Assembly (NCBI GenBank): GCA_019057475.1
Contig: DXJO01000018.1
Location: 1 to 64,000, forward strand
Direction: 5' to 3'
Origin: Candidatus Thorarchaeota archaeon
Lineage (GTDB): Archaea; Asgardarchaeota; Thorarchaeia; Thorarchaeales; Thorarchaeaceae
DNA: 64,000 nt
The stretch's first letter is position 1. Each line of letters begins with the position of its first letter. The notes beneath the pieces are model-generated. The model made no database searches and was not told where the DNA came from. It saw only the letters and a list, made by a program, of their open reading frames with translations. The translations under genes and the position numbers were made by a program. Positions 1-64,000 of this stretch are shown piece after piece.

Positions 1-1
1 G

Positions 2-244
2 CGACTTGCCGAAGAAAGAACTGACGACTTGGAAGCAAGAATATCGAGCTTGGAGAATTTGATACGTGACGTGGCTAACGGCAAGGTGCCAGTCGATGAC
101 TGGTTGAAGGTTGAAGTCTACAAAGAACCACCGATGAAAGAACAAGAGCGAGTCCTGAGAGAACTGGAAGAACAGATTGAAGAGAAGGAGAAAGCCTTGA
201 GACCCAAAGGCAAGAAGAGGCGAAGGAAGAAGGAGGATAAGTAG
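2..244 (+). CDS. C-terminal part of a coiled-coil protein (cut by window edge)
   Basis: The frame is open to the left edge, so only the last 81 residues are visible and the real start lies outside the window; a TTG at 29 is possible but has no clear ribosome-binding site. The visible part is highly charged, with a probable coiled coil (EEQIEEKEKALRP) and a Lys/Arg-rich tail. It ends just before the ParB-like gene, whose ribosome-binding site (AAGGAGGAT) lies in its last codons, so the two are probably co-transcribed. No family recognised. Confidence 0.6.
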   Translation, partial: RLAEERTDDLEARISSLENLIRDVANGKVPVDDWLKVEVYKEPPMKEQERVLRELEEQIEEKEKALRPKGKKRRRKKEDK

Positions 245-1330
245 ATGACGAGAGTTGAGAACTGGTCTCTTGTTGACTTGACTGACACAGAACCAAATCG
301 AGATATGGGGGATTTGACGGCACTCAAGAACAGCATTGCGAAGGTGGGTCTGATATGCCCACTGGCAATAGATAATGATGGAAAACTATTAGCAGGACGG
401 AGACGATATCATGCACTTGTGGAGCTTGGATGGAAAGAGGCACCGTGCGTGGTCTTTCCTGCTGGGGATGAAGTGTTATCGCTCCGAGTTACGATAGATG
501 AGAACTTCAAGCAGAAACCTCTTTTGCACCCAGAGAGAGCCGCCTTTATCAAACAGTTCCACGATACGATGTGTAAACGTTATGGGCAACAACCAAGAGG
601 TAAACATCGCTCATCCTCAACAAACTTTGCCAATGATGGTTGGTCGCACGACATGACTGCAACGGAACTTGGTGTGTCACGGCGGTCAGTCGGTTATGCA
701 CTTAAAATCGCTGAATATGTCGAGAACAATCCCGAAGCGTTTGATTTCAAAGGTAGTGAAATTCTCAAGTCGATAGATAGAGAGAGAAGAGAGAGACAAG
801 ACGCTCAGGCTTGGAAGAGTCTTGTCAAGACTATTCTTGAGGAAGAGAAAGCAGACCAAGAGGAAAAGGATGCCATCAAGAAAGCTTCAGAACAGAGTTT
901 AGAGGATATTGAGAAGAGGCGCACTGAGCTTGAAGAGAGTTTAGAATGGACCAAGAGAGCACCTCTCATAGAAATCAGGAAACTCAACATTAAGGGGTTG
1001 AATGTTGCACTCTCCAATTTATTCACCCTCATAGAAGATGCACTGCAACGGACTCACATTCAGATTGCATCTTTTATGGTTCTCAGAATGGTCAGGCGGA
1101 ATCTTAAGAAACGCTCGCACTATCCCACGTCTGTGTCACTCAAGACACTCACCAAGACAGCATGCAAGATGATTCTCAAGGAGAACAAGAGTATTGTATT
1201 TGAAGAGGACAGCAATAGCGTCTACAGATTGGTCGAGGCTGCCCTGAAAGCACTGGCCGATGTCAGCATAGAGGATGAGACCGTGTTAATATCAGAGCGT
1301 ATATACAGAGTTGAGCGATTGAAGAAATGA
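245..1330 (+). CDS. ParB/Spo0J-like nuclease-domain protein with helix-turn-helix
   Basis: 361 aa. Residues about 20-80 match the ParB N-terminal domain: a helix of the type LKNSIAKVGLICPL, then a GKLLAGRRRYHAL segment, the conserved box of this superfamily. Residues about 138-156 look like a helix-turn-helix (TATELGVSRRSVGYAL). A charged coiled coil follows at about 195-240, with a basic C-terminal domain. Chromosomal ParB proteins centre plasmid or chromosome partition; standalone versions on mobile elements act in partition, regulation or as nucleases. No ParA is visible, so partition is not proven. The ATG follows a good AAGGAGGAT site. It heads the replication region of the element. Family assignment is firm, exact role is inferred. 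Confidence 0.8.
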   Translation: MTRVENWSLVDLTDTEPNRDMGDLTALKNSIAKVGLICPLAIDNDGKLLAGRRRYHALVELGWKEAPCVVFPAGDEVLSLRVTIDENFKQKPLLHPERAAFIKQFHDTMCKRYGQQPRGKHRSSSTNFANDGWSHDMTATELGVSRRSVGYALKIAEYVENNPEAFDFKGSEILKSIDRERRERQDAQAWKSLVKTILEEEKADQEEKDAIKKASEQSLEDIEKRRTELEESLEWTKRAPLIEIRKLNIKGLNVALSNLFTLIEDALQRTHIQIASFMVLRMVRRNLKKRSHYPTSVSLKTLTKTACKMILKENKSIVFEEDSNSVYRLVEAALKALADVSIEDETVLISERIYRVERLKK

Positions 1331-1820
1331 TCTGCATATACACGAATGATAATTCGGTAAAGTTTGCCAATGATGGACACAACTCTTATTCAGTAAGATC
1401 CATTAGACCTCAGTGAGTTGTGTCGCAAGACAAGACCTGAAAAACCGTTCAAATCTTGAACAGTTTTGGAAGCAGGAGAACGAATCGATTTAACCTTGGT
1501 AATTGTTACCGAGGTTCACCGCTCATCGCGCAAATCGCCCAATGATGGATGGCCGCAATCCAAAGAAAAACTCAGGCAATTTGCCTCAGTTATTGCCTGC
1601 ATATGCACCGGCCCCCGTGCATATGAATTGGAGAGAGAAAAACACCAGCGCAAACTCTCATAAGGGTGGGGGACACAGTGTCATCATATCGAAGTAGACC
1701 TTCGACCTTTGTTTTGAGTTCTCTGAACTTGTTGTGTTTTTAGTAGGTCGCTCTCCTGAGTGGTCGAAGTCAGTGTTGTGGTAGAGGGCACTTTAGGTAT
1801 CAGGAGAAATTAGATGAACA
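1331..1820. other. Intergenic region with repeats of a ParB-gene segment
   Basis: No convincing gene. It holds a second copy of TTTGCCAATGATGG (1363-1376), which also occurs inside the ParB-like gene at 626-639, and a diverged copy at 1537-1548 whose flanks (CGCTCATC before, TGG.CGCA after) also resemble the ParB gene. At 1447-1461 there is a short perfect palindrome, GTTCAAATCTTGAAC-type. Either remnants of a duplicated parB fragment or DNA sites bound by the partition or replication proteins. Confidence 0.45.
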
Positions 1821-2057
1821 GTGGAAAACAGAAGAAGCGATTTGAGAAAGAGAAAAATTAGACTTATTCTCTTTGCAACCAGTCTTGACATTATCAACAG
1901 GCAGATAGAGCTGTTGGTATCCAAGTGTTATCCGAGCGCAATGGTATCATTGCCGTATCCGTGTGACCGTGGTGAGTTTGAAAATGGATACCGAGTGTAC
2001 CTTGATGTTTTGATTGACGGTGACACAGACCGCGAAGAGGAGGACGCCGACCTTTGA
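1821..2057 (+). CDS. Hypothetical 78-aa protein
   Basis: Starts at GTG (1821); a short alternative start at 1814 runs into a stop. The protein has a basic N-terminus, a hydrophobic stretch (LILFATSLDIIN) and an acidic end (DTDREEEDADL). Its stop TGA overlaps the TTG start of the next small zinc-ribbon gene, and the GAGGAGG within its last codons would serve that gene, so it is probably the first gene of the replication operon. No family recognised. Confidence 0.5.
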   Translation: MENRRSDLRKRKIRLILFATSLDIINRQIELLVSKCYPSAMVSLPYPCDRGEFENGYRVYLDVLIDGDTDREEEDADL

Positions 2058-2176
2058 CGTGTCCCATCTGTCAACGATTTCTGTGGGATAATACTAGATA
2101 TAGGTCTCAGAAGATATCGTGCCAGAACTGCGGCAGGGTTCCTTCCGACAAAGACAAGGAGGGAAAGGCAAAGTGA
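2054..2176 (+). CDS. 40-aa zinc-ribbon protein
   Basis: A TTG-started small gene. The 40 residues contain two CxxC knuckles, CPIC near the start and CQNC about 18 residues on, the pattern of a compact zinc ribbon; the tail is Lys-rich. A GAGGAGG site lies upstream in the end of the preceding gene. The stop TGA (2174-2176) overlaps the GTG start of the primase-helicase as GTGA. This tight coupling, and the preserved cysteines, support a real gene that may assist the replication protein or act as a small DNA-binding factor; function is inference. Confidence 0.65.
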   Translation: MTCPICQRFLWDNTRYRSQKISCQNCGRVPSDKDKEGKAK

Positions 2177-5100
2177 AACGGATGCGGATTCTTATAGATA
2201 TGGAAGATGATGCTTCCATTGGAGAGATCCTCAACCTTGGCGACGGACAAGCTAAGGAGATGTTTGCTAAAGGATGGGCAAGGTTCGCACGACCTGATGA
2301 GTTAGGTAAGACGAATCCAAAGAAGATAATGGAACTCTATGTCAACCGGAAGGAGAAATGCCTTGTCGAGACGGCAAGTGGTTGGAGATGGGAAGACAGA
2401 CCTATCACAGAGGAACTTATCGAAGAACACCTACGTGGTGATATCACCATTGGAGTGCCCGAACTCACAAAAGATGGACTCACCCGTTTCATTACGGTTG
2501 ACATTGACGGAGTGAATCATAACAAGAGAAGTGCAGAAACCGCTCTGGACAGACTACACGACATTGTGCAGTCGGCAAAGAAGTCTGATGCATTCAAAAA
2601 CGCCATCAGATTCATCTACACCGGCAACACCTATCATATGACATTCTACGTGGACAATCCAGTGCCACCCAGACTACTGAAGGAAGTATTCATCTACCCA
2701 CTCTTGCGATTGGCAGGTTTTGGGATTGATGGATACCATTGGGTATATGCCAAGGGTCAGAACAAAGGTAAGATACTAGGCGAAATTCTTCCACGGAAGA
2801 ACACCATTGACGCAGATGAGACGGGGTTCGCTGTGCGACTGCCCCTTGGTTGTTATGTGAGAGAAGGGAACCAACAGGGTAACTGGTCTCGGATATTATT
2901 TGACCAGACATTAGACGATGTGATACCCCTACGAATCGGCACGGAGTTGCTTAAGGCATTCAATGTTGCAGACATTGAAAGAGAGAAGCGAGAACACACA
3001 GCGAAACCGGATTGGATACAACCCAGCTCGAAAGTCCCACTTCCTGCCTGTGTCGAGACCCTGATACACCGCAAGAGTGTCCACGATGGAACTCACCAAA
3101 ACAACCTGGACTTAGTTCACGCGCTGATTGTGTGCGGTTACACAGAAGACGAGATATACAGTGTCTTCTCAGGAATGGCCGGATACGATTACGCGGTGAC
3201 AAAGTTTCAGCGGGCATACACTGTCAAACGAATCCGAAAGGGCGTCTTGCCTGCTAACTGTTACCAGTGCAAGACCTACTGTAACGACCTACACGGCCTT
3301 GAATGTGTTGACTCTGACTGCCCACATGCGCCAGTGCGATTTGAAAAAAGTATATCCCCCACGGGTAGGGACACGACTCACCCCCCTGAGAATATACGAG
3401 AAAATATCCCAGAAATAAGCTCTACGGCAAAAAATAGGTCAGCTAGTCCAGCGCACGATGGTCAGTATATAGTTTTAGGGGGCGAAGGTGTATCCCCACC
3501 CACAGGGGATATATATTTTGACGAGATGAATCTGGATGAAGTCTCTACGATTCTGGAAAAGACCATTGTTGAAGATGAGGTCAACAAACGGATTATCTTC
3601 TGTGCAGGCATTCTGAACTTCACCGAAGACGATCAGATGAATATAGGTCTGAGTTCAGGGAGTTCAACAGGAAAGACCTACATCTGTCTGGAGATTGCTA
3701 AACTCTTCCCACAAGAGAATGTGCATGATTTGAGTTATGCAAGTCCGAAGGCGTTCTATCATGCTATGGGGCAGTTGGTCATAGATGATGGAAAGACGAC
3801 TCCATTGCTTTCATTGAATGAGTATGTCCGTAAGGCCATTGATAGATGGGAGAAACTGAATCCCAAACCTGAGAAGGGGATTAACCCGTGGAAGGCGGAA
3901 CGGTCAAGGGAGCGTTCAATTCTGACAACGGAGTGGAACAGAATCCCGAAGGTCTGGTGTATTGACCTGCACCAGAAAATGATTATCTTCCTGGACCAAC
4001 CTGATGATGCACTGTTGCAGCGGTTGCGTCCGTTACTCAGTCACGATAAGAAACAACTACGTTACGAGATAACTGACAAGAGTTCAGGTGGGCAACTCAG
4101 GACTAAGAACGTCATTATAATTGGGTATCCTTCAGTCTGGTTTCTCACTACGCGATTCTCACCAGACGAACAGGAGAGAACCCGATTGTTGTTATTGAGT
4201 CCAGAGATTACCCAACCGAAGCTTGTAAAAAGTATTGATATGTTGGGCTTGCGACTCAGTGACCGAGGAAGGTTTGACCAAGAGATTGAGAAAGACCCTG
4301 CCCGTATACAACTCAAGAAGAGAATTGAGGCGATAAAGAAAGCAGACATCAAACAGATTCTCATTGACGAAAAACAGATGGCGAGTCTTATAGACACTTT
4401 CAAGGCGAAGCATGGAGACGGAGAGAAGTCCGTTCTTGCACCACGACATCAGCGTGACTTCCCGCGTCTTATTGCAATCATCAAGGCCAATGCTTTGTTG
4501 AACCTGTTTAACCGTAAGCGCAACAGCGATGATATCTGGGTCAATCAGTCTGATATTGATGCAGGACAAGAACTCTATGACAAGATAGCGGTCTCTAACG
4601 AGTTGGGTCTTCCCCCGATAATGTATGAGGTGTATACGGAGATTATTGAACCGTATTTTTACAGGAATGAAGGAATCCGTAAAGAAGAACTAACACGGCA
4701 ATACTACCAACGGTATAAGGAGCGCCTTGGTGGTAAGCGGCTAGATGAGATGTTGGACTTCCTGTATGATGTGGGTCTGACTCAGAAGATACCCGACACA
4801 TTGGACAGACGACGATGGATGTTATGGCCGCAGGACAAAGAACTACCACTGCCAGCGTCAGAGGGTGCGGAGGCAATTGCTGCAAAAGACACCGCTAAGA
4901 AGAAGAAGCTACACGACCCAGATACACCACCGCTCCCTGAACCAGAAGATGACCCTGAACCAGAGATAGACTTCACTCTCAAAAAACTGAAGACCCTCTT
5001 CCTTGAAGCTGGAGGATTGGATAGGGGTGTCAAACACACCGCGCAAAATGCAGACCTGTTAGCCAAGGGGTTTGATGCAGGTTATTGTTGGGAGAATCAA

Positions 5101-5412
5101 CAGGTTGGTATGTGGTGGTTGAAACCAAAGGCACTCAATGAGATAACAGAGGCCAAGAAGAAGACCGATTCACAGAAGAGAGAGGAAAAGAAACCAAAGA
5201 CTAAAACCTCTGATATAATACCTGACCTAATTCTTGCATTGCTTGGGAGACGAAGTTGGACTGAAAAGGAACTCAAGGAGCGGTTTCGTGAGGGTGGCAG
5301 TGACTTAGAAGGCTGGGAAGAGGCGTTTGCAAAGGCGATAAGTGACCCTAGAGTGAAACATAAGGATGGGTACTATGGATTCAGACTGAAGAAGAAAGGA
5401 GGTGCCGCCTAA
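2173..5412 (+). CDS. Primase-helicase replication protein (archaeo-eukaryotic primase fold plus AAA-type ATPase)
   Basis: 1079 aa. I prefer the GTG at 2173, overlapping the stop of the zinc-ribbon gene and preceded by AAGGAGGG, over the GTG at 2119. Residues about 90-260 resemble an archaeo-eukaryotic primase: VDIDG (about 110) supplies the metal-binding Asp pair, and YTGNTYHMTFYVDNP (about 150) matches the conserved s-G-x-x-H motif. A zinc-binding cluster (CYQCKTYC...CVDSDCPH) lies at about 363-388. The ATPase half has Walker A GSSTGKT (about 496), Walker B IIFLDQPD (about 603) and an Arg-containing segment SPDEQERTR (about 665). A Pro/Glu linker (about 912-935) leads to C-terminal helical domains. 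Such proteins start replication of archaeal plasmids and viruses. It identifies the region as an extrachromosomal-type replicon. Confidence 0.85.
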   Translation: MKRMRILIDMEDDASIGEILNLGDGQAKEMFAKGWARFARPDELGKTNPKKIMELYVNRKEKCLVETASGWRWEDRPITEELIEEHLRGDITIGVPELTKDGLTRFITVDIDGVNHNKRSAETALDRLHDIVQSAKKSDAFKNAIRFIYTGNTYHMTFYVDNPVPPRLLKEVFIYPLLRLAGFGIDGYHWVYAKGQNKGKILGEILPRKNTIDADETGFAVRLPLGCYVREGNQQGNWSRILFDQTLDDVIPLRIGTELLKAFNVADIEREKREHTAKPDWIQPSSKVPLPACVETLIHRKSVHDGTHQNNLDLVHALIVCGYTEDEIYSVFSGMAGYDYAVTKFQRAYTVKRIRKGVLPANCYQCKTYCNDLHGLECVDSDCPHAPVRFEKSISPTGRDTTHPPENIRENIPEISSTAKNRSASPAHDGQYIVLGGEGVSPPTGDIYFDEMNLDEVSTILEKTIVEDEVNKRIIFCAGILNFTEDDQMNIGLSSGSSTGKTYICLEIAKLFPQENVHDLSYASPKAFYHAMGQLVIDDGKTTPLLSLNEYVRKAIDRWEKLNPKPEKGINPWKAERSRERSILTTEWNRIPKVWCIDLHQKMIIFLDQPDDALLQRLRPLLSHDKKQLRYEITDKSSGGQLRTKNVIIIGYPSVWFLTTRFSPDEQERTRLLLLSPEITQPKLVKSIDMLGLRLSDRGRFDQEIEKDPARIQLKKRIEAIKKADIKQILIDEKQMASLIDTFKAKHGDGEKSVLAPRHQRDFPRLIAIIKANALLNLFNRKRNSDDIWVNQSDIDAGQELYDKIAVSNELGLPPIMYEVYTEIIEPYFYRNEGIRKEELTRQYYQRYKERLGGKRLDEMLDFLYDVGLTQKIPDTLDRRRWMLWPQDKELPLPASEGAEAIAAKDTAKKKKLHDPDTPPLPEPEDDPEPEIDFTLKKLKTLFLEAGGLDRGVKHTAQNADLLAKGFDAGYCWENQQVGMWWLKPKALNEITEAKKKTDSQKREEKKPKTKTSDIIPDLILALLGRRSWTEKELKERFREGGSDLEGWEEAFAKAISDPRVKHKDGYYGFRLKKKGGAA

Positions 5413-5885
5413 TGCCGGTCAACGTCCAAGGCACCTCATACGGTTGCGTTGTCCACAGAAGAGTTTCGCGTGCACCTGACGGATATGTGAACTCAGGAAC
5501 TCAGTTACGATACACAGGACTATGGTATCGGACTCTGTGTAACCAGTGGTTGCCAAGCTGGTGCTATCCAGTGGTTGAGAACAAAGAGGTCACTTGTTGC
5601 AATTGCTCTAAGAAACTCAGACGTATTGCAGAGGCCAAGGCCGCAGTCGAGGCACACGTCGAAGGGATACCTATGAACCTCCTGAACAAAGTCTTTGATA
5701 CTGTGCATCGCGTTGTGCGACATTGGATATTCGCGAGTGACTTCACCTTTGAGACTACGTGCGGGAGATTTCTGAAACTCGGTGATGCGTGGAAGACACC
5801 TATCGTGACGGACAGATCCGTGACGTGTTATCATTGCCTGCGAGTTCTGGAAGCACGAAAACGAAAAGGAGTGAGTTCAAAGTGA
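5412..5885 (+). CDS. Tandem CxxC zinc-binding protein
   Basis: 157 aa; the ATG overlaps the primase stop (TAATG). It contains two copies of one module: a Cys, about ten residues around an aromatic, then V-T-C-x-x-C and a basic-leucine end. Copy 1 ends VTCCNCSKKL (about 60), copy 2 ends VTCYHCLRVL (about 144). The 6154 gene carries a third copy. The arrangement suggests two small zinc fingers that bind nucleic acid or protein. It sits in a coupled operon with the primase and an RHH protein. No named family recognised. Confidence 0.7.
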   Translation: MPVNVQGTSYGCVVHRRVSRAPDGYVNSGTQLRYTGLWYRTLCNQWLPSWCYPVVENKEVTCCNCSKKLRRIAEAKAAVEAHVEGIPMNLLNKVFDTVHRVVRHWIFASDFTFETTCGRFLKLGDAWKTPIVTDRSVTCYHCLRVLEARKRKGVSSK

Positions 5886-6157
5886 TATCATTCTGTTTGC
5901 AGTTGACGGAAAAAGGTCATGCCTACTTACATTCTGTCAAACGGGAGTTTGGTCTTTCGATGGGCAGTCAGCTGAGACTGCTTCTCCGAAATGAAATGCT
6001 GGGAATCAATTCAGGTGGTTCGTCATTGTCGGGACCAATGGATACACGGAATAATAGAAGACCTGTGCGTGGTGGTCCGAGTTCTGCAGGACAGGCGGCA
6101 GTAGTCGCTGAGCTAAGTCGCGTCTTTGAGAAACGCCGCAGGAGGAAACTGAAATGA
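5882..6157 (+). CDS. Ribbon-helix-helix-like DNA-binding protein
   Basis: 91 aa from a GTG at 5882 that overlaps the previous stop (GTGA) and follows AAAGGAG; a longer ATG start at 5789 lies deep in the previous gene. The N-terminus reads as a beta strand then helices (ISFCLQLTEKGHAYLHSVKREFG, then SMGSQLRLLLRNEM), fitting an RHH fold. The C-terminal stretch GPSSAGQAAVVAEL followed by a basic helix matches the tail of the minus-strand RHH gene at 10605-10922 and the fragment at 9807-10016, so the region has a paralogous family. Probably the operon repressor or copy-number regulator (inference). Confidence 0.65.
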   Translation: MISFCLQLTEKGHAYLHSVKREFGLSMGSQLRLLLRNEMLGINSGGSSLSGPMDTRNNRRPVRGGPSSAGQAAVVAELSRVFEKRRRRKLK

Positions 6158-6426
6158 AAGCACTGATTGAAGAGCGGGATAGGCTGAGAGCGGAGTGGTT
6201 CGTGCACAGATTCACACCATCGGTTTTTGAAGATAGACCAAATGTAGTGTCAACGAGAAAGAAATCAAAAACGCACAGGGTCTTTGCATCTATGCTCTGG
6301 GTTGAGAGCAATAGAATATGGTTGACGGCGTGCGGCGTCTGGGTTCAGAAGAAGAACGGCTACGTGATCACTGAGGAACAGGTGTCGTGTCGAAAGTGCC
6401 TGAAGCGACTGGGGGTGAAAGTATGA
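6154..6426 (+). CDS. Small CxxC zinc-binding protein
   Basis: 90 aa, ATG overlapping the RHH stop (ATGA). The C-terminal half repeats the module of the 5412 gene: WLTACGVWVQKKNGYV, a short spacer, then VSCRKCLKRL. The N-terminal half is basic and unrecognised. Part of the same coupled operon. Confidence 0.6.
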   Translation: MKALIEERDRLRAEWFVHRFTPSVFEDRPNVVSTRKKSKTHRVFASMLWVESNRIWLTACGVWVQKKNGYVITEEQVSCRKCLKRLGVKV

Positions 6427-6461
6427 GTAAAAAGAGAGAGAGAAGATATGGAGGGTTCTAA
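6423..6461 (+). CDS. Possible 12-residue micro-ORF
   Basis: ATG overlaps the preceding stop (ATGA) and the TAA abuts the ATG of the next gene, giving MSKKRERRYGGF. The next gene's ribosome-binding site (GGAGGG) lies inside it. It may only be a coupling device that keeps ribosomes moving through the operon rather than a functional peptide. Confidence 0.25.
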   Translation: MSKKRERRYGGF

Positions 6462-7088
6462 ATGAGTTTACGACCTAGAAAAATCTCTAGCGAAAAAGTT
6501 CGAGGTGTCTTCAGTGCAGCCGCCGCTCGACTGAAGAAGAGAAAATGTCAAGCCGCAGAATTGAAGAAGAAAGTCCTTGAGGGTCAACTTGCGCAAGCCC
6601 TTTCCAAGGCTCAGAAAACCGCAGGTGGGATTTCGAGTAGTGGTGTCTCACTTCTGAAAACTCTGAGAGAGAGAGGACACGATGGAGGGAAGGGAGAAAC
6701 ACCAGAAGCACCATCTGGCGGCGACACCCCCACTCCAAAGAAACCACTCGGTAAGAAACCTGTTTCGCGGCATCCTGTGATTCACATGACGAAGAAAGAA
6801 GACATCGAGCCAAGGGGGAAGCGATTAACAGCGGCAGACAAACGTGCAAGAAATGCATTTCTCTTACACTTCCAAAGCGCAGAACGCAGGGAGTGGGGTC
6901 TCACCTATGAAGTTCTGCGGTTTCGCAGGGCACTCATAAAAATGTGGTTTGAGTTTCAACAGAAGTTGCAGTCAAAAGGAGAACTATCTCCAGCAGACAC
7001 TCTGTTATACGAAGTGGTGATGGAGCTGATGATATTTCATTATGGATCATATACTAAGATACCAACTAAGGAGGAGTTAACAAAATGA
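6462..7088 (+). CDS. Hypothetical basic protein, 208 aa
   Basis: Start ATG follows TGGAGGG. The N-terminal 60 residues are Lys/Arg/Ala-rich helix, followed by a flexible Gly/Pro/Thr linker (about 75-95) and a helical C-terminal domain with aromatic residues (about 120-208). This could be a nucleic-acid-binding or structural protein of the element. Its stop overlaps the start of the next gene (ATGA). No family recognised. Confidence 0.55.
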   Translation: MSLRPRKISSEKVRGVFSAAAARLKKRKCQAAELKKKVLEGQLAQALSKAQKTAGGISSSGVSLLKTLRERGHDGGKGETPEAPSGGDTPTPKKPLGKKPVSRHPVIHMTKKEDIEPRGKRLTAADKRARNAFLLHFQSAERREWGLTYEVLRFRRALIKMWFEFQQKLQSKGELSPADTLLYEVVMELMIFHYGSYTKIPTKEELTK

Positions 7089-7270
7089 GTTTGACACCAG
7101 AGAGAAAGAAACACGTTGGCTTAAAAGACACAAGACAAGATACCAAACTGAGCAAGAAGAAAACGTTAGTGTCAACCGTTGCACGAAAGATAGCAATGGG
7201 GATACCCCTAAATGATCGCGAGAGGACAATGCTACAGGTCATGGCTACACTCAATGAGGAGGGCGAGTAG
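7085..7270 (+). CDS. Hypothetical 61-aa basic protein
   Basis: ATG overlaps the previous stop (ATGA) after GGAGGAG. Basic N-terminus, a short amphipathic C-terminal helix (LNDRERTMLQVMATLNEEGE). Small size and coupling are typical of plasmid or viral accessory genes. No family recognised. Confidence 0.5.
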   Translation: MSLTPERKKHVGLKDTRQDTKLSKKKTLVSTVARKIAMGIPLNDRERTMLQVMATLNEEGE

Positions 7271-7271
7271 G

Positions 7272-7649
7272 ATGGGCGCAGAGTCAATTCTAATATGGCA
7301 CTTACCCACGCCCCTTAACCATTCTTACACCCTTTATCACGCGATGATGATGCCCTTTAAGGGTCATGCCCATACATTTGCCCAAACTAGCGCCCATTGT
7401 CACGCCCACACACATATGCACATACACACAAAATGGTTAGACGATTGGGCACGGCCTTTTCCTATGAGTTTGGGAGGCTCTCAGGACAACAGAACTAACA
7501 ATGTTAGTCTAAGGGGTAGCACAATACTAGAGGCATTGTCGAAGGCTTCTAGGATACCTTATGAATTTTACATCTCTATCGGTTCTTCTGGTGTAAAACT
7601 CTTACAGTCATTTTATGACAACGCTGTAAACATAGAGGAGGTGAAATAG
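7272..7649 (+). CDS. Hypothetical protein with a His-rich segment
   Basis: From the ATG at 7272, which follows GAGGAGGGCGAG, the frame gives 125 aa. Residues about 32-53 hold eight histidines, mostly at alternate positions (AHCHAHTHMHIHT), a pattern that could bind metal. An internal ATG at 7464 would give only the C-terminal 61 residues (MSLGGSQDNR...). The DNA over the His-rich part is C-rich with repeated GCCCA, so the longer reading may be a false extension. Low certainty on the start; some coding is likely because the operon layout continues. Confidence 0.4.
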   Translation: MGAESILIWHLPTPLNHSYTLYHAMMMPFKGHAHTFAQTSAHCHAHTHMHIHTKWLDDWARPFPMSLGGSQDNRTNNVSLRGSTILEALSKASRIPYEFYISIGSSGVKLLQSFYDNAVNIEEVK

Positions 7650-7654
7650 TAAAC

Positions 7655-8437
7655 ATGGATGACTACAAAAAGCAACATGACCCAGATTGGCCCTACACAC
7701 GGCAGTTTGAGCGGAAGCAAATATTCCAGTTTCGTGGTATGAATCTGAAGGCTTTCAGAATGTGTCAGCGAGTTATCGAGGGTGGCCTTGATGCTTTGTT
7801 GATGCACGCAGAGAAGCATCTCGACTCGACCCCCGAGCGTCGCGGAATGAAATTTTTTGAGGCGTATTACAACGAGAGTCGGGACCAAACTGGTGCAGTG
7901 GAAGTATGCAATGATAGGCTCAGCCTAAATCTCAGTCGAAGAACTTGGCTGAGAAATCTGAAGCGGTTCAAAGAAAATATCATTGGCCTCGCGGCTGAAG
8001 ACCTTCTCTATGACGAACTCAAGTATGATGGCTACTGGAAAATCACAGGACGAGAAGTGCCAGACTTAGCTCTGGAATGTGGCGTGGACACACGAAAAAA
8101 GGATGTGTTTCAATATCCTCGAATTGTTGAGGTCAAGTGCCGCGACTTCGACGAAAAACACAGTGTCCAGTGGTGGCTCGAACATAAGATGCGTTACGCA
8201 CCTCCGTTTCTCTCGCGAGGAATTGAGCTTGTTTTAATCTTGGTGTTCTACACTCAGGGGTCTCTCATCAGGGAAGAATGGCTCATCTTGAACCCGTCAG
8301 CTCAACCAACGACAAGCGAAGGCTGGGCCTCAGCAGGTGAGTTGATAGAGCGGCTTCCCAAGTTCATCGAGAGAGAGGAAGGCAAGTGGGCGGTAGATGG
8401 ATTGTTCGGACTGGAAGCAAAAAAACACGAGTATTAG
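7655..8437 (+). CDS. Predicted PD-(D/E)XK-fold nuclease
   Basis: 260 aa; ATG preceded by GAGGAGGTG. The central part has the order expected of a PD-(D/E)XK nuclease: a helix with Glu (GLAAEDLLYDEL, about 113), a PDLALE segment (about 139) and a strand ending in IVEVKCRD (about 163), then long strands. The fold is shared by Holliday-junction resolvases, restriction enzymes and viral exonucleases, and resolvases are common in replication modules, but sub-family cannot be told. It is the last gene before a strong terminator. Confidence 0.55.
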   Translation: MDDYKKQHDPDWPYTRQFERKQIFQFRGMNLKAFRMCQRVIEGGLDALLMHAEKHLDSTPERRGMKFFEAYYNESRDQTGAVEVCNDRLSLNLSRRTWLRNLKRFKENIIGLAAEDLLYDELKYDGYWKITGREVPDLALECGVDTRKKDVFQYPRIVEVKCRDFDEKHSVQWWLEHKMRYAPPFLSRGIELVLILVFYTQGSLIREEWLILNPSAQPTTSEGWASAGELIERLPKFIEREEGKWAVDGLFGLEAKKHEY

Positions 8438-8440
8438 TCA

Positions 8441-8471
8441 GGCCGGTTAGACTGGCCGCCTTCTTTTTTTT
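8441..8471 (+). terminator. Hairpin and T-tract terminator
   Basis: GGCCGG-TTAGA-CTGGCC (8441-8457, one G-T pair) followed a few bases later by a run of T with one C (8461-8471). It lies directly after the stop of the nuclease gene and would end the replication operon. Confidence 0.7.
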
Positions 8472-9119
8472 CATTTCTCCCTCTGTAACTCTTTCTGTAA
8501 CTGTAACCTTTTCTGTGAACTCGTGTGAACTTGTTAGACCTCTCTGTGAAGAAGAGGAGTCAGAACCGCCTAACATGAGTGAATTGCCTAACATGAGTGA
8601 GTCTCTGTGAGTGTTGTTAATATTGTTAGTTGTGCACGTCAATTCTGTTAGTATTGTTAGTCTTAAGTATCCTTAGAAGTAATGCACCCTCATCTTAACT
8701 GCCGTCATCGTGAAATCCTCATGCCCTCAAACAAGGGTGCATTACTTCTCTGCACACATCAAGTAACAGAATATTCCTGTTACTCGGTTTCTCTAACACC
8801 CCCATTTCTCCGGCACTACAAAGCAAGACAGGGCATTTCATGTGAGTAACAGGATACTCAGGATACCTACTTTTCCTAGACCCTTCATTTCTCTAGGGGT
8901 GTTGGCTCCCATGTTATCTTTCGACCTCCCGTGATTTTCATGCCAGACAGTTGAGTGCCAACACCCACTCAAACCTAGAATTTCACATGGGGTGTTGAGA
9001 ACACTCCTTTTAGGGGTGTTCTGACACTTTTCTGAGAGGGACTCATACACTAGGGGTATCCACAGAGCCTTATCTATGCGATATGTGCCTAGACTTGTCT
9101 TTGATACCTGTGCATCTGT
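8472..9119. repeat. Intergenic region with nested inverted and direct repeats
   Basis: About 650 bp without a gene but dense in repeats. CCTAACATGAGTGA occurs twice in tandem near 8570-8598. A perfect 16-bp inverted repeat AGAAGTAATGCACCCT is at 8675-8690 and 8734-8749 with a 43-nt loop. AGTAACAG...CTGTTACT lies near 8763-8785. A 10-bp pair GGGTGTTGGC is at 8897-8906 and 8957-8966. A short hairpin AGAACACTCC / GGGGTGTTCT is at 8998-9022. CTAGAATTTCACATG near 8975 recurs as CTAGGATTTCACATG near 9124. Candidate replication origin, or recombination/att region next to the integrase. Confidence 0.6.
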
Positions 9120-9122
9120 TAG

Positions 9123-9803
9123 TCTAGGATTTCACATGTCTATGAGTCCGTGCCAGCTCTGAAGGCATGGCTTCATGTGCATCCCACGGGCAACGGCGCA
9201 GTGTGGACATCACTGATTCGTCCTTTTCATCTCATACGCACGAGACAACTCTATGAGGTCATGCAAATGGCTATTGAGAGAGTAGGTATAACGAGAAAGG
9301 TGAAGAGGATCGTCCACAATCTCCGGCACACAAGAATAACGGAGTTAGTAAGGCTTGGAATACGCGGCCAAGCATTGAGCAAGCTGGTTGGATGGACCAA
9401 GAGAAGCAACATGGAGGCTGTCTACGTTCACTTGTCAACAGAGGATGTCAAGAACGAATTACACGCTAAGGTCTTCGGTATTGCAACCAAAAGAGAAAAA
9501 CCCAGGCCACTCCTAGAGTCTATGACCTGCCCGCGATGTAAGACGCATAACGACCAAACTGCTAGGATCTGCTCAGACTGCAGTATGCCCCTCTCGAATG
9601 ACGCTATCGTAAAAGCACTTGAGAAACTAGAGAAGCAGAAGACGGCTGCAATTGATGTTATATTTGCAGACGTGCTTGGCGGCGCCTTTGATGACATGTT
9701 CTCTGGCTACATGGAAAAACATGGCGAGCGCATTGCAGACCTCTTACAACCTATCGTGCAAAGAATGCTAGCAGAGGAAAGGAAGAAACAGCCCAAGGCA
9801 TAG
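9123..9803 (+). pseudogene. Truncated tyrosine recombinase (integrase) with C-terminal zinc ribbon
   Basis: The visible frame opens after a TAG at 9120 and contains only the later half of a catalytic domain: a PALKAWLHVHP segment, then HNLRHTRITELVRLG (the HxxR box), GWTKRSNMEAVYVH with the nucleophile Tyr. The upstream catalytic Arg and the whole arm/core-binding region are missing. A GTG at 9150 could start a 217-aa product. The tail has a zinc ribbon (CPRC...CSDC), common in archaeal integrases, and a helical end. Either a decayed integrase or the C-terminal half of an SSV-type integrase split by integration; no matching N-terminal half is in the window. Confidence 0.75.
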
Positions 9804-9806
9804 TGC

Positions 9807-10016
9807 CTAGACTGCATGCACTGGCGATACCACTACTGCCGCTTCCATCTTCTGCTTTCGCTTCTCGATTACTGTTTTCAGTTCTTGCATCAAGCTGGCT
9901 TGGTTTTCTCGGGCCGAAACCTCGGGCATCGGCAAATGGTCAAACCCCTCTTTCGAGAGTGTGTCAAGAAACTCACCGACCTGACAAGGCCGATATACTA
10001 AAGCGTTCGCATTCAT
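9807..10016 (-). pseudogene. Fragment of an RHH-family gene (C-terminal tail)
   Basis: Convergent with the integrase fragment, 3 nt away. Its last about 30 residues (ASLMQELKTVIEKRKQKM, ending VVSPVHAV) match the end of the minus-strand RHH gene at 10605-10922, at about 80% DNA identity over the tail. The N-terminal DNA-binding part is not recognisable, so this is a remnant of a duplicated integrase-RHH module. Confidence 0.55.
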
Positions 10017-10084
10017 ACACTAAATGAAGAAAATGGATGCGAATATTTCCAGCTTCAGTATGCTGGGATGGGGAAGTCGCTGCG

Positions 10085-10384
10085 ATGACCGAAGAAGAAC
10101 CATATGTTAGTGTAAGGATGAAGTCTGCGTTTGCAGGAATATTGACTTGTCTCACTGTAGTATTCGCTTTCTTTGTTTTTTCAGGCGCATATGACTACAA
10201 ATATCCCTTTGTCATGATATGGTTCTTGGGTGGTTATCTAGTTGTTTCTGTGTCCTTGTGGCTGGATGTTGCGGAGAAGAAAGAGAAGATCTGTAATCGA
10301 CGGGTAAGGTACAGTCAAGCAATACTACATATCGCTCATATTATATTTGGCTTTCTCGTTCTGCTAAACATCCTTTTGCCTTGA
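10085..10384 (+). CDS. Small membrane protein
   Basis: 99 aa from the ATG at 10085; a longer start at 10037 is less likely. Three predicted transmembrane helices (FAGILTCLTVVFAFFVF; MIWFLGGYLVVSVSLWL; AHIIFGFLVLLNILL) with a basic loop between the second and third. It lies between two copies of the integrase-tail/RHH-tail module. No family recognised. Confidence 0.5.
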   Translation: MTEEEPYVSVRMKSAFAGILTCLTVVFAFFVFSGAYDYKYPFVMIWFLGGYLVVSVSLWLDVAEKKEKICNRRVRYSQAILHIAHIIFGFLVLLNILLP

Positions 10385-10608
10385 CAATTGGCCATCTTCA
10401 TCGTTCCAGAAGACTAGTCATCACTGACAGGGGGCGACGTGTGGTGCAGAAGACCAGGGAGATTCAGGAGATCCTCGAGAATCCGCCAGAGGCATTCATG
10501 GATGAATACATAGCCACACATGGCGCGATTGTCGAGAAATTACTCCAGCCACTCGTGAATAAAATGGTGGCCGAAGCACTTGCGCGAGAAAGAAAGGCAG
10601 GTAATTAG
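10381..10608 (+). pseudogene. Decayed C-terminus of a second integrase
   Basis: The 75-aa reading ends with a helical tail (FMDEYIATHGAIVEKLLQPLVNKM) that matches the end of the 9123-9803 integrase (MFSGYMEKHGERIADLLQPI). The catalytic boxes and the zinc ribbon are absent. As in the first copy, it is convergent with an RHH gene and overlaps it by a few bases. Evidence for duplication or tandem insertion of related elements. Confidence 0.6.
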
Positions 10609-10922
10609 GCACGCACTGGCGATGCCACTATTGCCTGTTCCATCTTCTCTTTACGCTTTGCAAGAATTGCATTCAACTCAGCCATCAGCGCAGCCCGCTC
10701 AGGACTGACCGGTCCCCTGTGGATCACCACGCGGCGCCTGGTCGCTGTCGTGATTTCTCTCTGCTGTTCCTCGATGATTGCATATTCAGGAATTAACGCC
10801 CGCTCCATATCGATCTTCAGGAGAGTCCGGATGAAGGCACTCATGCTGATGCCATGCGTGGCTTTGATTGTTCTAAGGTGATCCAGCTGGCTCTCGCTAA
10901 GACCTATCGTGAGCAGTTTCAT
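10605..10922 (-). CDS. Ribbon-helix-helix DNA-binding protein
   Basis: 105 aa from the ATG at 10922 (longer starts at 10958 or 11021 add no recognisable sequence). KLLTIGLSESQLDHLRTIKA followed by GISMSAFIRTLLKID is a typical RHH: one strand and two helices. A linker and a basic C-terminal helix follow, shared with the proteins at 5882 and 9807. The DNA just upstream carries three imperfect repeats (11.0-11.25 kb) that are plausible operator sites for autoregulation (inference). Confidence 0.7.
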   Translation of the reverse strand: MKLLTIGLSESQLDHLRTIKATHGISMSAFIRTLLKIDMERALIPEYAIIEEQQREITTATRRRVVIHRGPVSPERAALMAELNAILAKRKEKMEQAIVASPVRA

Positions 10923-11004
10923 GTGTGGCCAGCTCGCGTTCAGTCCTATTAGTGGCATGGTCGGAAATACACTTTGGTAGTGGTTTTGACGTCTGACCAC
11001 CGTG

Positions 11005-11400
11005 GTTAGAATGTAGGACAACCGGAAGAAACCAACCAGGGCCGTTTTGCACGATCCTGCGACCCCGTTGAGTCTGACTCAATGGTTGAAACCGATATGC
11101 AATTTGGCCCTGAGATGTAGGCCAACTCGGGACGATTTGCATGCCACTGATAAAACATGCAATCATGATCATACGTTTTCAAACGACGTGCAATTTGTCC
11201 CAGAGATGTAGGACAACCCGTAGAAATGATGTCTTTACCAAATTTGGTGAGATCGTCTGTCAGGCCCTGTTTCAATCTCTGGGATCTGGGTTCATCTTCT
11301 GCAACGCCACAAGTAGACCTTAGTAATGTTACTAAGGTTTCATAATCATTCTCCTTCATCGCCATCAACACCAATCCTGAAGAGTTGGCCTACAAATTAC
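11005..11400. repeat. Imperfect tandem repeats, about 90-100 bp apart
   Basis: The core ATGTAGGMCAACYCG occurs near 11013, 11115 and 11206, the last two preceded by TGCAATTTGKCCCWGAG. An inverted copy, GTTGGCCTACAAATT, lies near 11385. Open frames across this stretch read through the repeats and are not convincing genes. Position upstream of an RHH gene suggests operators, or iterons of a former replicon. Confidence 0.55.
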
Positions 11401-11519
11401 ATTCACCAGTAGAATACAGGTGGCCATTCTCGGGAAATCCTAATTAAGTCGTCAACATCAGTGTCGACATAAGGTTGTGACTGCGAATGGTGACCTGCGA
11501 ATACGGACGTGTTTCTGGG

Positions 11520-11765
11520 ATGAGCGCGGGAATGTCCATCAGAAAAAAGGCTAAATTGAGCCTTATCAAAGCGGGAGTTAAGATCGTCATTCTCTGTGTC
11601 GTCTTCTTCTGGGCTTTCCCCTATTGGATTGCGCCTGACATCTTTGGCATCACGCCGCAGGTCTACGAAGAGAACCGTTTCCTCCTCGGGATTGTCGCAG
11701 GCGTCGCGGCTGCGCCCTTCATGTGGTTCAGCGACCGGATAATCGAGTACCAGATGGGCAGGTGA
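11520..11765 (+). CDS. Small membrane protein
   Basis: 81 aa from the ATG at 11520 (11532 is also possible). Two transmembrane helices: VKIVILCVVFFWAFPYWI and FLLGIVAGVAAAPFMWF, with a basic N-terminus. No family recognised. It is followed closely by the 11772 gene on the same strand. Confidence 0.5.
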   Translation: MSAGMSIRKKAKLSLIKAGVKIVILCVVFFWAFPYWIAPDIFGITPQVYEENRFLLGIVAGVAAAPFMWFSDRIIEYQMGR

Positions 11766-11771
11766 TCCTTT

Positions 11772-12194
11772 TTGGGGAGAAGGCGCACTGTGGTCAGGCG
11801 AAGACTGTTCGGCAGAAGAAAGAGCGATAAGAAACACCACCTGGGAGCAACGACACAACTGGCAGGAACAGAAGCGGCATCATATGACGCAGTGATCGCA
11901 CGGATTCAGACAGTGACAGAAGCAGATGAGTTGATAGGACGCCTTGAGAATGAGTTACAGAAATCCAAGAGTCCTGCCCTGAGAAGGCGCCTGCAACTGG
12001 CTATCGAAGGCACTAATATACGGAAAGCACAACTGCTGACAACGACGGGCACAGAGAAGAAGGCCCGTCCTGCCAAGACGTTGCGAGAACTATTTACAGG
12101 CCGCAGGGACAAGATTGTGGATGATCGCGCCCCGATAATATCCTCCATAACGCCTGTGGAGCCATCTGATGGCGACGAGCCACAGAATGAATAA
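11772..12194 (+). CDS. Hypothetical 140-aa basic protein
   Basis: TTG start at 11772, or GTG at 11790. Very basic N-terminus (RRRTVVRRRLFGRRK), a helical middle (about 50-90) and an acidic C-terminus. Seven bases separate it from the membrane-protein gene, so the two probably share a transcript. No family recognised. Confidence 0.5.
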   Translation: MGRRRTVVRRRLFGRRKSDKKHHLGATTQLAGTEAASYDAVIARIQTVTEADELIGRLENELQKSKSPALRRRLQLAIEGTNIRKAQLLTTTGTEKKARPAKTLRELFTGRRDKIVDDRAPIISSITPVEPSDGDEPQNE

Positions 12195-12482
12195 AAATCC
12201 CTATCTTGTTCAGAATACTCCATTTAGCGATCTTCTAAGGAAAAAGGGAGAGAAGAGAGTATCAGAACATTAGTGTATGAAATGAGGATATGCGACAGTG
12301 TGACTATGGTCGTTTCACTCGTCCCGTACAAGTTGCGCGCGTTCAGAGATCGTCAGTCCGACAGAGTCAGACAGTGAGAAGAGGATTTGGATGGGGGGGC
12401 GGGCATAGTCGGAGAAGAGTGCCACAGTGGGGCCTCTAGGGGCGTTAGTGGTGGTAGTAGTATAGAACATAGTGCAGTAGTC
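12195..12482. other. Intergenic region
   Basis: I see no supported gene. The frame of the next gene can be extended upstream to 12387, but that part is Gly/Ser-rich and unlike a protein start. Confidence 0.4.
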
Positions 12483-12959
12483 ATGGCGGCCCCGCCTGCC
12501 TTCCTGCCTGCATGCCGAGTAGACGATCCAGATTGCTATGAGCTTAATAGAGATGGCACGATGTGGAGTCACATGGCCTCACGTAATCGAGTGGAACTGA
12601 AATGGCGTAGACTACGCACCCCGTTTGCATTCTTTTTATGGCCCGACAGATTGCTAGGTCTACAGGACTCAGGTTTCATTGAAGGCAAAGCTCTGATTAG
12701 AGAAAAGGAATTCGTCGAGAACTCCCCGTTCCCAAAGAATAAGATCATGAGTATCGTCGCCAGACTACCTGCGAGCCTTCGGCGCGGTTTGGAGAAGACA
12801 CGAGGTTCCAACTGTGTGTGGATCAAATACTATGGCTACCGGCAGTGGAAAGGGCAAGGTCCTCTGCGGGCTCGTTTCTTTGTGCAGGGCGTGACCCCTA
12901 AGCGAGAAAAAGAAATCCTAGAGGATGAGTGCAAAATTCCTAGAAATCAGTGGCCATGA
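12483..12959 (+). CDS. Hypothetical 158-aa protein
   Basis: Start is uncertain: ATG at 12483, 12561 or 12573. The better-looking protein begins around 12573 with NRVELKWRRLRTPFAFFLW, then a mixed alpha/beta region with conserved-looking aromatic and basic residues (WIKYYGYRQWKGQGP). No family recognised. Its end overlaps the start of the next small ORF at 12925. Confidence 0.45.
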   Translation: MAAPPAFLPACRVDDPDCYELNRDGTMWSHMASRNRVELKWRRLRTPFAFFLWPDRLLGLQDSGFIEGKALIREKEFVENSPFPKNKIMSIVARLPASLRRGLEKTRGSNCVWIKYYGYRQWKGQGPLRARFFVQGVTPKREKEILEDECKIPRNQWP

Positions 12960-13164
12960 CTGTATCCACCCTGAATATCTTGTGACGCCTCGTCGTATTG
13001 AAAGATTCCAGACCGTAAAGAAGACCACAGACCTAAGGGTTGAGTTGAGAAGGCTGACCGAGGAAGAGAGGGCGGCAAAAGCCCGGCTGAAAAAGGAGAG
13101 GGGCAAACTTGACGAAACAACGGGTCTCCAGCCTAGAGGGGAGGGAGCAGGGGCTGAAAGGTAA
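12925..13164 (+). CDS. Hypothetical 79-aa protein
   Basis: Overlaps both neighbours (35 nt with the previous, 56 nt with the next), which is unusual. The N-terminus contains Cys/His (GHDCIHPEYLVTP) and the C-terminal half is a charged helix. Could be genuine in a compressed element or a chance frame. Confidence 0.4.
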   Translation: MSAKFLEISGHDCIHPEYLVTPRRIERFQTVKKTTDLRVELRRLTEEERAAKARLKKERGKLDETTGLQPRGEGAGAER

Positions 13165-13687
13165 GGTTGACGAGTTAGTCAGCATCTTTCGATGGTATAA
13201 GGACTGGTATCAAACCGAGGCACCAGAGCTGGAAGAGCATGAATCAGCCCTGCTTAGATCCGTCCGCCGTTTGGAGAAGACAAACTCCCAGCTTCAGAGG
13301 GGGAACCAAGAGCTAAAAGAGGAAAACAAACAATTGGAAGTCAAGATAGGGGGAAAGAAGAGGAATATTGAGCAGATAGAGGAGGCAAAGCAAGCATTAG
13401 AAACTGAAATCCAGGAGATGCAGAAGAAGGTAGAGGAGATCGAGGGGAGAAGAGATGAAGAAGAGGAGAAGCTGAGAAGAGCTACAAGGGAGAGAGAGAT
13501 GTTCGAGAGAAATCTAAGGACTATTGTACTAAAGCTAAGCTCAGGACGGGAGGAGCTCAAGGAAACCGAGATGAAGCTGAAGGAGCTAGAGGCGGACATA
13601 AAGTGGAGGGAGAGGAGGCGTAATGAGTTGACCCTACACCTTCCCAAGCTGCCACCTCTTCCACCACTTCCAAATGAGGACAATTAA
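13109..13687 (+). CDS. Long coiled-coil protein with Pro-rich tail
   Basis: 192 aa from TTG, with AAAGGAGAGG upstream. Nearly all of residues 1-170 is a heptad-repeat coiled coil rich in Glu, Lys, Leu and Gln; the last 15 residues are Leu/Pro-rich (LPKLPPLPPLP). An extended rod with a short binding tail suggests a scaffold or tethering role; nothing more can be said. Confidence 0.55.
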   Translation: MTKQRVSSLEGREQGLKGKVDELVSIFRWYKDWYQTEAPELEEHESALLRSVRRLEKTNSQLQRGNQELKEENKQLEVKIGGKKRNIEQIEEAKQALETEIQEMQKKVEEIEGRRDEEEEKLRRATREREMFERNLRTIVLKLSSGREELKETEMKLKELEADIKWRERRRNELTLHLPKLPPLPPLPNEDN

Positions 13688-13766
13688 CCTTTAACGAGCT
13701 ACAGATTGAAAATGGGTATCTCAGGTTTTTTACTATGTTGGCTTCATCGAGGTCGACATGTTCTGA

Positions 13767-14129
13767 GGGCCCGAAACTGATATTCAGGAGAGCAAAGAGC
13801 CTTTCAAGACCTTCTTCAGCGAAGAGGCCACTGCTTCGATCCGCGAGTACATCATGAGGCACAGACGGGATGCTGGAGACAATGAACCAATATTCATTAA
13901 GCACCGTGATTATGACTACGAATACAACGGCAGTACAGTCGATGTGGGTGGCTATATGAACGCAGGAACTCTAAACAACAATTTTCGATTGGCTGCTGAG
14001 AAATTGGGACACACCGAGAGCGGCAAACAAAACCAGTTGGAACGAATCTCGACTCCATCATCAGTACCGAAAGCAACACTAGAGATGCTGTTCAATTCAG
14101 AAAATATCTCTCAATTACCAACAATCTAA
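13767..14129 (+). pseudogene. Tyrosine recombinase fragment
   Basis: Open from 13767 (after a TGA). ESKEPFKTFFSEEATASIREYI followed by RRDAGDNEPIF and a later NNNFRLAAEKLG segment follow the order seen in the N-lobe of integrase catalytic domains (fixed-S-K strand, helix, spacer, F-R-x-A-A helix). The catalytic HxxR and Tyr are missing and the frame ends soon after. A short related reading runs upstream of the TGA (GFIEVDMF). Second independent integrase relic in this region. Confidence 0.45.
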
Positions 14130-14139
14130 TACTTACTGA

Positions 14140-14778
14140 CTATCTGGAGTTCATGTTGTTCTCATCCTCTAGTCCACGGACGATAGTACTACTGCGCTCA
14201 GCGGTCTTCGCTTGTCCCTCATCTCTCTTGTTCTCTGCCCGTTTTGCCATCACACAACTAGCTGATGACACCAGTCCACCAGCAAGAGACACTACAGGGC
14301 CCACACCAATGCTAATTGTAGCGTCTGTTGCGTAGAGAATACATATGTCGATTGGAAGACTATCAATCTGGCCTCGGATCGTGAACACTGCAGGACTGTA
14401 GAAGGCAATGACTAGAACACAACCAAGAACACAAAGCATACAGCTGGCAGCGGCAATGGAAGGAACAATCCAATGCTTAGTGATTTTCTTGATCCTCCAT
14501 GCCAATACAAGATTCAGAAGACCCCCTGCAAGGGGGAGCAGTCCAAACCAGAAATCACTTGAGGCTGTAGCCCAGTATTCGCCAGACCATACTGTGACGC
14601 TTGCACCGGTCGAGTTGAGGGTCCCAAAGCCAAAGCCATAAACAACTCCAGAGACTCGGAAGGTATCCACACTCACGTGATGGACGTCACCTGAGAACAC
14701 GAGCCAGGGCTCAAAGACGCCCCAGATCATCAGGAGTGCACCTAGGAAACACAGCCCTCGTAATATCCTTGCCTTCAT
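14140..14778 (-). CDS. Four-helix membrane protein
   Basis: 212 aa from the ATG at 14778, preceded by GGTGG; a longer start at 14820 is less likely. Hydrophobic helices at about 5-25, 70-90, 105-130 and 165-185; the 35-residue loop after helix 1 is predicted outside; the charged tail (AENKRDEGQAKTAERS) inside. No family recognised. Confidence 0.6.
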   Translation of the reverse strand: MKARILRGLCFLGALLMIWGVFEPWLVFSGDVHHVSVDTFRVSGVVYGFGFGTLNSTGASVTVWSGEYWATASSDFWFGLLPLAGGLLNLVLAWRIKKITKHWIVPSIAAASCMLCVLGCVLVIAFYSPAVFTIRGQIDSLPIDICILYATDATISIGVGPVVSLAGGLVSSASCVMAKRAENKRDEGQAKTAERSSTIVRGLEDENNMNSR

Positions 14779-15017
14779 CTTTCCACCATCCTTGCTCTTG
14801 TTCTGGCTGTCGATTCTCAATTAATTCTGATTCCTAGATTTCCTTTAAGTGCATCCCCAAAGCATAGTTTTCCTGATGTCTAGGCTATTCAGGCCTTTTG
14901 ACAAATGCGAGCACCAAGGCTTATCTTGGTTTCAACGGATTCTCTGACAGATGGTTCCATATGCTCTCCTTCACAGACTCAGAAGCTCCATGCAACTGCA
15001 TGTCATTGAAGAATCTA

Positions 15018-16199
15018 TCAGTATTTTGTTATTACGTTGTAGCCCTCGATTACGAATATGAATTCGGTGACCTGAAAGCCATGTGGGGCTAAGAAATGTA
15101 GATCAATGTATTCACTGATGCCGCCATTGTGGGTGGCTCCCAGAGTGTCTACCCTAATATCGTCACTGGCCTTCAGTTCTCGTTTGACATTACCATCGGC
15201 TGAGTGCCTAGCGCTAACAAGTGGTAGACTAACGATTTTCCCGCCCTCAAGTCTGACAAACAACTGAACGCAGTCAATGTGGGAAATGGTCAGTGGGTGT
15301 TCAGTTAGCATTAGGCGATACATGTTTTCGCAGACTGCGGGAATCGTATTCAGCCTAGCACCAACAGTGACATCATCACTAGCATGGATATTCAAGAGGC
15401 CCCCGTCGACGTATTGATCACCGTCATAGACAGAAAGAATCGGGCAACCACCACCGCCACCACCCGGGGCGTCATACGTGTAGCTCACATGTTCCGTTGT
15501 TGTCTTGTATGCAGATATAGGAACATACGGATTAAAGCATTGCCAGAAGTAAGTCTTGAACTCAAGGTAAATATCATAGGTCCCCTCTAGGGTTGGGTCA
15601 ACTGCCAATTGAAATCCGAAACGCATTCCTCGTTGGCTGTCCGACTCATCAAGCGACCCCAATGGATTATAGTATCTCGCCCGAGCATCGTACGTGTGAT
15701 ATTCAGTAGCCGCTCCCGAGACGTCGGCTGCGGCATCAAGGAGATGAGGTATGGCCATCATTCCCTCTGGAGCAATATCTCCTATAATGGCCCAGATAAC
15801 GCCTAATACCTGCAGCTCAGTGCCGCTATCATCGGGACTCACCATGACACTTAGGGATGTGAACCTGTCACCAGTTAATCTATTCCCGAGAGGGTCATAT
15901 CCCCAGACCTTTATCCACATATTTCTGGGTATGAAGTAATATGGGGTGGCATCTCCCCAATCAGCACCACTCACCATCGAGGCATAGAATTGTGGGTGAG
16001 TGTCAGAGTGTGATCCCCCTTGGGAGTAGCCATACTGCAACATACTGCCGTGCTTACCTACATTGTAGCTCCCCACCCATGCAGAGACTGTGTCCACTTC
16101 AGTTTCATACCATGCTGCTGCAGGAGCGATGCCAATAGACAGGGTTATCAATACAAGAAGCGGAACCACGACATAGAATCTAATTCTTCTTTTCCTCAT
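15018..16199 (-). CDS. Secreted protein of unknown function
   Basis: 393 aa from the ATG at 16199, which begins a clear signal peptide: RKRRIRFYVVVPLLVLITL, then a cleavage-like AAAW. The mature part is beta-rich with many Tyr, Gly and Asp, including a glycine run (APGGGGGGCPILSVYDG) at about 275. There is no C-terminal anchor, so it is probably exported or held by other surface proteins. The GGGGGGCPxLSVYDG segment occurs in archaeal surface proteins as a spacer before a Pro/beta domain (from memory). No enzyme motif seen. Confidence 0.6.
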   Translation of the reverse strand: MRKRRIRFYVVVPLLVLITLSIGIAPAAAWYETEVDTVSAWVGSYNVGKHGSMLQYGYSQGGSHSDTHPQFYASMVSGADWGDATPYYFIPRNMWIKVWGYDPLGNRLTGDRFTSLSVMVSPDDSGTELQVLGVIWAIIGDIAPEGMMAIPHLLDAAADVSGAATEYHTYDARARYYNPLGSLDESDSQRGMRFGFQLAVDPTLEGTYDIYLEFKTYFWQCFNPYVPISAYKTTTEHVSYTYDAPGGGGGGCPILSVYDGDQYVDGGLLNIHASDDVTVGARLNTIPAVCENMYRLMLTEHPLTISHIDCVQLFVRLEGGKIVSLPLVSARHSADGNVKRELKASDDIRVDTLGATHNGGISEYIDLHFLAPHGFQVTEFIFVIEGYNVITKY

Positions 16200-16693
16200 T
16201 GCTTGGAATTCTCCAGCAAACCAATAGTAGTCGATATTGTATTGCAACAATCGCCATTTATAGTCTAGTTCAATTTCAATCACCGTCTGCCTAGCGTAGA
16301 CTGTATCTAGACGTCGTCCTGTTGCCTTTTTTCCAGGCCATGCAAGGACGATGAGAACGAACTGACCTGAACCCACTAAGTGCCTCCTAGACAGATGCAG
16401 TTAGCTCCGTGTATCTTAACAATTGGCCAACCTAATCTCGTGTATTCGGTTTTGAAAAGCAGACATGAACTCAAGCAAGCTGGCATTGGAAAGAGAGCTT
16501 TCAAGGATCTGGAAAGCAGTCATGGGAGACGAATACGAATTACGGAGTGCTCATACCGGAAACCCATAGGGGCCGGTCTTAAGTAGGATGTGGACTTGGG
16601 AACCGTCACAGAGATAGCAAGTTCTCGCGGCTGCACTATAGCTGCAGGGCGTCGTAGGTACAAAGAAAGAGAGGATGGCACGATCGCCTGCGC
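16200..16693. other. Intergenic region
   Basis: Nearly 500 bp between two minus-strand genes with no convincing ORF on either strand. It should contain the promoter of the secreted-protein gene. Confidence 0.4.
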
Positions 16694-16993
16694 CTATTTG
16701 GCCATATGCGCCACTCGCTTCGCTCTTTCTAACGCCTCTGCAAAGTCTAGAAACTCATCCACTGTGTCAGGATCGTTGTCCAATATGGTGTCGATGTCAG
16801 TGAGCGACAGGCTCGTTTCGCCACAGTCCGCACAGGTGAAGTAGGACATTATTATCTCATCATCGCTCTTGGAGTCCAGTCCTACTTCCCACGCCTTGAG
16901 TCCTTCAGACCCTAGTGCTATCAAGAGATCCTCTCTGGGAAGGTTTCTCTGTCGCTCTCTCAATGCGCTGGCCAATTCTTCTCTCGTATTCAT
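16694..16993 (-). CDS. Hypothetical 99-aa CxxC protein
   Basis: ATG at 16993 after AAGGAGAGTG. Helical N-terminus, a central CADCG segment and an acidic helical C-terminus (DIDTILDNDPDTVDEFLDFAEALERA). Only one Cys pair, so zinc binding would need a dimer. No family recognised. Confidence 0.5.
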   Translation of the reverse strand: MNTREELASALRERQRNLPREDLLIALGSEGLKAWEVGLDSKSDDEIIMSYFTCADCGETSLSLTDIDTILDNDPDTVDEFLDFAEALERAKRVAHMAK

Positions 16994-17091
16994 TGTTTCA
17001 ATCACTCTCCTTCTTTGTTATTCTCACTCAGTCAGGACTGGTTTCGAGGATCAGTCTCGACTATGATGTGCGGAACATGACGTCATAGACT

Positions 17092-17628
17092 CTATTGTTT
17101 CCACAACCCACCAAGAACATCGTCGGCGGTTGTGTCTTGACTGATGGGTTCTTTCGAAGGGCCTACCAGCTGCCATTCAAACTCGTTTCTCAATTCCCAC
17201 AACTTGAATGCATAGTCACTATGACTGGTGAACTCCTCCTCATCAGCTGAATTCACCTGACACCAATGCGCTACTAGCTCTGAGTAGTCGAGTTTGCCCT
17301 CACCGGCCTGAATGTTTGCTAAACCTAGGTGATTGCACATATGGCACAGATGACACAGGGCAAGCACCCCCACCAGACGTTGTGTTGAATGATCATAGTC
17401 GTATTCCCAGTCTTCGTGTCCGGACAGAGTCGTGTCGCTCATCCCGCAAATGGCACATTTATGTCCGTAATGGGCATATGCTGCTTTGCGTATTATATCC
17501 CACTCCCTCCGAGGGAGCAATCTATACAGACTAACAAACCAGCTGGAACGTGGGACCAAGTTTGCCCAAAGCCGATATTTGCGAAGCTGATGCTCGATTG
17601 TCTTGCAGGTGGCTATTATGTCAGACAT
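17092..17628 (-). CDS. HNH-type nuclease-like protein
   Basis: 178 aa from the ATG at 17628; a GTG at 17637 overlaps the upstream gene's stop. Contains CAICG, then SGHEDWEYD, then ALCHLCHMCNHLG, a spacing like the HNH/treble-clef arrangement of restriction-associated nucleases in which the His before Glu and the later Cys/His bind metals. Standalone proteins of this type are common near mobile elements. Whether it is catalytically active cannot be judged. Coupled to two upstream genes of unknown function. Confidence 0.6.
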   Translation of the reverse strand: MSDIIATCKTIEHQLRKYRLWANLVPRSSWFVSLYRLLPRREWDIIRKAAYAHYGHKCAICGMSDTTLSGHEDWEYDYDHSTQRLVGVLALCHLCHMCNHLGLANIQAGEGKLDYSELVAHWCQVNSADEEEFTSHSDYAFKLWELRNEFEWQLVGPSKEPISQDTTADDVLGGLWKQ

Positions 17629-17633
17629 TCTAC

Positions 17634-17942
17634 TCACTTCTCATCAACTCCAAAGAAAGATACCAGGAGCATCTCGCGGTCCCATTGGCTGAGAGAACCA
17701 ACCTCTCTGGTCATGTAGCAGCACTCCTCTACGTTGTCCTCGTTATAGTCGAAGTACACATCGACATCATGTCCATTCGCGTCAGTATAACTAAACAGAT
17801 ACCTATAGAAGGGGAAGTCGCGATAGTGCTCGTCCTGTCGTGGTTCAAACCCCCTCGCGACAATCACCTTCTCTGCGACTTCGCGGACCTCGTCTGCGCC
17901 AAAGTGATCTTGAATCTTCCTCTTTACGTTTCGGTCACTCAC
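17634..17942 (-). CDS. Hypothetical 102-aa protein
   Basis: GTG at 17942 lies just before the stop of the upstream gene, so it is translationally coupled. Mixed alpha/beta with many aromatic and acidic residues (YRYLFSYTDANGHDVDVYFDY). No family recognised. Confidence 0.5.
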   Translation of the reverse strand: MSDRNVKRKIQDHFGADEVREVAEKVIVARGFEPRQDEHYRDFPFYRYLFSYTDANGHDVDVYFDYNEDNVEECCYMTREVGSLSQWDREMLLVSFFGVDEK

Positions 17943-18306
17943 TGGACTCAGCCTTCTCGAAGCCAATGTCTTTCGATGGCTCTAGCTCTGTGCCGCAACT
18001 TGGGCAATACTCATCTCTGAACCGGCCAAGATAACCACAGGCCACACAATAGGGTTGTATTGTGATACGCACAAAATCGGCATCGAATGCACCGCGTATT
18101 ATCTTGTTGGCCTGTCTGGCTATTCTGATTGCCTCTTCTCTATCACCCGTCTTAAACGACTCCGGGATGGGAGCACCAAACAGGTGTTTCAGTTTTTTCT
18201 GTGTGTCATAATACAATCTGATGTTTTCCCCATCAGGATCTTCTGGAGGTTTATTCCAATTGCCTATTGACACCCAGTATCTTTCGTTATCGGTTTCATT
18301 ATTCAT
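17935..18306 (-). CDS. Hypothetical zinc-ribbon protein
   Basis: 123 aa from the ATG at 18306. The C-terminal part has CVACGYLG and CPSCG about 14 residues apart, a rubredoxin-type zinc ribbon. The N-terminal region is alpha/beta and unrecognised. The stop of the upstream 40-aa gene and this start use the same TGAGTAGAATG coupling seen again at 17.63 kb. Confidence 0.55.
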   Translation of the reverse strand: MNNETDNERYWVSIGNWNKPPEDPDGENIRLYYDTQKKLKHLFGAPIPESFKTGDREEAIRIARQANKIIRGAFDADFVRITIQPYCVACGYLGRFRDEYCPSCGTELEPSKDIGFEKAESSE

Positions 18307-18311
18307 TCTAC

Positions 18312-18434
18312 TCACTCTGCCTGCTTGGCCCAAGCCAAGATCAGGTCACGCCAGGACCTCTTGCCTTTCACACGATGAAGCAAGTTCATCTCCTTTTCAG
18401 TGAAAGCAACGTGCAAGAATTTGATATCACTCAT
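18312..18434 (-). CDS. 40-aa helical protein
   Basis: From the ATG at 18434: HVAFTEKEMNLLHRVKGKRS followed by WRDLILAWAKQ. The arrangement strand, helix, K-G-x-x-S-W, helix resembles short archaeal proteins of RHH type (F-t-e-x-E-x-x-x-L-x-x-x-K-G-x-x-x-W-r-e). Probably a mini regulator for the three downstream genes (inference). Confidence 0.5.
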   Translation of the reverse strand: MSDIKFLHVAFTEKEMNLLHRVKGKRSWRDLILAWAKQAE

Positions 18435-18511
18435 CTAAGTTCTTTTCCTTAGTTTTTTTTGGTATGCAAGACCACCGCACGTCAGTGAATACACTCTGTC
18501 GCAGGAATACA

Positions 18512-19062
18512 CTATTCCTGGGAGGCGTCCTCCACCGGATAGGGTATGATCCGCATTCCTAGAAGGCGAAGCCAATCACCATTTTTCGACTCCATGCCGC
18601 TTTCCGCAGAAATGTAGTCCAACATTCTCTGCTGCTGCGGCGAGAGCGTCTGCACATGCACTCTATTTGCAGAACGAGATTGCCAACCACACCATTCTCC
18701 ATCCCACAGGATTGCCACGACTTGGTGTTCCTTTCGCTCGATTATGAAGGGAAGTGCAATGTGATAAGTGAGGTCGCCACCATCAGAAGCGATTGTGACC
18801 AAAGCATCCTCGTGTACGATCCCCCCGTCTTCATCTCGCAGACGTCCTATGAAAGAATGAGCATAGGGTCTTCCCGCCATCTCAAGAAACCGTTTCGTGA
18901 CCCTGACCATATTCTCGCGGTCTTTGGGATCAGGATTCCCTGTGCAACAAAAAACAGCGCAGGCGGTTCGTGGATATTCTTCTTGCTCATGTATGTCTTG
19001 ACGAACTCATGTGCGTACTTGGCTATGACCTGCACTTCAGGGGGTCCTTCTAACTCGGTCAT
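18512..19062 (-). pseudogene. Hypothetical gene split by an apparent frameshift
   Basis: Two overlapping frames read as one protein if joined near 18930-18940: the first (from ATG 19062) runs MTELEGPPEVQVIAKYAHEF ... PALFFVAQG, the second continues NPDPKDRENMVRVTKRFLEM ... to 18512. The join gives about 183 aa with a smooth continuation. Either a real frameshift, a programmed shift or a sequencing error. Family not recognised; the beta-rich second half ends with a Trp-rich segment. Confidence 0.5.
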
Positions 19063-19344
19063 GTGAATTCCTTACGTCAGGCGTCACGTAACAGTGTTAT
19101 AAACACACGGAATACACTACAGAGGCATCCTAAGACCGGTCTTGGTCAGTCGGGGTTTATCAGCGTCAGGAAGCCCCATGGGAGGAGTGTCATGGTCGCC
19201 TATCATTTCCTATCTGTTATGTATTTCATACTTGTTACAAATATGAATACATGAAGAGATGCCCCCATTCTTCTAGCATCGGGACTGCCTTCATCAAATC
19301 TTATCGACAACTGATTGAGTAACCCCTCTTGCCGATCGGCTCCA

Positions 19345-20036
19345 TCATCCATGGAACTGGACGAGAAGAATGGGCCATCCTAAGAGTAAGACATCGGGGG
19401 GTGAGCCGTTTCTGGCTGAATCGTAGTGCGGATCTTTAGTAGTCAGAATTCCATCCTCATCAGGTGTGACAAAGAAGACCTTGATACTCGCGGTGTTCTT
19501 GTCAGCCGTGAGTTTGAGTTTCTAGTAGCCTGTCTGAGCGATTCTCTCTCTAGGGTGACCTTGCTTGAGATTACAGATATCACATCCCCCGATTTAGGAG
19601 GGTATATCACTAAGTCTACATCGGGAAGACGTAGCCCGAACACTCCATAGTTAGTAGCCAAGTTCCTCTTGACACGACTAGGAATACCTGAGAGCGCTTT
19701 GTTTCGTTCCAGCGTATTGCCATTCATAACCCTCAGTCCCATATCTGCGACTTCTCTGCTGATAATATGCATTATGAGTTTCTCTTGATTCCTGCTCTTG
19801 AAGGCACGCCAACTCTGTTCATGGTCTCCTCCAGTCGTTGACTTTTTTCCAATCTTGTCTATGGATCCCCTTGGCCTCATCCAACAGTTGTGAAATTCTC
19901 CTGCTCGTATTGTCCACGTTAACAACAGTATTATTAGTACCACTGAACCTGACCGCAACAAGTCGAGAACATCGTATTTTCGTAGAGCATCCCTGGTCTT
20001 GTTCACGGATTCATAGGTGGTCAGAAGGCCCGACAT
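19345..20036 (-). pseudogene. Decayed type II restriction endonuclease
   Basis: The central reading frame contains GVFGLRLPDVDLVIYPPKSG, then a strand ending ISSKVTLERESLRQA: the P-D-x-D ... S-x-K-x-x-x-R-E-R-x-x-Q-A pattern of several type II enzymes with PD-(D/E)XK cores. Near 19522 the frame shifts; the other frame continues KLTADKNTASIKVFFVTPDEDG to a stop at 19345, as expected for the end of such enzymes. Upstream, another frame reads SQLLDEAKGIHRQDWKKVND, suggesting a second shift near 19.83 kb. So at least two frameshifts inactivate it. It lies next to DISARM in a defence island. Confidence 0.55.
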
Positions 20037-20158
20037 TCGATTGTCAGTTTGGTAGGGCAGCCTCGCACATCATGCATGATGTGGTCCTCTGGGAACCAGA
20101 TGGTCCTCCCGTAGGTGATGCATTGTCTACCATCACTGTTATGGACCGATTCCATTAG

Positions 20159-20362
20159 CTATCTTTCTATTGCGTGGACAAGAAACCTGTCCTTTTTCGT
20201 GTGTAGAACACTTATTCCAGAGTCCTTGTCGTGTAACCAGTTTCTTAGTAACTCAAAGGCCAGCTTGAGCTGCTCGTCGCCCTTTGCTTCTGCGTGAAGG
20301 GACTTCTCGCTCAGCGTGAGCTTTGACACCTTGACTGTTCGCCACTTCACCTCTTTTTTCAT
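20159..20362 (-). CDS. Hypothetical 67-aa protein
   Basis: Basic N-terminus and an amphipathic C-terminus (LKLAFELLRNWL). ATG overlaps the stop of the upstream gene (ATGA), indicating an operon. No family recognised. Confidence 0.45.
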   Translation of the reverse strand: MKKEVKWRTVKVSKLTLSEKSLHAEAKGDEQLKLAFELLRNWLHDKDSGISVLHTKKDRFLVHAIER

Positions 20363-20592
20363 ACAATCTCCTCATTCCTTGCCAATTCGCATTGGAAATT
20401 CATGCTAGCTCGCAAGTACATTGGCACCTCCGCGACATAATCATGAAGAATCTTTCTGTCGTCGAGTGTAAATCGCTTCATGGTGTACCACAGGGGGATG
20501 ACTACGCTGTAGGTGGAGAAGCCTTCAAGGAAGGTTGGTAGCAGGGATTTCCCTCTCTTCGACGGGTTGATTCTGGTCTTCAGTGATATCAC
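20359..20592 (-). CDS. Hypothetical 77-aa protein
   Basis: Starts MISLKTRINPSKRGKSLLPTF. The opening weakly resembles AbrB-type swapped-hairpin proteins (K-S-L-x-x-T-x-x-E-G) but the rest does not, so it may be a truncated or frameshifted relic. Coupled with the following small gene. Confidence 0.4.
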   Translation of the reverse strand: MISLKTRINPSKRGKSLLPTFLEGFSTYSVVIPLWYTMKRFTLDDRKILHDYVAEVPMYLRASMNFQCELARNEEIV

Positions 20593-21150
20593 CTAGGTGG
20601 TGGGCATGCAGGAAGAATATGCTGCCCCTTTTCTGAGAGTGCTGGTCATCGATGAAAGTCCAAGGGTTATGGGAACGCGCTTCATGAACGCTACTCCCGC
20701 ATGGACTTCCATCTCGAAGGGATGTCGTGATTCAGCCTTTTGTTCTCATATGGAGATCTTTTGTCAAGGCAGAATGCCCTCAGTTTCTTCTGTTAACGCG
20801 TGTGCAAGAAAGTATTATACACCACCACTGTTTCACCCATATCAGAGAGAACAGGGAATGTTGCGTCGAAGAAAGACAAAGCGGAACGACAGTGTAACAA
20901 GGACGCTCCGCAGGTTATGAGTATTGAGAAGACTTGGTCCACACCTAGCGACCCGCTCCTGCAATAGGGATACTGTTTCAGACATGGCATTTTCCAGATA
21001 GGCAGTCACGACTGTCATGTTTCATCAGCCTCCGACAGTTCAAGTGGGACCCTTTCGCCGCTCAGGCTTTGATATCATGATCCAGCAGCGGACCTAATTT
21101 GCTATGTCAATAGCAAAGCCCGTTACAAGGAGTTCTTTTTCATCCAGTCC
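20593..21150. other. Intergenic region upstream of the DISARM operon
   Basis: No convincing gene. It must contain the promoter of the defence operon. On the minus strand a short piece ending near 21.13 kb reads WLKKYGDLPEKSKR, then a stop, then ARNMVKDWMKK, and could be the end of a decayed gene. Confidence 0.35.
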
Positions 21151-24100
21151 TTGACCATGTTTCTCGCCTACCTTTTGGACTTCTCGGGCAGATCACCATA
21201 TTTCTTCAGCCAGCTCCTATTCGCCCCGGATGAACTGGGAAACGCGATACACGGCAACCCCATTACAGTTCCGAAAGGGTTTTCTGGCTTCAGTGATGAG
21301 TTACAGGGACGGGAGAGTGGGATTCTGTCTGTTCGCAACAGGATGATCAAGGCACTCAGAGAAGAGCTACTGGGCCCACGTGGAGGACCACACGAGAGAT
21401 TGAGAGCGCCGCAAGAAAGCCCGAAATCCGAATATATGACGGGAATACTTGAACCACAAGTCTACGACCGTGATCCGTCTCCGGAAACACTTGAAGCACC
21501 TGACACGAAACCGCTAGGTGTGGAAGAGGAAGATTTCGGAGAAGAAGATGAGGGGATTGAGGAGGAGCAGCTTTTCCCTGCCCCTCTCGGCTCAGCCTTG
21601 GACCCAAGGGCATTCGCAAAAAGCCTTGGAATATCATTCACTGTCAGGGGTGAAGATCCCAGTATCGACATCTGTGTCACGTATGGGACCTATGTCAGGG
21701 AGGGAAACTTCTATCTCAGGAAGCCTCATTCCATTATCTTGAGAAGAATAAAGGTTGACAAGGACTCGGAACTGCATCATGACGAGTGGACCACCCTGAG
21801 TTGTTTCTCGCGTAAGGGGACGGAGGGACAGCATGTATCTCTGTATTTGGTCAACAATAGGGCAATCGAGGCTCATATCGCCACTCTGCACGTTGAGGAC
21901 TTGGTCTTCCAGCCCCAGATCAGAGTGCTTCTCAATGAAGGAACAGAGAAGATTCCAGTACAAGGGAAAAGAGCCTTCGACAAGGATGAAGCACAGTTCG
22001 AGCTTCTCTTTCACGAAAAGTTGGCTTATGCCCGTGGGCATATGTGCGGTGCGACCTGGCGTGAGGAAGACCCCGAGCTTGATGCAGGGCAGATGGATCG
22101 CGTCGATGACCCCTTCACATGGATAGATGGGAAGGTCTTGGACGATGATACACGAATGCAATTCACTGCACCAGATTACAGGACAGAATACCTTCCAATT
22201 TACCTCATAGAGCAGGTAAGAATGCACCCTAAAGACGCCGACCAGTATCGACTGAGCGCGGGAAACCTGGCCGAAACATGGAGCTATAACTCCGTCTGCG
22301 AGAAGATCGAGCCCCTTTTGAATGATTATGAGCAGTGGATTGAGCAACAAGTTGCTGCCGTAGACCTACTCCCCGACGAATTGCAGACACACGCCAGGGC
22401 GGGTGTGGATTCATGTAAACGTGCAGCCGCGAGAATGCGAGAGGGACTTGCTTGTCTATCTGACGATGACGTGCGTTTGAGCTTTTGCTTCATGAACAAG
22501 GCCATTGACATTCAATTCAGGTGGAAGGATCAACAGAAGCACACCGGAAAAGAGTCCTCTGGACTCACATGGTACCCGTTTCAGCTTGCATTCATACTCT
22601 TGTGCATACCAACCATAGTGGATCGGTTACACCCGGACAGGAAGCTCTGCGACGTTTTGTGGTTTCCTACCGGTGGCGGCAAAACTGAGGCATACCTGGG
22701 CCTTGCACTCTTCTCTTTGGCGTATCGAAGAAGAAGAGGTGGTGAAGGTAATCAGCCAGGGTTGGGAACGGCTGTCCTATCACGCTATACTCTGCGACTT
22801 CTGACCGTTCAACAGTTCAGACGTGCATCAAGTGTCATCACTGCAGCAGAGCTTCTCCGTGTCAAGAACTGGAAACCATCAGAAGCACCCGAAACACCCG
22901 GAAAGCCACTGTGGGGCACGTTCAGATTTTCCGTAGGTTTGTGGGTCGGAGGCGGAGTGACTCCTAATAGAATTGCGAAGGATAGTGTGGAACCAAGCGC
23001 TATCACGGTACTGAGAGGCTTGAAGAAGGGGTCTGAACCTGCACAGATCCAGTTTTGCCCCGCGTGTGGGTCCATTCTTTCAATGACTGATTCTACGATC
23101 GATAAGGCCGGAACTACTCTCCATTTCTTGGTGCGTGCGCCATCAAGATTGCCTCAAAATCCCGTGTTTCCGGCAAGAAACATCAAAGTCAAGAAGTGCG
23201 TACACAAACACTTCCATGGTGACATACACTCTGTCCGCCTGCATATCACATCTGATAAGGCCAATGTACCAGCAGCGAATCTTGTAGAATGGTGGGAAGG
23301 AGTCGCACGACATGTTCTGAACGACTGTGAGCTGTGTTCAGTTTCTGCGAAAAGGCCTGGATACTTCATACGACAGGATGCGCTGGCCCCGAAAGGATAT
23401 GACTTCGAAATTCACTGTCCCAACGCTGATTGTGAACTCAACAGTACTTACTGGTACGAATTGGAGCCATGTGACTATGGATTGGAACCCAAGCGTCCCC
23501 TTGAACCCTTCAGGGTCAGTGAAGATGCCGCGATGCCTTATGAGATTGAGGGAGTCACTGAGATGGGTTTGCAGTTGGGAATACCCATTCCAGCCTATAC
23601 ATGCGATGACCAAGTGTATCACCGACTTCCTAGCCTAGTTATTGCTACGGTTGACAAGTTTGCCAGACTCCCCTACGAGCCGAGAGCTGCAGCGATATTT
23701 GGCAATATTAATCGCTTCGATGTGATATGGGGCTTTTTCAGAGAGGGGGTTCCACCCAAACGGAGTGTCAGTCCTATCTCGACCACTGTCAATGTGACTG
23801 GTGTAGACCCTCCCGACCTCATAATACAAGATGAATTACACCTCATTCAGGGTCCTCTCGGCACCATGGTGGGGCTATACGAAACCGCTGTGGGAGCTCT
23901 TACTACTAAGTACATAGAACTAGGTCCGATAATCCCCAAGTATATCGCGTCAAGTGCAACAGTAAGGCACTCGGAATCTCAGGTGCAAGCCGTGTTCAAC
24001 CGCACCGTCAGCTTGTTTCCACCTCAAGCTATGAATATCTCCGACAGCTTCTTCTCCCAAGAGATTAGAGCTCACCCTGTTCATAGCACAAGGCCAGGAC

Positions 24101-25164
24101 GGATCTATATGGGGGTCTGTGCACCAGGCAAAGGTGGCCATACACCAGCTGTCAGACTATGGGCCGCCGTTCTACAAAGAGCTTGGATTGAGAAGAGCGA
24201 AGGACTCGCACGACCCGAAGAAGTGGATCAATTCTGGACAGCTGTTGGCTACTTCAACGCTATAAGGGAGCTCGCAGGCGTTCGTAGTCTATACAGACAG
24301 GACATAGTTTCGCAGATTAAGAACTTGAGCAGAGGTACGACATGGGGGCCCAGGGAGATACCTCCCACTCGACTGATAGAGCTGTCCAGTAGAGTCGAGT
24401 CTGCGCAGATTCCAAGAGAACTGACACGTCTTGAGAAATACCCGGATAACCGTGTCGATGCTGTTTTGACCACGTCGATGTTTGGAACAGGGGTGGATGT
24501 TTCAAGACTGGGTCTGATGATAGTCCACGGTCAACCCAAAACGACCGCCAGCTACATCCAAGCAACAGGGAGAGTCGGTCGGAGGCAAGGAGGGCTTGTA
24601 GTCACTTTCCTGAGATCAACGAGACCTAGGGACTTGGACCATTATGAGTTCTTTGTGGGCTACCATCAGCAGTTGCTGAAGTATGTTGAGCCGATTACAG
24701 TTTATCCATACTCCGCCAGGGCCCTGGAGAGGGCTGCCGGCCCTGTGATGGTGGGCATTCTTCGAAACGCCGCGTCAGTAGGCCCAGCTGGTGTATCTCC
24801 ACACTGGGCAGAAGACGGTCAGCGCTATGCGGGTGCTCTGCGGATGGCCAGACACAGAAACGATGCGGAGATTGAGCAGGTCAAAATGGTGCTACTGGAT
24901 CGCAGCCAGAACCAACCAGAGGTGATCCAGCCGTTGAAACCTGAAGTAGAGCGTCTTGTTGCATCAGAAGTGGAGAAATGGTGGAGCTATGCTGCAAATG
25001 ACCAAGATGGACTCCTGTATGTCGAGTATGATGTTCCTTGGAGAGAGCTCCGACACTCGGTAGTTCTGGGCGATCCGGAACACGATGCAGCAGATCTGCC
25101 CACTGTGTACAAGAATGCTCCTCAATCATTGAGGGACGTTGAATCGACGACGAGGTTTGGGTGA
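21151..25164 (+). CDS. drmA: DISARM helicase DrmA-like
   Basis: Up to 1337 aa. The start is uncertain: TTG 21151, ATG 21157, or ATG 21343, where family-like sequence (IKALREELLGPRGGP, P..EYMTGILEP) begins. The C-terminal two-thirds is a superfamily 2 helicase: Walker A FPTGGGKTEAY (about 505), DEAD-box-type DELH (about 893), motif V FGTGVDVS and motif VI QATGRVGR (about 1110-1145). Cys pairs near 635 and 726 suggest an inserted zinc domain. In DISARM, DrmA with DrmB forms the core that binds incoming DNA and blocks phage. The next gene starts 5 bp after its stop. Confidence 0.85.
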   Translation: MTMFLAYLLDFSGRSPYFFSQLLFAPDELGNAIHGNPITVPKGFSGFSDELQGRESGILSVRNRMIKALREELLGPRGGPHERLRAPQESPKSEYMTGILEPQVYDRDPSPETLEAPDTKPLGVEEEDFGEEDEGIEEEQLFPAPLGSALDPRAFAKSLGISFTVRGEDPSIDICVTYGTYVREGNFYLRKPHSIILRRIKVDKDSELHHDEWTTLSCFSRKGTEGQHVSLYLVNNRAIEAHIATLHVEDLVFQPQIRVLLNEGTEKIPVQGKRAFDKDEAQFELLFHEKLAYARGHMCGATWREEDPELDAGQMDRVDDPFTWIDGKVLDDDTRMQFTAPDYRTEYLPIYLIEQVRMHPKDADQYRLSAGNLAETWSYNSVCEKIEPLLNDYEQWIEQQVAAVDLLPDELQTHARAGVDSCKRAAARMREGLACLSDDDVRLSFCFMNKAIDIQFRWKDQQKHTGKESSGLTWYPFQLAFILLCIPTIVDRLHPDRKLCDVLWFPTGGGKTEAYLGLALFSLAYRRRRGGEGNQPGLGTAVLSRYTLRLLTVQQFRRASSVITAAELLRVKNWKPSEAPETPGKPLWGTFRFSVGLWVGGGVTPNRIAKDSVEPSAITVLRGLKKGSEPAQIQFCPACGSILSMTDSTIDKAGTTLHFLVRAPSRLPQNPVFPARNIKVKKCVHKHFHGDIHSVRLHITSDKANVPAANLVEWWEGVARHVLNDCELCSVSAKRPGYFIRQDALAPKGYDFEIHCPNADCELNSTYWYELEPCDYGLEPKRPLEPFRVSEDAAMPYEIEGVTEMGLQLGIPIPAYTCDDQVYHRLPSLVIATVDKFARLPYEPRAAAIFGNINRFDVIWGFFREGVPPKRSVSPISTTVNVTGVDPPDLIIQDELHLIQGPLGTMVGLYETAVGALTTKYIELGPIIPKYIASSATVRHSESQVQAVFNRTVSLFPPQAMNISDSFFSQEIRAHPVHSTRPGRIYMGVCAPGKGGHTPAVRLWAAVLQRAWIEKSEGLARPEEVDQFWTAVGYFNAIRELAGVRSLYRQDIVSQIKNLSRGTTWGPREIPPTRLIELSSRVESAQIPRELTRLEKYPDNRVDAVLTTSMFGTGVDVSRLGLMIVHGQPKTTASYIQATGRVGRRQGGLVVTFLRSTRPRDLDHYEFFVGYHQQLLKYVEPITVYPYSARALERAAGPVMVGILRNAASVGPAGVSPHWAEDGQRYAGALRMARHRNDAEIEQVKMVLLDRSQNQPEVIQPLKPEVERLVASEVEKWWSYAANDQDGLLYVEYDVPWRELRHSVVLGDPEHDAADLPTVYKNAPQSLRDVESTTRFG

Positions 25165-25168
25165 AACA

Positions 25169-26920
25169 ATGAAGGGACAGGAACTAAGACCATCTCAGTA
25201 TCTCTATTCATACGGTGTAGGGGCAATAGTCGAGGCCCCGGATGGTCCGAGGGTGATAAAATCCATCGACCAATGGGGCAACTTCTTCGATTCCCCTAAT
25301 CCGCTTGATGTTCTTAGAGAGTTCGAGATACATGACTGGCGGGCAAAATCTGTGCTCCGAGACGCACGTTTCTTCAGATTGCCCACAAATGCCGACTTGA
25401 AATACTCATCAAGTTACGTGCTCTTCAGTGCCAAGCCGTTTCCAAGGTGGGGCCTTTGCATGAAGCACTGGAAACTTGCGAGAATAAGAAGTGACGGGAA
25501 GACCGGATGTCCTGACTGCGATCCCAGCGAAAACGGAGGACCGACAGCCATCAGATTTGTTCTTGCGTGTCCAGATGGCCACCTAGCTGACATTAATTGG
25601 AACAGGGTCATACATGGAGGAAAACCATGCGGGAACGAAGTCTACGAGTGGAATGAAGAGGGGCACTCTTTGGATGAGATCCAATTGATCTGTACTGAAC
25701 CTAGCTGTCACGCCGAAACAAAGCTTGGTGCGATATACCGGACCTTTCTCCAGTGTCCAGGAATCATGCAGGAGAGTGGTGAGCAAGAGAACTGTGACAG
25801 AGATGCGCGAGTCGTGCTAAGACAAGCCAGCTACCTGAGAGTGCCGGAAGTGAGGGCTTTCCTCACAATACCACCCATCAGCACACAGCTCCATCTGGCC
25901 CTATCAGAGCCGGCTGTGAGAGCAGCCCTTCACATGCTGGATCGGCAAGACAAGCTCAGTACTGACATCATGAGAGAGGAACTGATCTCTCTGGCCAGAG
26001 AGCAGCATATGATCCGTGAAGGTGTCCTTCGTGAGATACTGAGAGCCTCTGACAGAGCGTTGCTCGAAGCGACCCGCAAGGTACTCAAGACAGGCTTCAG
26101 ACCAGAAACACTGATCGAGTCCGAGAAGCAGGAACTCGACGCCCTTAGGATCGCAGTGGAAGATGGTGCGCCCCCAGCACTGACAGCGAGTAGACCGACT
26201 CTGGAGATAGAGAAAGGCTCGTCGGAAACGTTTCCTATATCCGAGGAGATTAGTCTGAGAGTCACACCTGTGAAGCGACTAAGGACGATTTCTGTTCAGA
26301 TCGGCTATCGTCGGCTAGTGGCCAGGGATGAGATAGACCCGCGGCATGTTGAAACGGCGTACGTGAACAACGGAAAATGGTATGTGGCACTGGAGATGAT
26401 GGGTGAGGGCATCTTCATAGACCTGCCCCCGGACAATCCACTTGTCATGCCTGACTCCGAAACAGTTCGTGCGTGGCGTATGAGCTATGCTAGTGCCCCT
26501 CCAGAGGATGCATACAAGTATCATCCTGAATTTGTATGGTTGCATACCCTCTCTCACAGGGTCATAACAGCATTGGGTATAGACTCGGGCTACTCATCCG
26601 CCTCGATAAGAGAGAGAGTCTATTTCACACCAGAAAGGCAGCACATGATTGGTGGCATTCTGCTCTATGTGTCCCAAAGAGGAATGGACGGAACATTGGG
26701 AGGACTAATCGCACTGGTACGAAAGTTTGACAGGATCCTGAAAGGGGCACTCCACCAGATTGACTCATGCTCTAACGACCCCCTATGTCGGGGACGTGTG
26801 CATCATCTCGGAGCAAAGACAGGAGCAGCTTGCTATGGCTGTCTCTTGGTGTCCGAAACATCATGCGAACACAGAAATCTCTTCCTTGATAGAAATCTAC
26901 TGATGGAGACTCTAAGTTGA
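25169..26920 (+). CDS. drmB: DISARM protein DrmB (DUF1998)
   Basis: 583 aa from the ATG at 25169 (GGGTGA upstream); a TTG at 25139 would overlap drmA. N-terminus LRPSQYLYSYGVGAIVEAPD is typical of DrmB. Cys knuckles CPDCDPSENGG and a later C..C pair, and the C-terminal DUF1998 signature (CRGR...CYGCL...CEHRNLFLDRNLL, residues about 535-580) are all present. DrmB partners with DrmA in the DISARM core complex. Its stop overlaps the TTG start of drmC. Confidence 0.88.
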   Translation: MKGQELRPSQYLYSYGVGAIVEAPDGPRVIKSIDQWGNFFDSPNPLDVLREFEIHDWRAKSVLRDARFFRLPTNADLKYSSSYVLFSAKPFPRWGLCMKHWKLARIRSDGKTGCPDCDPSENGGPTAIRFVLACPDGHLADINWNRVIHGGKPCGNEVYEWNEEGHSLDEIQLICTEPSCHAETKLGAIYRTFLQCPGIMQESGEQENCDRDARVVLRQASYLRVPEVRAFLTIPPISTQLHLALSEPAVRAALHMLDRQDKLSTDIMREELISLAREQHMIREGVLREILRASDRALLEATRKVLKTGFRPETLIESEKQELDALRIAVEDGAPPALTASRPTLEIEKGSSETFPISEEISLRVTPVKRLRTISVQIGYRRLVARDEIDPRHVETAYVNNGKWYVALEMMGEGIFIDLPPDNPLVMPDSETVRAWRMSYASAPPEDAYKYHPEFVWLHTLSHRVITALGIDSGYSSASIRERVYFTPERQHMIGGILLYVSQRGMDGTLGGLIALVRKFDRILKGALHQIDSCSNDPLCRGRVHHLGAKTGAACYGCLLVSETSCEHRNLFLDRNLLMETLS

Positions 26921-27423
26921 CAGAACGAAAGGAACAGGTTTCAGTATTGGCAACGGGAATGGCTCTAGTGGGTGGTGGATTCAGGTCAGCGGATACCGTG
27001 GTCAGAGAACTGATTGCCGGGGCTTCGCGCGAGATTCAGATTGCCGCCTACACGATAACAGTCGGGGCAGAGGATATACTGGACCTGATTGAAGAGAAAA
27101 TGGATGAAGGAGTGAAGGTTAACATAGTAGTGAACCGTTTCGAAGAGCTGGAATCTAGAGTCAGAAACAGGTTGAATAAACTAGCACGTACGCATCCGGA
27201 ACTCTGGCTATCGGACTTCAGACCACGCGCGGGAGAAGGGGACATGCATGCCAAAGCCATGGTGTTCGACAGAGAGGTGGCTGTTGTCGGTTCCATGAAT
27301 CTATCTCATCGAGGTCTAGTGGCTGGTCATGAGATTTCAGTTGGAATACAGGGTTCTGGTGCGAGCTTGGTGGCGAAGGCTATAGACAAATTGATGCAAG
27401 ACTCAAGATCGAGAAGGCTTTAG
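26917..27423 (+). CDS. drmC: DISARM protein DrmC (phospholipase D-like)
   Basis: 168 aa, TTG start overlapping the drmB stop (TTGA). It has one HKD motif, MHAKAMVFDREVAVVGSMN (about 109-127), with H-x-K-x4-D and the following G-S-x-N. PLD-fold members act as nucleases after dimerisation. In characterised DISARM loci drmC is dispensable for defence. It is shorter than I recall for the family (about 240). Confidence 0.85.
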   Translation: MTERKEQVSVLATGMALVGGGFRSADTVVRELIAGASREIQIAAYTITVGAEDILDLIEEKMDEGVKVNIVVNRFEELESRVRNRLNKLARTHPELWLSDFRPRAGEGDMHAKAMVFDREVAVVGSMNLSHRGLVAGHEISVGIQGSGASLVAKAIDKLMQDSRSRRL

Positions 27424-27424
27424 A

Positions 27425-28834
27425 ATGGGAGTCAAGAAAGAAGCTGAAATCCATATACTGAACAACCTGAGGAAGACTCATCGTGGCCTCTATGAGAGCT
27501 ACATCACTAGTTTTCGCGCAATGACATCAGAACTTAAATTAAAGAAACGAGCACTTCAATTGCAGGATATAAGAAACACCAAGCATGGAAACGTAATAGC
27601 TTTCAGGTTGGTCATGCCCAAGATGTATCATCTCTCGTTGGAGCATGCTGTGTCACGTTTCAGGCACGCGGATAAAATCCCTGCTGGCAAGCTTAGGATG
27701 AATGTCCCCGTTGGCTATATTCCAGGATACTGCCCGACTATGGACCTATTCACTGTCTTCAGGGTCCATGGCGAATTGAGCAAATTGGCACGCAGAAATG
27801 CCATGTTACCATCTGATGTCTGGCAGATAAAACAGAACGGGAAAAGAGCCTCAACATTCTCTAGTATTAACTCAATTCTGAGAGGGACAGCTCAAATAGG
27901 AAACGCAAGAGCGAAGGTTAGTGAGCTATTCAAGCAGTATCTGAACTACTTCTTCTGGTCTTTCCCTTCTAAGGGATATACTGGTTCACCCCACATGGTG
28001 CCGGGTTCTAATTTGACAAGAGCAGTATACAAGGTTACAAAGACTCTGTTCGGCTTCGAAGGAGCGACAGAAGTGACGTTGCGCACCCTGGGCCAAGATT
28101 TGGTCTTCCCGGCAGTCAAGCTCATTGGATTGATGGTACGGGGCAACACATACCAAGTTGGCAGGTGCACAGCCATTGCTACAACAGGCATACTCGAGAA
28201 ACTGAAAAAAATGAAAAGACACTATGTGATGAACGGTGCTGTGACAGAGTTTATCCGACCCAATGTGAAGCCATTCTATACATTGACACTAGTGACAGAG
28301 TTCGTTGATACCTGGCCCGAACTCCTGGCTAGTCTTTTCGGTATTGTAGCTCGCCAGAAGTTCTATTCCAGCCGGTCGCCCACGCATATTGGCGCCACAG
28401 AAAAGATATGGTCAACGGTAGATAAGATTGACCGCTATTTCGGGCAATACGTGGGATTGCCAAGAACAGTATCATTCGGGATCAAGACTGATGAAGAGCG
28501 CAAGGACTATGCTCTCCGTACACTAAGACCCATTTTTGCAGTGGAGAATGGTCAGACATATTGCCTTCCGCCAATGCTTGCCAGTAGTCTAGAATCCAGC
28601 CGGAACCTTGATGCTGTTTGCACCAACCAAGAGTCTCTTCTAAACTACCTTCGAATGACATCGAAACTACATGAAGAGATAGCGAAGCATGGTGAAAGAA
28701 ACTTGGATTTCGTCCGACTACCAGAGTTCAGTTACTTCGTAGAGCAAGGCGCCAATACTTGGGATATGGCCAAAGAAACTGTCAGTGCACTTCCGTATTT
28801 GAACTTGACTAAGACTGTGAGGAGGTTCTATTGA
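27425..28834 (+). CDS. Unrecognised DISARM-operon protein, 469 aa
   Basis: ATG right after the drmC stop; its own stop overlaps the glycosylase start. No motif I can name. Visible features: a basic helical N-terminus, mid-region TEVTLRTLGQDLVFPAVKLIGLMVRGNTYQVG, many aromatics, few cysteines (3-4), no signal peptide or transmembrane helix. It occupies the place of the variable gene (drmE in class 2 DISARM, which is longer). It could be the specificity or effector subunit of this variant, or an unusual DrmE. Probably the most novel gene of the operon. Confidence 0.75.
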   Translation: MGVKKEAEIHILNNLRKTHRGLYESYITSFRAMTSELKLKKRALQLQDIRNTKHGNVIAFRLVMPKMYHLSLEHAVSRFRHADKIPAGKLRMNVPVGYIPGYCPTMDLFTVFRVHGELSKLARRNAMLPSDVWQIKQNGKRASTFSSINSILRGTAQIGNARAKVSELFKQYLNYFFWSFPSKGYTGSPHMVPGSNLTRAVYKVTKTLFGFEGATEVTLRTLGQDLVFPAVKLIGLMVRGNTYQVGRCTAIATTGILEKLKKMKRHYVMNGAVTEFIRPNVKPFYTLTLVTEFVDTWPELLASLFGIVARQKFYSSRSPTHIGATEKIWSTVDKIDRYFGQYVGLPRTVSFGIKTDEERKDYALRTLRPIFAVENGQTYCLPPMLASSLESSRNLDAVCTNQESLLNYLRMTSKLHEEIAKHGERNLDFVRLPEFSYFVEQGANTWDMAKETVSALPYLNLTKTVRRFY

Positions 28835-29565
28835 CATACCATATTCGGGGAACAGATTATGGCTCGCATAGTTCTTCTGGTGTTTCCAGTGTGTTCCCCA
28901 GGGAGGTGTCCATTCGCGAAGTATGTGCAGCACTTGCGAGGAAATGGAAGACCCCTGACTTGGGTAACAAAGACGACCCGCTGGACGAGATCGTCTACCT
29001 TGTTCTTGCAGGACGTACAAGAGAGCAGGCCTACCGAGATGGGTACACAAAGCTCAAGGCTAGATTCCCCAACTGGGGAATGGTTCTTGATGCAGGGCCG
29101 AAGGAATTGGAGGAGCTGATATCAGGGGGTGGCCTCGAGGAAATCAAAGCAGCCAAGATATGGGATCTGATGGCCTACTTGGCTGAAACGCCACAGGGGA
29201 TTGACCTGAGCCACCTGAAAGGAAAGAAACGCGATTTTGTGCTTGAATACCTGCTGAAGCTTCCGGGCGTTGGACTGAAGAATGCTCTATGTGTGATGAT
29301 CTACTCTCTGAACATGGATGCATTCCCTGCCGATGCCAATGTTATCCGCATCTGCAAGAGCATGGGGTGGATACCCACACAGTGGGGTCACAAGAAGTCG
29401 CAAAGAGTGTTGGCTGAACTGGTGCCTGATGAGATAGGCAGAATTCTCCATGTGAACATGGTCGTTCACGGTAGACTGATATGCAGGCCTGCGAATCCGC
29501 AATGTAGTCAATGTGTAATCAAAGGATACTGTGCATACGGAAGGAGGAGTATGGTAGGTGACTGA
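28831..29565 (+). CDS. Endonuclease III-family DNA glycosylase (HhH-GPD, 4Fe-4S)
   Basis: 244 aa, TTG overlapping the upstream stop. It has the helix-hairpin-helix LPGVGLKNA (about 144) with the catalytic Lys position of endonuclease III kept (Lys, not the Ser of MutY or the Tyr of Mig.MthI), the essential Asp in PADANVIRI (about 167), and a perfect C-x6-C-x2-C-x5-C iron-sulfur ligand set (about 220-236). Family enzymes remove damaged or mismatched bases; with the Lys an AP-lyase activity is likely. The nearest precedent beside a 5-cytosine methyltransferase is Mig.MthI, a T/G mismatch glycosylase from a methanogen restriction-modification plasmid. Here it overlaps the methyltransferase start, so co-expression is sure. 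Confidence 0.85.
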   Translation: MTYHIRGTDYGSHSSSGVSSVFPREVSIREVCAALARKWKTPDLGNKDDPLDEIVYLVLAGRTREQAYRDGYTKLKARFPNWGMVLDAGPKELEELISGGGLEEIKAAKIWDLMAYLAETPQGIDLSHLKGKKRDFVLEYLLKLPGVGLKNALCVMIYSLNMDAFPADANVIRICKSMGWIPTQWGHKKSQRVLAELVPDEIGRILHVNMVVHGRLICRPANPQCSQCVIKGYCAYGRRSMVGD

Positions 29566-30727
29566 TCCCGGAACCATGATTGACCTGTTCTGCGGTGCTG
29601 GAGGCATGTCGGCAGGCTTCTCAGAAGCCGGATTCAGTGTGGTGGCTGCAGTTGACAGTGATAAGGACTGTATTCTCACATTCAGGCAAAACCATCCTGA
29701 TGTTCAACATGCAATGGTACGTAGCCTTGAACGTGGTCAGTTCACTCCTCAGAAACTTCAGCAATGCATCGGGAGAGATGATATTGATCTAGTGATTGGT
29801 GGTCCACCGTGTCAGGGATTCTCGAAGGCCTCAATGAACCCTGAAGCAAAGGCGAACTTCGGGCCGGGAAGTAAGAACAGGTATGATAGACGGAACTCGT
29901 ACTACAGACGGTTCTTCCACTTTGTACGACACTTCAAGCCATCCGCTTTCGTCATGGAGAACGTCCCAACCCTTCTGAAGAAGACCAATGGGTTGTATGT
30001 GAAGAAGGCCAGGTCGCTTGGGCGCTCAATGGGATTCGAGGTTTCAGTATTGAAACTCAACGCTGCTGATTTCGGGATTCCTCAAACGAGAAGGCGTCTC
30101 TTCATAGTCGGCACCAGAAATCCAGGGTGTTTCGAGCTTCCTGAGAAATCGCACTTCCCTGATCGGGATGACCAATCAAGATACAGGTCGGTCGGAGATG
30201 CCATCATGGACCTTCCTGTGCTCAAGGCAGGTTCCGGTTCTCACACCATGGAATACGACGAAAAAGTGATTCGGAAATTCGAGAGAGATAAGCGCTTCTT
30301 GCACAAGTATGCGAGGTGGGCACGGGACGGGGAAGACACACTCCGACATCATATAAGCCGGTATCATTCAGAAAGGGACCTAGGCATTTTCAAGATGTTG
30401 AAACCGGGTGTTTCATCGGCCCAGCTGCCAGCGGAGCAACAGGAGCTGATTCCATATAGCATGACTTCATTCAAGGACAAGTATCGCAGACAGCCTATGG
30501 TTGCTCCATCGACAACAGTTACTGCACATATTGCCAAGGATGGTCTGTACTACATTCATCCTGTGCAAAATCGTAGCTTTACTCCGAGGGAAGCAGCGCG
30601 ACTGCAGTCATTTCGGGATTCGTACACATTCTCTGGCTGCAGAACCTCTGTGTATAGGCAGATAGGAAACGCTGTACCTCCGTTGCTAGCCAAGGCGATT
30701 GCTGAGAAGGTGATTGCCTGCAACTAA
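29558..30727 (+). CDS. drmMII: DNA (cytosine-5) methyltransferase, DISARM DrmMII-type
   Basis: 389 aa, GTG overlapping the glycosylase stop by 8 nt. All key motifs are intact: I DLFCGAGG (about 9), IV GGPPCQGFS with the catalytic Cys (about 86), VI MENV (about 133), VIII QTRRRLFIVG (about 175), IX STTVTAH (about 318), X YRQIGNAVPP (about 370). It would methylate cytosine C5 in a specific site to mark host DNA, as DrmMII does in class 2 DISARM (there CCWGG in Bacillus; the site here is unknown). The target-recognition region is about residues 190-310. Last gene of the operon. Confidence 0.9.
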   Translation: MTDPGTMIDLFCGAGGMSAGFSEAGFSVVAAVDSDKDCILTFRQNHPDVQHAMVRSLERGQFTPQKLQQCIGRDDIDLVIGGPPCQGFSKASMNPEAKANFGPGSKNRYDRRNSYYRRFFHFVRHFKPSAFVMENVPTLLKKTNGLYVKKARSLGRSMGFEVSVLKLNAADFGIPQTRRRLFIVGTRNPGCFELPEKSHFPDRDDQSRYRSVGDAIMDLPVLKAGSGSHTMEYDEKVIRKFERDKRFLHKYARWARDGEDTLRHHISRYHSERDLGIFKMLKPGVSSAQLPAEQQELIPYSMTSFKDKYRRQPMVAPSTTVTAHIAKDGLYYIHPVQNRSFTPREAARLQSFRDSYTFSGCRTSVYRQIGNAVPPLLAKAIAEKVIACN

Positions 30728-31288
30728 CTGAAACCGACCCCTGGGAGCACAAATTCACCATCAACTACACTGCTAACGACAAGACAACTACAATGAGGAC
30801 ACGTACTGCATAGAACTATGAACAAGATGAAGTTTTTTCATGAAATGATTGTCGAAAGTTTTATGAGAATACACATTCTCTCGCATCTAGAGCAATCTCA
30901 AACGAGTAAACGATTTATCACAAGCTGGTCATAAATCTTCCAGATTGCAACAGGTAATACAGTTCTTGGTTGAATGAAAGTAACAGAGAAACTGCGCGCA
31001 GTTTAGGGACTTCAAAGGTTGAACAGACTTATTCTATAACTCTTACGAGTCTTCGAAACCTCTATCATTCAGGTGTAAAACATGAACTGTTTAAAACCGT
31101 TATACTGTTCATTGTAAGTTGTACTAAGTTGAGCACCGGAGTCTAGTACGTCCAGAAAACGGCACTGGACTACTCCGTGAGGGACCTTTACAGGTGTGTC
31201 ATATTCCTCAGAGATCAATGTCGCATTGGTCCATATAAGGCCCACAATAGAATTGCCCAAGTATGTCCAACCTTGCACCAGCTGTTTG
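30728..31288. other. Intergenic region after DISARM
   Basis: About 560 bp, AT-rich. A 69-codon minus-strand frame (31069-31278) exists but has no start context or recognisable motif, so I do not call it. No tRNA or direct-repeat boundary was found here to mark the end of an island. Confidence 0.4.
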
Positions 31289-32686
31289 CTACCCTGTTAC
31301 GGAGAAATCATCGAATAGAAGGCTGGGTGCCTGAGCTCCATAGGGGGTCAATGTGACATCACTGCCGATGTGCAGGAGGTTCTTGAATCCCTCATAGAAC
31401 TGCCCTGCAATCGAGACCGGTTCCAATGATCCCTTAATCTCACCGTTTTCAATCAGAAGAACAGAGTTGGCAACTACTGAGAACTCACCAGTGCTCACAT
31501 TCGTGTGGAATATTCCCAAAGGCATATCCATAATCATGACTCCTTTGCCATCCACTTCAGCAACTAGGTCATCGATGCCCTTCTTGCCTTGTTCAATCTC
31601 AAGCCATTTCGTGGAAACCGAGGGAGAAGACTCATAGGGAGTGGGACCGCCGAATGGCCCTCCACCTCTTGAACAGTTCCCGGTTGACTCTACATTGAAA
31701 GCCCGGCCATAGTATGAATCAAAGAGGAAAGACTTCAGAACGCCCTTATCAACAATAACATTCCTCTGTTGCGGATGACCCTCACCATCGACAGCATGAG
31801 TCCCTAGACCTTTCGGGTTCTGTCCATCATCCACGATGGTAAGGCCACTTGATGCAATCGTGTCACCTAGCATGTCGCATAGAGGGGATATGCCCTCCAC
31901 AACGGGCTGGCCTGTCACAGACTTCCCGATGCTTGATAGAACGTATGGTGCAGATGCTTTTGGTGTCCAGATTGTAGGCATCTTGGCTGTTGTGTCTATT
32001 TTCTTAGCACCCAGCAGACGAACTGCGTCCTTTGCAGCCCGCTCGCCCAATCCTGCGGTTTCGAACAGCCGCTCTCTGGAAACATCGAAGTCGAACGAAC
32101 TCTTGCGTTCTTCGCCATCCATGGCAATCACATAGACATAGCAGCTGTTCATTCCAGTTCTAGACGCAGCCTGTATCCCAAGTGTATTGCCGAGGGCGAT
32201 TCCACCCCAAGAGGCAGAACACCCGGCATTCACTATCTTGGCTTTAGGGTCTGTTTCTCGGGCCTCCTCCACCATCTGTAGGGAATGCTCAATCAGGTCA
32301 TCTGTTCCCAGCTCGAGTATCTCCTTAGTGAATACGCCTTCGCGTCCGGGCTTGCGCGGCTCACAGAAGCCCTTGAATCTATCATCCTCCACTGATATCG
32401 TATTGATAATGGAGAGAGCCTCTCTCGTGCTTAGTTTCACGCGATCTAGGTCGATTCCACTTGCACATGCAAAGCCCACTCGCTGACCTTTTGCTGCGCG
32501 TACTGCGTTACCTGCAACAACACCATCCTTAGCAGTGACAACGCCTTGATCGATTTCCGCCTCAGAAGAGCTCTCGTAGTGGATGAATATCTCAAATTCA
32601 GCCGAGCTATCTAGTGCCTTCGCGTATTTCAGACTAGTGTCAGTAACAGATAGAAGCTCATCATTTAGATTGTCATATTCCATCAT
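31289..32686 (-). CDS. pmbA: TldE/PmbA-type metalloprotease subunit
   Basis: 465 aa from the ATG at 32686, six bases after AGGAGG, which lies just after the tldD stop. It has the fold of the TldD/PmbA family (the C-terminal GEFS..GSLEPV and N-terminal helical domain) but lacks the HExxxH zinc motif, the hallmark of the E subunit. TldE pairs with TldD to form a heterodimeric peptidase that degrades unfolded peptides and matures some ribosomal peptides. Adjacent tldD supports this. Confidence 0.88.
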   Translation of the reverse strand: MMEYDNLNDELLSVTDTSLKYAKALDSSAEFEIFIHYESSSEAEIDQGVVTAKDGVVAGNAVRAAKGQRVGFACASGIDLDRVKLSTREALSIINTISVEDDRFKGFCEPRKPGREGVFTKEILELGTDDLIEHSLQMVEEARETDPKAKIVNAGCSASWGGIALGNTLGIQAASRTGMNSCYVYVIAMDGEERKSSFDFDVSRERLFETAGLGERAAKDAVRLLGAKKIDTTAKMPTIWTPKASAPYVLSSIGKSVTGQPVVEGISPLCDMLGDTIASSGLTIVDDGQNPKGLGTHAVDGEGHPQQRNVIVDKGVLKSFLFDSYYGRAFNVESTGNCSRGGGPFGGPTPYESSPSVSTKWLEIEQGKKGIDDLVAEVDGKGVMIMDMPLGIFHTNVSTGEFSVVANSVLLIENGEIKGSLEPVSIAGQFYEGFKNLLHIGSDVTLTPYGAQAPSLLFDDFSVTG

Positions 32687-32696
32687 AATCATCCTC

Positions 32697-34130
32697 CTAG
32701 CCATTAGCCTGACCTCCAAAGGTTACATCGCCCACCAGCAGTTTGGGTCCTCCGAAACCTACCGGCAATGGGGATTGCCCGCCTTTTCCGCACCCTCCGA
32801 AGTATCCCGAATACAGTCTAAGTTCCTTCGTTGCGCCTTCTATCTTACCGAGGAAGTCGAGAATATTCCCTGAAAGGGCTACCTCCCTTAGCGGATGCTT
32901 GATCTCGCCTCTCTCCACCCAGTATCCGCGAATCGCCTTGAACAAGAAACTACCATCAGCATCGACCTGACCGCCAGATGTCTGTATGGCATAGACCCCA
33001 GTTCCGAGCTGCTCTAGCGCCTCCTCTTCCGTGAGAGTGCCTAGCGTGAAATACGTGTTCGTCATTCGGGGGATGGGTGGGAACACGAAGCTAACCGCAC
33101 GGCTATTGCCAGTTGGCTCTTGCCCAAGCTTTTTGGCTGTACCTCGATTGTGAAGGTAGTGCACAAGCACACCCTTGTCGAGTACAACTGTTTGGCCACC
33201 AGCGATGCCTTGGTCGTCAAAAGGAAACCACAGGCCACCGGTCTTCTTGATGTCGGGATATCCTCCATCGATTATTGTGGCATGTTCTGTACCGAGGCGT
33301 TCTCCTATCTTTCCTGCCAAAGGAGAGCCTCCAGTGACAATGAAGTCCGCTTCGCTAAGATGTCCAAAGGACTCGTGGGCAAGCACGCCAACAAGACGGT
33401 TCTCGATTAAGCTACGGAATTGCCCAGCTGGACACGCCTTAGCTTTGAGCTGCTCTTTAGCTTTCGCGCCTGCACTCTCACCAACCTCTTCAGGAGTGGT
33501 GCCCTTAGACTCAAAGAAATCAAGTCCGATGGTCCCTCCGTGTCCTTCCACGGCGAAGACGAGAGCGCCAGAATCCGTCTTCGACGTCACATAGCAACGG
33601 AGTCCAGTGACCAGAAACTCCCAATCAATCTCTGACGCATCGCTATTCGTGAACATTTTCTTGCCGTAAAGCTCACCGTAGAGCCCTCGTATGTTTCTAA
33701 TGTTCGCTCCGTGTTCGCGTGCAGATTCCACTACGCGGTTCACCATGTCCGTCTTGTGACCTAGGTCCTTGTCCCGAGGGTGGACCTTGACTGGCAAGGT
33801 GTCTGACTTCTTGCTCTTCACTGGAGACCCACGCTCAAAGGGGAGTTTCAGAGTAGCTGCCTTTGAAGACGCTTTTGCCATTTTGAACGCCTTCTCAGCC
33901 GCCATCTTAACATCCTTTGAAGCGGAACTTGCAGTGAAGGAGAAGCCAGAAACTCCGTCAACATAGCACGTGATGCCAAAGCCCATTCTTGACTTCACCT
34001 GTATGTCCTTCCAAATATCATCTGTGCGCTGCAGAGTTCTAAGTGTGAGATCATCATAACGAGCCTCTACAAAGTCAGCTCCGAGGTCCTCTCCAACTCG
34101 CACGCACTTTTGAAGCAAATCAAACATCAA
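32697..34130 (-). CDS. tldD: TldD metalloprotease subunit
   Basis: 477 aa. HESFGHLSEAD at about 250-260 gives the HExxxH zinc site of TldD. The rest matches the TldD/PmbA family in length and order (GSPLAGKIGERLG, GGPKLLVGDVTFGG end). It sits upstream of tldE with no overlap. Substrate here unknown; no RiPP precursor found nearby. Confidence 0.9.
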   Translation of the reverse strand: MMFDLLQKCVRVGEDLGADFVEARYDDLTLRTLQRTDDIWKDIQVKSRMGFGITCYVDGVSGFSFTASSASKDVKMAAEKAFKMAKASSKAATLKLPFERGSPVKSKKSDTLPVKVHPRDKDLGHKTDMVNRVVESAREHGANIRNIRGLYGELYGKKMFTNSDASEIDWEFLVTGLRCYVTSKTDSGALVFAVEGHGGTIGLDFFESKGTTPEEVGESAGAKAKEQLKAKACPAGQFRSLIENRLVGVLAHESFGHLSEADFIVTGGSPLAGKIGERLGTEHATIIDGGYPDIKKTGGLWFPFDDQGIAGGQTVVLDKGVLVHYLHNRGTAKKLGQEPTGNSRAVSFVFPPIPRMTNTYFTLGTLTEEEALEQLGTGVYAIQTSGGQVDADGSFLFKAIRGYWVERGEIKHPLREVALSGNILDFLGKIEGATKELRLYSGYFGGCGKGGQSPLPVGFGGPKLLVGDVTFGGQANG

Positions 34131-34258
34131 TCATCAGCCCTTCACACCCGCCATGAAACCGTACATCATAGAGTGTGCTATCAATTCGATGAGTTCATAC
34201 CAACCGGGGAAAGCAGCTTAAGAGCATTGGGATTAGCGTAGGCTGCAGCAATCAGAAA

Positions 34259-34855
34259 CTAACGTGGGGGATGTCTGCCATACAGCTCTTTCGCTATTCG
34301 CGTGAATACATCTTGCACGTTTTCACCTGTCTTTGCACTGGCTTCGAAAAAGGGCCAACCCAACGAGTCAGCATGAACTCTTCCCTCAGCAGAACTTACC
34401 TGCCGGGATTCCTCGCGGTCTGATTTGTTACCAACGAGGGCTCCTGGGAGCTGCTTACCTGTTTCACCATCCAAGGCAACAAGGAGTCCCCGATACCACT
34501 CAGGTAGGGCTTCGAAGGAATCTCTATCGCTGACGTCGTAAACCAATGTCACAAAGTGTGCGCCCTTGTAGTATTGTGATCTCAAGGCAGTGAAGTCTTC
34601 TTGTCCACCAAGATCTATCACTGTGAGAATTACTGGGGTGAAAGCATCCACATTGACAGCGATTGCACTCAAGTCGACTCCAACCGTTGCGCAGTAACTC
34701 TCATCGAATTCATCCAGAATCAGCCGACGAATCAACGAGGATTTACCTGTGTTTGCGTTGCCAATCAGGAGGACCTTGTAGACTGGAACTGACAAAAGAA
34801 TCGCCTTTTCCAACTTATCACGGGCACGTTCGTCTTTCCCAGGGTCTAATCTCAA
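34259..34855 (-). CDS. Ras-superfamily small GTPase (Asgard type)
   Basis: 198 aa with the full GTPase set: G1 GNANTGKSS (about 32), switch Thr in YCATVGVDL, G3 DLGGQE (about 84), G4 NKSD (about 141), G5 SAKTG (about 171). G3 with Gly-Gly-Gln resembles Arf/Rag/Rab mixtures typical of Asgard archaea, the lineage rich in eukaryote-like small GTPases. No C-terminal Cys for prenylation. The first about 22 residues precede the fold and the start (TTG) is uncertain. It is a molecular switch of unknown partner; a single-gene unit here. Confidence 0.9.
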   Translation of the reverse strand: MRLDPGKDERARDKLEKAILLSVPVYKVLLIGNANTGKSSLIRRLILDEFDESYCATVGVDLSAIAVNVDAFTPVILTVIDLGGQEDFTALRSQYYKGAHFVTLVYDVSDRDSFEALPEWYRGLLVALDGETGKQLPGALVGNKSDREESRQVSSAEGRVHADSLGWPFFEASAKTGENVQDVFTRIAKELYGRHPPR

Positions 34856-34948
34856 GCTGAGGCTTTTAAGCTAATGCAATATTCACGGGCCGTATTGGTC
34901 AGAGTTATCAATATGCTCGGGCCCTCCCTACTATAGTTGTTGAGCACC

Positions 34949-35830
34949 ATGTTGAGGTACGAAGGGTCGATTTGGAGACCACCAAGCGAAGCAAGAAGCC
35001 TAATCCTTCAAGCGACTATAGGTTGCTCACACAACGCCTGCACATTCTGTATTTCATACAAGGACAGAGAATACAGAGTTAGAGGTGCGAGAGAAATCGC
35101 CAATGACTTGGCTGAACTCCCTCGAACGTACAAACAGAGGGTCAGGCGAGTATTCCTTGCTGATGGTAATGCACTGGCCATGGATACGACCCAGCTTAAA
35201 GACACGCTGGACGTTCTGAGAGGAGATCTCCCCAATCTCGACAGGGTGGGGGTGTACGGCTATGCCAAGGATGTTAGAAACAAGAGCGTCGAGGAGCTCC
35301 GTGAACTCAATGAGGCGGGCCTCGGAATTGTGTATCTTGGGCTCGAAACGGGAGATGATAAGCTTCTGAGATGGGCTCGAAAAGGTGTAACAACTGAAGA
35401 GAACATCGCTGCAAGCAAGAAGATTCGCGACGCAGGGATTCCTCTCTCACTTACCATCATCCTGGGTCTCGGCGGCGAAGAGCACTCAGAACGACACGCA
35501 GTTTCTACTGCCAAGACATTGAATGAGATTGATCCAGAGTATGTAGGGGCACTTACCCTGATGATTCCAGGCGGGACTCCCCTCCATAAGATGGTTGATC
35601 AGGGAGAGTTCACGCCCATGAAGCCGTTAGCGATTGTCAGTGAGCTAAAGACACTTGTCGTTAACCTTGACCTGACGAAATGCATTTTTCGGACAAATCA
35701 CGCGTCAAACTACTTGCCAATTGGTGGAACTCTCAACAGGGACAAGCAAGCGATTCTTGATGTAATAGAGGGCGCAATAGCATCAGGCGATGAGAGCAAG
35801 CTTAGGCCCGGCTACTTGAGGGGTCTCTAG
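34949..35830 (+). CDS. Radical SAM protein
   Basis: 293 aa from the ATG at 34949 (TTG at 34937 is alternative). The cluster motif is C-S-H-N-A-C-T-F-C, a CX4CX2C spacing rather than the common CX3CX2C; it is followed by aromatic-lysine (ISYKD). A GLETGDD segment at about 130-137 and a GLGGEE segment at about 175 fit the TIM-barrel glycine motifs. Such proteins with C-x-x-N-x-C-x-F-C are annotated as uncharacterised radical SAM. It binds a 4Fe-4S cluster and SAM; reaction unknown. Confidence 0.8.
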   Translation: MLRYEGSIWRPPSEARSLILQATIGCSHNACTFCISYKDREYRVRGAREIANDLAELPRTYKQRVRRVFLADGNALAMDTTQLKDTLDVLRGDLPNLDRVGVYGYAKDVRNKSVEELRELNEAGLGIVYLGLETGDDKLLRWARKGVTTEENIAASKKIRDAGIPLSLTIILGLGGEEHSERHAVSTAKTLNEIDPEYVGALTLMIPGGTPLHKMVDQGEFTPMKPLAIVSELKTLVVNLDLTKCIFRTNHASNYLPIGGTLNRDKQAILDVIEGAIASGDESKLRPGYLRGL

Positions 35831-36453
35831 TCAGACGAGCTGTTTTGCCTGAGCTTCGGAAAAAGGCGACCAGTCCGTTTGATGTACTCCCTGTATTGGT
35901 CGCCGAACTGCTCAATCAGCATCTCCTCCTCTTTGGACAGCCTCCAATAGGTGTATGGCATGGCTATGATTAGAAACAGAAGAAGTATCCAGTTAACAGA
36001 AACGAGAACCATGCCTGCATTAAACAATGTATGTGCGCTGTAGAGAGGATGTCTTACTCTAGTATAGGGTCCAGCTGTGACCAACTGGTGATCTTTGTAG
36101 ACCTCAAGCGTTGCCGAGTAACTACTAGCGAGAGTTCGATGAACCCAAAGTACGCAAAGAACCGACACAACGCCTAGGATTACACCCAGCACACGAATCT
36201 CTAGTGGCAGAAGGAAATACGACCATGATATCAGTTGCACATCGAGTACATAGAACAAGGCAACAATCATCTGGATCCAAAACATTCCAAGGAGCAATAT
36301 GGCGCTCGGTAGTCCTTCTCGCCTGATATCCTCGAAGCGCTCTTTTCTCGACTTCCTAGCGAATGATGTCTTCTTGGTGTAGTACCCCCGAATGGCAATG
36401 AATATGATGTAGAACGCCAAGAAAGATACACGAAAGGCAAGTTCTGGCTCCAT
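35827..36453 (-). CDS. Isoprenylcysteine carboxyl methyltransferase-like membrane protein
   Basis: 208 aa with about five transmembrane helices. The C-terminal TRVRHPLYSAHTLFNAG (about 125-141) and the final KEEEMLIEQFGDQYREY (about 173-190) are the SAM-binding signature of the ICMT/PEMT family. In bacteria and archaea such proteins methylate lipids or small hydrophobic thiols and amines. Overlaps the radical SAM gene end tail to tail by 4 nt. Not evidence of protein prenylation. Confidence 0.8.
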   Translation of the reverse strand: MEPELAFRVSFLAFYIIFIAIRGYYTKKTSFARKSRKERFEDIRREGLPSAILLLGMFWIQMIVALFYVLDVQLISWSYFLLPLEIRVLGVILGVVSVLCVLWVHRTLASSYSATLEVYKDHQLVTAGPYTRVRHPLYSAHTLFNAGMVLVSVNWILLLFLIIAMPYTYWRLSKEEEMLIEQFGDQYREYIKRTGRLFPKLRQNSSSD

Positions 36454-36606
36454 GATTCAATCCACACTGTTAGTCAACTGCAAGATATCATAGAAACCTA
36501 CCGCTGCACAAAATACTCGAAGAGGAGCCTTTGACTACGTGATGATAAAAAGAAGCAGGAGGGAGCCCGAACCTGAAAAAATCGGCTCAAGCTCCAACCA
36601 TCGAGA

Positions 36607-39549
36607 TTAAGGGGCTGCTTGGCTCTTTCCTCGTTTTTTCATGACTATGACGAGGATGATTATCACAACCACTGCCACACCTGCAATAATCAATAGGAAT
36701 GTAAGGTCGCCAGAGTCTATGACCGTAAGGTCGTCAGAGTCTGTGACCGTAAGGTCGCCAGAGGCTATGACCGTAAACTCCTCGAACTCGCTAGTAGTGA
36801 CCTGCGATAGGTCGTCAGTGGCTTCGATAACCCATTGGACAGTCGTTCCAGCTGGAAAGGCACCTATGTCGCATTCGTATGTTTTTCCTGAAACCACTGC
36901 CATGGCCGCATTATTCCAAGTTGAGCCGTTGTTTATGCTGTAACTGCAGATAACAGACTGGATATCACTTACATCCGACACGTCAGCCGATATTGTCACG
37001 TTCGTGCCCTCGAGTGCCAAGCTGTGTGCAAGGTTCTCAATTTCGGGTCCATGGTTATCCACAATGAAGACTGCATCTGAAGTATCGACTCCAGCAAGTG
37101 CGTAGTCTTCAGCAACCACCCGAATGAGGAACTCTGCGCTGTCGTCAAGACCGGTCGTATCCCAAGTGTAGGATGTTTCCGTGAGGCCTGATGCCAGCAC
37201 GTGCCATGTAGAACCACCGTCGTCACTGTAGGAAACAGTAGAAATCGTTGAGTCCAAGTTGGGCTCTGTGATAGTCCAATGGATGACATGGGAACCTGTG
37301 ACAGTTTCTCCACCATCAGGATTGGTCACATGGACAGCCGGAGCTCTGTTCTCGGCAAGCCATCCAAAGGCATTCGTGATGAAGATGTCATTGTCGGAAT
37401 CAAAGAGAGTGGGTACGCCATCGCCATCTGGATCGCCCATCTCCATGAAATTGACGTCCGTTATGCACACTACACGTCCATGTCCCTGCTCAGCTGCAGC
37501 AAATACAGTCAACCCATCTGCAGGAGAACCATCAGAGGTCCAAGTGCACGTACCATCGTCATCGGTGATGACCAAGGCAGTACCAGTACCGATGGTGTCG
37601 TACGCTGTGCTACCGTCGACTTCAATCCGTGATATGCCGTCCATTATGGTATGGTTGCCTATGCTTTCGTTGTCATAGATTATGTACGAAGGGAAGATCG
37701 GACCATCGTCAGAGTCATCCAGGTAGCTTGTGCCATTTCGCTCGAATCCAAATGCGCTGCTGATCAAATCTGTTTCATTGCCGAAATGTCCCCAGTCAGC
37801 AGCAAGGAAAAGGCCGCCTCCTCTCTCAACAAATGACACCACGGAGTCAACTTCATCCTGAGTATAGTTTATGCCCCCGTTGCATATGAACAGGACATGG
37901 GTTTCATCGAGCAGATTCTCATGGAAATCCGTCATCCACTTCACGGTGTAACCGAGCTCTGTGAGGTAGTTACCGAATCCAAGATACGCAGCGTTTACCT
38001 GGTATAAAGCGGTATGCGATTCGTCAAAGAGCACTATTCGCTCCTTCACGCCAGCTCCAAAGAGCCAGCGGATATTGTTAACTAGGAAGACATCATTGTC
38101 ACTGTCGAAGTAGTTGTTTGTACCATCACTGTCCGAATCAAGCGTGCTAGTCAACGCATCTGTATCTCCAAAAATCGCAACTCTCCCATCCCCTTCAGTA
38201 AATGCTACTGACACCGCTGTTCCGTTGGCAATCAATCCACCACCAAACGTAGCAGTTCCATCAGTATCGGTTATTATAAGGGATTGAGCGTTTGCTGGCA
38301 TCTCGATGAAGCCGGAGCCGATATAGAACTCAACTCGGTTCACATCCAAGGTAATGGAGTGGTTATTAAGATTGGTGGGCTTCTCGAAGATGATCTGTGT
38401 ATCGGAGGTCAAATGGTCATCGGAGTCGGCCAATCCGTGGGTTCTATTGCGAACAACGCGGAATTGCTCGATTACTAGGTCAAGCGAATCGCCATGTGAC
38501 CCTACATCAGTCGTGATGAAGAGGCCTCCTCCATCGTTCACGAAATCATCAATAGCATCGACATCTTGGGTGGTGTAATTCACTAGCCCATGCGTTAGTA
38601 CAAGAATATCGCATGCTGCTAACAACTCAGGATCGAATGTCTGCATGGTCGTTACAGCGTATCCTTCTGCCATTAGGTCAGCGGCAAAGCCAGCCAACTC
38701 ATCTGTGACCTCAAAGGATTGACCGTGAGAATCATCAAACACGACGTGCCGATGGAGCCTAATAGCATTGGCAAGTAGGGCGTCAGAGTTCACGTTACGC
38801 TTAAACATATCGAAACCAAGCACTACGACATGTCCACGGCCCATGATCTTATGCAAAACAACAGTGTTAGTTCCATCATCAACAACTGTAGCATTATCAT
38901 TTGTTTCGAATGCCATGGCACCGGTTGGGGCAGCCCATGAACTTGCCACACCTCTCGCCAGTGCATCACTCGCGTTGACAAGGTTGATAGTGGTTCCTGA
39001 GAAAGCGCCTACAGATCCCACCTGCACCAAATTTGATCCATTATAGATGCGTATGGTAGGTGCATCAACGTTATAGGTTGTGCCTTGGTAATCCATTAGG
39101 ATAACAATTCCGCCGTCATTGACGAACTCAGTAAGAGTGCTCGCCCATGCGATACCCACCTCTGTCATGTTGTCTGGGTGCGCTCTCTCCTGCTCAGGAA
39201 TTAAAAGAATGTCATGACCAGGCAACATCGCGGTGAGATTCGTGTAATCAGTCAAATCGCCATAGGTGTAGTTGTACCCAAAGGTATCATCTATCGACTT
39301 CATGGTGTTCTTAAGTTCACCATGTGGTCCCATGTTATTGTCAACATACTCCGTATAGACAAGGATGCTCACGGGGAGTTGCTTATTATCGCTAAATGAC
39401 GCGGCTGCAGTTGCAGTTTCGCCTGTTAAGCTAGGACTCATTTCTGCATACGGTGTATCAGTGAGGAGTGTCCTCCCAACCGGGATAACCGTTATCAGAA
39501 GCAGAGCGACCAGCGCCAAGCATAAGCCTCCTGTTGTTTTCTTAATCAT
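36607..39549 (-). CDS. Large surface-anchored protein with repeated glutamine-amidotransferase-like domains
   Basis: 980 aa. Signal peptide at 1-30 (LCLALVALLLITVIPVG). Three related domains of the ThuA/DUF4350 type follow, each with a strand like ILVLTHGLVNYT, D-x-V-x-x-x-x-x-F-V-x-x-G-G-G-L-F, and a TDxG turn (about 100-190, 265-410, 510-670). None keeps a catalytic Cys. An Ig-like domain (about 735-830; PAVHVTNPDGGETVTG) and a second beta domain precede a 24-bp DNA repeat (36701-36775) coding DLTVxDS units, a transmembrane helix (LLIIAGVAVVVIIILVIV) and a basic tail. Probably binds carbohydrate or peptide outside the cell; role unknown. Confidence 0.75.
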   Translation of the reverse strand: MIKKTTGGLCLALVALLLITVIPVGRTLLTDTPYAEMSPSLTGETATAAASFSDNKQLPVSILVYTEYVDNNMGPHGELKNTMKSIDDTFGYNYTYGDLTDYTNLTAMLPGHDILLIPEQERAHPDNMTEVGIAWASTLTEFVNDGGIVILMDYQGTTYNVDAPTIRIYNGSNLVQVGSVGAFSGTTINLVNASDALARGVASSWAAPTGAMAFETNDNATVVDDGTNTVVLHKIMGRGHVVVLGFDMFKRNVNSDALLANAIRLHRHVVFDDSHGQSFEVTDELAGFAADLMAEGYAVTTMQTFDPELLAACDILVLTHGLVNYTTQDVDAIDDFVNDGGGLFITTDVGSHGDSLDLVIEQFRVVRNRTHGLADSDDHLTSDTQIIFEKPTNLNNHSITLDVNRVEFYIGSGFIEMPANAQSLIITDTDGTATFGGGLIANGTAVSVAFTEGDGRVAIFGDTDALTSTLDSDSDGTNNYFDSDNDVFLVNNIRWLFGAGVKERIVLFDESHTALYQVNAAYLGFGNYLTELGYTVKWMTDFHENLLDETHVLFICNGGINYTQDEVDSVVSFVERGGGLFLAADWGHFGNETDLISSAFGFERNGTSYLDDSDDGPIFPSYIIYDNESIGNHTIMDGISRIEVDGSTAYDTIGTGTALVITDDDGTCTWTSDGSPADGLTVFAAAEQGHGRVVCITDVNFMEMGDPDGDGVPTLFDSDNDIFITNAFGWLAENRAPAVHVTNPDGGETVTGSHVIHWTITEPNLDSTISTVSYSDDGGSTWHVLASGLTETSYTWDTTGLDDSAEFLIRVVAEDYALAGVDTSDAVFIVDNHGPEIENLAHSLALEGTNVTISADVSDVSDIQSVICSYSINNGSTWNNAAMAVVSGKTYECDIGAFPAGTTVQWVIEATDDLSQVTTSEFEEFTVIASGDLTVTDSDDLTVIDSGDLTFLLIIAGVAVVVIIILVIVMKKRGKSQAAP
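36701..36775 (-). repeat. 24-bp tandem repeat coding a D-L-T-V-x-D-S linker
   Basis: Three units of about 24 bp with few changes encode DLTV(T/I)DS repeats just before the membrane anchor. A likely site of copy-number variation between strains; it would change the stalk length. Confidence 0.6.
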
Positions 39550-39867
39550 AATTCATTCCTTCATTGGTGGCTGTGCGGCGTGGAAAAGCCATTTCTAACA
39601 TTACTCCATCTCTAATGTAGCTGGAGCTGTGCTACAGTGCGGCACAAATCCATCCTATCACTATTCCAGTCAATCCTTTTTAAGCTTCGCAGTAATTTGC
39701 TTCGCCTAAATCTGGTAATCAAGGCTATTCCTAGAGATACCGTGTATGGGGCTTCTAGACTTGACACTTTGGGAAAGAGCGACTCCTATTTGCAATTACT
39801 TAATAGCCGTGAGCATACAACCATGTTCCACCGACCAATATGGAAAAGATAACACTCGGTGATGCAA
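39550..39867. other. Intergenic region between divergent genes
   Basis: About 320 bp between the large surface protein (minus) and the 39868 gene (plus). A frame at 39637-39852 is without motif. Contains promoters for both genes. Confidence 0.4.
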
Positions 39868-40275
39868 ATGACTGATAAGATATACGTAATCAGCTGTAGT
39901 CAAGATTTGGCGAGTATGGGCATTGACCGAATGCGTACTTCTGTTGAGGGGTTGGAAGAGGTCGAACTATCATTTGATTGGTCAGCAGTACGGCTTGTTC
40001 CAGTCATCGCTGACGAAAAGGTCAAGTTTCAGATAGGCGAAACGCTCATAGTCAGTATAAAACCAATAGAGATTCCTGCATATGCTGCAGTCATCCAGAG
40101 TTTCTATGGTACGAACGGAATGGGTCACATGTTCTGCATAGGTTGCCTCACATTCAAGACTTATGCCGACGACCGAGTTGCGGACAAGGCAATGTTCCAG
40201 TCTAGAGTGAAGGCGCCCGTTATGAAGGGAGACCTTCTTGGACAGGTTCTAATTGTACCTGGAAAGAAGAAGTGA
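39868..40275 (+). CDS. Hypothetical 135-aa protein
   Basis: ATG at 39868, with GGTGAT six bases before. All-beta look; conserved-looking C-x-x-C (MFCIGCLTFKTY, about 93) and a final K-x-G-D-x-L-x-x-x-x-I-V-P-G strand. No family I can name with confidence. Monocistronic. Confidence 0.6.
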   Translation: MTDKIYVISCSQDLASMGIDRMRTSVEGLEEVELSFDWSAVRLVPVIADEKVKFQIGETLIVSIKPIEIPAYAAVIQSFYGTNGMGHMFCIGCLTFKTYADDRVADKAMFQSRVKAPVMKGDLLGQVLIVPGKKK

Positions 40276-40434
40276 AAGCACCCAGAATAGAAATTAAACC
40301 CAAAGATATCAACTACCTTAGACGGTTGCATTGATCTATCCAACTTTCTAATTCATCGGGACCCCTAACTCATTAGAATCACGTATAGGCACACAGTTTT
40401 ATCACATAAGAATTCCCAGCAGTTTGTGGTTCTG

Positions 40435-41358
40435 ATGACCTACAGACTGCGAGATTTTCGTTTCGACGAGGACTTCGATTTAGCACGAAGATTTCTTGGT
40501 GATACGTTCGAACTAACTGGAGAGCACTACACATGGGTACCATCAAGATTAGAAAATGAAAAGCATGGACAATGCGGTTCAGAGCATTCACCAGAAGATG
40601 ACAAATGGATCAAGATATGGGAACACGTGGATGATGAAAGTCCGACCATTGTAGCAGTAACCATCTTGAAATCTAATGGGTACTTCTGGATAAACGTCCA
40701 TCCTGATCATAGAGCACTTGTGAAAGAGATTGTTCCAGCCATAGAAGCGCAAAGGAAACAAATGAGTAAAGCAGAGGAAGAAGAACTCAAGATTGGCACA
40801 CCAGTTCCAATAAGTTTCAAGTCACGAATTGCACATCTCAAAGAATTGGGGTATGAGGAGGGAGGTGTATGTGAACACAATCGAATTAGACCACTCAATC
40901 TTCCTCCTCCTGAGTTTCAACCACCTGAGGGTTATACTGTCAGACATGTTGCGTTATCTGAGGACTTCGAAGAATACCGTAAGGTCCTCAGTGCGGTCTT
41001 TCCTCATTGTACAAGCATGACAGAGAATCTGGTAAGAATCTACACTGAAGCGGAGTTCTATAATGATGATCTTGATCTTGTGGTGGAAGCGCTTGATGGG
41101 AGCTTTGCAGCTTTCGTCACAGTGAGGATTGACCCAATCAGCAGGATGGCTGAGCTGGAACCAGTAGGGACACATCCAGACCACAGGGGTTTAGGACTTG
41201 GAAAGGCAATCTGTGCTGAAGGTATTCGACGTGTTCAGAAATACAATCCAAGCTGCATCGTTATTCTAGGAGCTGCATCAACTGAAAGCGCCGTCAGGCT
41301 TTACGATTCACTTGGTTTTTCAAAGGAAGATGTTCATCTCTGGAAGAAGATTATCTAG
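40435..41358 (+). CDS. GNAT-family N-acetyltransferase (two-domain)
   Basis: 307 aa from the ATG at 40435. The second half holds the acetyl-CoA motif: PVGTHPDHRGLGLGKAIC (about 245-262) with R-x-x-G-x-G/A, then SAVRLYDSLGF (about 287-297). The first half looks like a degenerate GNAT with VHPDHRALVKEI (about 87). Two-domain GNATs acetylate small amines or antibiotics; substrate unknown. Convergent with tusA. Confidence 0.8.
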   Translation: MTYRLRDFRFDEDFDLARRFLGDTFELTGEHYTWVPSRLENEKHGQCGSEHSPEDDKWIKIWEHVDDESPTIVAVTILKSNGYFWINVHPDHRALVKEIVPAIEAQRKQMSKAEEEELKIGTPVPISFKSRIAHLKELGYEEGGVCEHNRIRPLNLPPPEFQPPEGYTVRHVALSEDFEEYRKVLSAVFPHCTSMTENLVRIYTEAEFYNDDLDLVVEALDGSFAAFVTVRIDPISRMAELEPVGTHPDHRGLGLGKAICAEGIRRVQKYNPSCIVILGAASTESAVRLYDSLGFSKEDVHLWKKII

Positions 41359-41594
41359 GCGCTTCGCTTTATGAACCAGATTATTTTGTCGCCCTCTTCA
41401 CGCATTTCAAGGATCTCATTTCCTGTGCGCTTGGCCCAGGTTGGAAAATCCTTCTTAGTGCCAACATCTGTGACAGTAACTTGGAGAATCTCTCCCACCG
41501 CGATCTCCTTGATTTCCTTCTTCGTCTTCAGCACGGGCATCGGACATCTCAGCCCGCTCGCGTCAAACACTCTAGCGACTTCATGATCAGTCAT
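41355..41594 (-). CDS. tusA: TusA-like sulfur carrier
   Basis: 79 aa with the active CPMP box after DASGLR (Cys at about 17), the sulfur-accepting site of the TusA/SirA family, and a family-typical length. TusA passes persulfide to DsrE/TusBCD-type relays or to molybdenum-cofactor and tRNA thiolation. Close to a DsrE-DsrF-DsrH set at 42.2-43.7 kb, as seen in sulfur relay clusters. Confidence 0.88.
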   Translation of the reverse strand: MTDHEVARVFDASGLRCPMPVLKTKKEIKEIAVGEILQVTVTDVGTKKDFPTWAKRTGNEILEMREEGDKIIWFIKRSA

Positions 41595-41813
41595 AGGTCA
41601 TCAACTAGGCTGCAAAAGCGATTTATTCCCGTTTTATGCGTTACCATATGCCCAAACAGCCATATGCAGCTAAACGTTCATTCTGAAATCGCGCGGTTAC
41701 AGTCCGTAATCCTACGCAGTACATTTGCACGGTAACAGACCATTTTTTGTTCCTTTTCCATCACCCTTAATAACACGCGAAATCAACCATTTAGCAATTG
41801 CGGGTGAATTACA
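41595..41813. promoter_or_regulatory. Intergenic region with divergent promoters
   Basis: About 220 bp between tusA (minus) and the membrane gene (plus). No ORF. GGGTGAATTACA before the ATG at 41814 supplies the ribosome site of that gene. Confidence 0.4.
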
Positions 41814-42209
41814 ATGGCCCTATTCGAATTGATTCTGTTCGTCCTATTCGGTGTTGCCATGAGCACGATGTTTAGCGGGTTTATGCTAGCGAGAAGGATG
41901 GGCTTCTATCTGATGAAGCAAGTCATGACTCTTATGGGAGCGATGATAGTCGCACTGGGAGCACTGATCGTGGGACTTTTCCTCCCGCCAGCGATTCCAG
42001 CTATGTATGACATGCTTCATATAATATTAATGATCAACTTCATCCTAGTCCTAGTGGCTACTCTAATGGAGTTCGGTCAGGTGCTACCAATACTCATGAA
42101 GGCAATGCAGGGTGGTCCGATCCACAGTTCGCACATCACGAACTTGTTGATCTCCTTCTTCCTGGCATTGGGCTTGGTTCTCTTCTATGAGGGCCTAGCA
42201 ATACTGTAG
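41814..42209 (+). CDS. Four-helix membrane protein
   Basis: 131 aa, nearly all in four hydrophobic helices (LILFVLFGVAMSTMFSG; MGAMIVALGALIVGLFL; LHIILMINFILVLVATL; LLISFFLALGLVLFYEG). 16 bp from the next DsrE-like gene with AGGAGATGA between, so co-transcribed. Possible sulfur-compound transporter or electron-transfer anchor; inference from neighbours only. Confidence 0.6.
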   Translation: MALFELILFVLFGVAMSTMFSGFMLARRMGFYLMKQVMTLMGAMIVALGALIVGLFLPPAIPAMYDMLHIILMINFILVLVATLMEFGQVLPILMKAMQGGPIHSSHITNLLISFFLALGLVLFYEGLAIL

Positions 42210-42225
42210 AGGAGATGATTCAAAG

Positions 42226-42588
42226 ATGGCTAGTCTATACATCGTAGGATCGTGGGGTCCGGAAGCCGCAGAGCGATGCTTTGCTCCCTTTGTGACCGGC
42301 ACGACCGCTCAGGCACAGGACGTAAAGGCGAAGGTATTCCTCATGATGGACGCAGTGTACCTCATGAAGAAGGGAATCGCAGAGAAGGTTAAGGCGCCTG
42401 GTTTTCCGCCACTTCCAGAGCTCATCGATGCATTCCTAGAGGAAGGTGGAAAAATCGAGCTCTGTTCAAACTCAGCAGAGTTCAGAGGCGTAAAGAAAGA
42501 GCATCTACGCGACGATCGCATCACTATTGCTGGCGCCGCCACAATGATTGATGATGCCCTTACGTTTGACAGTACAATGTACTTCTAA
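42226..42588 (+). CDS. DsrE/DsrE2-like sulfur-relay protein
   Basis: 120 aa of alpha/beta type: MASLYIVGSWGPEAAERCFAP start, FLMMDAVYLMKKG, and an ELCSNSAEF segment with a Cys (about 85) at the position used for persulfide by DsrE-like proteins. The plus-strand partner is the membrane gene; the minus-strand DsrE-F-H set is convergent across a terminator. Family call by fold and Cys position. Confidence 0.7.
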   Translation: MASLYIVGSWGPEAAERCFAPFVTGTTAQAQDVKAKVFLMMDAVYLMKKGIAEKVKAPGFPPLPELIDAFLEEGGKIELCSNSAEFRGVKKEHLRDDRITIAGAATMIDDALTFDSTMYF

Positions 42589-42593
42589 GTGTC

Positions 42594-42629
42594 GGCGGGA
42601 ATCTATTCCCCGCCCTCTCTTTTATTTTT
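42594..42629. terminator. Bidirectional hairpin terminator
   Basis: GGCGGG (42594-42599) and CCCGCC (42609-42614) flank a 9-nt loop and are followed by CTCTCTTTTATTTTT. It lies between the convergent genes ending at 42588 and 42642. Confidence 0.65.
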
Positions 42630-42641
42630 CTGGAATGTCAC

Positions 42642-42941
42642 TCAAAGAGAGATGACCTTGTCGTATTCGTCCATCATCAAATCGACGATTCGGGAGTAGT
42701 CAACAAGATCCACATCCACGACAAGGCGATCACCCAGTCCGCGTTCCTCCACGTGTTTCTTGGACGCATACACCTTGACTTTCAACGTCTTGAGTTCATC
42801 AGAGTGTGGACAGCCTTTGTCAGCCATGAAAACTCCATCCTGAACCAGCAAAATGGCCGCCTCTTGGCCTTTGCTTTTCAAAGCTTGAATAATCTCTTCC
42901 AGACTTGAGCAGTCAGACGATAGCCAAATCAATGCCTTCAA
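42642..42941 (-). CDS. dsrH: DsrH/TusB-like protein
   Basis: 99 aa, TTG start with GGAGTGTGATG upstream. Contains VQDGVFMADKGCP (about 34-46), with a Cys after the beta strand, and ends VDLVDYSRIVDLMMDEYDKV like DsrH/TusB. Third gene of the dsrE-dsrF-dsrH order, which form a hexameric persulfide carrier in other organisms. Confidence 0.7.
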   Translation of the reverse strand: MKALIWLSSDCSSLEEIIQALKSKGQEAAILLVQDGVFMADKGCPHSDELKTLKVKVYASKKHVEERGLGDRLVVDVDLVDYSRIVDLMMDEYDKVISL

Positions 42942-42956
42942 CTTCGCATCACACTC

Positions 42957-43307
42957 CTAAAATGTTAGAACTATTTCGTTCTCTACGAACGCCTTCCCTA
43001 CCCCAGCCTCGTCGAGTACTTCCACGCCTTCAATCAATTCACCGGGGCTTATGTTGTGCGCCTCCAACGACTTCTTGCTCACACAGATGCGACCATCGAA
43101 ACTCTGGAAGGTCATCTTGAACATCCTGATTGGCAGGTCGTTCATACCCTTCAGAATTGAGAGAACGCCGTCCCCCATGAATAGCATCATCGGTTCATGA
43201 TCCATGCCAAACATACCAACACTTGCACGCCAGCCCTCAAAGTTAAAGATGGAACCAAAAGGCTTGGATCTGATCAATAGCAGTACACTCCGTTCCGTGA
43301 ATTCCAC
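42957..43307 (-). CDS. dsrF: DsrF/TusC-like protein
   Basis: 116 aa, GTG after AGGAGGAAT. The alpha/beta core (RASVGMFGMDHEPMMLFMGDGV, ICVSKKSLEAHNI) matches DsrF/TusC. Lies between dsrE and dsrH; spacing under 16 bp on each side makes an operon. Confidence 0.7.
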   Translation of the reverse strand: MEFTERSVLLLIRSKPFGSIFNFEGWRASVGMFGMDHEPMMLFMGDGVLSILKGMNDLPIRMFKMTFQSFDGRICVSKKSLEAHNISPGELIEGVEVLDEAGVGKAFVENEIVLTF

Positions 43308-43318
43308 TGTGATTCCTC

Positions 43319-43684
43319 CTATGGTACAAACGTTAGAAACCTGTCACACTCACCTACAATCTCTGCAAGCTCGGTGAGACCTGTGACCTCGACCCCCGGA
43401 GTGTAGTCAGTACCTTCCTGGTCAAATCCTCTGGCAGTTGTGCAGAGGCCACATGCTTGGAAAACAGCCCCAGCATCAGCCAGCTCTTGGAACCTTTCAT
43501 TCATTGGGCGTTCAGGATCAGGTTCCTGGTTGAGCTTGGCATTGTTCACTCCGTCCACAAAAAGGAAGGCTTTCACTTCGTGACCCTTCTCGAGAGCGGC
43601 CTTAGCAATCTCATAGAAGGTTTCGCTATTCTGGTATGTATAAGGGCCGGTGAGCAATAGCATGCCCAGAGTCTTCTTGTTCAA
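43319..43684 (-). CDS. dsrE: DsrE/TusD-like protein
   Basis: 121 aa, TTG after AGGAGTTGAT. The sulfur-binding motif FQACGLCTTARG (about 75-86) holds two cysteines as in DsrE/TusD. With dsrF, dsrH and tusA it forms a persulfide relay feeding tRNA thiolation, or sulfur oxidation or reduction; no dsrAB seen. Confidence 0.8.
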   Translation of the reverse strand: MNKKTLGMLLLTGPYTYQNSETFYEIAKAALEKGHEVKAFLFVDGVNNAKLNQEPDPERPMNERFQELADAGAVFQACGLCTTARGFDQEGTDYTPGVEVTGLTELAEIVGECDRFLTFVP

Positions 43685-43775
43685 TCCAAATCAACTCCTA
43701 GAGCTGTCCATTCAATTCCTGAGTGGTTAAAAAATGTAACAGTACGACAGTGAAGGTGCCCATGATGCTCGACAT

Positions 43776-44786
43776 TCAGTTGGCTGCATCAGACACTTGC
43801 GCCTTGAAGCACGCAACTTCACGCCCGTCGCTCATCTTCAAGAGTTCAGGCTCCTTCTGACTGCACTCGTCACCCACAAACGGACATCTTGTATGGAACC
43901 TACAGCCGGATGGAATGCTGATTGGGTTGGGGGTCTCTCCTGTCAAGAGTATCCTGTTGCGTTCTACACCTATTTCAGGGACGGGAACAACGGAAACCAG
44001 TGCCTTTGTGTACTTGTGCATTGGCGAATCAATAATCTGCTTGGTTTCGCCTCTCTCAACTATCTTGCCTAGGTACGCTATCGCGATTCGGTCTGCGAGC
44101 TGTTTCGCTACCGCAAGGTTGTGCGTGATTATAATGATGGATATGTTCTTCTTCGCCCTAAGCTCCAAGAGCAAAGTAAGAATCTGACCGCGCATTGAAA
44201 CGTCCAGCATAGAAACCGGCTCGTCTGCTATTAGCAGATCTGGGTTTAGAACTAATGCGGCCGCGACCGCAACCCGCTGTCTTTGCCCTCCGCTTAGTTC
44301 GTGCGGCAATCGACCGACGAACTCATCTGGAGAATTTAGGCCTACATCCTCAAGAGCTGACCTCACTCGCTCGTCGACTTCGCATTCATCACGGCATATA
44401 TTGTGAATTCTAAGCGGCTCGGCGATAATGTCTTCAACAGTCATGTTATTGCTGAGAGAACCATAGGGATCTTGGAAAATCATTTGCATCCTCGTTCGGT
44501 ACTTCTTGAATTCTGATTCACTCATATCTGAAATCTTGTCACCGTCAAACCAAAGCTCCCCCTCTGTCAACGTTTCCAGTCGCATTATGAGCCTAGCGAT
44601 CGTGGTCTTGCCGCAGCCCGATTCGCCTGCAATGCAGAAGATCTCACCTCTCTTAACTTTCAAGTCTATGCCATCTACAGCACGGATGTATGTGGGCTCA
44701 GTTCTTTTGAAGATAGTTGAGAATAGTCCGCTTCTAACAGTGAACCACTTCTTGATGCCTCGTGCCTCCAATATTATATCTGACAT
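43776..44786 (-). CDS. oppF: Oligopeptide ABC transporter ATPase (OppF/DppF)
   Basis: 336 aa from the ATG at 44786, which overlaps the OppD stop (TGATG). Walker [10 protein letters not shown] (about 55), LSGGQRQR (about 170), Walker B LLIADEP and a C-terminal Cys-rich segment CRFHTRCPFVGDECSQ (about 300). Together with OppD it energises uptake of peptides or related amines. Last gene of the transporter operon. Confidence 0.88.
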   Translation of the reverse strand: MSDIILEARGIKKWFTVRSGLFSTIFKRTEPTYIRAVDGIDLKVKRGEIFCIAGESGCGKTTIARLIMRLETLTEGELWFDGDKISDMSESEFKKYRTRMQMIFQDPYGSLSNNMTVEDIIAEPLRIHNICRDECEVDERVRSALEDVGLNSPDEFVGRLPHELSGGQRQRVAVAAALVLNPDLLIADEPVSMLDVSMRGQILTLLLELRAKKNISIIIITHNLAVAKQLADRIAIAYLGKIVERGETKQIIDSPMHKYTKALVSVVPVPEIGVERNRILLTGETPNPISIPSGCRFHTRCPFVGDECSQKEPELLKMSDGREVACFKAQVSDAAN

Positions 44787-45757
44787 CAGAACTCGTGCCT
44801 CCTCCAGCAAGCAACGCAGTGGCCATTCTCGCATTCAAGAGGTGGTACTTCCTGTCTACACCTGTCAACAGCGAAATCACACCTGGGATTGAATCTGCAA
44901 CCGCTTGGCGGATTAATGAGGTCCGGTGGATTTCCAGGAATGAAGTCTATCTCCTTATCGACTAGAATACTCGGAAATGATGAGATGAGTTTCTTCGTAT
45001 ACGGATGCTCAGGCATTGTGAAGATAGTATCAGTGCGGCCAGTTTCTACAATACGCCCTGCATACATTATGATGATTCTGTCACAAGTTTCAGCCAGAAC
45101 AGACAGGTCATGAGTAATCAGGAGGACTGATAGATTGGTCCTATCCCTCAACTGGTTAAAAAGGTCGAGAATCTGCGCTTGGACCATAACATCTAAAGCT
45201 GTCGTTGGCTCGTCCGCGATTATGATGGACGGATGGCAGACCAAAGCCAAAGCAATCATCAGGCGTTGCTTCATTCCACCGCTCAATTCATGGGGATATG
45301 AAGTGGCACGTGCAGGGTCGATTCCAACTGATTTGATCAACTCAAGCGAGCGCTCTTTCGCCTCCTGTTCTGTCACATCCTCGTGAATACGCAATGCAGT
45401 GATCATTTGGTCTATAGCCTTGTGGACTGGATTCAGAGCATTCATCGCTCCTTGGAATACCATGGAAATATCACGCCAACGAAGTGCTTCGACCTTTTTT
45501 GTATCATAGTCAAGTATGTTCTCGCCCTTGAATAGGATGACCCCTTCTTCCACCTTGCCCTCTTTGGGCAGCAAATGCATCAATGACAGCGCTGTAGTTG
45601 TCTTCCCGCAACCTGACTCGCCGCTCAGCCCTATGAACTCACCACGATGAATCCTGAAGCTAACATTCTCAGCTGCCTTCACTTTGCCCTGCTTGGTTTC
45701 GTAGGTGATTCGCAGGTTTTTCACCTCGAGGAAAACTTCGCGTTTTGTGTCAGCCAT
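44786..45757 (-). CDS. oppD: Oligopeptide ABC transporter ATPase (OppD/DppD)
   Basis: 323 aa: Walker [10 protein letters not shown] (about 40), LSGGMKQR (about 161), Walker [13 protein letters not shown] and the C-terminal CRFNPRCDF Cys cluster of the family. Ten bases downstream of the fused permease; overlaps oppF by one base. Confidence 0.9.
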
Positions 45758-45766
45758 GTCCTCGCA

Positions 45767-48523
45767 TCACCGCCTCCTCAATCGGGGGTTGGCAATCTCG
45801 TCCATGGCATATCCAAGCATGGAAACCCCCATCAACAGTAGAACCACCATGATTCCAGGTGGAAAGACCCACCACCAAAGATTCCCAGTCATTGCACCCG
45901 AGCCAAAGGCTTGGTATAACATTGTGCCCCAACTGACCATAGTTGGATCACCCAACCCAAAGAAATCAAGCACGACTTCAGAGAGAATCGCATAGGCTGT
46001 CACAAGAACTGTGTTGGCAACGATGAGCGGCGCTACTGCGGGGAGAATATGCTTAAACATGATGTAGGATTTGCTACCTCCGACCGCTCTTGCTCTCTCG
46101 ATGTAATCCCGCTCCTTAATTGTTAAAACCTGACCCCTTACTATGCGCGCAGTGGAAGGCCAAGAGAATATGCCTATGATAATAATCAACGAATAGACCG
46201 AAGGAGGAAGAATCGCACCAAGAATAATCATAATCACAAGACCAGGTATCACAAAGAAGATGTCGGTGAAACGCATCAAAAGCGAATCAGCAATGCCTCC
46301 ATAGTACCCCGCAAGCAGACCAATCATTCCTCCAATGAACATCGTAATCATTGTTGCGACTAGTCCGATGATGAGTGTGATGCGAACGCCGATGACAAGC
46401 TGACTGAATACATCTCGTCCAAGCTGGTCGGTACCCAAGAGATGGAACCCGGGAAAAGAGGTGGGATTGCCTGTAATTATCCACAATGAGGTCGTCATCA
46501 GAAGAGCAAGGCCCAAAGTCAGCATAGTCAAGCCGATAAGACGCTCCAAGGAGGGTCTCAACGCTGATTTTGTGATTTCTCTCAGTGCAGACCGCAAGTT
46601 GGGTAGTGCTAGAGCAAGACCTATCCCACCAAGCAAGAATGCACCTGCAGTGGCAAGAGAGCTTGCTCTAGCTAGCGAATGCGGAAGAAGGAGGATTGCA
46701 ACGTAAGCAAGAAAGGCTCCAATGAAAGCCCATTGAATTGAAGCAGAAATGTTTGGCCTATTACGATAGCTTGCGTACACCCACACCACGGCGCCTATCA
46801 CAAGGATAGCTAGACTGACATCTAGAAGAGCGGCTTGATCTAATGGTAGGGGTGTTGGGGGCTGTCGTGGTGTCCCTGTCAAATGGGCTGTGGGATCGTA
46901 TGGAGCAAGTATGTCTCCAAATATCGCGAGAGCAGCAAATGCGGAAACTGTTACTGCTCCAACAATGCCCATTTTGTTCCCTAGAATCTGCCTTACCATA
47001 GCGATTGTCTGCACCTGTCGATTCAGGAAGTAGCCATAAAGCCAGCCGGCCAATGATGTTATTGTAAGAAGAGGATGAGCGATGATGGAAGCTGACAACA
47101 TCAGGACATGTAACCAGCCCTCCAGCGATGACACGGGCGGAAACACGCTTGCGCCCACAAAGGTCGTGGCCCAAGATAGTACCCATTCCAGCCCATATGC
47201 GTTGGGCATCGCAAGTGCCACAATCATTACAATTGTGACAAACAGCACATTCAACGTTAGGACTAATTGCGATAGTCGAATAAGCAGCTGCGGCCGATGA
47301 TTCGTCCAGAGGTACGTCAGGTTCCCAGGTGAATAAAGCTTGGCTCTATTCCAAATGAACCTGAGGATATCTTGCCTTCGCACGAATACGAGGATGGCAA
47401 GTGTGCTAATCAGAAATAGTGCAGCATAAGAAGGTGCGAGGAGCAGAATAACAATGTCCAGGCACAGCAGCACTGTGGTTAAGTACGTGAAAGGGCGCAG
47501 AAACCACCCGAAAAACCCTCCCTTCTTCTCATCTGTGAGGGTGAACTCAGTTCCCACTCTGATTCGTGGGTCAAGCCAGTAGTACAGGAAATCAGCAGCA
47601 AGGTTGGCAAAGATCATAACCACAGTGATCACAAAGAATGTTCCCTGCAAAACGGGGTAATCCCTCCAAAGAATGCCGTCCCAGAGCAAACGTCCGATTC
47701 CGGGATATGAGAAAATGACCTCCACTTGAAGTGCACCAGCTACCGTGGCTCCGAGGTTCAGAGCTATGATAGTGGTTACAGGAATCATTGCATTTGGCAC
47801 GGCCTCTTTGTCCAGCTGATCCTTCTCAGTACGTCCTTTCGCTTTCGCTGTAATCATGTAGTCCTCACTAAGCACATCAAGCAGTGCATTTCTCATTATG
47901 AGCGCAAACACGCCAATCAAAGCTATTGTCAGTACACCCCAAGGTAAAATGAGTCGTCTGACGATTTCATAGGTAAAAAGTAAGGGATTACTAACGAAAT
48001 CTATGTTTGGGATAATTGCTGTTATCGGGAACCATCCAAGATTGACTGCGAACAGCATGATGAAGAACATAGAGAGGAAAAACGACGGAATGGAATAGGT
48101 CAGCAATGAGATGATTAGTCCAACGGCATCAGCACGCTCACCCCGTTTCCATGCAGAATGCTTTCCAATGTAGATGCCGATTGCTATGGAGGCAATGGTC
48201 GCAGGTAGAATGAGTAGCAGTGTATTGAGCAAACGGTGAAGTATCAATATTCCAACATCTGTCTGATATCGAAATGAGATACCGAAGTTACCTGTCAGGA
48301 AGTTGACAATGAATAGAAAAAACTGCTCAGGAAGCGGCTTGTCCAAGCCAAACGCTATGATGATTTGCTCCTGCGCAGCTTCAGGGATATTCGGGTTTCT
48401 GGCTAGGAATGTGGCAGGATCTCCCGGAAGCATATGGAAGAAGATGAAGTCGATAGCCAGTGCAATGAATATAGTAACAATGGCTTGTACGACTCTTTTC
48501 GCCAGTGTTCCTCTTAGACCCAA
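45767..48523 (-). CDS. Fused OppB-OppC permease
   Basis: 918 aa, TTG start with AAGGTGAGG upstream. Residues 1-330 are an OppB/DppB permease, with its cytoplasmic EAA loop at about 224 (EDYMITAKAKGRTEKD). Residues about 330-680 hold several extra helices of no clear family. Residues about 690-918 are an OppC/DppC permease, starting LGTDQLGRDVFSQL, with a second EAA loop at about 804 (RDYIERARAVGGSKSY). The usual two subunits are thus in one chain. Substrate not predictable from the permease. Confidence 0.85.
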   Translation of the reverse strand: MGLRGTLAKRVVQAIVTIFIALAIDFIFFHMLPGDPATFLARNPNIPEAAQEQIIIAFGLDKPLPEQFFLFIVNFLTGNFGISFRYQTDVGILILHRLLNTLLLILPATIASIAIGIYIGKHSAWKRGERADAVGLIISLLTYSIPSFFLSMFFIMLFAVNLGWFPITAIIPNIDFVSNPLLFTYEIVRRLILPWGVLTIALIGVFALIMRNALLDVLSEDYMITAKAKGRTEKDQLDKEAVPNAMIPVTTIIALNLGATVAGALQVEVIFSYPGIGRLLWDGILWRDYPVLQGTFFVITVVMIFANLAADFLYYWLDPRIRVGTEFTLTDEKKGGFFGWFLRPFTYLTTVLLCLDIVILLLAPSYAALFLISTLAILVFVRRQDILRFIWNRAKLYSPGNLTYLWTNHRPQLLIRLSQLVLTLNVLFVTIVMIVALAMPNAYGLEWVLSWATTFVGASVFPPVSSLEGWLHVLMLSASIIAHPLLTITSLAGWLYGYFLNRQVQTIAMVRQILGNKMGIVGAVTVSAFAALAIFGDILAPYDPTAHLTGTPRQPPTPLPLDQAALLDVSLAILVIGAVVWVYASYRNRPNISASIQWAFIGAFLAYVAILLLPHSLARASSLATAGAFLLGGIGLALALPNLRSALREITKSALRPSLERLIGLTMLTLGLALLMTTSLWIITGNPTSFPGFHLLGTDQLGRDVFSQLVIGVRITLIIGLVATMITMFIGGMIGLLAGYYGGIADSLLMRFTDIFFVIPGLVIMIILGAILPPSVYSLIIIIGIFSWPSTARIVRGQVLTIKERDYIERARAVGGSKSYIMFKHILPAVAPLIVANTVLVTAYAILSEVVLDFFGLGDPTMVSWGTMLYQAFGSGAMTGNLWWWVFPPGIMVVLLLMGVSMLGYAMDEIANPRLRRR

Positions 48524-48624
48524 AAAACCTCACCTTAAGTCCTGTGTACTACCAGTCTGCTAAAAAGATTGGAAGGAACAGACAGATATTATGCCTGTTC
48601 CATCCATTTTCTTGCTTTTTGATA

Positions 48625-50529
48625 TCAGCCTCTCCGTTTCATGTATACGATGCCTATGATCACGATTACAACCACAGCTATTCCAACGAGGGCAATCATC
48701 TCTATCGGGAACGCGGATGGCAAAAGGACATACACGTCAGCCTCAAGCCAAGACATCCAGTTCCAAATGGAAAAGATTCCTGATTCCCAGTCTGTATGAG
48801 CGAACTCCCATCTGTCGCTTCGATAGATTTCTAGGTCATTGAACTCCACAAGGATACAGACGCTGGCCTCATCATAGACAAGCTGCTGCATCTCATCGAT
48901 CAGGTCCTCACGTTCACTATCGTCAGCGAGCTTTTGCTCTGCATAGATTTCGTCTACGCGTGCAATGGAGAGTCCAGTCGGGTTAATCCAGCTCGGGGTT
49001 GTCATATACTGAGCGATGCTGTTGGGATCTGCTATCTGGGAATAGAACGTGACTGCCAGGTCGAAGTTTCGGCTACCCGCTGCGGTGTCAGTCACGAAGG
49101 TTGTTGTGTCAACTGCCTGAAGGGTTATGCCAAAGCCAGCAGCCTCAAGATCCGCCTCTATCAGTTGAACCATGCTCAGGTCAACCGGCGCGCCTGAAAC
49201 ATACTTCAAAGTAAACTCAAGAGCCTTGGTTGATCCATTGAGATCCTTTTCGTAGACCCCTCCGGTATTCTTAACCCAACCGTCCGCCTCAAGAGTTGCC
49301 ATCGCTTCAGCTGTACCAGCATCAAAGGTCACTAGTGCATTGTTGAACCATTTGAGTGTACTATGAACAACAGAGTCTGCAGGCTGAGCATGGTCCAGAT
49401 AGGCAATTTGAGCAATCTTTGTCTTGTTGATTGCCTGATTGATTGCCTTCTTGACCGAAAACTCACGCAACGCGAATTTGTCAGTCGTATTGCAGTAGTA
49501 CCAATCCTGGTCTATGAGTAGAGCTTCCCATCCAAGGAACGGGTTCTCATTGAGAGTAACTCCCTCAGTAGTTCCTAGAGACTCCAAGAATGGAGCTTCA
49601 GTTTCGCAGAAGTCGATTTCACCAGCCGCAAGAGCTTGTGTCATTGTTTCGATAGAGCTGTAGAACAGCACAGTAATGTTGTCGATGTTAGGGCGTCCCC
49701 ATTGATAGTCCTCATTTGCTTCAAGGAATGCGTACTCTCCGATTACGTACTCGGAAAGCTTGAACATGCCAGTGCCGACTTCTGGTGTGTCAAAGGTCGG
49801 TACAATAATGTTCCATGAGATTCCATCCCAGTTCAGGTAGTCCCAGTAGCCCCACGGGTCATAGCCGGTACCATTCAAACCCCACACGGGGTCGTTCCAT
49901 GTGATGGGGTCCCAGAGGTGCATCGGAAGTATTGGAACGTACGTAAGACCTGTAAGTAAGTACTCCTGGTTGACCTCGACAGGCGTACTATCGTATCGCT
50001 CATTCCAGTAATAGAAAGGAGCGCCAGCCATCCACGAATAGATGCTTGCGTACCCATTCTGCACGAAGTTAAGCACAACAGTATAGTCGTCAGGGCACTT
50101 GATGTTATAGTGATCGATGTGACCTGTTTGAGCTACCCACCAGCCCAACCATGTCCAAGTGAAGAGTGTCCAATTGACATCCGCTGACGTAAATGGAGTT
50201 CCGTCGTGCCATGTGGCATTCTGAACCAAATGCAAAGTCAGTTGAGTACCATTTTCAGCCCATTCCCAGGATTCTGCAAGGCCTCCCGTCACTCCCCAAT
50301 CATCATCCCAGCGCGTTAGCGGGTCATAGATCCAGTTGAAAAATTCCCATGAGGCTATGCTTCCCGCAAGAATTGGGTTCAGGTAGTCGGGCTCACCAAA
50401 CATACCCAGTTTGAATGGCTTTCCTGTTTCTTCTTCTTGCGCAACCACTTGCATCGGCGTATTGGCTAATACGGGTAGAACCATGGCCAGAACAAGAAGT
50501 AACGCGAGAATGTATTTTCGTCTTTTCAC
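48625..50529 (-). CDS. ABC transporter solute-binding protein, family 5
   Basis: 634 aa from the GTG at 50529, which begins a signal peptide (KRRKYILALLLVLAMVLPVLA); an ATG at 50607 would bury it. Family 5 marks include YLNPIL (about 47), ENGTQLTLHLVQNATWHDGTPFTSADV and a later duplicated ligand-binding fold. A C-terminal transmembrane helix (LVGIAVVVIVIIGIVYMKRRG) anchors it in the membrane, as in many archaea. Family 5 proteins bind peptides, opines or nickel. Three in-phase GAACA sites lie upstream. Confidence 0.88.
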   Translation of the reverse strand: MKRRKYILALLLVLAMVLPVLANTPMQVVAQEEETGKPFKLGMFGEPDYLNPILAGSIASWEFFNWIYDPLTRWDDDWGVTGGLAESWEWAENGTQLTLHLVQNATWHDGTPFTSADVNWTLFTWTWLGWWVAQTGHIDHYNIKCPDDYTVVLNFVQNGYASIYSWMAGAPFYYWNERYDSTPVEVNQEYLLTGLTYVPILPMHLWDPITWNDPVWGLNGTGYDPWGYWDYLNWDGISWNIIVPTFDTPEVGTGMFKLSEYVIGEYAFLEANEDYQWGRPNIDNITVLFYSSIETMTQALAAGEIDFCETEAPFLESLGTTEGVTLNENPFLGWEALLIDQDWYYCNTTDKFALREFSVKKAINQAINKTKIAQIAYLDHAQPADSVVHSTLKWFNNALVTFDAGTAEAMATLEADGWVKNTGGVYEKDLNGSTKALEFTLKYVSGAPVDLSMVQLIEADLEAAGFGITLQAVDTTTFVTDTAAGSRNFDLAVTFYSQIADPNSIAQYMTTPSWINPTGLSIARVDEIYAEQKLADDSEREDLIDEMQQLVYDEASVCILVEFNDLEIYRSDRWEFAHTDWESGIFSIWNWMSWLEADVYVLLPSAFPIEMIALVGIAVVVIVIIGIVYMKRRG

Positions 50530-50626
50530 AAATATCACATCCAGTGAAGGACTGGGCTGAAATACACGGTGTACAATGATTAAAATCCACCGAACAACAG
50601 TGAACAACCATGAACATGGCTAGGCA
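50530..50626 (-). promoter_or_regulatory. Operator candidate: three GAACA half-sites spaced 10 bp
   Basis: (C/T)GAACA begins at 50591, 50601 and 50611, the same face of the helix. It stands before the binding-protein gene start at 50529. GGTGTACAATGATT nearby resembles the 59.09-kb element. Likely control site of the transporter operon. Confidence 0.55.
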
Positions 50627-51583
50627 TCATCGCTTCTTTACGCGGTACACAGCTAATGCCACGATGACAAGCAATGTAGCCGCAATGGCAACTGACTGTT
50701 CAAATGACAATCCCAACGTTGGAGGTGGAGTGGTTGATGATTCGAAACCCTCCACTAGCCACAGGGAGACCTTCATCATCATATCCCATTCGGAGCCCTG
50801 GTCATCAAACTCATTCTCCCAAATGCTGTTATCTCTCTGAGAGTCCTCCTCCCACTCTGGGTGAGGTCCAGAAAGGAACACGCGGCCAGAGTCGTATTCA
50901 AATGCGACCATTGCAGACTGGTTATTGACCGAGAATGTCGCCAGCGTGTGAATCCCATTTTGGCTCTCGCTTTCGAAGTAGGGTCCACCGTAGTACATGA
51001 CTGAATGCGTGGAGGGCTCTCCAGAGAAGTCGATGATATCCGAACTATGATTCACACTTATCTCGCACATATCGTAGTTTGGCCAGCTAGCAATCTCCTC
51101 GATTGAACCCACTCCCGTACCATCGAAGAGGTCAAGTGAATAATCATGGGTTGTTCCTTCCCAGGTGATCTTATCACAGGCAAAGTAAGCTCCAGCACAC
51201 ACACCAAAGAATGCGCCTCCCTCCCTCACAAACCGTCTAATCTCCGCAATTCCAATAGAGCCCAATTCATTGTTGTAGGTGACCGCCCAACCGCCCGGGA
51301 TGACTACCATGTCGTAGTTCGACAGTTTTCCGTCAATGATGTCTGAGGCATAGAGCAGGTCTGTACTTGCATTCATCCACTGAAACATGAATGTCAACGC
51401 GTTTCTACTACTCTGACTTGATGATTGGTCACCAAAGTAGACAGCCACGCTTACCCCTGAAAGGTCGATCCGATTAGCTGGTGTTTGGGCTTGAGTATTA
51501 GTGGCTAGAGTAAGAATGAACATTACTACAACTGCAAGTGCGACAAATGAGCGATAAGTTCTTGTGATGGCTTCAAGCTTCAT
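50627..51583 (-). CDS. Exported BPL_N/glutamine-amidotransferase-like protein
   Basis: 318 aa from the ATG at 51583 (51601 possible). Signal peptide at 1-32 (FVALAVVVMFILTLATN). The core matches the biotin-ligase N-terminal-like amidotransferase fold: YDMVVIPGGWAV (about 88), FFGVCAGAYFAC with the nucleophile-elbow Cys (about 128), and VFLSGPHPEWEEDS with His/Glu (about 240). C-terminal transmembrane helix and basic tail. So a class I amidotransferase-like domain faces outside the cell. Its neighbours are transporter and peptidase genes; perhaps a peptide amidase (inference). Confidence 0.75.
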   Translation of the reverse strand: MKLEAITRTYRSFVALAVVVMFILTLATNTQAQTPANRIDLSGVSVAVYFGDQSSSQSSRNALTFMFQWMNASTDLLYASDIIDGKLSNYDMVVIPGGWAVTYNNELGSIGIAEIRRFVREGGAFFGVCAGAYFACDKITWEGTTHDYSLDLFDGTGVGSIEEIASWPNYDMCEISVNHSSDIIDFSGEPSTHSVMYYGGPYFESESQNGIHTLATFSVNNQSAMVAFEYDSGRVFLSGPHPEWEEDSQRDNSIWENEFDDQGSEWDMMMKVSLWLVEGFESSTTPPPTLGLSFEQSVAIAATLLVIVALAVYRVKKR

Positions 51584-51654
51584 TGAGAACCGACCGGACA
51601 TATTGATTGCAGTCGCGTACTAATCTAGCCTTATTGCTCTTTAGCAATGCGCAG

Positions 51655-51725
51655 CACTCTTGTTCAATCGTGAACACGGATGTTAGCACTCTTCATATCA
51701 TTGTTCATATCAAATACAGTACAGC
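51655..51725. promoter_or_regulatory. Control element, copy 1 (inverted relative to copy 2)
   Basis: On the minus strand this reads nearly the same as 59031-59100: 48 of 55 bases agree in the core, including TGCTAACATCCGTGTTCA (18 in a row), and GCTGTACT is shared at the far end. It holds TGTTCAATCGTGAACA, a palindrome of two half-sites. It sits between the divergent genes starting at 51583 (minus) and 51789 (plus). Confidence 0.7.
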
Positions 51726-51788
51726 CTGATATCAGTACTTCTTCAAACGGGTCTGGATGAAAAGAACCCCTATAGGAGTTGTCAAAGA

Positions 51789-53084
51789 ATGGTTGACGCC
51801 AAGGAAATCATGAAGAAAGACAAAGAGTACCTAGCAGCAGTCTATTCTCGTAAGCCAATCGTTGTATACGAAGGAAAGGGCGCAATTGTCAAGGATCTTG
51901 AAGGGCGAGAATATATCGATTGTTTGAGCGGCATCTCAGTTGTAAATGCCGGACATACGCCTGAACGCTTAGTGAGAGCAGGAACTGAGCAAATGAGAAG
52001 ACTCTGGCATTGCTCTGGCCTGTATTACAGCGTTCCTCAGACACTGCTTGCGGAAAAATTGGCCAGCATTGCACCGGGCGCACTCAGGAAATCTTTCTTC
52101 TGCAACAGTGGTGCTGAGGCGGTTGAGGGGGCTGTCAAGCTAGCAAAGAAGTTCGCGATATCTGAAGGTCGTACTGGAGCAGGTGTCATTGCCCTTGAGG
52201 GCTCATTCCACGGCAGACTTGCCTTATCTCTGACTTTGACCGGTCAAGCCAAGTACAAGAAAGGATTCGGGACATTCGCCAACCACCCGGGAGTTGTACA
52301 TGCTCCAGCACCCTATTGCTATCGATGTCCTCTGTCATATCCTGATTGTGGCGTTGAGTGTGCACGGAAGGTCGAGGACATCATCAAATACCACACAACT
52401 GGCGATGTAGCGGCGATGATAGTGGAACCAGTGATGGGTGAGGGAGGGATCATTGTACCGCCTGATGGATATCATGCAGAATTGCAGAAGATATGTCACG
52501 ACCATGAAATCCTCTTCATTGCGGATGAAGTGCAGACTGGCTTTGGCAGAACTGGCAAGATGTTTGCAAGTGACTTTTGGGACATCAAGCCCGATATTAT
52601 GACAATGGCGAAGGGGCTGGGGGCTGGCCTACCCATAGGCGCTGTGATGTATACTGATGAGATTGTGAGATGTTTGGTGTCAGGGGACCACTTCTCGACA
52701 TTTGGCGGAAATCCTGTTTGCTGTGCTGTTGCGCTGGAAAACATAGCATATTTGCAGGAAGAAGGGCTCTTGACCAATTCCAAGCATATTGGGAAGCTGC
52801 TCATGGAAGAGCTGCTATCCTTACAGCAGAAAAACGACATGATTGGAGATATCCGAGGAAAGGGGCTCATGATTGGCGTAGAGCTCGTGAAAGATAAGAC
52901 TTCCAAGAAACCCGCTGTTGAGCAGACAAAGAAGGTTGCAAAGGAAATGTTCAACAACAACATCCTGATAGGCACAGGTGGGGTCCACAGCAATGTCCTA
53001 CGCATACAGCCTCCGCTTTGCCTTTCAGACGAACAGGCCAAGAAAGTGTTGGACCTCCTAAAGGAGCAGCTGGGGGATCTCTAG
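51789..53084 (+). CDS. Class III aminotransferase (PLP)
   Basis: 431 aa with the fold-type I pattern: NSGAEAVEGAVKLAKKF (about 101), FHGRLALSLTLTG, DEVQTGFGRTGK (about 247), and TMAKGLGAGLPIGA with the PLP Lys (about 274). It carries an internal Cys-rich stretch CYRCPLSYPDCGVEC (about 177-192), probably a small metal or disulfide loop. Relatives include 4-aminobutyrate, beta-alanine/alanine-glyoxylate 2 and ornithine aminotransferases. First gene of a four-gene plus-strand operon with two hydrolases and an amidase. Confidence 0.85.
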   Translation: MVDAKEIMKKDKEYLAAVYSRKPIVVYEGKGAIVKDLEGREYIDCLSGISVVNAGHTPERLVRAGTEQMRRLWHCSGLYYSVPQTLLAEKLASIAPGALRKSFFCNSGAEAVEGAVKLAKKFAISEGRTGAGVIALEGSFHGRLALSLTLTGQAKYKKGFGTFANHPGVVHAPAPYCYRCPLSYPDCGVECARKVEDIIKYHTTGDVAAMIVEPVMGEGGIIVPPDGYHAELQKICHDHEILFIADEVQTGFGRTGKMFASDFWDIKPDIMTMAKGLGAGLPIGAVMYTDEIVRCLVSGDHFSTFGGNPVCCAVALENIAYLQEEGLLTNSKHIGKLLMEELLSLQQKNDMIGDIRGKGLMIGVELVKDKTSKKPAVEQTKKVAKEMFNNNILIGTGGVHSNVLRIQPPLCLSDEQAKKVLDLLKEQLGDL

Positions 53085-53111
53085 GGATCACCAAGACTTG
53101 GAGGCTTTGAG

Positions 53112-54884
53112 GTGGAAAAGACTTCGATTAACCGCATCGAGGATACAATCAGGGGGCTTTGTCAGTTCGAGAATAGGATAGCCGGGTCCAAGAATGAAGC
53201 GCGTGCTGCGGAGTTCCTCATCAAACGTCTTCAAAGTTGTGGCATTCAGGATGTCAAAGAAAGCTCATTCTCTGTAATCAGCTGGAAACCCGTGAACTGC
53301 CAAGTCATGATTATTGAACCGCTTCGGCGAAAGATTGAGGCTGCACTCTTCCCTTGCTCTCCAAGCGCAGAAAGCAATGGCAATCTGATGGCAATCGATC
53401 AAACGTCCAATGAAACACTGAACAACGGGAGCCAGATAGGCCTTTCGCCTTGGGGTAAGCTGCTGTATCAATCAGTCACGACCGCCTATCATCAGGCTGT
53501 GAAACTCGGGCTTGAAGCAGTCCTGATTTCCGCACCCGATGATGGCGACCTGAGGAAGGTTGTAATCGTTGATTCTGGAGGGTCTTTGAAAATACCAGTG
53601 ATCAGCATCTCAAAGGAAGACGCGTCTTTTCTTTCAGACCTGATGGGGAGCTCGAAAGTTGTTCTTGAAGTAAGAACTGAAGTCGATGTGGACCCTGAGG
53701 CCCAGTCCAAGAATCTGGAAGTCGTAATCGAAGGAAACAAAGAATCTGAGCACGAGATTTGCATAGGGGCGCACTATGATGCTTGGTTCAAGGGCGCGGC
53801 TGACAACGCTGCACCAGTAGCTGTTGTCCTCGAACTCGCCCACCTTCTGAATGAATATGTCGTTAATGGAGGATCCCTGCTCAGAACTGTTAGGTTTCTA
53901 TTCTTTGGGGCTGAAGAGAGCGGATCAACGTCCTTCTATTACTGGATCAATGGCTCCAAAGCCTATGTAGCAGCCAACAAGGATACTGTGATCAAGACCG
54001 CGGCAATGCTCAGTTTGGATTCAATCGGATTCCCCCCTCCTGCTCCAAACAGTATCGGAGCTACTGGGGGTCTTCTTGCATTCGCTAAGAGCATTCAAGC
54101 TGGCCATGGAAATGCTTCCAATGTCACGTTCTTTGGTCCACCCGGATACGGAAGCGATCACTGGTTCTTCGAGATATCCGGCGTTCCAACAATTTACGGT
54201 CTAGCTTTTCCAAGCAAATTCTACCATACACAGAAAGACGACCCTGACAATTTGGACTACGACGGTGTGCATTTTCACGCGGAGTTCATGCGGAGCGCGC
54301 TATTCACCTTGGCAAATGCGCCTTTGTTGCCTCTCGACATGTTTGGTTCCTTGACGGAAATCGAGCGGATACTCACGCATTACAATGAGATGAAGGATTG
54401 TCCTTTTGATACAGCAAGTGTGGTGGCTAAAATTAAGCAGATTTGGGGCAAGAAGAAAGCCTTTGAGAAGGCTGCAAAATCCGCAATCGCCGCCAATAAC
54501 ACGAAGCTACTGGAAAAGATGAACCGGTTCCATGTGTTGACTGCTCGTACATGCAACCGTACAATAGGACGGACTCTGCGAAGCTCATCTTCTTCCGGTG
54601 TTAGCTATTTGGCAAGATTGGAATTGATTGCAGATTATATGGAAATCCGCGCAGCCGTCAACAGGTTAAAACAGATGCCAATCGCAAATCTAGCAAATGA
54701 AACAATCAAGAGACTTGAATCACAAGAAGACAACCCATTCAGCTGGGTTTCGATTCATGAACCGTTGGGAACCCTTGAGAAAGAAGCAGCTCGGATATCA
54801 CGTGTGGTGGAAAACGAGCTCACTAACCTGTTAGAAGCAATCGATGCTATTTGGCAAGATATGGAAGAACTAGTATCAGAATAG
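53112..54884 (+). CDS. M28-family zinc peptidase
   Basis: 590 aa, no signal peptide, so cytosolic. Zinc ligands: GAHYD (about 219), AADNAA (about 231), GAEESG (about 268), SLDSIG (about 302), GSDHWFF (about 354). The family is aminopeptidases (Streptomyces/Aeromonas type, PSMA-like). The N-terminal about 130 residues form a PA-like lid (GKLLYQSVTTAYHQAV) and about 410-590 a helical domain. Paralogue of the gene at 57153-58928. Confidence 0.82.
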   Translation: MEKTSINRIEDTIRGLCQFENRIAGSKNEARAAEFLIKRLQSCGIQDVKESSFSVISWKPVNCQVMIIEPLRRKIEAALFPCSPSAESNGNLMAIDQTSNETLNNGSQIGLSPWGKLLYQSVTTAYHQAVKLGLEAVLISAPDDGDLRKVVIVDSGGSLKIPVISISKEDASFLSDLMGSSKVVLEVRTEVDVDPEAQSKNLEVVIEGNKESEHEICIGAHYDAWFKGAADNAAPVAVVLELAHLLNEYVVNGGSLLRTVRFLFFGAEESGSTSFYYWINGSKAYVAANKDTVIKTAAMLSLDSIGFPPPAPNSIGATGGLLAFAKSIQAGHGNASNVTFFGPPGYGSDHWFFEISGVPTIYGLAFPSKFYHTQKDDPDNLDYDGVHFHAEFMRSALFTLANAPLLPLDMFGSLTEIERILTHYNEMKDCPFDTASVVAKIKQIWGKKKAFEKAAKSAIAANNTKLLEKMNRFHVLTARTCNRTIGRTLRSSSSSGVSYLARLELIADYMEIRAAVNRLKQMPIANLANETIKRLESQEDNPFSWVSIHEPLGTLEKEAARISRVVENELTNLLEAIDAIWQDMEELVSE

Positions 54885-54902
54885 GAAAATGGAGGAATCA
54901 GA

Positions 54903-55793
54903 GTGGCAAGAAAACTGGGTGTGGCTGGTCTTCAGTTGAAGAAAGACTTTAGCGACGCAGAGTCCAATATCATCAAATTCGAAACTATGACACGAACAGC
55001 AAAGGCGTCATATCCATGGGTGGATCTAATTTTCACTGGTGAACTATACCTTCAACAGTATGGAACCAAAGATTGGAAGGATTTCGCTGAGCCCATCCCA
55101 AATACTTTGACTGATCGACTATCGCGTCTTGCTAAGAGAACTCATTGCTGGTTGGTTCCTGGCTCCTTTCTCGAGCGAGACGGTTCGCGAATCTTCAATA
55201 CCTCGATTGCGTTCAATCCAGACGGGGAGATAGTAGTGAAGTACAGGAAGATTTTCCCATGGGCTCCACACGAAGATACGGATCAAGGTACCGAGTTCAT
55301 CACATTCGACATCCCCGGAATAGCAAGAGTAGGCATGACCATTTGCTACGATTTATGGTTCCCAGAGTTGTTCAGGACACTTGCATGGATGGGATCTGAA
55401 GTCATTCTGCAGCCGTCTGCGACATACACCCCTGATAGGGACGCCGAGTTGATTCTAACGCCAGCTCAGGCCATCATGCACCAATGCTATATTCTCAATG
55501 TGAACACAATCAGTCCTCACGGAGGAGGACGGTCGATGTTTGCAGATCCAGAAGGGTATGTTATCCAGAAGACTGGCACTCACGAGGAAATGATGATTGA
55601 GGTCATTGATATAGACAAGGTTGCATGGATCCGACAACATGGTTCCTTCGCACTCAACCCGGTTTGGAAGAGCTTCAGGGACTCGCCCTTGAACGGGAAA
55701 TTCCCGCCGTATGAGAATCTACAAGACGGCGAGATACTCAAGACACTCGGGGAAATGAAGCTTCAGAAGAGTATCAGAGATTGGGACGTTTAG
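54903..55793 (+). CDS. Nitrilase-superfamily amidase
   Basis: 296 aa with the Glu-Lys-Cys triad: Glu in FTGELY (about 47), Lys in KYRKIFPWAP (about 115), Cys in GMTICYDLWFPE (about 147). Carbon-nitrogen hydrolases cut amides or N-carbamoyl groups to release ammonia. The context with an aminotransferase and M20 hydrolase suggests breakdown of an amide- or ureido-containing amino compound (inference). 18 bp after the M28 gene with GGAGG in the gap. Confidence 0.85.
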   Translation: MARKLGVAGLQLKKDFSDAESNIIKFETMTRTAKASYPWVDLIFTGELYLQQYGTKDWKDFAEPIPNTLTDRLSRLAKRTHCWLVPGSFLERDGSRIFNTSIAFNPDGEIVVKYRKIFPWAPHEDTDQGTEFITFDIPGIARVGMTICYDLWFPELFRTLAWMGSEVILQPSATYTPDRDAELILTPAQAIMHQCYILNVNTISPHGGGRSMFADPEGYVIQKTGTHEEMMIEVIDIDKVAWIRQHGSFALNPVWKSFRDSPLNGKFPPYENLQDGEILKTLGEMKLQKSIRDWDV

Positions 55794-55811
55794 ACCCGGG
55801 AGACAGCTAAC

Positions 55812-57101
55812 ATGTCAGATAAGGGTGAAGTAGTTAAGGAGTGGATACGAGAGCATAGCGACTCGCTAATCACTCTGACTCAAGAACTAGTTCGCATCCC
55901 CAGCATCACCGGACACGAGTTTAATGTTCAGGAATACATCCTGAAGCGCTTAGATCGCCTAGGTCTCGAGCCATGGATGGTTCTGCCAGATGTCGATGTT
56001 TTAAGAAAGGACGCCGACTTCTTTGAAACATCGTCTTTCGTCAAGTATGGATACGAGAACCGACCCAACGTTGCCGGCATCCTTAAGGGGTCCGGCAATG
56101 GCCGGTCGATATGTCTTAGCGGGCACGTTGACGTTGTATCCCCAGAGCCCGTTGGCCAGTGGTCCTATGACCCTTGGTCTGGTGAAGTTGACGACGGGAT
56201 GATCTATGGTCGAGGGGCAGGCGATATGAAGGCAGGTATCGCCGCCATGATTATCGCATTGGAGGCAATCAGGAGGGCCGACGTCAAGCTAAAGGGCGAT
56301 GTTCATGTGGAAACGACAATTGAAGAAGAGGATGGTGGAGTAGGCGGCAATCTCTACATGAGACTGACGCAACCACGAACGGATGGTGCGATAAACCCCG
56401 AACCAACCAGCCTACAGATTGGCATGGCTAGTGCAGGAGTCATGTACTTTAGGGTAATTTCCTTCGGCGTCCCAGCCCATGCTGCCACTGCGCACTTTGG
56501 AGTCAACGCAATACACAAGATGCTTCCCCTCATTGAGGCGCTTCGAACTCTAAATGAAAGGAGACAACAGAGAATCTCCTATGCTTATGCCGAAGCTATG
56601 AGTCCTAGGATGAAAGGGCGAGTGACCACAATCAACATAGGAGTTGTTAGGGCGGGCGATTGGCCCTCAACAGTTCCAGGGACATGTGAGATAGAATGCA
56701 GAATAGGCTGGCCGCCCGGGGAAACCCGGGAGGAAGTGATGAGTGAAGTTGAAGAGTGCATAACAAACGCATATCAGAATGACTCATGGCTCCGCGACCA
56801 TCCTCCCAAGGTGGAGTGGTTCGGATGGCGGGCAAGGCCCCACGAGCAAGACGTCCAAGATCCGTTTGTCCTTTGCATAAGAAACCAAATTGCAAAGGCG
56901 ACTAAGAAAAGCCCAGTCCTGTACGGAGGTTCAGCAGGCCTTGATACGCGATTTTTCGTGAACCATGGCACTCCGGCTGTGACATTCGGACCTGCCGCGC
57001 AAAGAATTCATTCGTTTGATGAATGCGTGAGCATTGAGTCAATTGTGACGACAGCTGAAGTGATAGCTGCAACGATAATGGACTGGTGTGGTGTGGCCTA
57101 A
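55812..57101 (+). CDS. M20-family metallohydrolase (ArgE/DapE-like)
   Basis: 429 aa. Two-metal site: SGHVDVV (about 104), RGAGDMKAG (about 137), TIEEEDGGVGG (about 172-176), then NPEPTS (about 197) and a final IHSFDE His (about 405). The inserted dimerisation domain is at about 205-320. Family members deacylate amino acids or cut dipeptides and N-carbamoyl amino acids. Last gene of the operon; the convergent M28 paralogue is 50 bp on. Confidence 0.85.
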   Translation: MSDKGEVVKEWIREHSDSLITLTQELVRIPSITGHEFNVQEYILKRLDRLGLEPWMVLPDVDVLRKDADFFETSSFVKYGYENRPNVAGILKGSGNGRSICLSGHVDVVSPEPVGQWSYDPWSGEVDDGMIYGRGAGDMKAGIAAMIIALEAIRRADVKLKGDVHVETTIEEEDGGVGGNLYMRLTQPRTDGAINPEPTSLQIGMASAGVMYFRVISFGVPAHAATAHFGVNAIHKMLPLIEALRTLNERRQQRISYAYAEAMSPRMKGRVTTINIGVVRAGDWPSTVPGTCEIECRIGWPPGETREEVMSEVEECITNAYQNDSWLRDHPPKVEWFGWRARPHEQDVQDPFVLCIRNQIAKATKKSPVLYGGSAGLDTRFFVNHGTPAVTFGPAAQRIHSFDECVSIESIVTTAEVIAATIMDWCGVA

Positions 57102-57152
57102 TTTCGCTAATCGCAGAAACACCTGTTCCTGGAAACTGCAGACTTTTCGCTC

Positions 57153-58928
57153 TTACATTCCAACTATCTTCGACATGCCTTTGGAGATTCCACTGAGGAG
57201 GTCCGAAAGGTTGGATAGTTCCTTCTCTATCTGTTGGAACACTCTGGATCTTTCTTGTTCCAGCTTCGCAAGGGGCTCATGAATCCTAATCCAGTTGTAG
57301 GGATTCTCCTTCTGCACTTCAAGTTTGGCGACAGAGTGATGCCCTATGTTCGCAATTGGCATGCCACGCAGAGCGCTAATTGCTCGGCTTAGGTCAACAT
57401 AATCGGCAATCATTTCCAAGCGAGAAAGATAGTCTACATCGTCAGGAGCCTTTTGCCGCCAGATCCAACCGATTGTTCTGTTAAGCGAGTTTGCAGTGGA
57501 AAGCAGGAACTCATTGATTGCCGCAATTCCGTTTGAGTCACTTTTCTCACTCACATCCTTTAGGGATTTCAAGAACTTCTGTTTCATTCCCGCAATCCGG
57601 TCCAGCTTCTTTAGGAGTGGTGCTAAGTCAAATGGACTATCCGTTCTTCTGCTATGTTCAAACAGAATTCCACGGAATCGCTCCAGAAGCGGGAAGATGT
57701 CAATTGGCAGCAAATCTGCGTTTGCTAGGCTGAGCAATGCCTTCCTAATGAACTCAGCAAAGAAGTGGACTGCTTGATAGTCCAAGTTCTCAGGACTGTC
57801 CTCTTGCGTGTGATACAACGGACTCGGGAATGACACACCGTACACTGAAGGGACACCGGAGATTTCAAAGAACCAGTGGTCACTACCATACGCTGGGGGA
57901 TCGTAGTAGTCTACTCGCGAAGCAATCTTTGAGCCGACTTTCAGATTCCTAACAAAATCAAGGAGTCCAGTCGTAGCAGCAATGTAGTTCTTAGCAGGAG
58001 TTGGATAGCCCACTGAATCCAACGATAAGAAGGAAGCGGCTTTCTTAACTATATCTTGGTTTTCCCTGACGAATGCTTTTGACCCGTTGCACCAGTAGTA
58101 GAAGTCCATAGAGCCGCTCTCCTCAGCCCCAAAGAATAGGAACCTAACCGTTCTCTTGAGCTCTCCTTCGTTTTGCCTATACTCATGAAGGAGCCTTGCG
58201 GTTTCGAGAACTATCGCCGCAGAAGCTGAATTGTCAGCGGCTCCTTGGAACCATGCGTCATAGTGGGCACCAATCAGAATCTCGTGGTCTGATGAGCCGT
58301 TGCCCGCCACTGTGACCATAAGATTGCGCGACCGTGCTTTCGCGGACCAGTCAACCTCTGTACGCAACTCAACGACAACATCATCCGACTCCAAAAGGTC
58401 GAAGAGAAACTCGCCATCTTCCTTGGATATGTTAATCATTGGTATCTTCAGAAGACTGCCTGAAGATATGACAACAACCTTGTGCAGATTGCCGTCATCA
58501 GGAGAGGAAACAATCAAGCCTTTGGCATCCTGATCTAAGGCATGGAAGTAGGCTCTCATCGGTCCAAGGTAAAGCTCTGTTCCCCACCTAACTAGACCAA
58601 TCGTGTCGCTATCTTTCTCTAGGATTCCGGAGTTGATTTGGTGAAAGGGCGCAAGTCGTCCCTTTATTTCTGCACCTTGTGAGTGGGGGAACACAACTGC
58701 CTTGATGTCCTTGCGAACCGGCTTGATGACCTTGAGTTGGCAATGTGTAGGTTGCCACCGATGAACCTCGAACTTACTCTCCTTGATTTTGGTGATTCCG
58801 AAGCTGGCAAGTCGGCTTTTGATGTATTCCGCAGCCTTCGCTTCACTCTCGGTCCCTGCAATCTTGTTTCCTATGGCACTAAGACCTTCAACGGTTTTCC
58901 TAATTTCGTCGATAGACGTCGGTTCCAA
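57153..58928 (-). CDS. M28-family zinc peptidase, paralogue
   Basis: 591 aa from the TTG at 58928, five bases after GGAGGA, which gives an N-terminus like the 53112 gene (about 50% identical by eye along the length). Same ligands: GAHYD, AADNSASAA, GAEESG, SLDSVG, GSDHWFF. No signal peptide. Two copies flanking one operon suggest recent duplication with different substrates or regulation. The promoter faces the 59.03-kb control element. Confidence 0.82.
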   Translation of the reverse strand: MEPTSIDEIRKTVEGLSAIGNKIAGTESEAKAAEYIKSRLASFGITKIKESKFEVHRWQPTHCQLKVIKPVRKDIKAVVFPHSQGAEIKGRLAPFHQINSGILEKDSDTIGLVRWGTELYLGPMRAYFHALDQDAKGLIVSSPDDGNLHKVVVISSGSLLKIPMINISKEDGEFLFDLLESDDVVVELRTEVDWSAKARSRNLMVTVAGNGSSDHEILIGAHYDAWFQGAADNSASAAIVLETARLLHEYRQNEGELKRTVRFLFFGAEESGSMDFYYWCNGSKAFVRENQDIVKKAASFLSLDSVGYPTPAKNYIAATTGLLDFVRNLKVGSKIASRVDYYDPPAYGSDHWFFEISGVPSVYGVSFPSPLYHTQEDSPENLDYQAVHFFAEFIRKALLSLANADLLPIDIFPLLERFRGILFEHSRRTDSPFDLAPLLKKLDRIAGMKQKFLKSLKDVSEKSDSNGIAAINEFLLSTANSLNRTIGWIWRQKAPDDVDYLSRLEMIADYVDLSRAISALRGMPIANIGHHSVAKLEVQKENPYNWIRIHEPLAKLEQERSRVFQQIEKELSNLSDLLSGISKGMSKIVGM

Positions 58929-59030
58929 AGGTTCTCCTCCTCGCTCGTGGCGAGTCCAACTAGTGATGCGAGCTCTTCCAAAGCTAAACAGCATGGGATC
59001 TCACATGACACTTCACGATTAGCGCACTAT

Positions 59031-59140
59031 GCTGTACTACATGCTTATGAACAACGATATGAAATATGCTAACATCCGTGTTCATGATTGTACAAGAGCG
59101 TACGCTTCAAGTTGTTCAAGTCTGTTCAAGAGTGTTAGGT
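59031..59140. promoter_or_regulatory. Control element, copy 2, plus tandem half-sites
   Basis: 59031-59100 matches the reverse of 51655-51725. Just downstream, TTCAAG starts at 59106, 59115 and 59125, 9 and 10 bp apart, followed by GTTAG. It separates the M28 gene (minus) from the corrinoid-protein gene (plus), so it can serve both. Confidence 0.7.
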
Positions 59141-59200
59141 TTCTTTTTCTACATGTTCACATCATCGTGACCATTGATGCGATTCTGTGAGTAGACACGT

Positions 59201-59848
59201 ATGAATGACTCCGTCAATAAGCTAAAGGAAGCTGTTATCAAAGGTGACTACAAAAACACCCCTGACCTCGCCAGAGAAGCTCTCGAGGCAGGTGTATCCC
59301 CTATTGAGGTTCTTAAGAAAGGGATTACAGACGCGGCTACGATTGTAGGGGATCAGTTTGAGCGGATGGAGATATACCTCCCGGAGCTGATGATGTCAGG
59401 AAAAGCAATGATGGCAGGCATTGATGTCATTCTACCCAGGATTTCGTCTAGCGATGATGTAATCAAGGGCAGGGTCGTTGTTGGAACTGCGCTAGGAGAT
59501 GTACACGAGATTGGCAAGAACATTCTCAAGGTTCTGCTAATCGCTAGTGGTTTCGAGGTAAGCGACCTGGGAGTGAATGTTCCCACTTCCAAGTTTATTC
59601 AGGAAGCAGAGAGAATCAACGCAGACATAATTGCAATATCTGCCCTGATGACTTCCACACTGGGAGGACAGAAAGATGTCATCGATTATCTGCGAGAAAC
59701 AGGGAAACGTGACAAATACATCATAATGGTGGGTGGAGGTCCGACCAACAAGCAGTGGGCAGACACGATAGGTGCCGATGGCTTTGCAGAATCAGCTCCT
59801 GATGCAGTCAGGGAGGCAATTAGGTTGATCGAAGAACGGAGGGGATAG
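59201..59848 (+). CDS. Methyltransferase corrinoid protein (MtmC/MtbC/MttC type)
   Basis: 215 aa: helical N-terminal cap (about 1-85, GDYKNTPDLAREALEAG) and a B12-binding domain with the D-x-H-x-x-G signature in GDVHEIGKN (about 101), SDLGVNVP and VGGGP (about 176). It carries the methyl group on cobalt between substrate methyltransferase and a methyl acceptor. Followed two bases later by the MtmB homologue, the expected partner. A methyl-corrinoid:acceptor methyltransferase and a RamA-type activator are not in the window. Confidence 0.88.
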   Translation: MNDSVNKLKEAVIKGDYKNTPDLAREALEAGVSPIEVLKKGITDAATIVGDQFERMEIYLPELMMSGKAMMAGIDVILPRISSSDDVIKGRVVVGTALGDVHEIGKNILKVLLIASGFEVSDLGVNVPTSKFIQEAERINADIIAISALMTSTLGGQKDVIDYLRETGKRDKYIIMVGGGPTNKQWADTIGADGFAESAPDAVREAIRLIEERRG

Positions 59849-59850
59849 AT

Positions 59851-61230
59851 ATGCTGCCTGTCATAGAGATAACAAAGCGGTGTCTTGAAGGAACACCATG
59901 CCTTGAGAGTGACTTTGACCTAGAGATTTTCGCACCTAGAGTCAGAGAGCTTGTCAAGGAATATGGCATAGCATATGACACTGATGTCATTGTGCCCTCA
60001 GACAACGGATTGGCGGACTCGGTGTTCAAGGCTGCCGTGGAATTGGTTGTTGATGTGGGGATGTTCTGCAAGGATACAGAGCGGATTGTCAAGTTTGAAG
60101 AGCAGGAGGTCCGGAAAGCAATCAAGACCGCTCAACGAGAAACCACCTTCGGTGAAGGCGAGGAACGGAGAACACTGCGCTCACGAACTCCAGAATCCAA
60201 GGACCACCCGTGGATATTCGCGGGAGCAGGAGGGGTGACAGTATCAAATGAAAACATCTTCATGCGACTTGTTGAAAACTATGCCAGAATGATACCGAAA
60301 GCCAATGCCATCACAACACCCTGTCTGCTTGAGGTGGATGGAATGAGCATTCGGGCGCGTTCGCCTCTTGAGATTGTGGGTTCAATTCGAACTGTGATGC
60401 TTGGCCGCGAAGCATTGCGAAGGGCGGAACGGCCAGGACTTCCCATTATGAATGGAATAAGCACTGCTGAATCGGCAGTTGCTCTTATCTCCGGATTGCA
60501 TCCTGATTTTGGGCTCAGAAAGTCAGACGGGTATATGATCTCCCTGTTAGCTGAGCTGAAGACAGACTTTGACCTGCTTAATCGTGCTGCACTGCTTCAA
60601 TCCATTGATGTCCCAATAGCCGGGATCTACGGGCCCATATTCGGTGGTTTCGCAGGTGGGGCTGAAGGGACTGCAATAGCATCGGTCGCGTTTCACATCC
60701 TAGCCATGCTCGCATATCGTGCTTCTTGGACCCTTTGTTTCCCCATCCATATCAAACACATTTCAAGCTCATCTCCTGAACTCATCTGGACCGCTAGTGT
60801 GTACTCACAAGCGGTTTCCAGAAACACTGAACTACCTGCGTTGTACTACCCCTACACCGCCGCAGGACCATGCACGGACATGGTTCTTCGGGAATTTGCC
60901 GCCCAGTTCATTGCGGCCATATCTTCAGGAGTTTCAATAGAAACAGGAGGCGTGGCGAAAGGAAAGTATTTCGACTATCTCACGCCGATTGAACCAATGT
61001 TCGGTTCAGAGGTTGCGTACGCAGCAGCAGGTCTAAAACGATCTGATGCAGATGATATGGTCAAAGAGCTACTATCCAGGTTCATAGAAAAAATCCCGAA
61101 CCCGCCGAAAGGGAGCAGGTTTCAAGAGTGCTGTGACCAGACAACAGGTAAGCCTTCAAAGAAGTGTTTCAGCATATACAAGAAGGTGAGGGATGAGGTC
61201 TCGGACCTCGGAATCGAGTTCTCCAGCTAG
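59851..61230 (+). CDS. MtmB-like methylamine methyltransferase lacking pyrrolysine
   Basis: 459 aa, the same length as MtmB (458). Matching blocks: opening helix after SDFDLEIFAPRVRELVKEYG, IVKFEEQEVRKAI, IFGGFAGGAEGTAIASVAFH, YYPYTAAGPCTDM, FQECCDQTTG, IYKKVRDEVSDLGIEF. MtmB from methanogens carries one pyrrolysine from an in-frame TAG; here the frame has only sense codons to the normal TAG at 61228. So the active-site amine chemistry must differ, as in non-Pyl MttB homologues (MtgB and others) that demethylate betaines. Substrate unknown. Good GGAGG-like site before ATG. Confidence 0.8.
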   Translation: MLPVIEITKRCLEGTPCLESDFDLEIFAPRVRELVKEYGIAYDTDVIVPSDNGLADSVFKAAVELVVDVGMFCKDTERIVKFEEQEVRKAIKTAQRETTFGEGEERRTLRSRTPESKDHPWIFAGAGGVTVSNENIFMRLVENYARMIPKANAITTPCLLEVDGMSIRARSPLEIVGSIRTVMLGREALRRAERPGLPIMNGISTAESAVALISGLHPDFGLRKSDGYMISLLAELKTDFDLLNRAALLQSIDVPIAGIYGPIFGGFAGGAEGTAIASVAFHILAMLAYRASWTLCFPIHIKHISSSSPELIWTASVYSQAVSRNTELPALYYPYTAAGPCTDMVLREFAAQFIAAISSGVSIETGGVAKGKYFDYLTPIEPMFGSEVAYAAAGLKRSDADDMVKELLSRFIEKIPNPPKGSRFQECCDQTTGKPSKKCFSIYKKVRDEVSDLGIEFSS

Positions 61231-61270
61231 CTACTATGAATTTCTTGACATGCACCGTGTAGACAGAGAT

Positions 61271-62413
61271 TTAATGAGAATGGCCTCGACCCGCTCCGTG
61301 CTGCTCACCGAAGTACAGAACAGCTGTGGCTTCGCCTTCTTCTCGGCTCATCTCCTCTATTCCGTCAAGACTTAGGAGACTCCGTATTAGCTTAATCGCG
61401 AGATCCTTTGTGACTGGGGTTCTAGATCTCACCTGAACCCGAACAAGGTCTCCATCCGCCGTGACATTGCATTTCTCAAGCAGCCCCGAAGATGTGACGT
61501 TCAGAGCTGACCTCCTGACCCGATCCAGAATAGTCATAGATACATCAGAACCAACCACATCTGGCTGAGGGCCAAAGTCCTTTATGCTAACTAGAGTTCT
61601 CTCTCCGATGGCATCATTGATTGTGTGAGTGGCCAACCACTCCAAGAGCGGCGGACAGAGAGTGGCACGTCCACTCTGACCGGCTTGCATGAGGAACCTC
61701 TCACGTCGGCTTTTCCAGGCTTCGAAGATTCTCCTGTCGCGGTTTCCTTTTAGAAACCGAAACTCGCGATCATCGACCCACCTTAAACTAACCTTATTCT
61801 CAGCAATAACTTCAACATCGACGGTATAGCCTGCTTCATCCCAACTTGCTAGGAGCAGGAGTAGAAGGGTTTCAGGCTGATTTCGCATCATCTTGATGGT
61901 AGCCATAACCGTTCTGCGATCCGAATAATCTTCAACAGACCTGAGAACTCCCATCGTTTCTAGCAACTGCACGTGGAGTACAAATGCCTCGTATGTATTT
62001 TCCCAAATTTCCTGAGGGACAGTGCCGAGTCTGCGCAGTAGCTTTGTCTGTTGAGTGCCAAGCTTGTCAATTCGATCCTTAAATTCGCTGGCTGAGAACC
62101 TTGTCTGTCCGAAATCTGACAGTGCATCAAAGAATGCCGACGCAGCAAGGCCCATGTCCGCAGCATCAACTAAGGAGGCCAAGAGCTTTGAGATAGCCTT
62201 GAATTCACAATCATCACAATCTGGTTGGTTTCGTCGAATGCTGTAATAGCCGATTGCTTCCTCAATGACTTCGTTAATGCGCCCAGTTTCGCCGCTTAGG
62301 GATTTTAGCAGATCTCTAGTTTGCGCTGACACAGTTGTATGGATGTGAACGCGAGGACCACCTTTCACATAACCACGAGGTGCTTCGTCCTGTGTGTTTG
62401 AAGTTTTTTTCAT
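61271..62413 (-). CDS. Transcription regulator with RHH-like N-terminus
   Basis: 380 aa from the ATG at 62413. Residues about 20-60 (RVHIHTTVSAQTRDLLKSL, GRINEVIEEAIGYYS) read as strand-helix-helix of an RHH. A CDDC pair follows at about 68. The rest is a helical and alpha/beta domain I cannot name (FLKGNRDRRIFEAWKSRRERF), ending in a His-rich tail (GAGRGHSH). The promoter region carries TGAACA (on the start codon), TGTTCA (62433) and TGAACA (62464), so it probably controls itself and the regulon around it (inference). Confidence 0.65.
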   Translation of the reverse strand: MKKTSNTQDEAPRGYVKGGPRVHIHTTVSAQTRDLLKSLSGETGRINEVIEEAIGYYSIRRNQPDCDDCEFKAISKLLASLVDAADMGLAASAFFDALSDFGQTRFSASEFKDRIDKLGTQQTKLLRRLGTVPQEIWENTYEAFVLHVQLLETMGVLRSVEDYSDRRTVMATIKMMRNQPETLLLLLLASWDEAGYTVDVEVIAENKVSLRWVDDREFRFLKGNRDRRIFEAWKSRRERFLMQAGQSGRATLCPPLLEWLATHTINDAIGERTLVSIKDFGPQPDVVGSDVSMTILDRVRRSALNVTSSGLLEKCNVTADGDLVRVQVRSRTPVTKDLAIKLIRSLLSLDGIEEMSREEGEATAVLYFGEQHGAGRGHSH

Positions 62414-62470
62414 GAACACACTCACCGATTCATGTTCAAGATGGCTCCTCTTAATGTGGCATGTGAACAT
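62411..62470 (-). promoter_or_regulatory. Operator candidate of the regulator gene
   Basis: TGAACA at 62413, TGTTCA at 62433 and TGAACA at 62464; the first overlaps the start codon. Same half-site as the elements at 50.6, 51.7 and 59.1 kb. Confidence 0.5.
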
Positions 62471-62547
62471 AAGAGTTCCGTAGAAGTGCCAAGACTGACT
62501 AGAAACGCCAAACGCCAGAGAATAATGCCAAATTCATATCATTCCCA

Positions 62548-63303
62548 TCAATGGGAAGTAAAGCCTCCATCTACTACGACCACGGCTCCGGTCATAAATG
62601 TCGATTCATCGCAAGCCAAGAAAAGCGCTGCTTGAGCAACTTCTTCAGGTGTTCCAAATCGTCCCATAGGATATGATTTCGTTCGCTCGTCGCGGACTAG
62701 CTCTGCATTGCCCTGCTTCTCCAGTACCCTGCGTAGCATTGGAGTTTCTATTGCTCCAGGACAGATGCAGTTTACACGGATATTGTCTGTAGCCAGTTCG
62801 ACAGCCAAGGTCTTTGTCATCGCAATGACTCCGCCTTTTGAAGCCGAGTAGGCGGGAGAGAAAGAACCCACTAAACCCGCGACGGAGGCATTGTTAATGA
62901 TGACCCCACCGCCATTCTTGATCATCTCTGGAATAGTATACTTGCAGCAGAGAAACACAGATTTGAGATTGACATTGATTGATCTATCCCATTCCTCCTC
63001 TGTTGTATCTTTCAGATTCTTGACAACTTCAACACCTGCATTGTTGAACAGCACATCGATTCTGCCAAATGCTAGTGCCTTTTCGACTAGTTTCTTGACT
63101 TCACTCTTTTCAGATACGTCAGTCTTAACAAAGACCGCCTCTCTTCCTGTTTGTCTAATCGCTTCAATAACCTCAAGCCCCTTTTCTTGATCAATGTCAG
63201 CTCCCACAATCCTTGCACCCTCTTGAGCAAAGAGCAATGCTGCGGCCCTTCCGATGCCAGAACTGATTCCAGTTATCAAAGCCACTTTCTCTTCTAGCTT
63301 CAT
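62548..63303 (-). CDS. Short-chain dehydrogenase/reductase
   Basis: 251 aa from the ATG at 63303. NAD(P)-binding TGISSGIG (about 10-17), D after GARIVGAD (NAD preference), NNAGVEV (about 90), the catalytic Ser-Tyr-Lys in ASVAGLVGSFSPAYSASKG. C-terminal FMTGAVVVVDGG is typical of the 3-oxoacyl-reductase/gluconate-dehydrogenase group. Substrate unknown. Follows the deacetylase gene closely. Confidence 0.9.
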   Translation of the reverse strand: MKLEEKVALITGISSGIGRAAALLFAQEGARIVGADIDQEKGLEVIEAIRQTGREAVFVKTDVSEKSEVKKLVEKALAFGRIDVLFNNAGVEVVKNLKDTTEEEWDRSINVNLKSVFLCCKYTIPEMIKNGGGVIINNASVAGLVGSFSPAYSASKGGVIAMTKTLAVELATDNIRVNCICPGAIETPMLRRVLEKQGNAELVRDERTKSYPMGRFGTPEEVAQAALFLACDESTFMTGAVVVVDGGFTSH

Positions 63304-63308
63304 CGTAT

Positions 63309-64000
63309 TCAGCCCATCCTCTTCTTCCAAAACTGACAAATCTCCAGAGGGGTTGCGAACCACACATCTTCTCGCGATTTCATGAGCTGGATTAGCTTCT
63401 CCAGCATCTTAGTTCTCGAAGGAATGCCGATTATTTGGGGATGCATTGCAAGCATAAAGTACAGCCCTTCGTCGTAAACCGCTTCGAATTCATCCGACCA
63501 TATTTCAAGGACCTTCCTGTGACTACTGATGCCGCTTTGGTATTCAAGAGGTGGGAAGTAGTTGAATCCAAAGTAAACCCAATCATCCAGTATCCAGCGA
63601 ATGGGAAGCTCTATAATCTTCTTATTTTCCGTCGCAATGGCGTACGGAACATCATCGCCCATCATGCTGCTATCGTAGATTAAGCCGTGCTTGGATAGCA
63701 GGTTAAGGGTGTTAGCACTCATGTCGGCTGCCGGCGCTCTGTATCCCATTGGCTTTTTGCCTGTAATCTCTTCCAGAACTTCAGTACCCTTCTCAAGTTC
63801 TTCCTTCTCCTCTAGAAGACTGCAGCTTGCAGGGTTTCTGTGGGAATATCCATGGTGTCCGACTTCATGTCCGTCCCCACTGATTTCCATCACGGTTTCC
63901 GGATATCTCTCGGCCACCTCTCCAGGGATGAAAAAGCCTGCCTTCAAATTGTGTGTCTTCAACAATCGCAGAATGCGGGGAACGCCTGCTTTGGGGCCGT
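63309..64000 (-). CDS. Polysaccharide deacetylase (NodB/PuuE-like), 5' end outside window
   Basis: The frame runs off the right edge: reading inward GPKAGVPRILRLLKTHNLKAGFF, then GHEVGHHGYSHRNP (His-x3-His metal site), GYRAPAAD, and a late MLAMHPQIIG His. The NodB fold hydrolyses N-acetyl groups of sugars or acts as allantoinase/peptidoglycan deacetylase. The catalytic Asp of motif 1 lies beyond the window. Stops 6 bp before the SDR start, an operon. Confidence 0.85.
   Translation of the reverse strand, partial: GPKAGVPRILRLLKTHNLKAGFFIPGEVAERYPETVMEISGDGHEVGHHGYSHRNPASCSLLEEKEELEKGTEVLEEITGKKPMGYRAPAADMSANTLNLLSKHGLIYDSSMMGDDVPYAIATENKKIIELPIRWILDDWVYFGFNYFPPLEYQSGISSHRKVLEIWSDEFEAVYDEGLYFMLAMHPQIIGIPSRTKMLEKLIQLMKSREDVWFATPLEICQFWKKRMG

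Follow-up and report, generated by a model that had tools for sequence, protein, structure and literature searches.

Asgard archaea are the nearest relatives of eukaryotes and, to our knowledge, few of their gene regulators have been studied so far. Among known regulators of the ribbon-helix-helix (RHH) class, NikR couples the DNA-binding fold to a C-terminal sensor. In archaeal viruses, RHH regulators mostly repress, occluding the BRE, TATA box or transcription start site (TSS) (review PMC5569661). On the metabolic side, MtqB provided the first function shown for a non-pyrrolysine MtmB, namely tetramethylammonium/choline demethylation, and non-pyrrolysine MtmBs have also been noted in Asgard archaea (PMC13044021). 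Our literature searches found no described Asgard regulon of the kind considered here.

We analyzed 64,000 nucleotides of a Candidatus Thorarchaeota archaeon (contig DXJO01000018.1; hereafter the window), in which a preliminary description had proposed that repeated TGAACA/TGTTCA sites join a transporter, an aminotransferase operon, a pair of M28 peptidases, a corrinoid/MtmB pair and a regulator in one regulon. The sites it quoted are present: GAACA at 50592, 50602 and 50612, the 51.66-kb and 59.05-kb elements, TTCAAG at 59106-59130 and TGAACA at 62413, overlapping the start codon of the regulator. Our overall explanation, to which we give a probability of about 0.82, is that these arrays are operators of the RHH protein encoded at 61271-62413, which would control its own gene and four further promoters.

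We asked what the repeated signal is. The bare TGAACA hexamer was rejected, being weakly over-represented in the window (62 occurrences against 48.6 +/- 6.9 expected, a number reached by 5 of 100 shuffles). The signal is instead the helically phased array of TGWWCA sites: pairs 10, 31 and 41 bp apart occur 4, 5 and 4 times, against Markov expectations of 0.16, 0.08 and 0.11 (a 25- to 60-fold excess), and other spacings are nearly empty in the window. This phased pairing is far from chance. The phased arrays of the preliminary description are thus real, but their unit is TGWWCA within a 47-bp module in which a TATA-like box always keeps the same register. The module, TGWWCA-N4-TGWWCA-N4-TGTT(R/C)G-N15-TGWWCA, fits all four metabolic promoters, which have in common sites at positions 0, 10, 20 (weaker, TGTTRG) and 41 and a TATA-like box at positions 31-37.

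All four operators match the pattern exactly. The operator of the SBP5-DppBC-DppD-DppF transporter operon (50570-50616, minus strand) reads TGTTCA-N4-TGTTCA-N4-TGTTCG-N15-TGTACA, with TATA-like TTTTAAT at 50585-50579. The one preceding the aminotransferase-M28a-CN hydrolase-M20 operon (51661-51707, plus strand; TATA-like TTCATAT at 51692-51698) is possibly shared with the divergent BPL_N gene. As a correction to the preliminary description, the region 59.0-59.2 kb, lying between divergent genes, holds two back-to-back operators, one per gene: that of the M28b peptidase (59048-59094, minus strand; TTCATAT at 59063-59057) and that of the corrinoid protein-MtmB operon (59113-59159, plus strand; TTTTTCT at 59144-59150). 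The 51.66-kb and 59.05-kb elements are very similar over about 55 bp and a promoter duplication may have occurred; in addition, some TGWWCA sites form inverted repeats 31 bp apart.

Searching the whole genome (3.34 Mb) with up to 3 mismatches returned the four window operators, with 0 mismatches, and one match with 3 mismatches, while the reversed-pattern control of the module gave 0 matches in the same genome. In a two-site search, the remaining 10-bp and 31-bp TGWWCA pairs outside the locus were near the reversed-pattern control. Unrelated genes in this genome thus showed no such operator in front of them. Across 28 operators from the family of the window, identity is 100% in the core site letters and 32% in the N4 spacers, although the site letters were fixed by the collecting pattern, so that the fair comparison is with the regulator promoter footprint, aligned without the operator-pattern filter, and with the absence of TGATCA. 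This word makes up 19 of the 87 TGWWCA words in the window, yet none of the 84 operator sites, which are TGTTCA, TGTACA or TGAACA. The fourth site lies directly downstream of the TATA box in 28/28 operators. TGWWCA clusters collected over 436 kb showed spacing peaks at 10, 20-21, 31, 41 and 51-52 bp, and about 41 of the 45 clusters fall at predicted promoters.

The regulator gene (61271-62413, minus strand) encodes 380 aa with an RHH-like N-terminus (residues ~20-59), a CxxC and a long sensor region. Its start is most likely at 62413 and not at 62470, which makes the array found there its promoter instead of coding sequence. This predicted autoregulatory array (62413-62473, minus strand) has sites at positions 0, 31 and 51, that is, TGTTCA at 62469-62464 inside a TATA-like CTTATG, TGAACA at 62438-62433 and TGTTCA at 62418-62413, overlapping the ATG. 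TGWWCA sites occur in the regulator's own promoter in 8/8 genomes and, when these eight promoters were aligned as a footprint, the three hexamers were the sole invariant blocks.

At the protein level, the N-terminus carries an RVHIHTTVS strand within a conserved RVHxHTTIS...LL..LAGETGRINDVLEEA pattern. The AF2 model places helices at residues 30-39 and 46-58 but shows no strand in the monomer, and its pLDDT is low at the N-terminus. Support for the RHH class from sequence profiles is weak (Pfam RHH_3, E=0.11 only, in 2 of 12 family members); the full regulator had no Pfam, NCBIfam or PDB sequence match, and the RHH segment by itself, searched against PDB sequences, returned nothing beyond low-complexity or coiled-coil chance matches. 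The best reading is nonetheless that of a putative RHH one-component regulator with an undescribed sensor domain, considering the strand-helix-helix pattern, the two predicted helices, the weak RHH_3 score and, above all, the behavior of the operators. The CxxC (C66, C69) is invariant in orthologues and recurs in f9 proteins, a conservation suggesting a possible metal or redox role. The sensor region was modelled with good confidence, residues 66-245 forming helices followed by a ββ-α-ββ unit. Its best natural matches were H-NOX, a Thorarchaeota TRAPPC3 and BcsD (Foldseek probability 0.8-0.99, TM 0.35-0.45), with E-values of about 0.01-0.03 or worse and with de novo designs scoring equally, and so the H-NOX/V4R/TRAPP-Bet3/BcsD fold group is a lead from modelling, not an assignment. 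An internal duplication of the sensor (two ββ-α-ββ units in the model) was rejected, as profile-profile comparison gave no support.

Downstream of the transporter operator, SBP5, the family 5 solute-binding protein (48625-50523, minus strand; PF00496, 3.8e-52), likely starts at the GTG at 50523. It is followed by a Dpp/Opp-type ABC transporter assigned by sequence (43776-48523, minus strand), conserved beside SBP5 in relatives and composed of a fused permease (45767-48523) and two ATPases (44786-45757 and 43776-44834). In relatives, a hairpin with a U-tract, TGAACAGACAG...CTGTCTGTTCA (-19 kcal/mol, z -4.2), lies between SBP5 and the permease gene (L044:4338-4364, L046:14156-14182, L148:9728-9752); it is probably a partial terminator, and its likeness to the operator word is due to chance or reuse. 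The aminotransferase operon, on the plus strand, encodes a class III aminotransferase (51789-53084; PF00202, 2e-119), M28 peptidase a (53112-54884; PF04389, 9.1e-29), a carbon-nitrogen hydrolase (54903-55793; PF00795, 2.7e-31) and an M20 ArgE/DapE-type deacylase/peptidase (55812-57101; PF01546, 6.6e-32; TIGR01910 above cut-off); divergent from it is a secreted BPL_N/GATase1-like protein (50627-51601, minus strand; PF09825, 9.1e-26). M28 peptidase b (57153-58931, minus strand; PF04389, 3e-29) probably starts at a TTG near 58931, judging from its paralogue.

The last operon encodes a methyltransferase-cognate corrinoid protein (59201-59848, plus strand; PF02310/PF02607) and a MtmB homologue without pyrrolysine (59851-61230, plus strand; PF05369, 1.4e-95; MtmB1 alignment, 1.7e-65). 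The corrinoid protein has a B12-binding and a cap domain of MtxC type, scores just under the NCBIfam cut-off (TIGR02370, 2.3e-60, 203 bits against 215) and matches solved MtmC-type structures (monomethylamine corrinoid protein, 3.2e-44). The MtmB homologue has no in-frame stop and carries Asn/Met, conserved in orthologues, where MtmB1 has Pyl202; a search of the genome for PylS gave nothing above cut-off and one sub-threshold aminoacyl-tRNA-synthetase-like match. Peptidases and the corrinoid/MtmB pair do belong to the putative regulon, but the label of methylamine-type metabolism calls for caution: lacking pyrrolysine, the MtmB homologue is probably not a monomethylamine enzyme. The most economical guess at the substrate, a tentative one, is a methylated or quaternary amine that is bound to a peptide-like compound or set free from it, and the ligand of the regulator might, just as tentatively, be a peptide-like or N-methylated/quaternary amine compound. 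Placing an orphan non-pyrrolysine MtmB in a context of peptide-type uptake and hydrolysis narrows the search for its substrate. Another Asgard genome (G057:C4; L026, L030, L032) carries three paralogous MtmBs, 36-41% identical and free of in-frame stops, of which at least two have no TGWWCA arrays nearby. The SDR dehydrogenase and polysaccharide deacetylase-like genes (62548-63965) are conserved neighbors of the regulon in several relatives, and no array directly precedes them in the window.

We also looked for the regulon in relatives. Orthologues of the regulator (45-54% identity) were found in seven relatives of the same family, all Thorarchaeota, and in 7/7 of them TGWWCA arrays precede both the regulator and the corrinoid/MtmB operon. 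Arrays were also found before the other genes in relatives where those contigs exist: before the orthologous SBP5 in G011, G019, G025, G027, G032 and G029, before the aminotransferase in G011, G019, G025, G027 and G032, and before M28 genes in G019, G025, G027 and G029 (the comparison leaves aside the M28 locus of G003, whose contig is too short). Each proposed member, that is, the transporter, the aminotransferase operon with M28a, M28b, corrinoid/MtmB and the regulator, therefore carries an array in at least one relative. The scan covered 228 genomes of the Asgard phylum, 47 of them in the window's family. Within this family the 47-bp pattern was present in 8/8 genomes with a full-length regulator against 2/39 without (Fisher 1.4e-7, a value that overstates independence, as several genomes share ancestry) and in 0/37 of the other family genomes; the reversed pattern had two matches in all 228 genomes against about 40 for the operator. 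The non-pyrrolysine MtmB orthologue occurs in the same 8 of the 47 genomes as the regulator. In the two exceptions, G011 and G219, operators are present and neither the regulator nor MtmB was detected; these genomes are 87% and 85% complete, so that absence there is unproven. Moreover, in G027 the regulator and corrinoid/MtmB lie at 0.706-0.710 Mb and the aminotransferase/M28/SBP5 transporter locus at 2.09 Mb, 1.38 Mb apart, both with the module, which points to regulation in trans. The regulon of G019 is likewise split over two contigs, with the same operator at unlinked targets. Taken together, shared operators, their conservation in relatives with the same genes and the arrangement in G027 support the regulon of the preliminary description about as far as computation can go.

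To account for these observations we propose that RHH dimers would occupy TGWWCA sites spaced by roughly one helical turn, with a row of three immediately upstream of the TATA box and a fourth immediately downstream of it, and that an occupied operator would cover BRE and TATA on one face of the DNA; at the regulator's own gene the sites overlap the TATA-like box as well as the start codon. TBP/TFB would be kept off the promoters until the sensor region binds a substrate or a degradation product, and release would turn on together Dpp-type uptake, hydrolysis (M28, M20, CN hydrolase), transamination and corrinoid-dependent demethylation. That the arrays are bound by the 61271-62413 protein appears very probable. 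Repression is, in our judgement, the probable mode, though with less assurance, and substrate-relieved repression is favored because archaeal viral RHH regulators repress in this way (PMC5569661).

As the main alternative, the protein could instead be an activator or a dual regulator, its dimers at 0/10/20 recruiting TBP or TFB where the TATA box is weak. Three of the four sites do lie upstream of TATA boxes that are themselves variable, and recruitment of TBP from upstream sites is an established way of activation in archaea. We consider this unlikely: the invariant fourth site downstream of TATA and the overlap of the regulator's own array with TATA and start codon both favor occlusion, in line with the mostly repressive action of the characterized viral proteins.

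Another possibility is that the arrays are bound by a different protein, such as a paralogue or a general factor, with the neighboring RHH gene being merely a target, as the arrays of G011 and G219 might suggest. This is improbable considering the 8/8 co-occurrence of regulator and operators, and evidence from other Asgard families also argues against it. Remote homologues there share mainly the N-terminal segment (their main common feature being the HLHTT strand), and the HxHTT strand is invariant over 12 sequences. Upstream of several of these remote RHH genes lie TGWWCA arrays, with TGTACA repeated every 21 bp in five f9 genomes, a 10/31/41 spacing in G204 and one of 10 in G140. No obvious array was seen at two remote homologues, G136 and G205:C239. 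G052 and G121 each have a second array, located before the adjoining gene, which in G052 encodes a glutamate dehydrogenase. In addition, scanning with the operator only led to two loci, G133:C211 and G205:C265 (L158, L175), where an operator of the same 0/10/20/41 geometry with a TATATATTTAT box separates a solute-binding protein gene from a divergent RHH gene of the HLHTT type. Both RHH genes were absent from the protein search results; the DNA pattern thus found regulators that the protein search missed, and these finds amount to a blind test of the putative RHH-TGWWCA link. Of eleven operator matches outside the window's family, about 7 have no RHH neighbor on a quick look and may be due to chance.

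Returning to the RHH protein as the binding factor, we lean slightly towards an undescribed Asgard-wide family of one-component regulators, defined by the invariant HxHTT strand, with TGWWCA arrays around TATA and with sensor regions that vary and may belong to the H-NOX/V4R/TRAPP fold group, controlling the use of amines, amino acids or other nutrients. If so, the targets would be MtmB and peptidases in Thorarchaeota and, in further Asgard families, glutamate dehydrogenase as well as an ABC transporter. In another Asgard family, TGWWCA arrays stand ahead of the genes for a glutamate dehydrogenase and a 646-aa RHH protein (L050:7896-7941, L050:9784-9831, L081:12419-12464), adjoining an acyl-CoA synthetase-like gene; this arrangement is a probable second regulon of the same regulator family.

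RNA elements (a leader hairpin, attenuator or riboswitch), which the inverted repeats might recall, are very improbable, as the sites lie at or upstream of TATA, their orientation varies without compensation, folding was no better than in shuffles (z -0.26 and 1.18) and no Rfam match was found. Chance, or recent duplication of one promoter, can be practically dismissed despite the likeness of the 51.66-kb and 59.05-kb elements, since the spacers of the other operators are unrelated while their sites are invariant, and the reversed pattern is so rare.

Elsewhere in the window, a DISARM-type anti-phage system (21151-30727) comprises DrmA (0), DrmB (1.4e-162), DrmC (1.1e-40), together with a C5 methyltransferase that matches MTase_II/DrmMII; a 469-aa protein without match (27425-28834) and an endonuclease III-like protein (28831-29565) lie in between. 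By eye, the region 245-9803 looks like an integrated plasmid or virus-like element, with a ParB-like protein, a large primase/helicase-like protein (2119-5412), a nuclease-like protein and an integrase-like C-terminus (9150-9803).

The analysis thus yields a candidate regulator, a conserved set of targets and an operator whose geometry with respect to the TATA box is exactly defined, and short DNA and one protein would suffice to test them in vitro. Compared with known systems, the pair formed by the non-pyrrolysine MtmB homologue and its corrinoid protein resembles, by description, MtqB/MtqC of Methanococcoides methylutens Q3c (PMC13044021), but MtqB demethylates for methanogenesis, whereas the present pair occurs alongside peptidases and a transporter of the peptide type in an organism that is not a methanogen. 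The modelled sensor may be similar in fold to the H-NOX/V4R/TRAPP-Bet3/BcsD group, but with E of about 0.01 or worse. F55, SvtR and AvtR of archaeal viruses (PMC5569661) show the cooperative RHH occupation of repeats over BRE/TATA/TSS and the autoregulation predicted here; they are, however, short viral proteins without a sensor domain that use other sites (ATAGATAG etc.), while the present protein would be a cellular metabolic regulator. The paper on CdrS, a haloarchaeal RHH protein, gives no motif with which TGWWCA could be compared. With MetJ, CopG, Arc and NikR the regulator has in common short near-palindromic sites that recur at a fixed spacing, predicted autoregulation and, putatively, an RHH-like strand-helix-helix N-terminus; it differs from them in TGWWCA sites at a pitch of about 10 bp with a 21-bp step over TATA, an undescribed sensor, an archaeal TBP/TFB promoter and the lack of a Pfam RHH match above cut-off. 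In conclusion, this is probably a tandem-site RHH regulator of known type, and what is new is the sensor family and the operator bracketing the TATA box.
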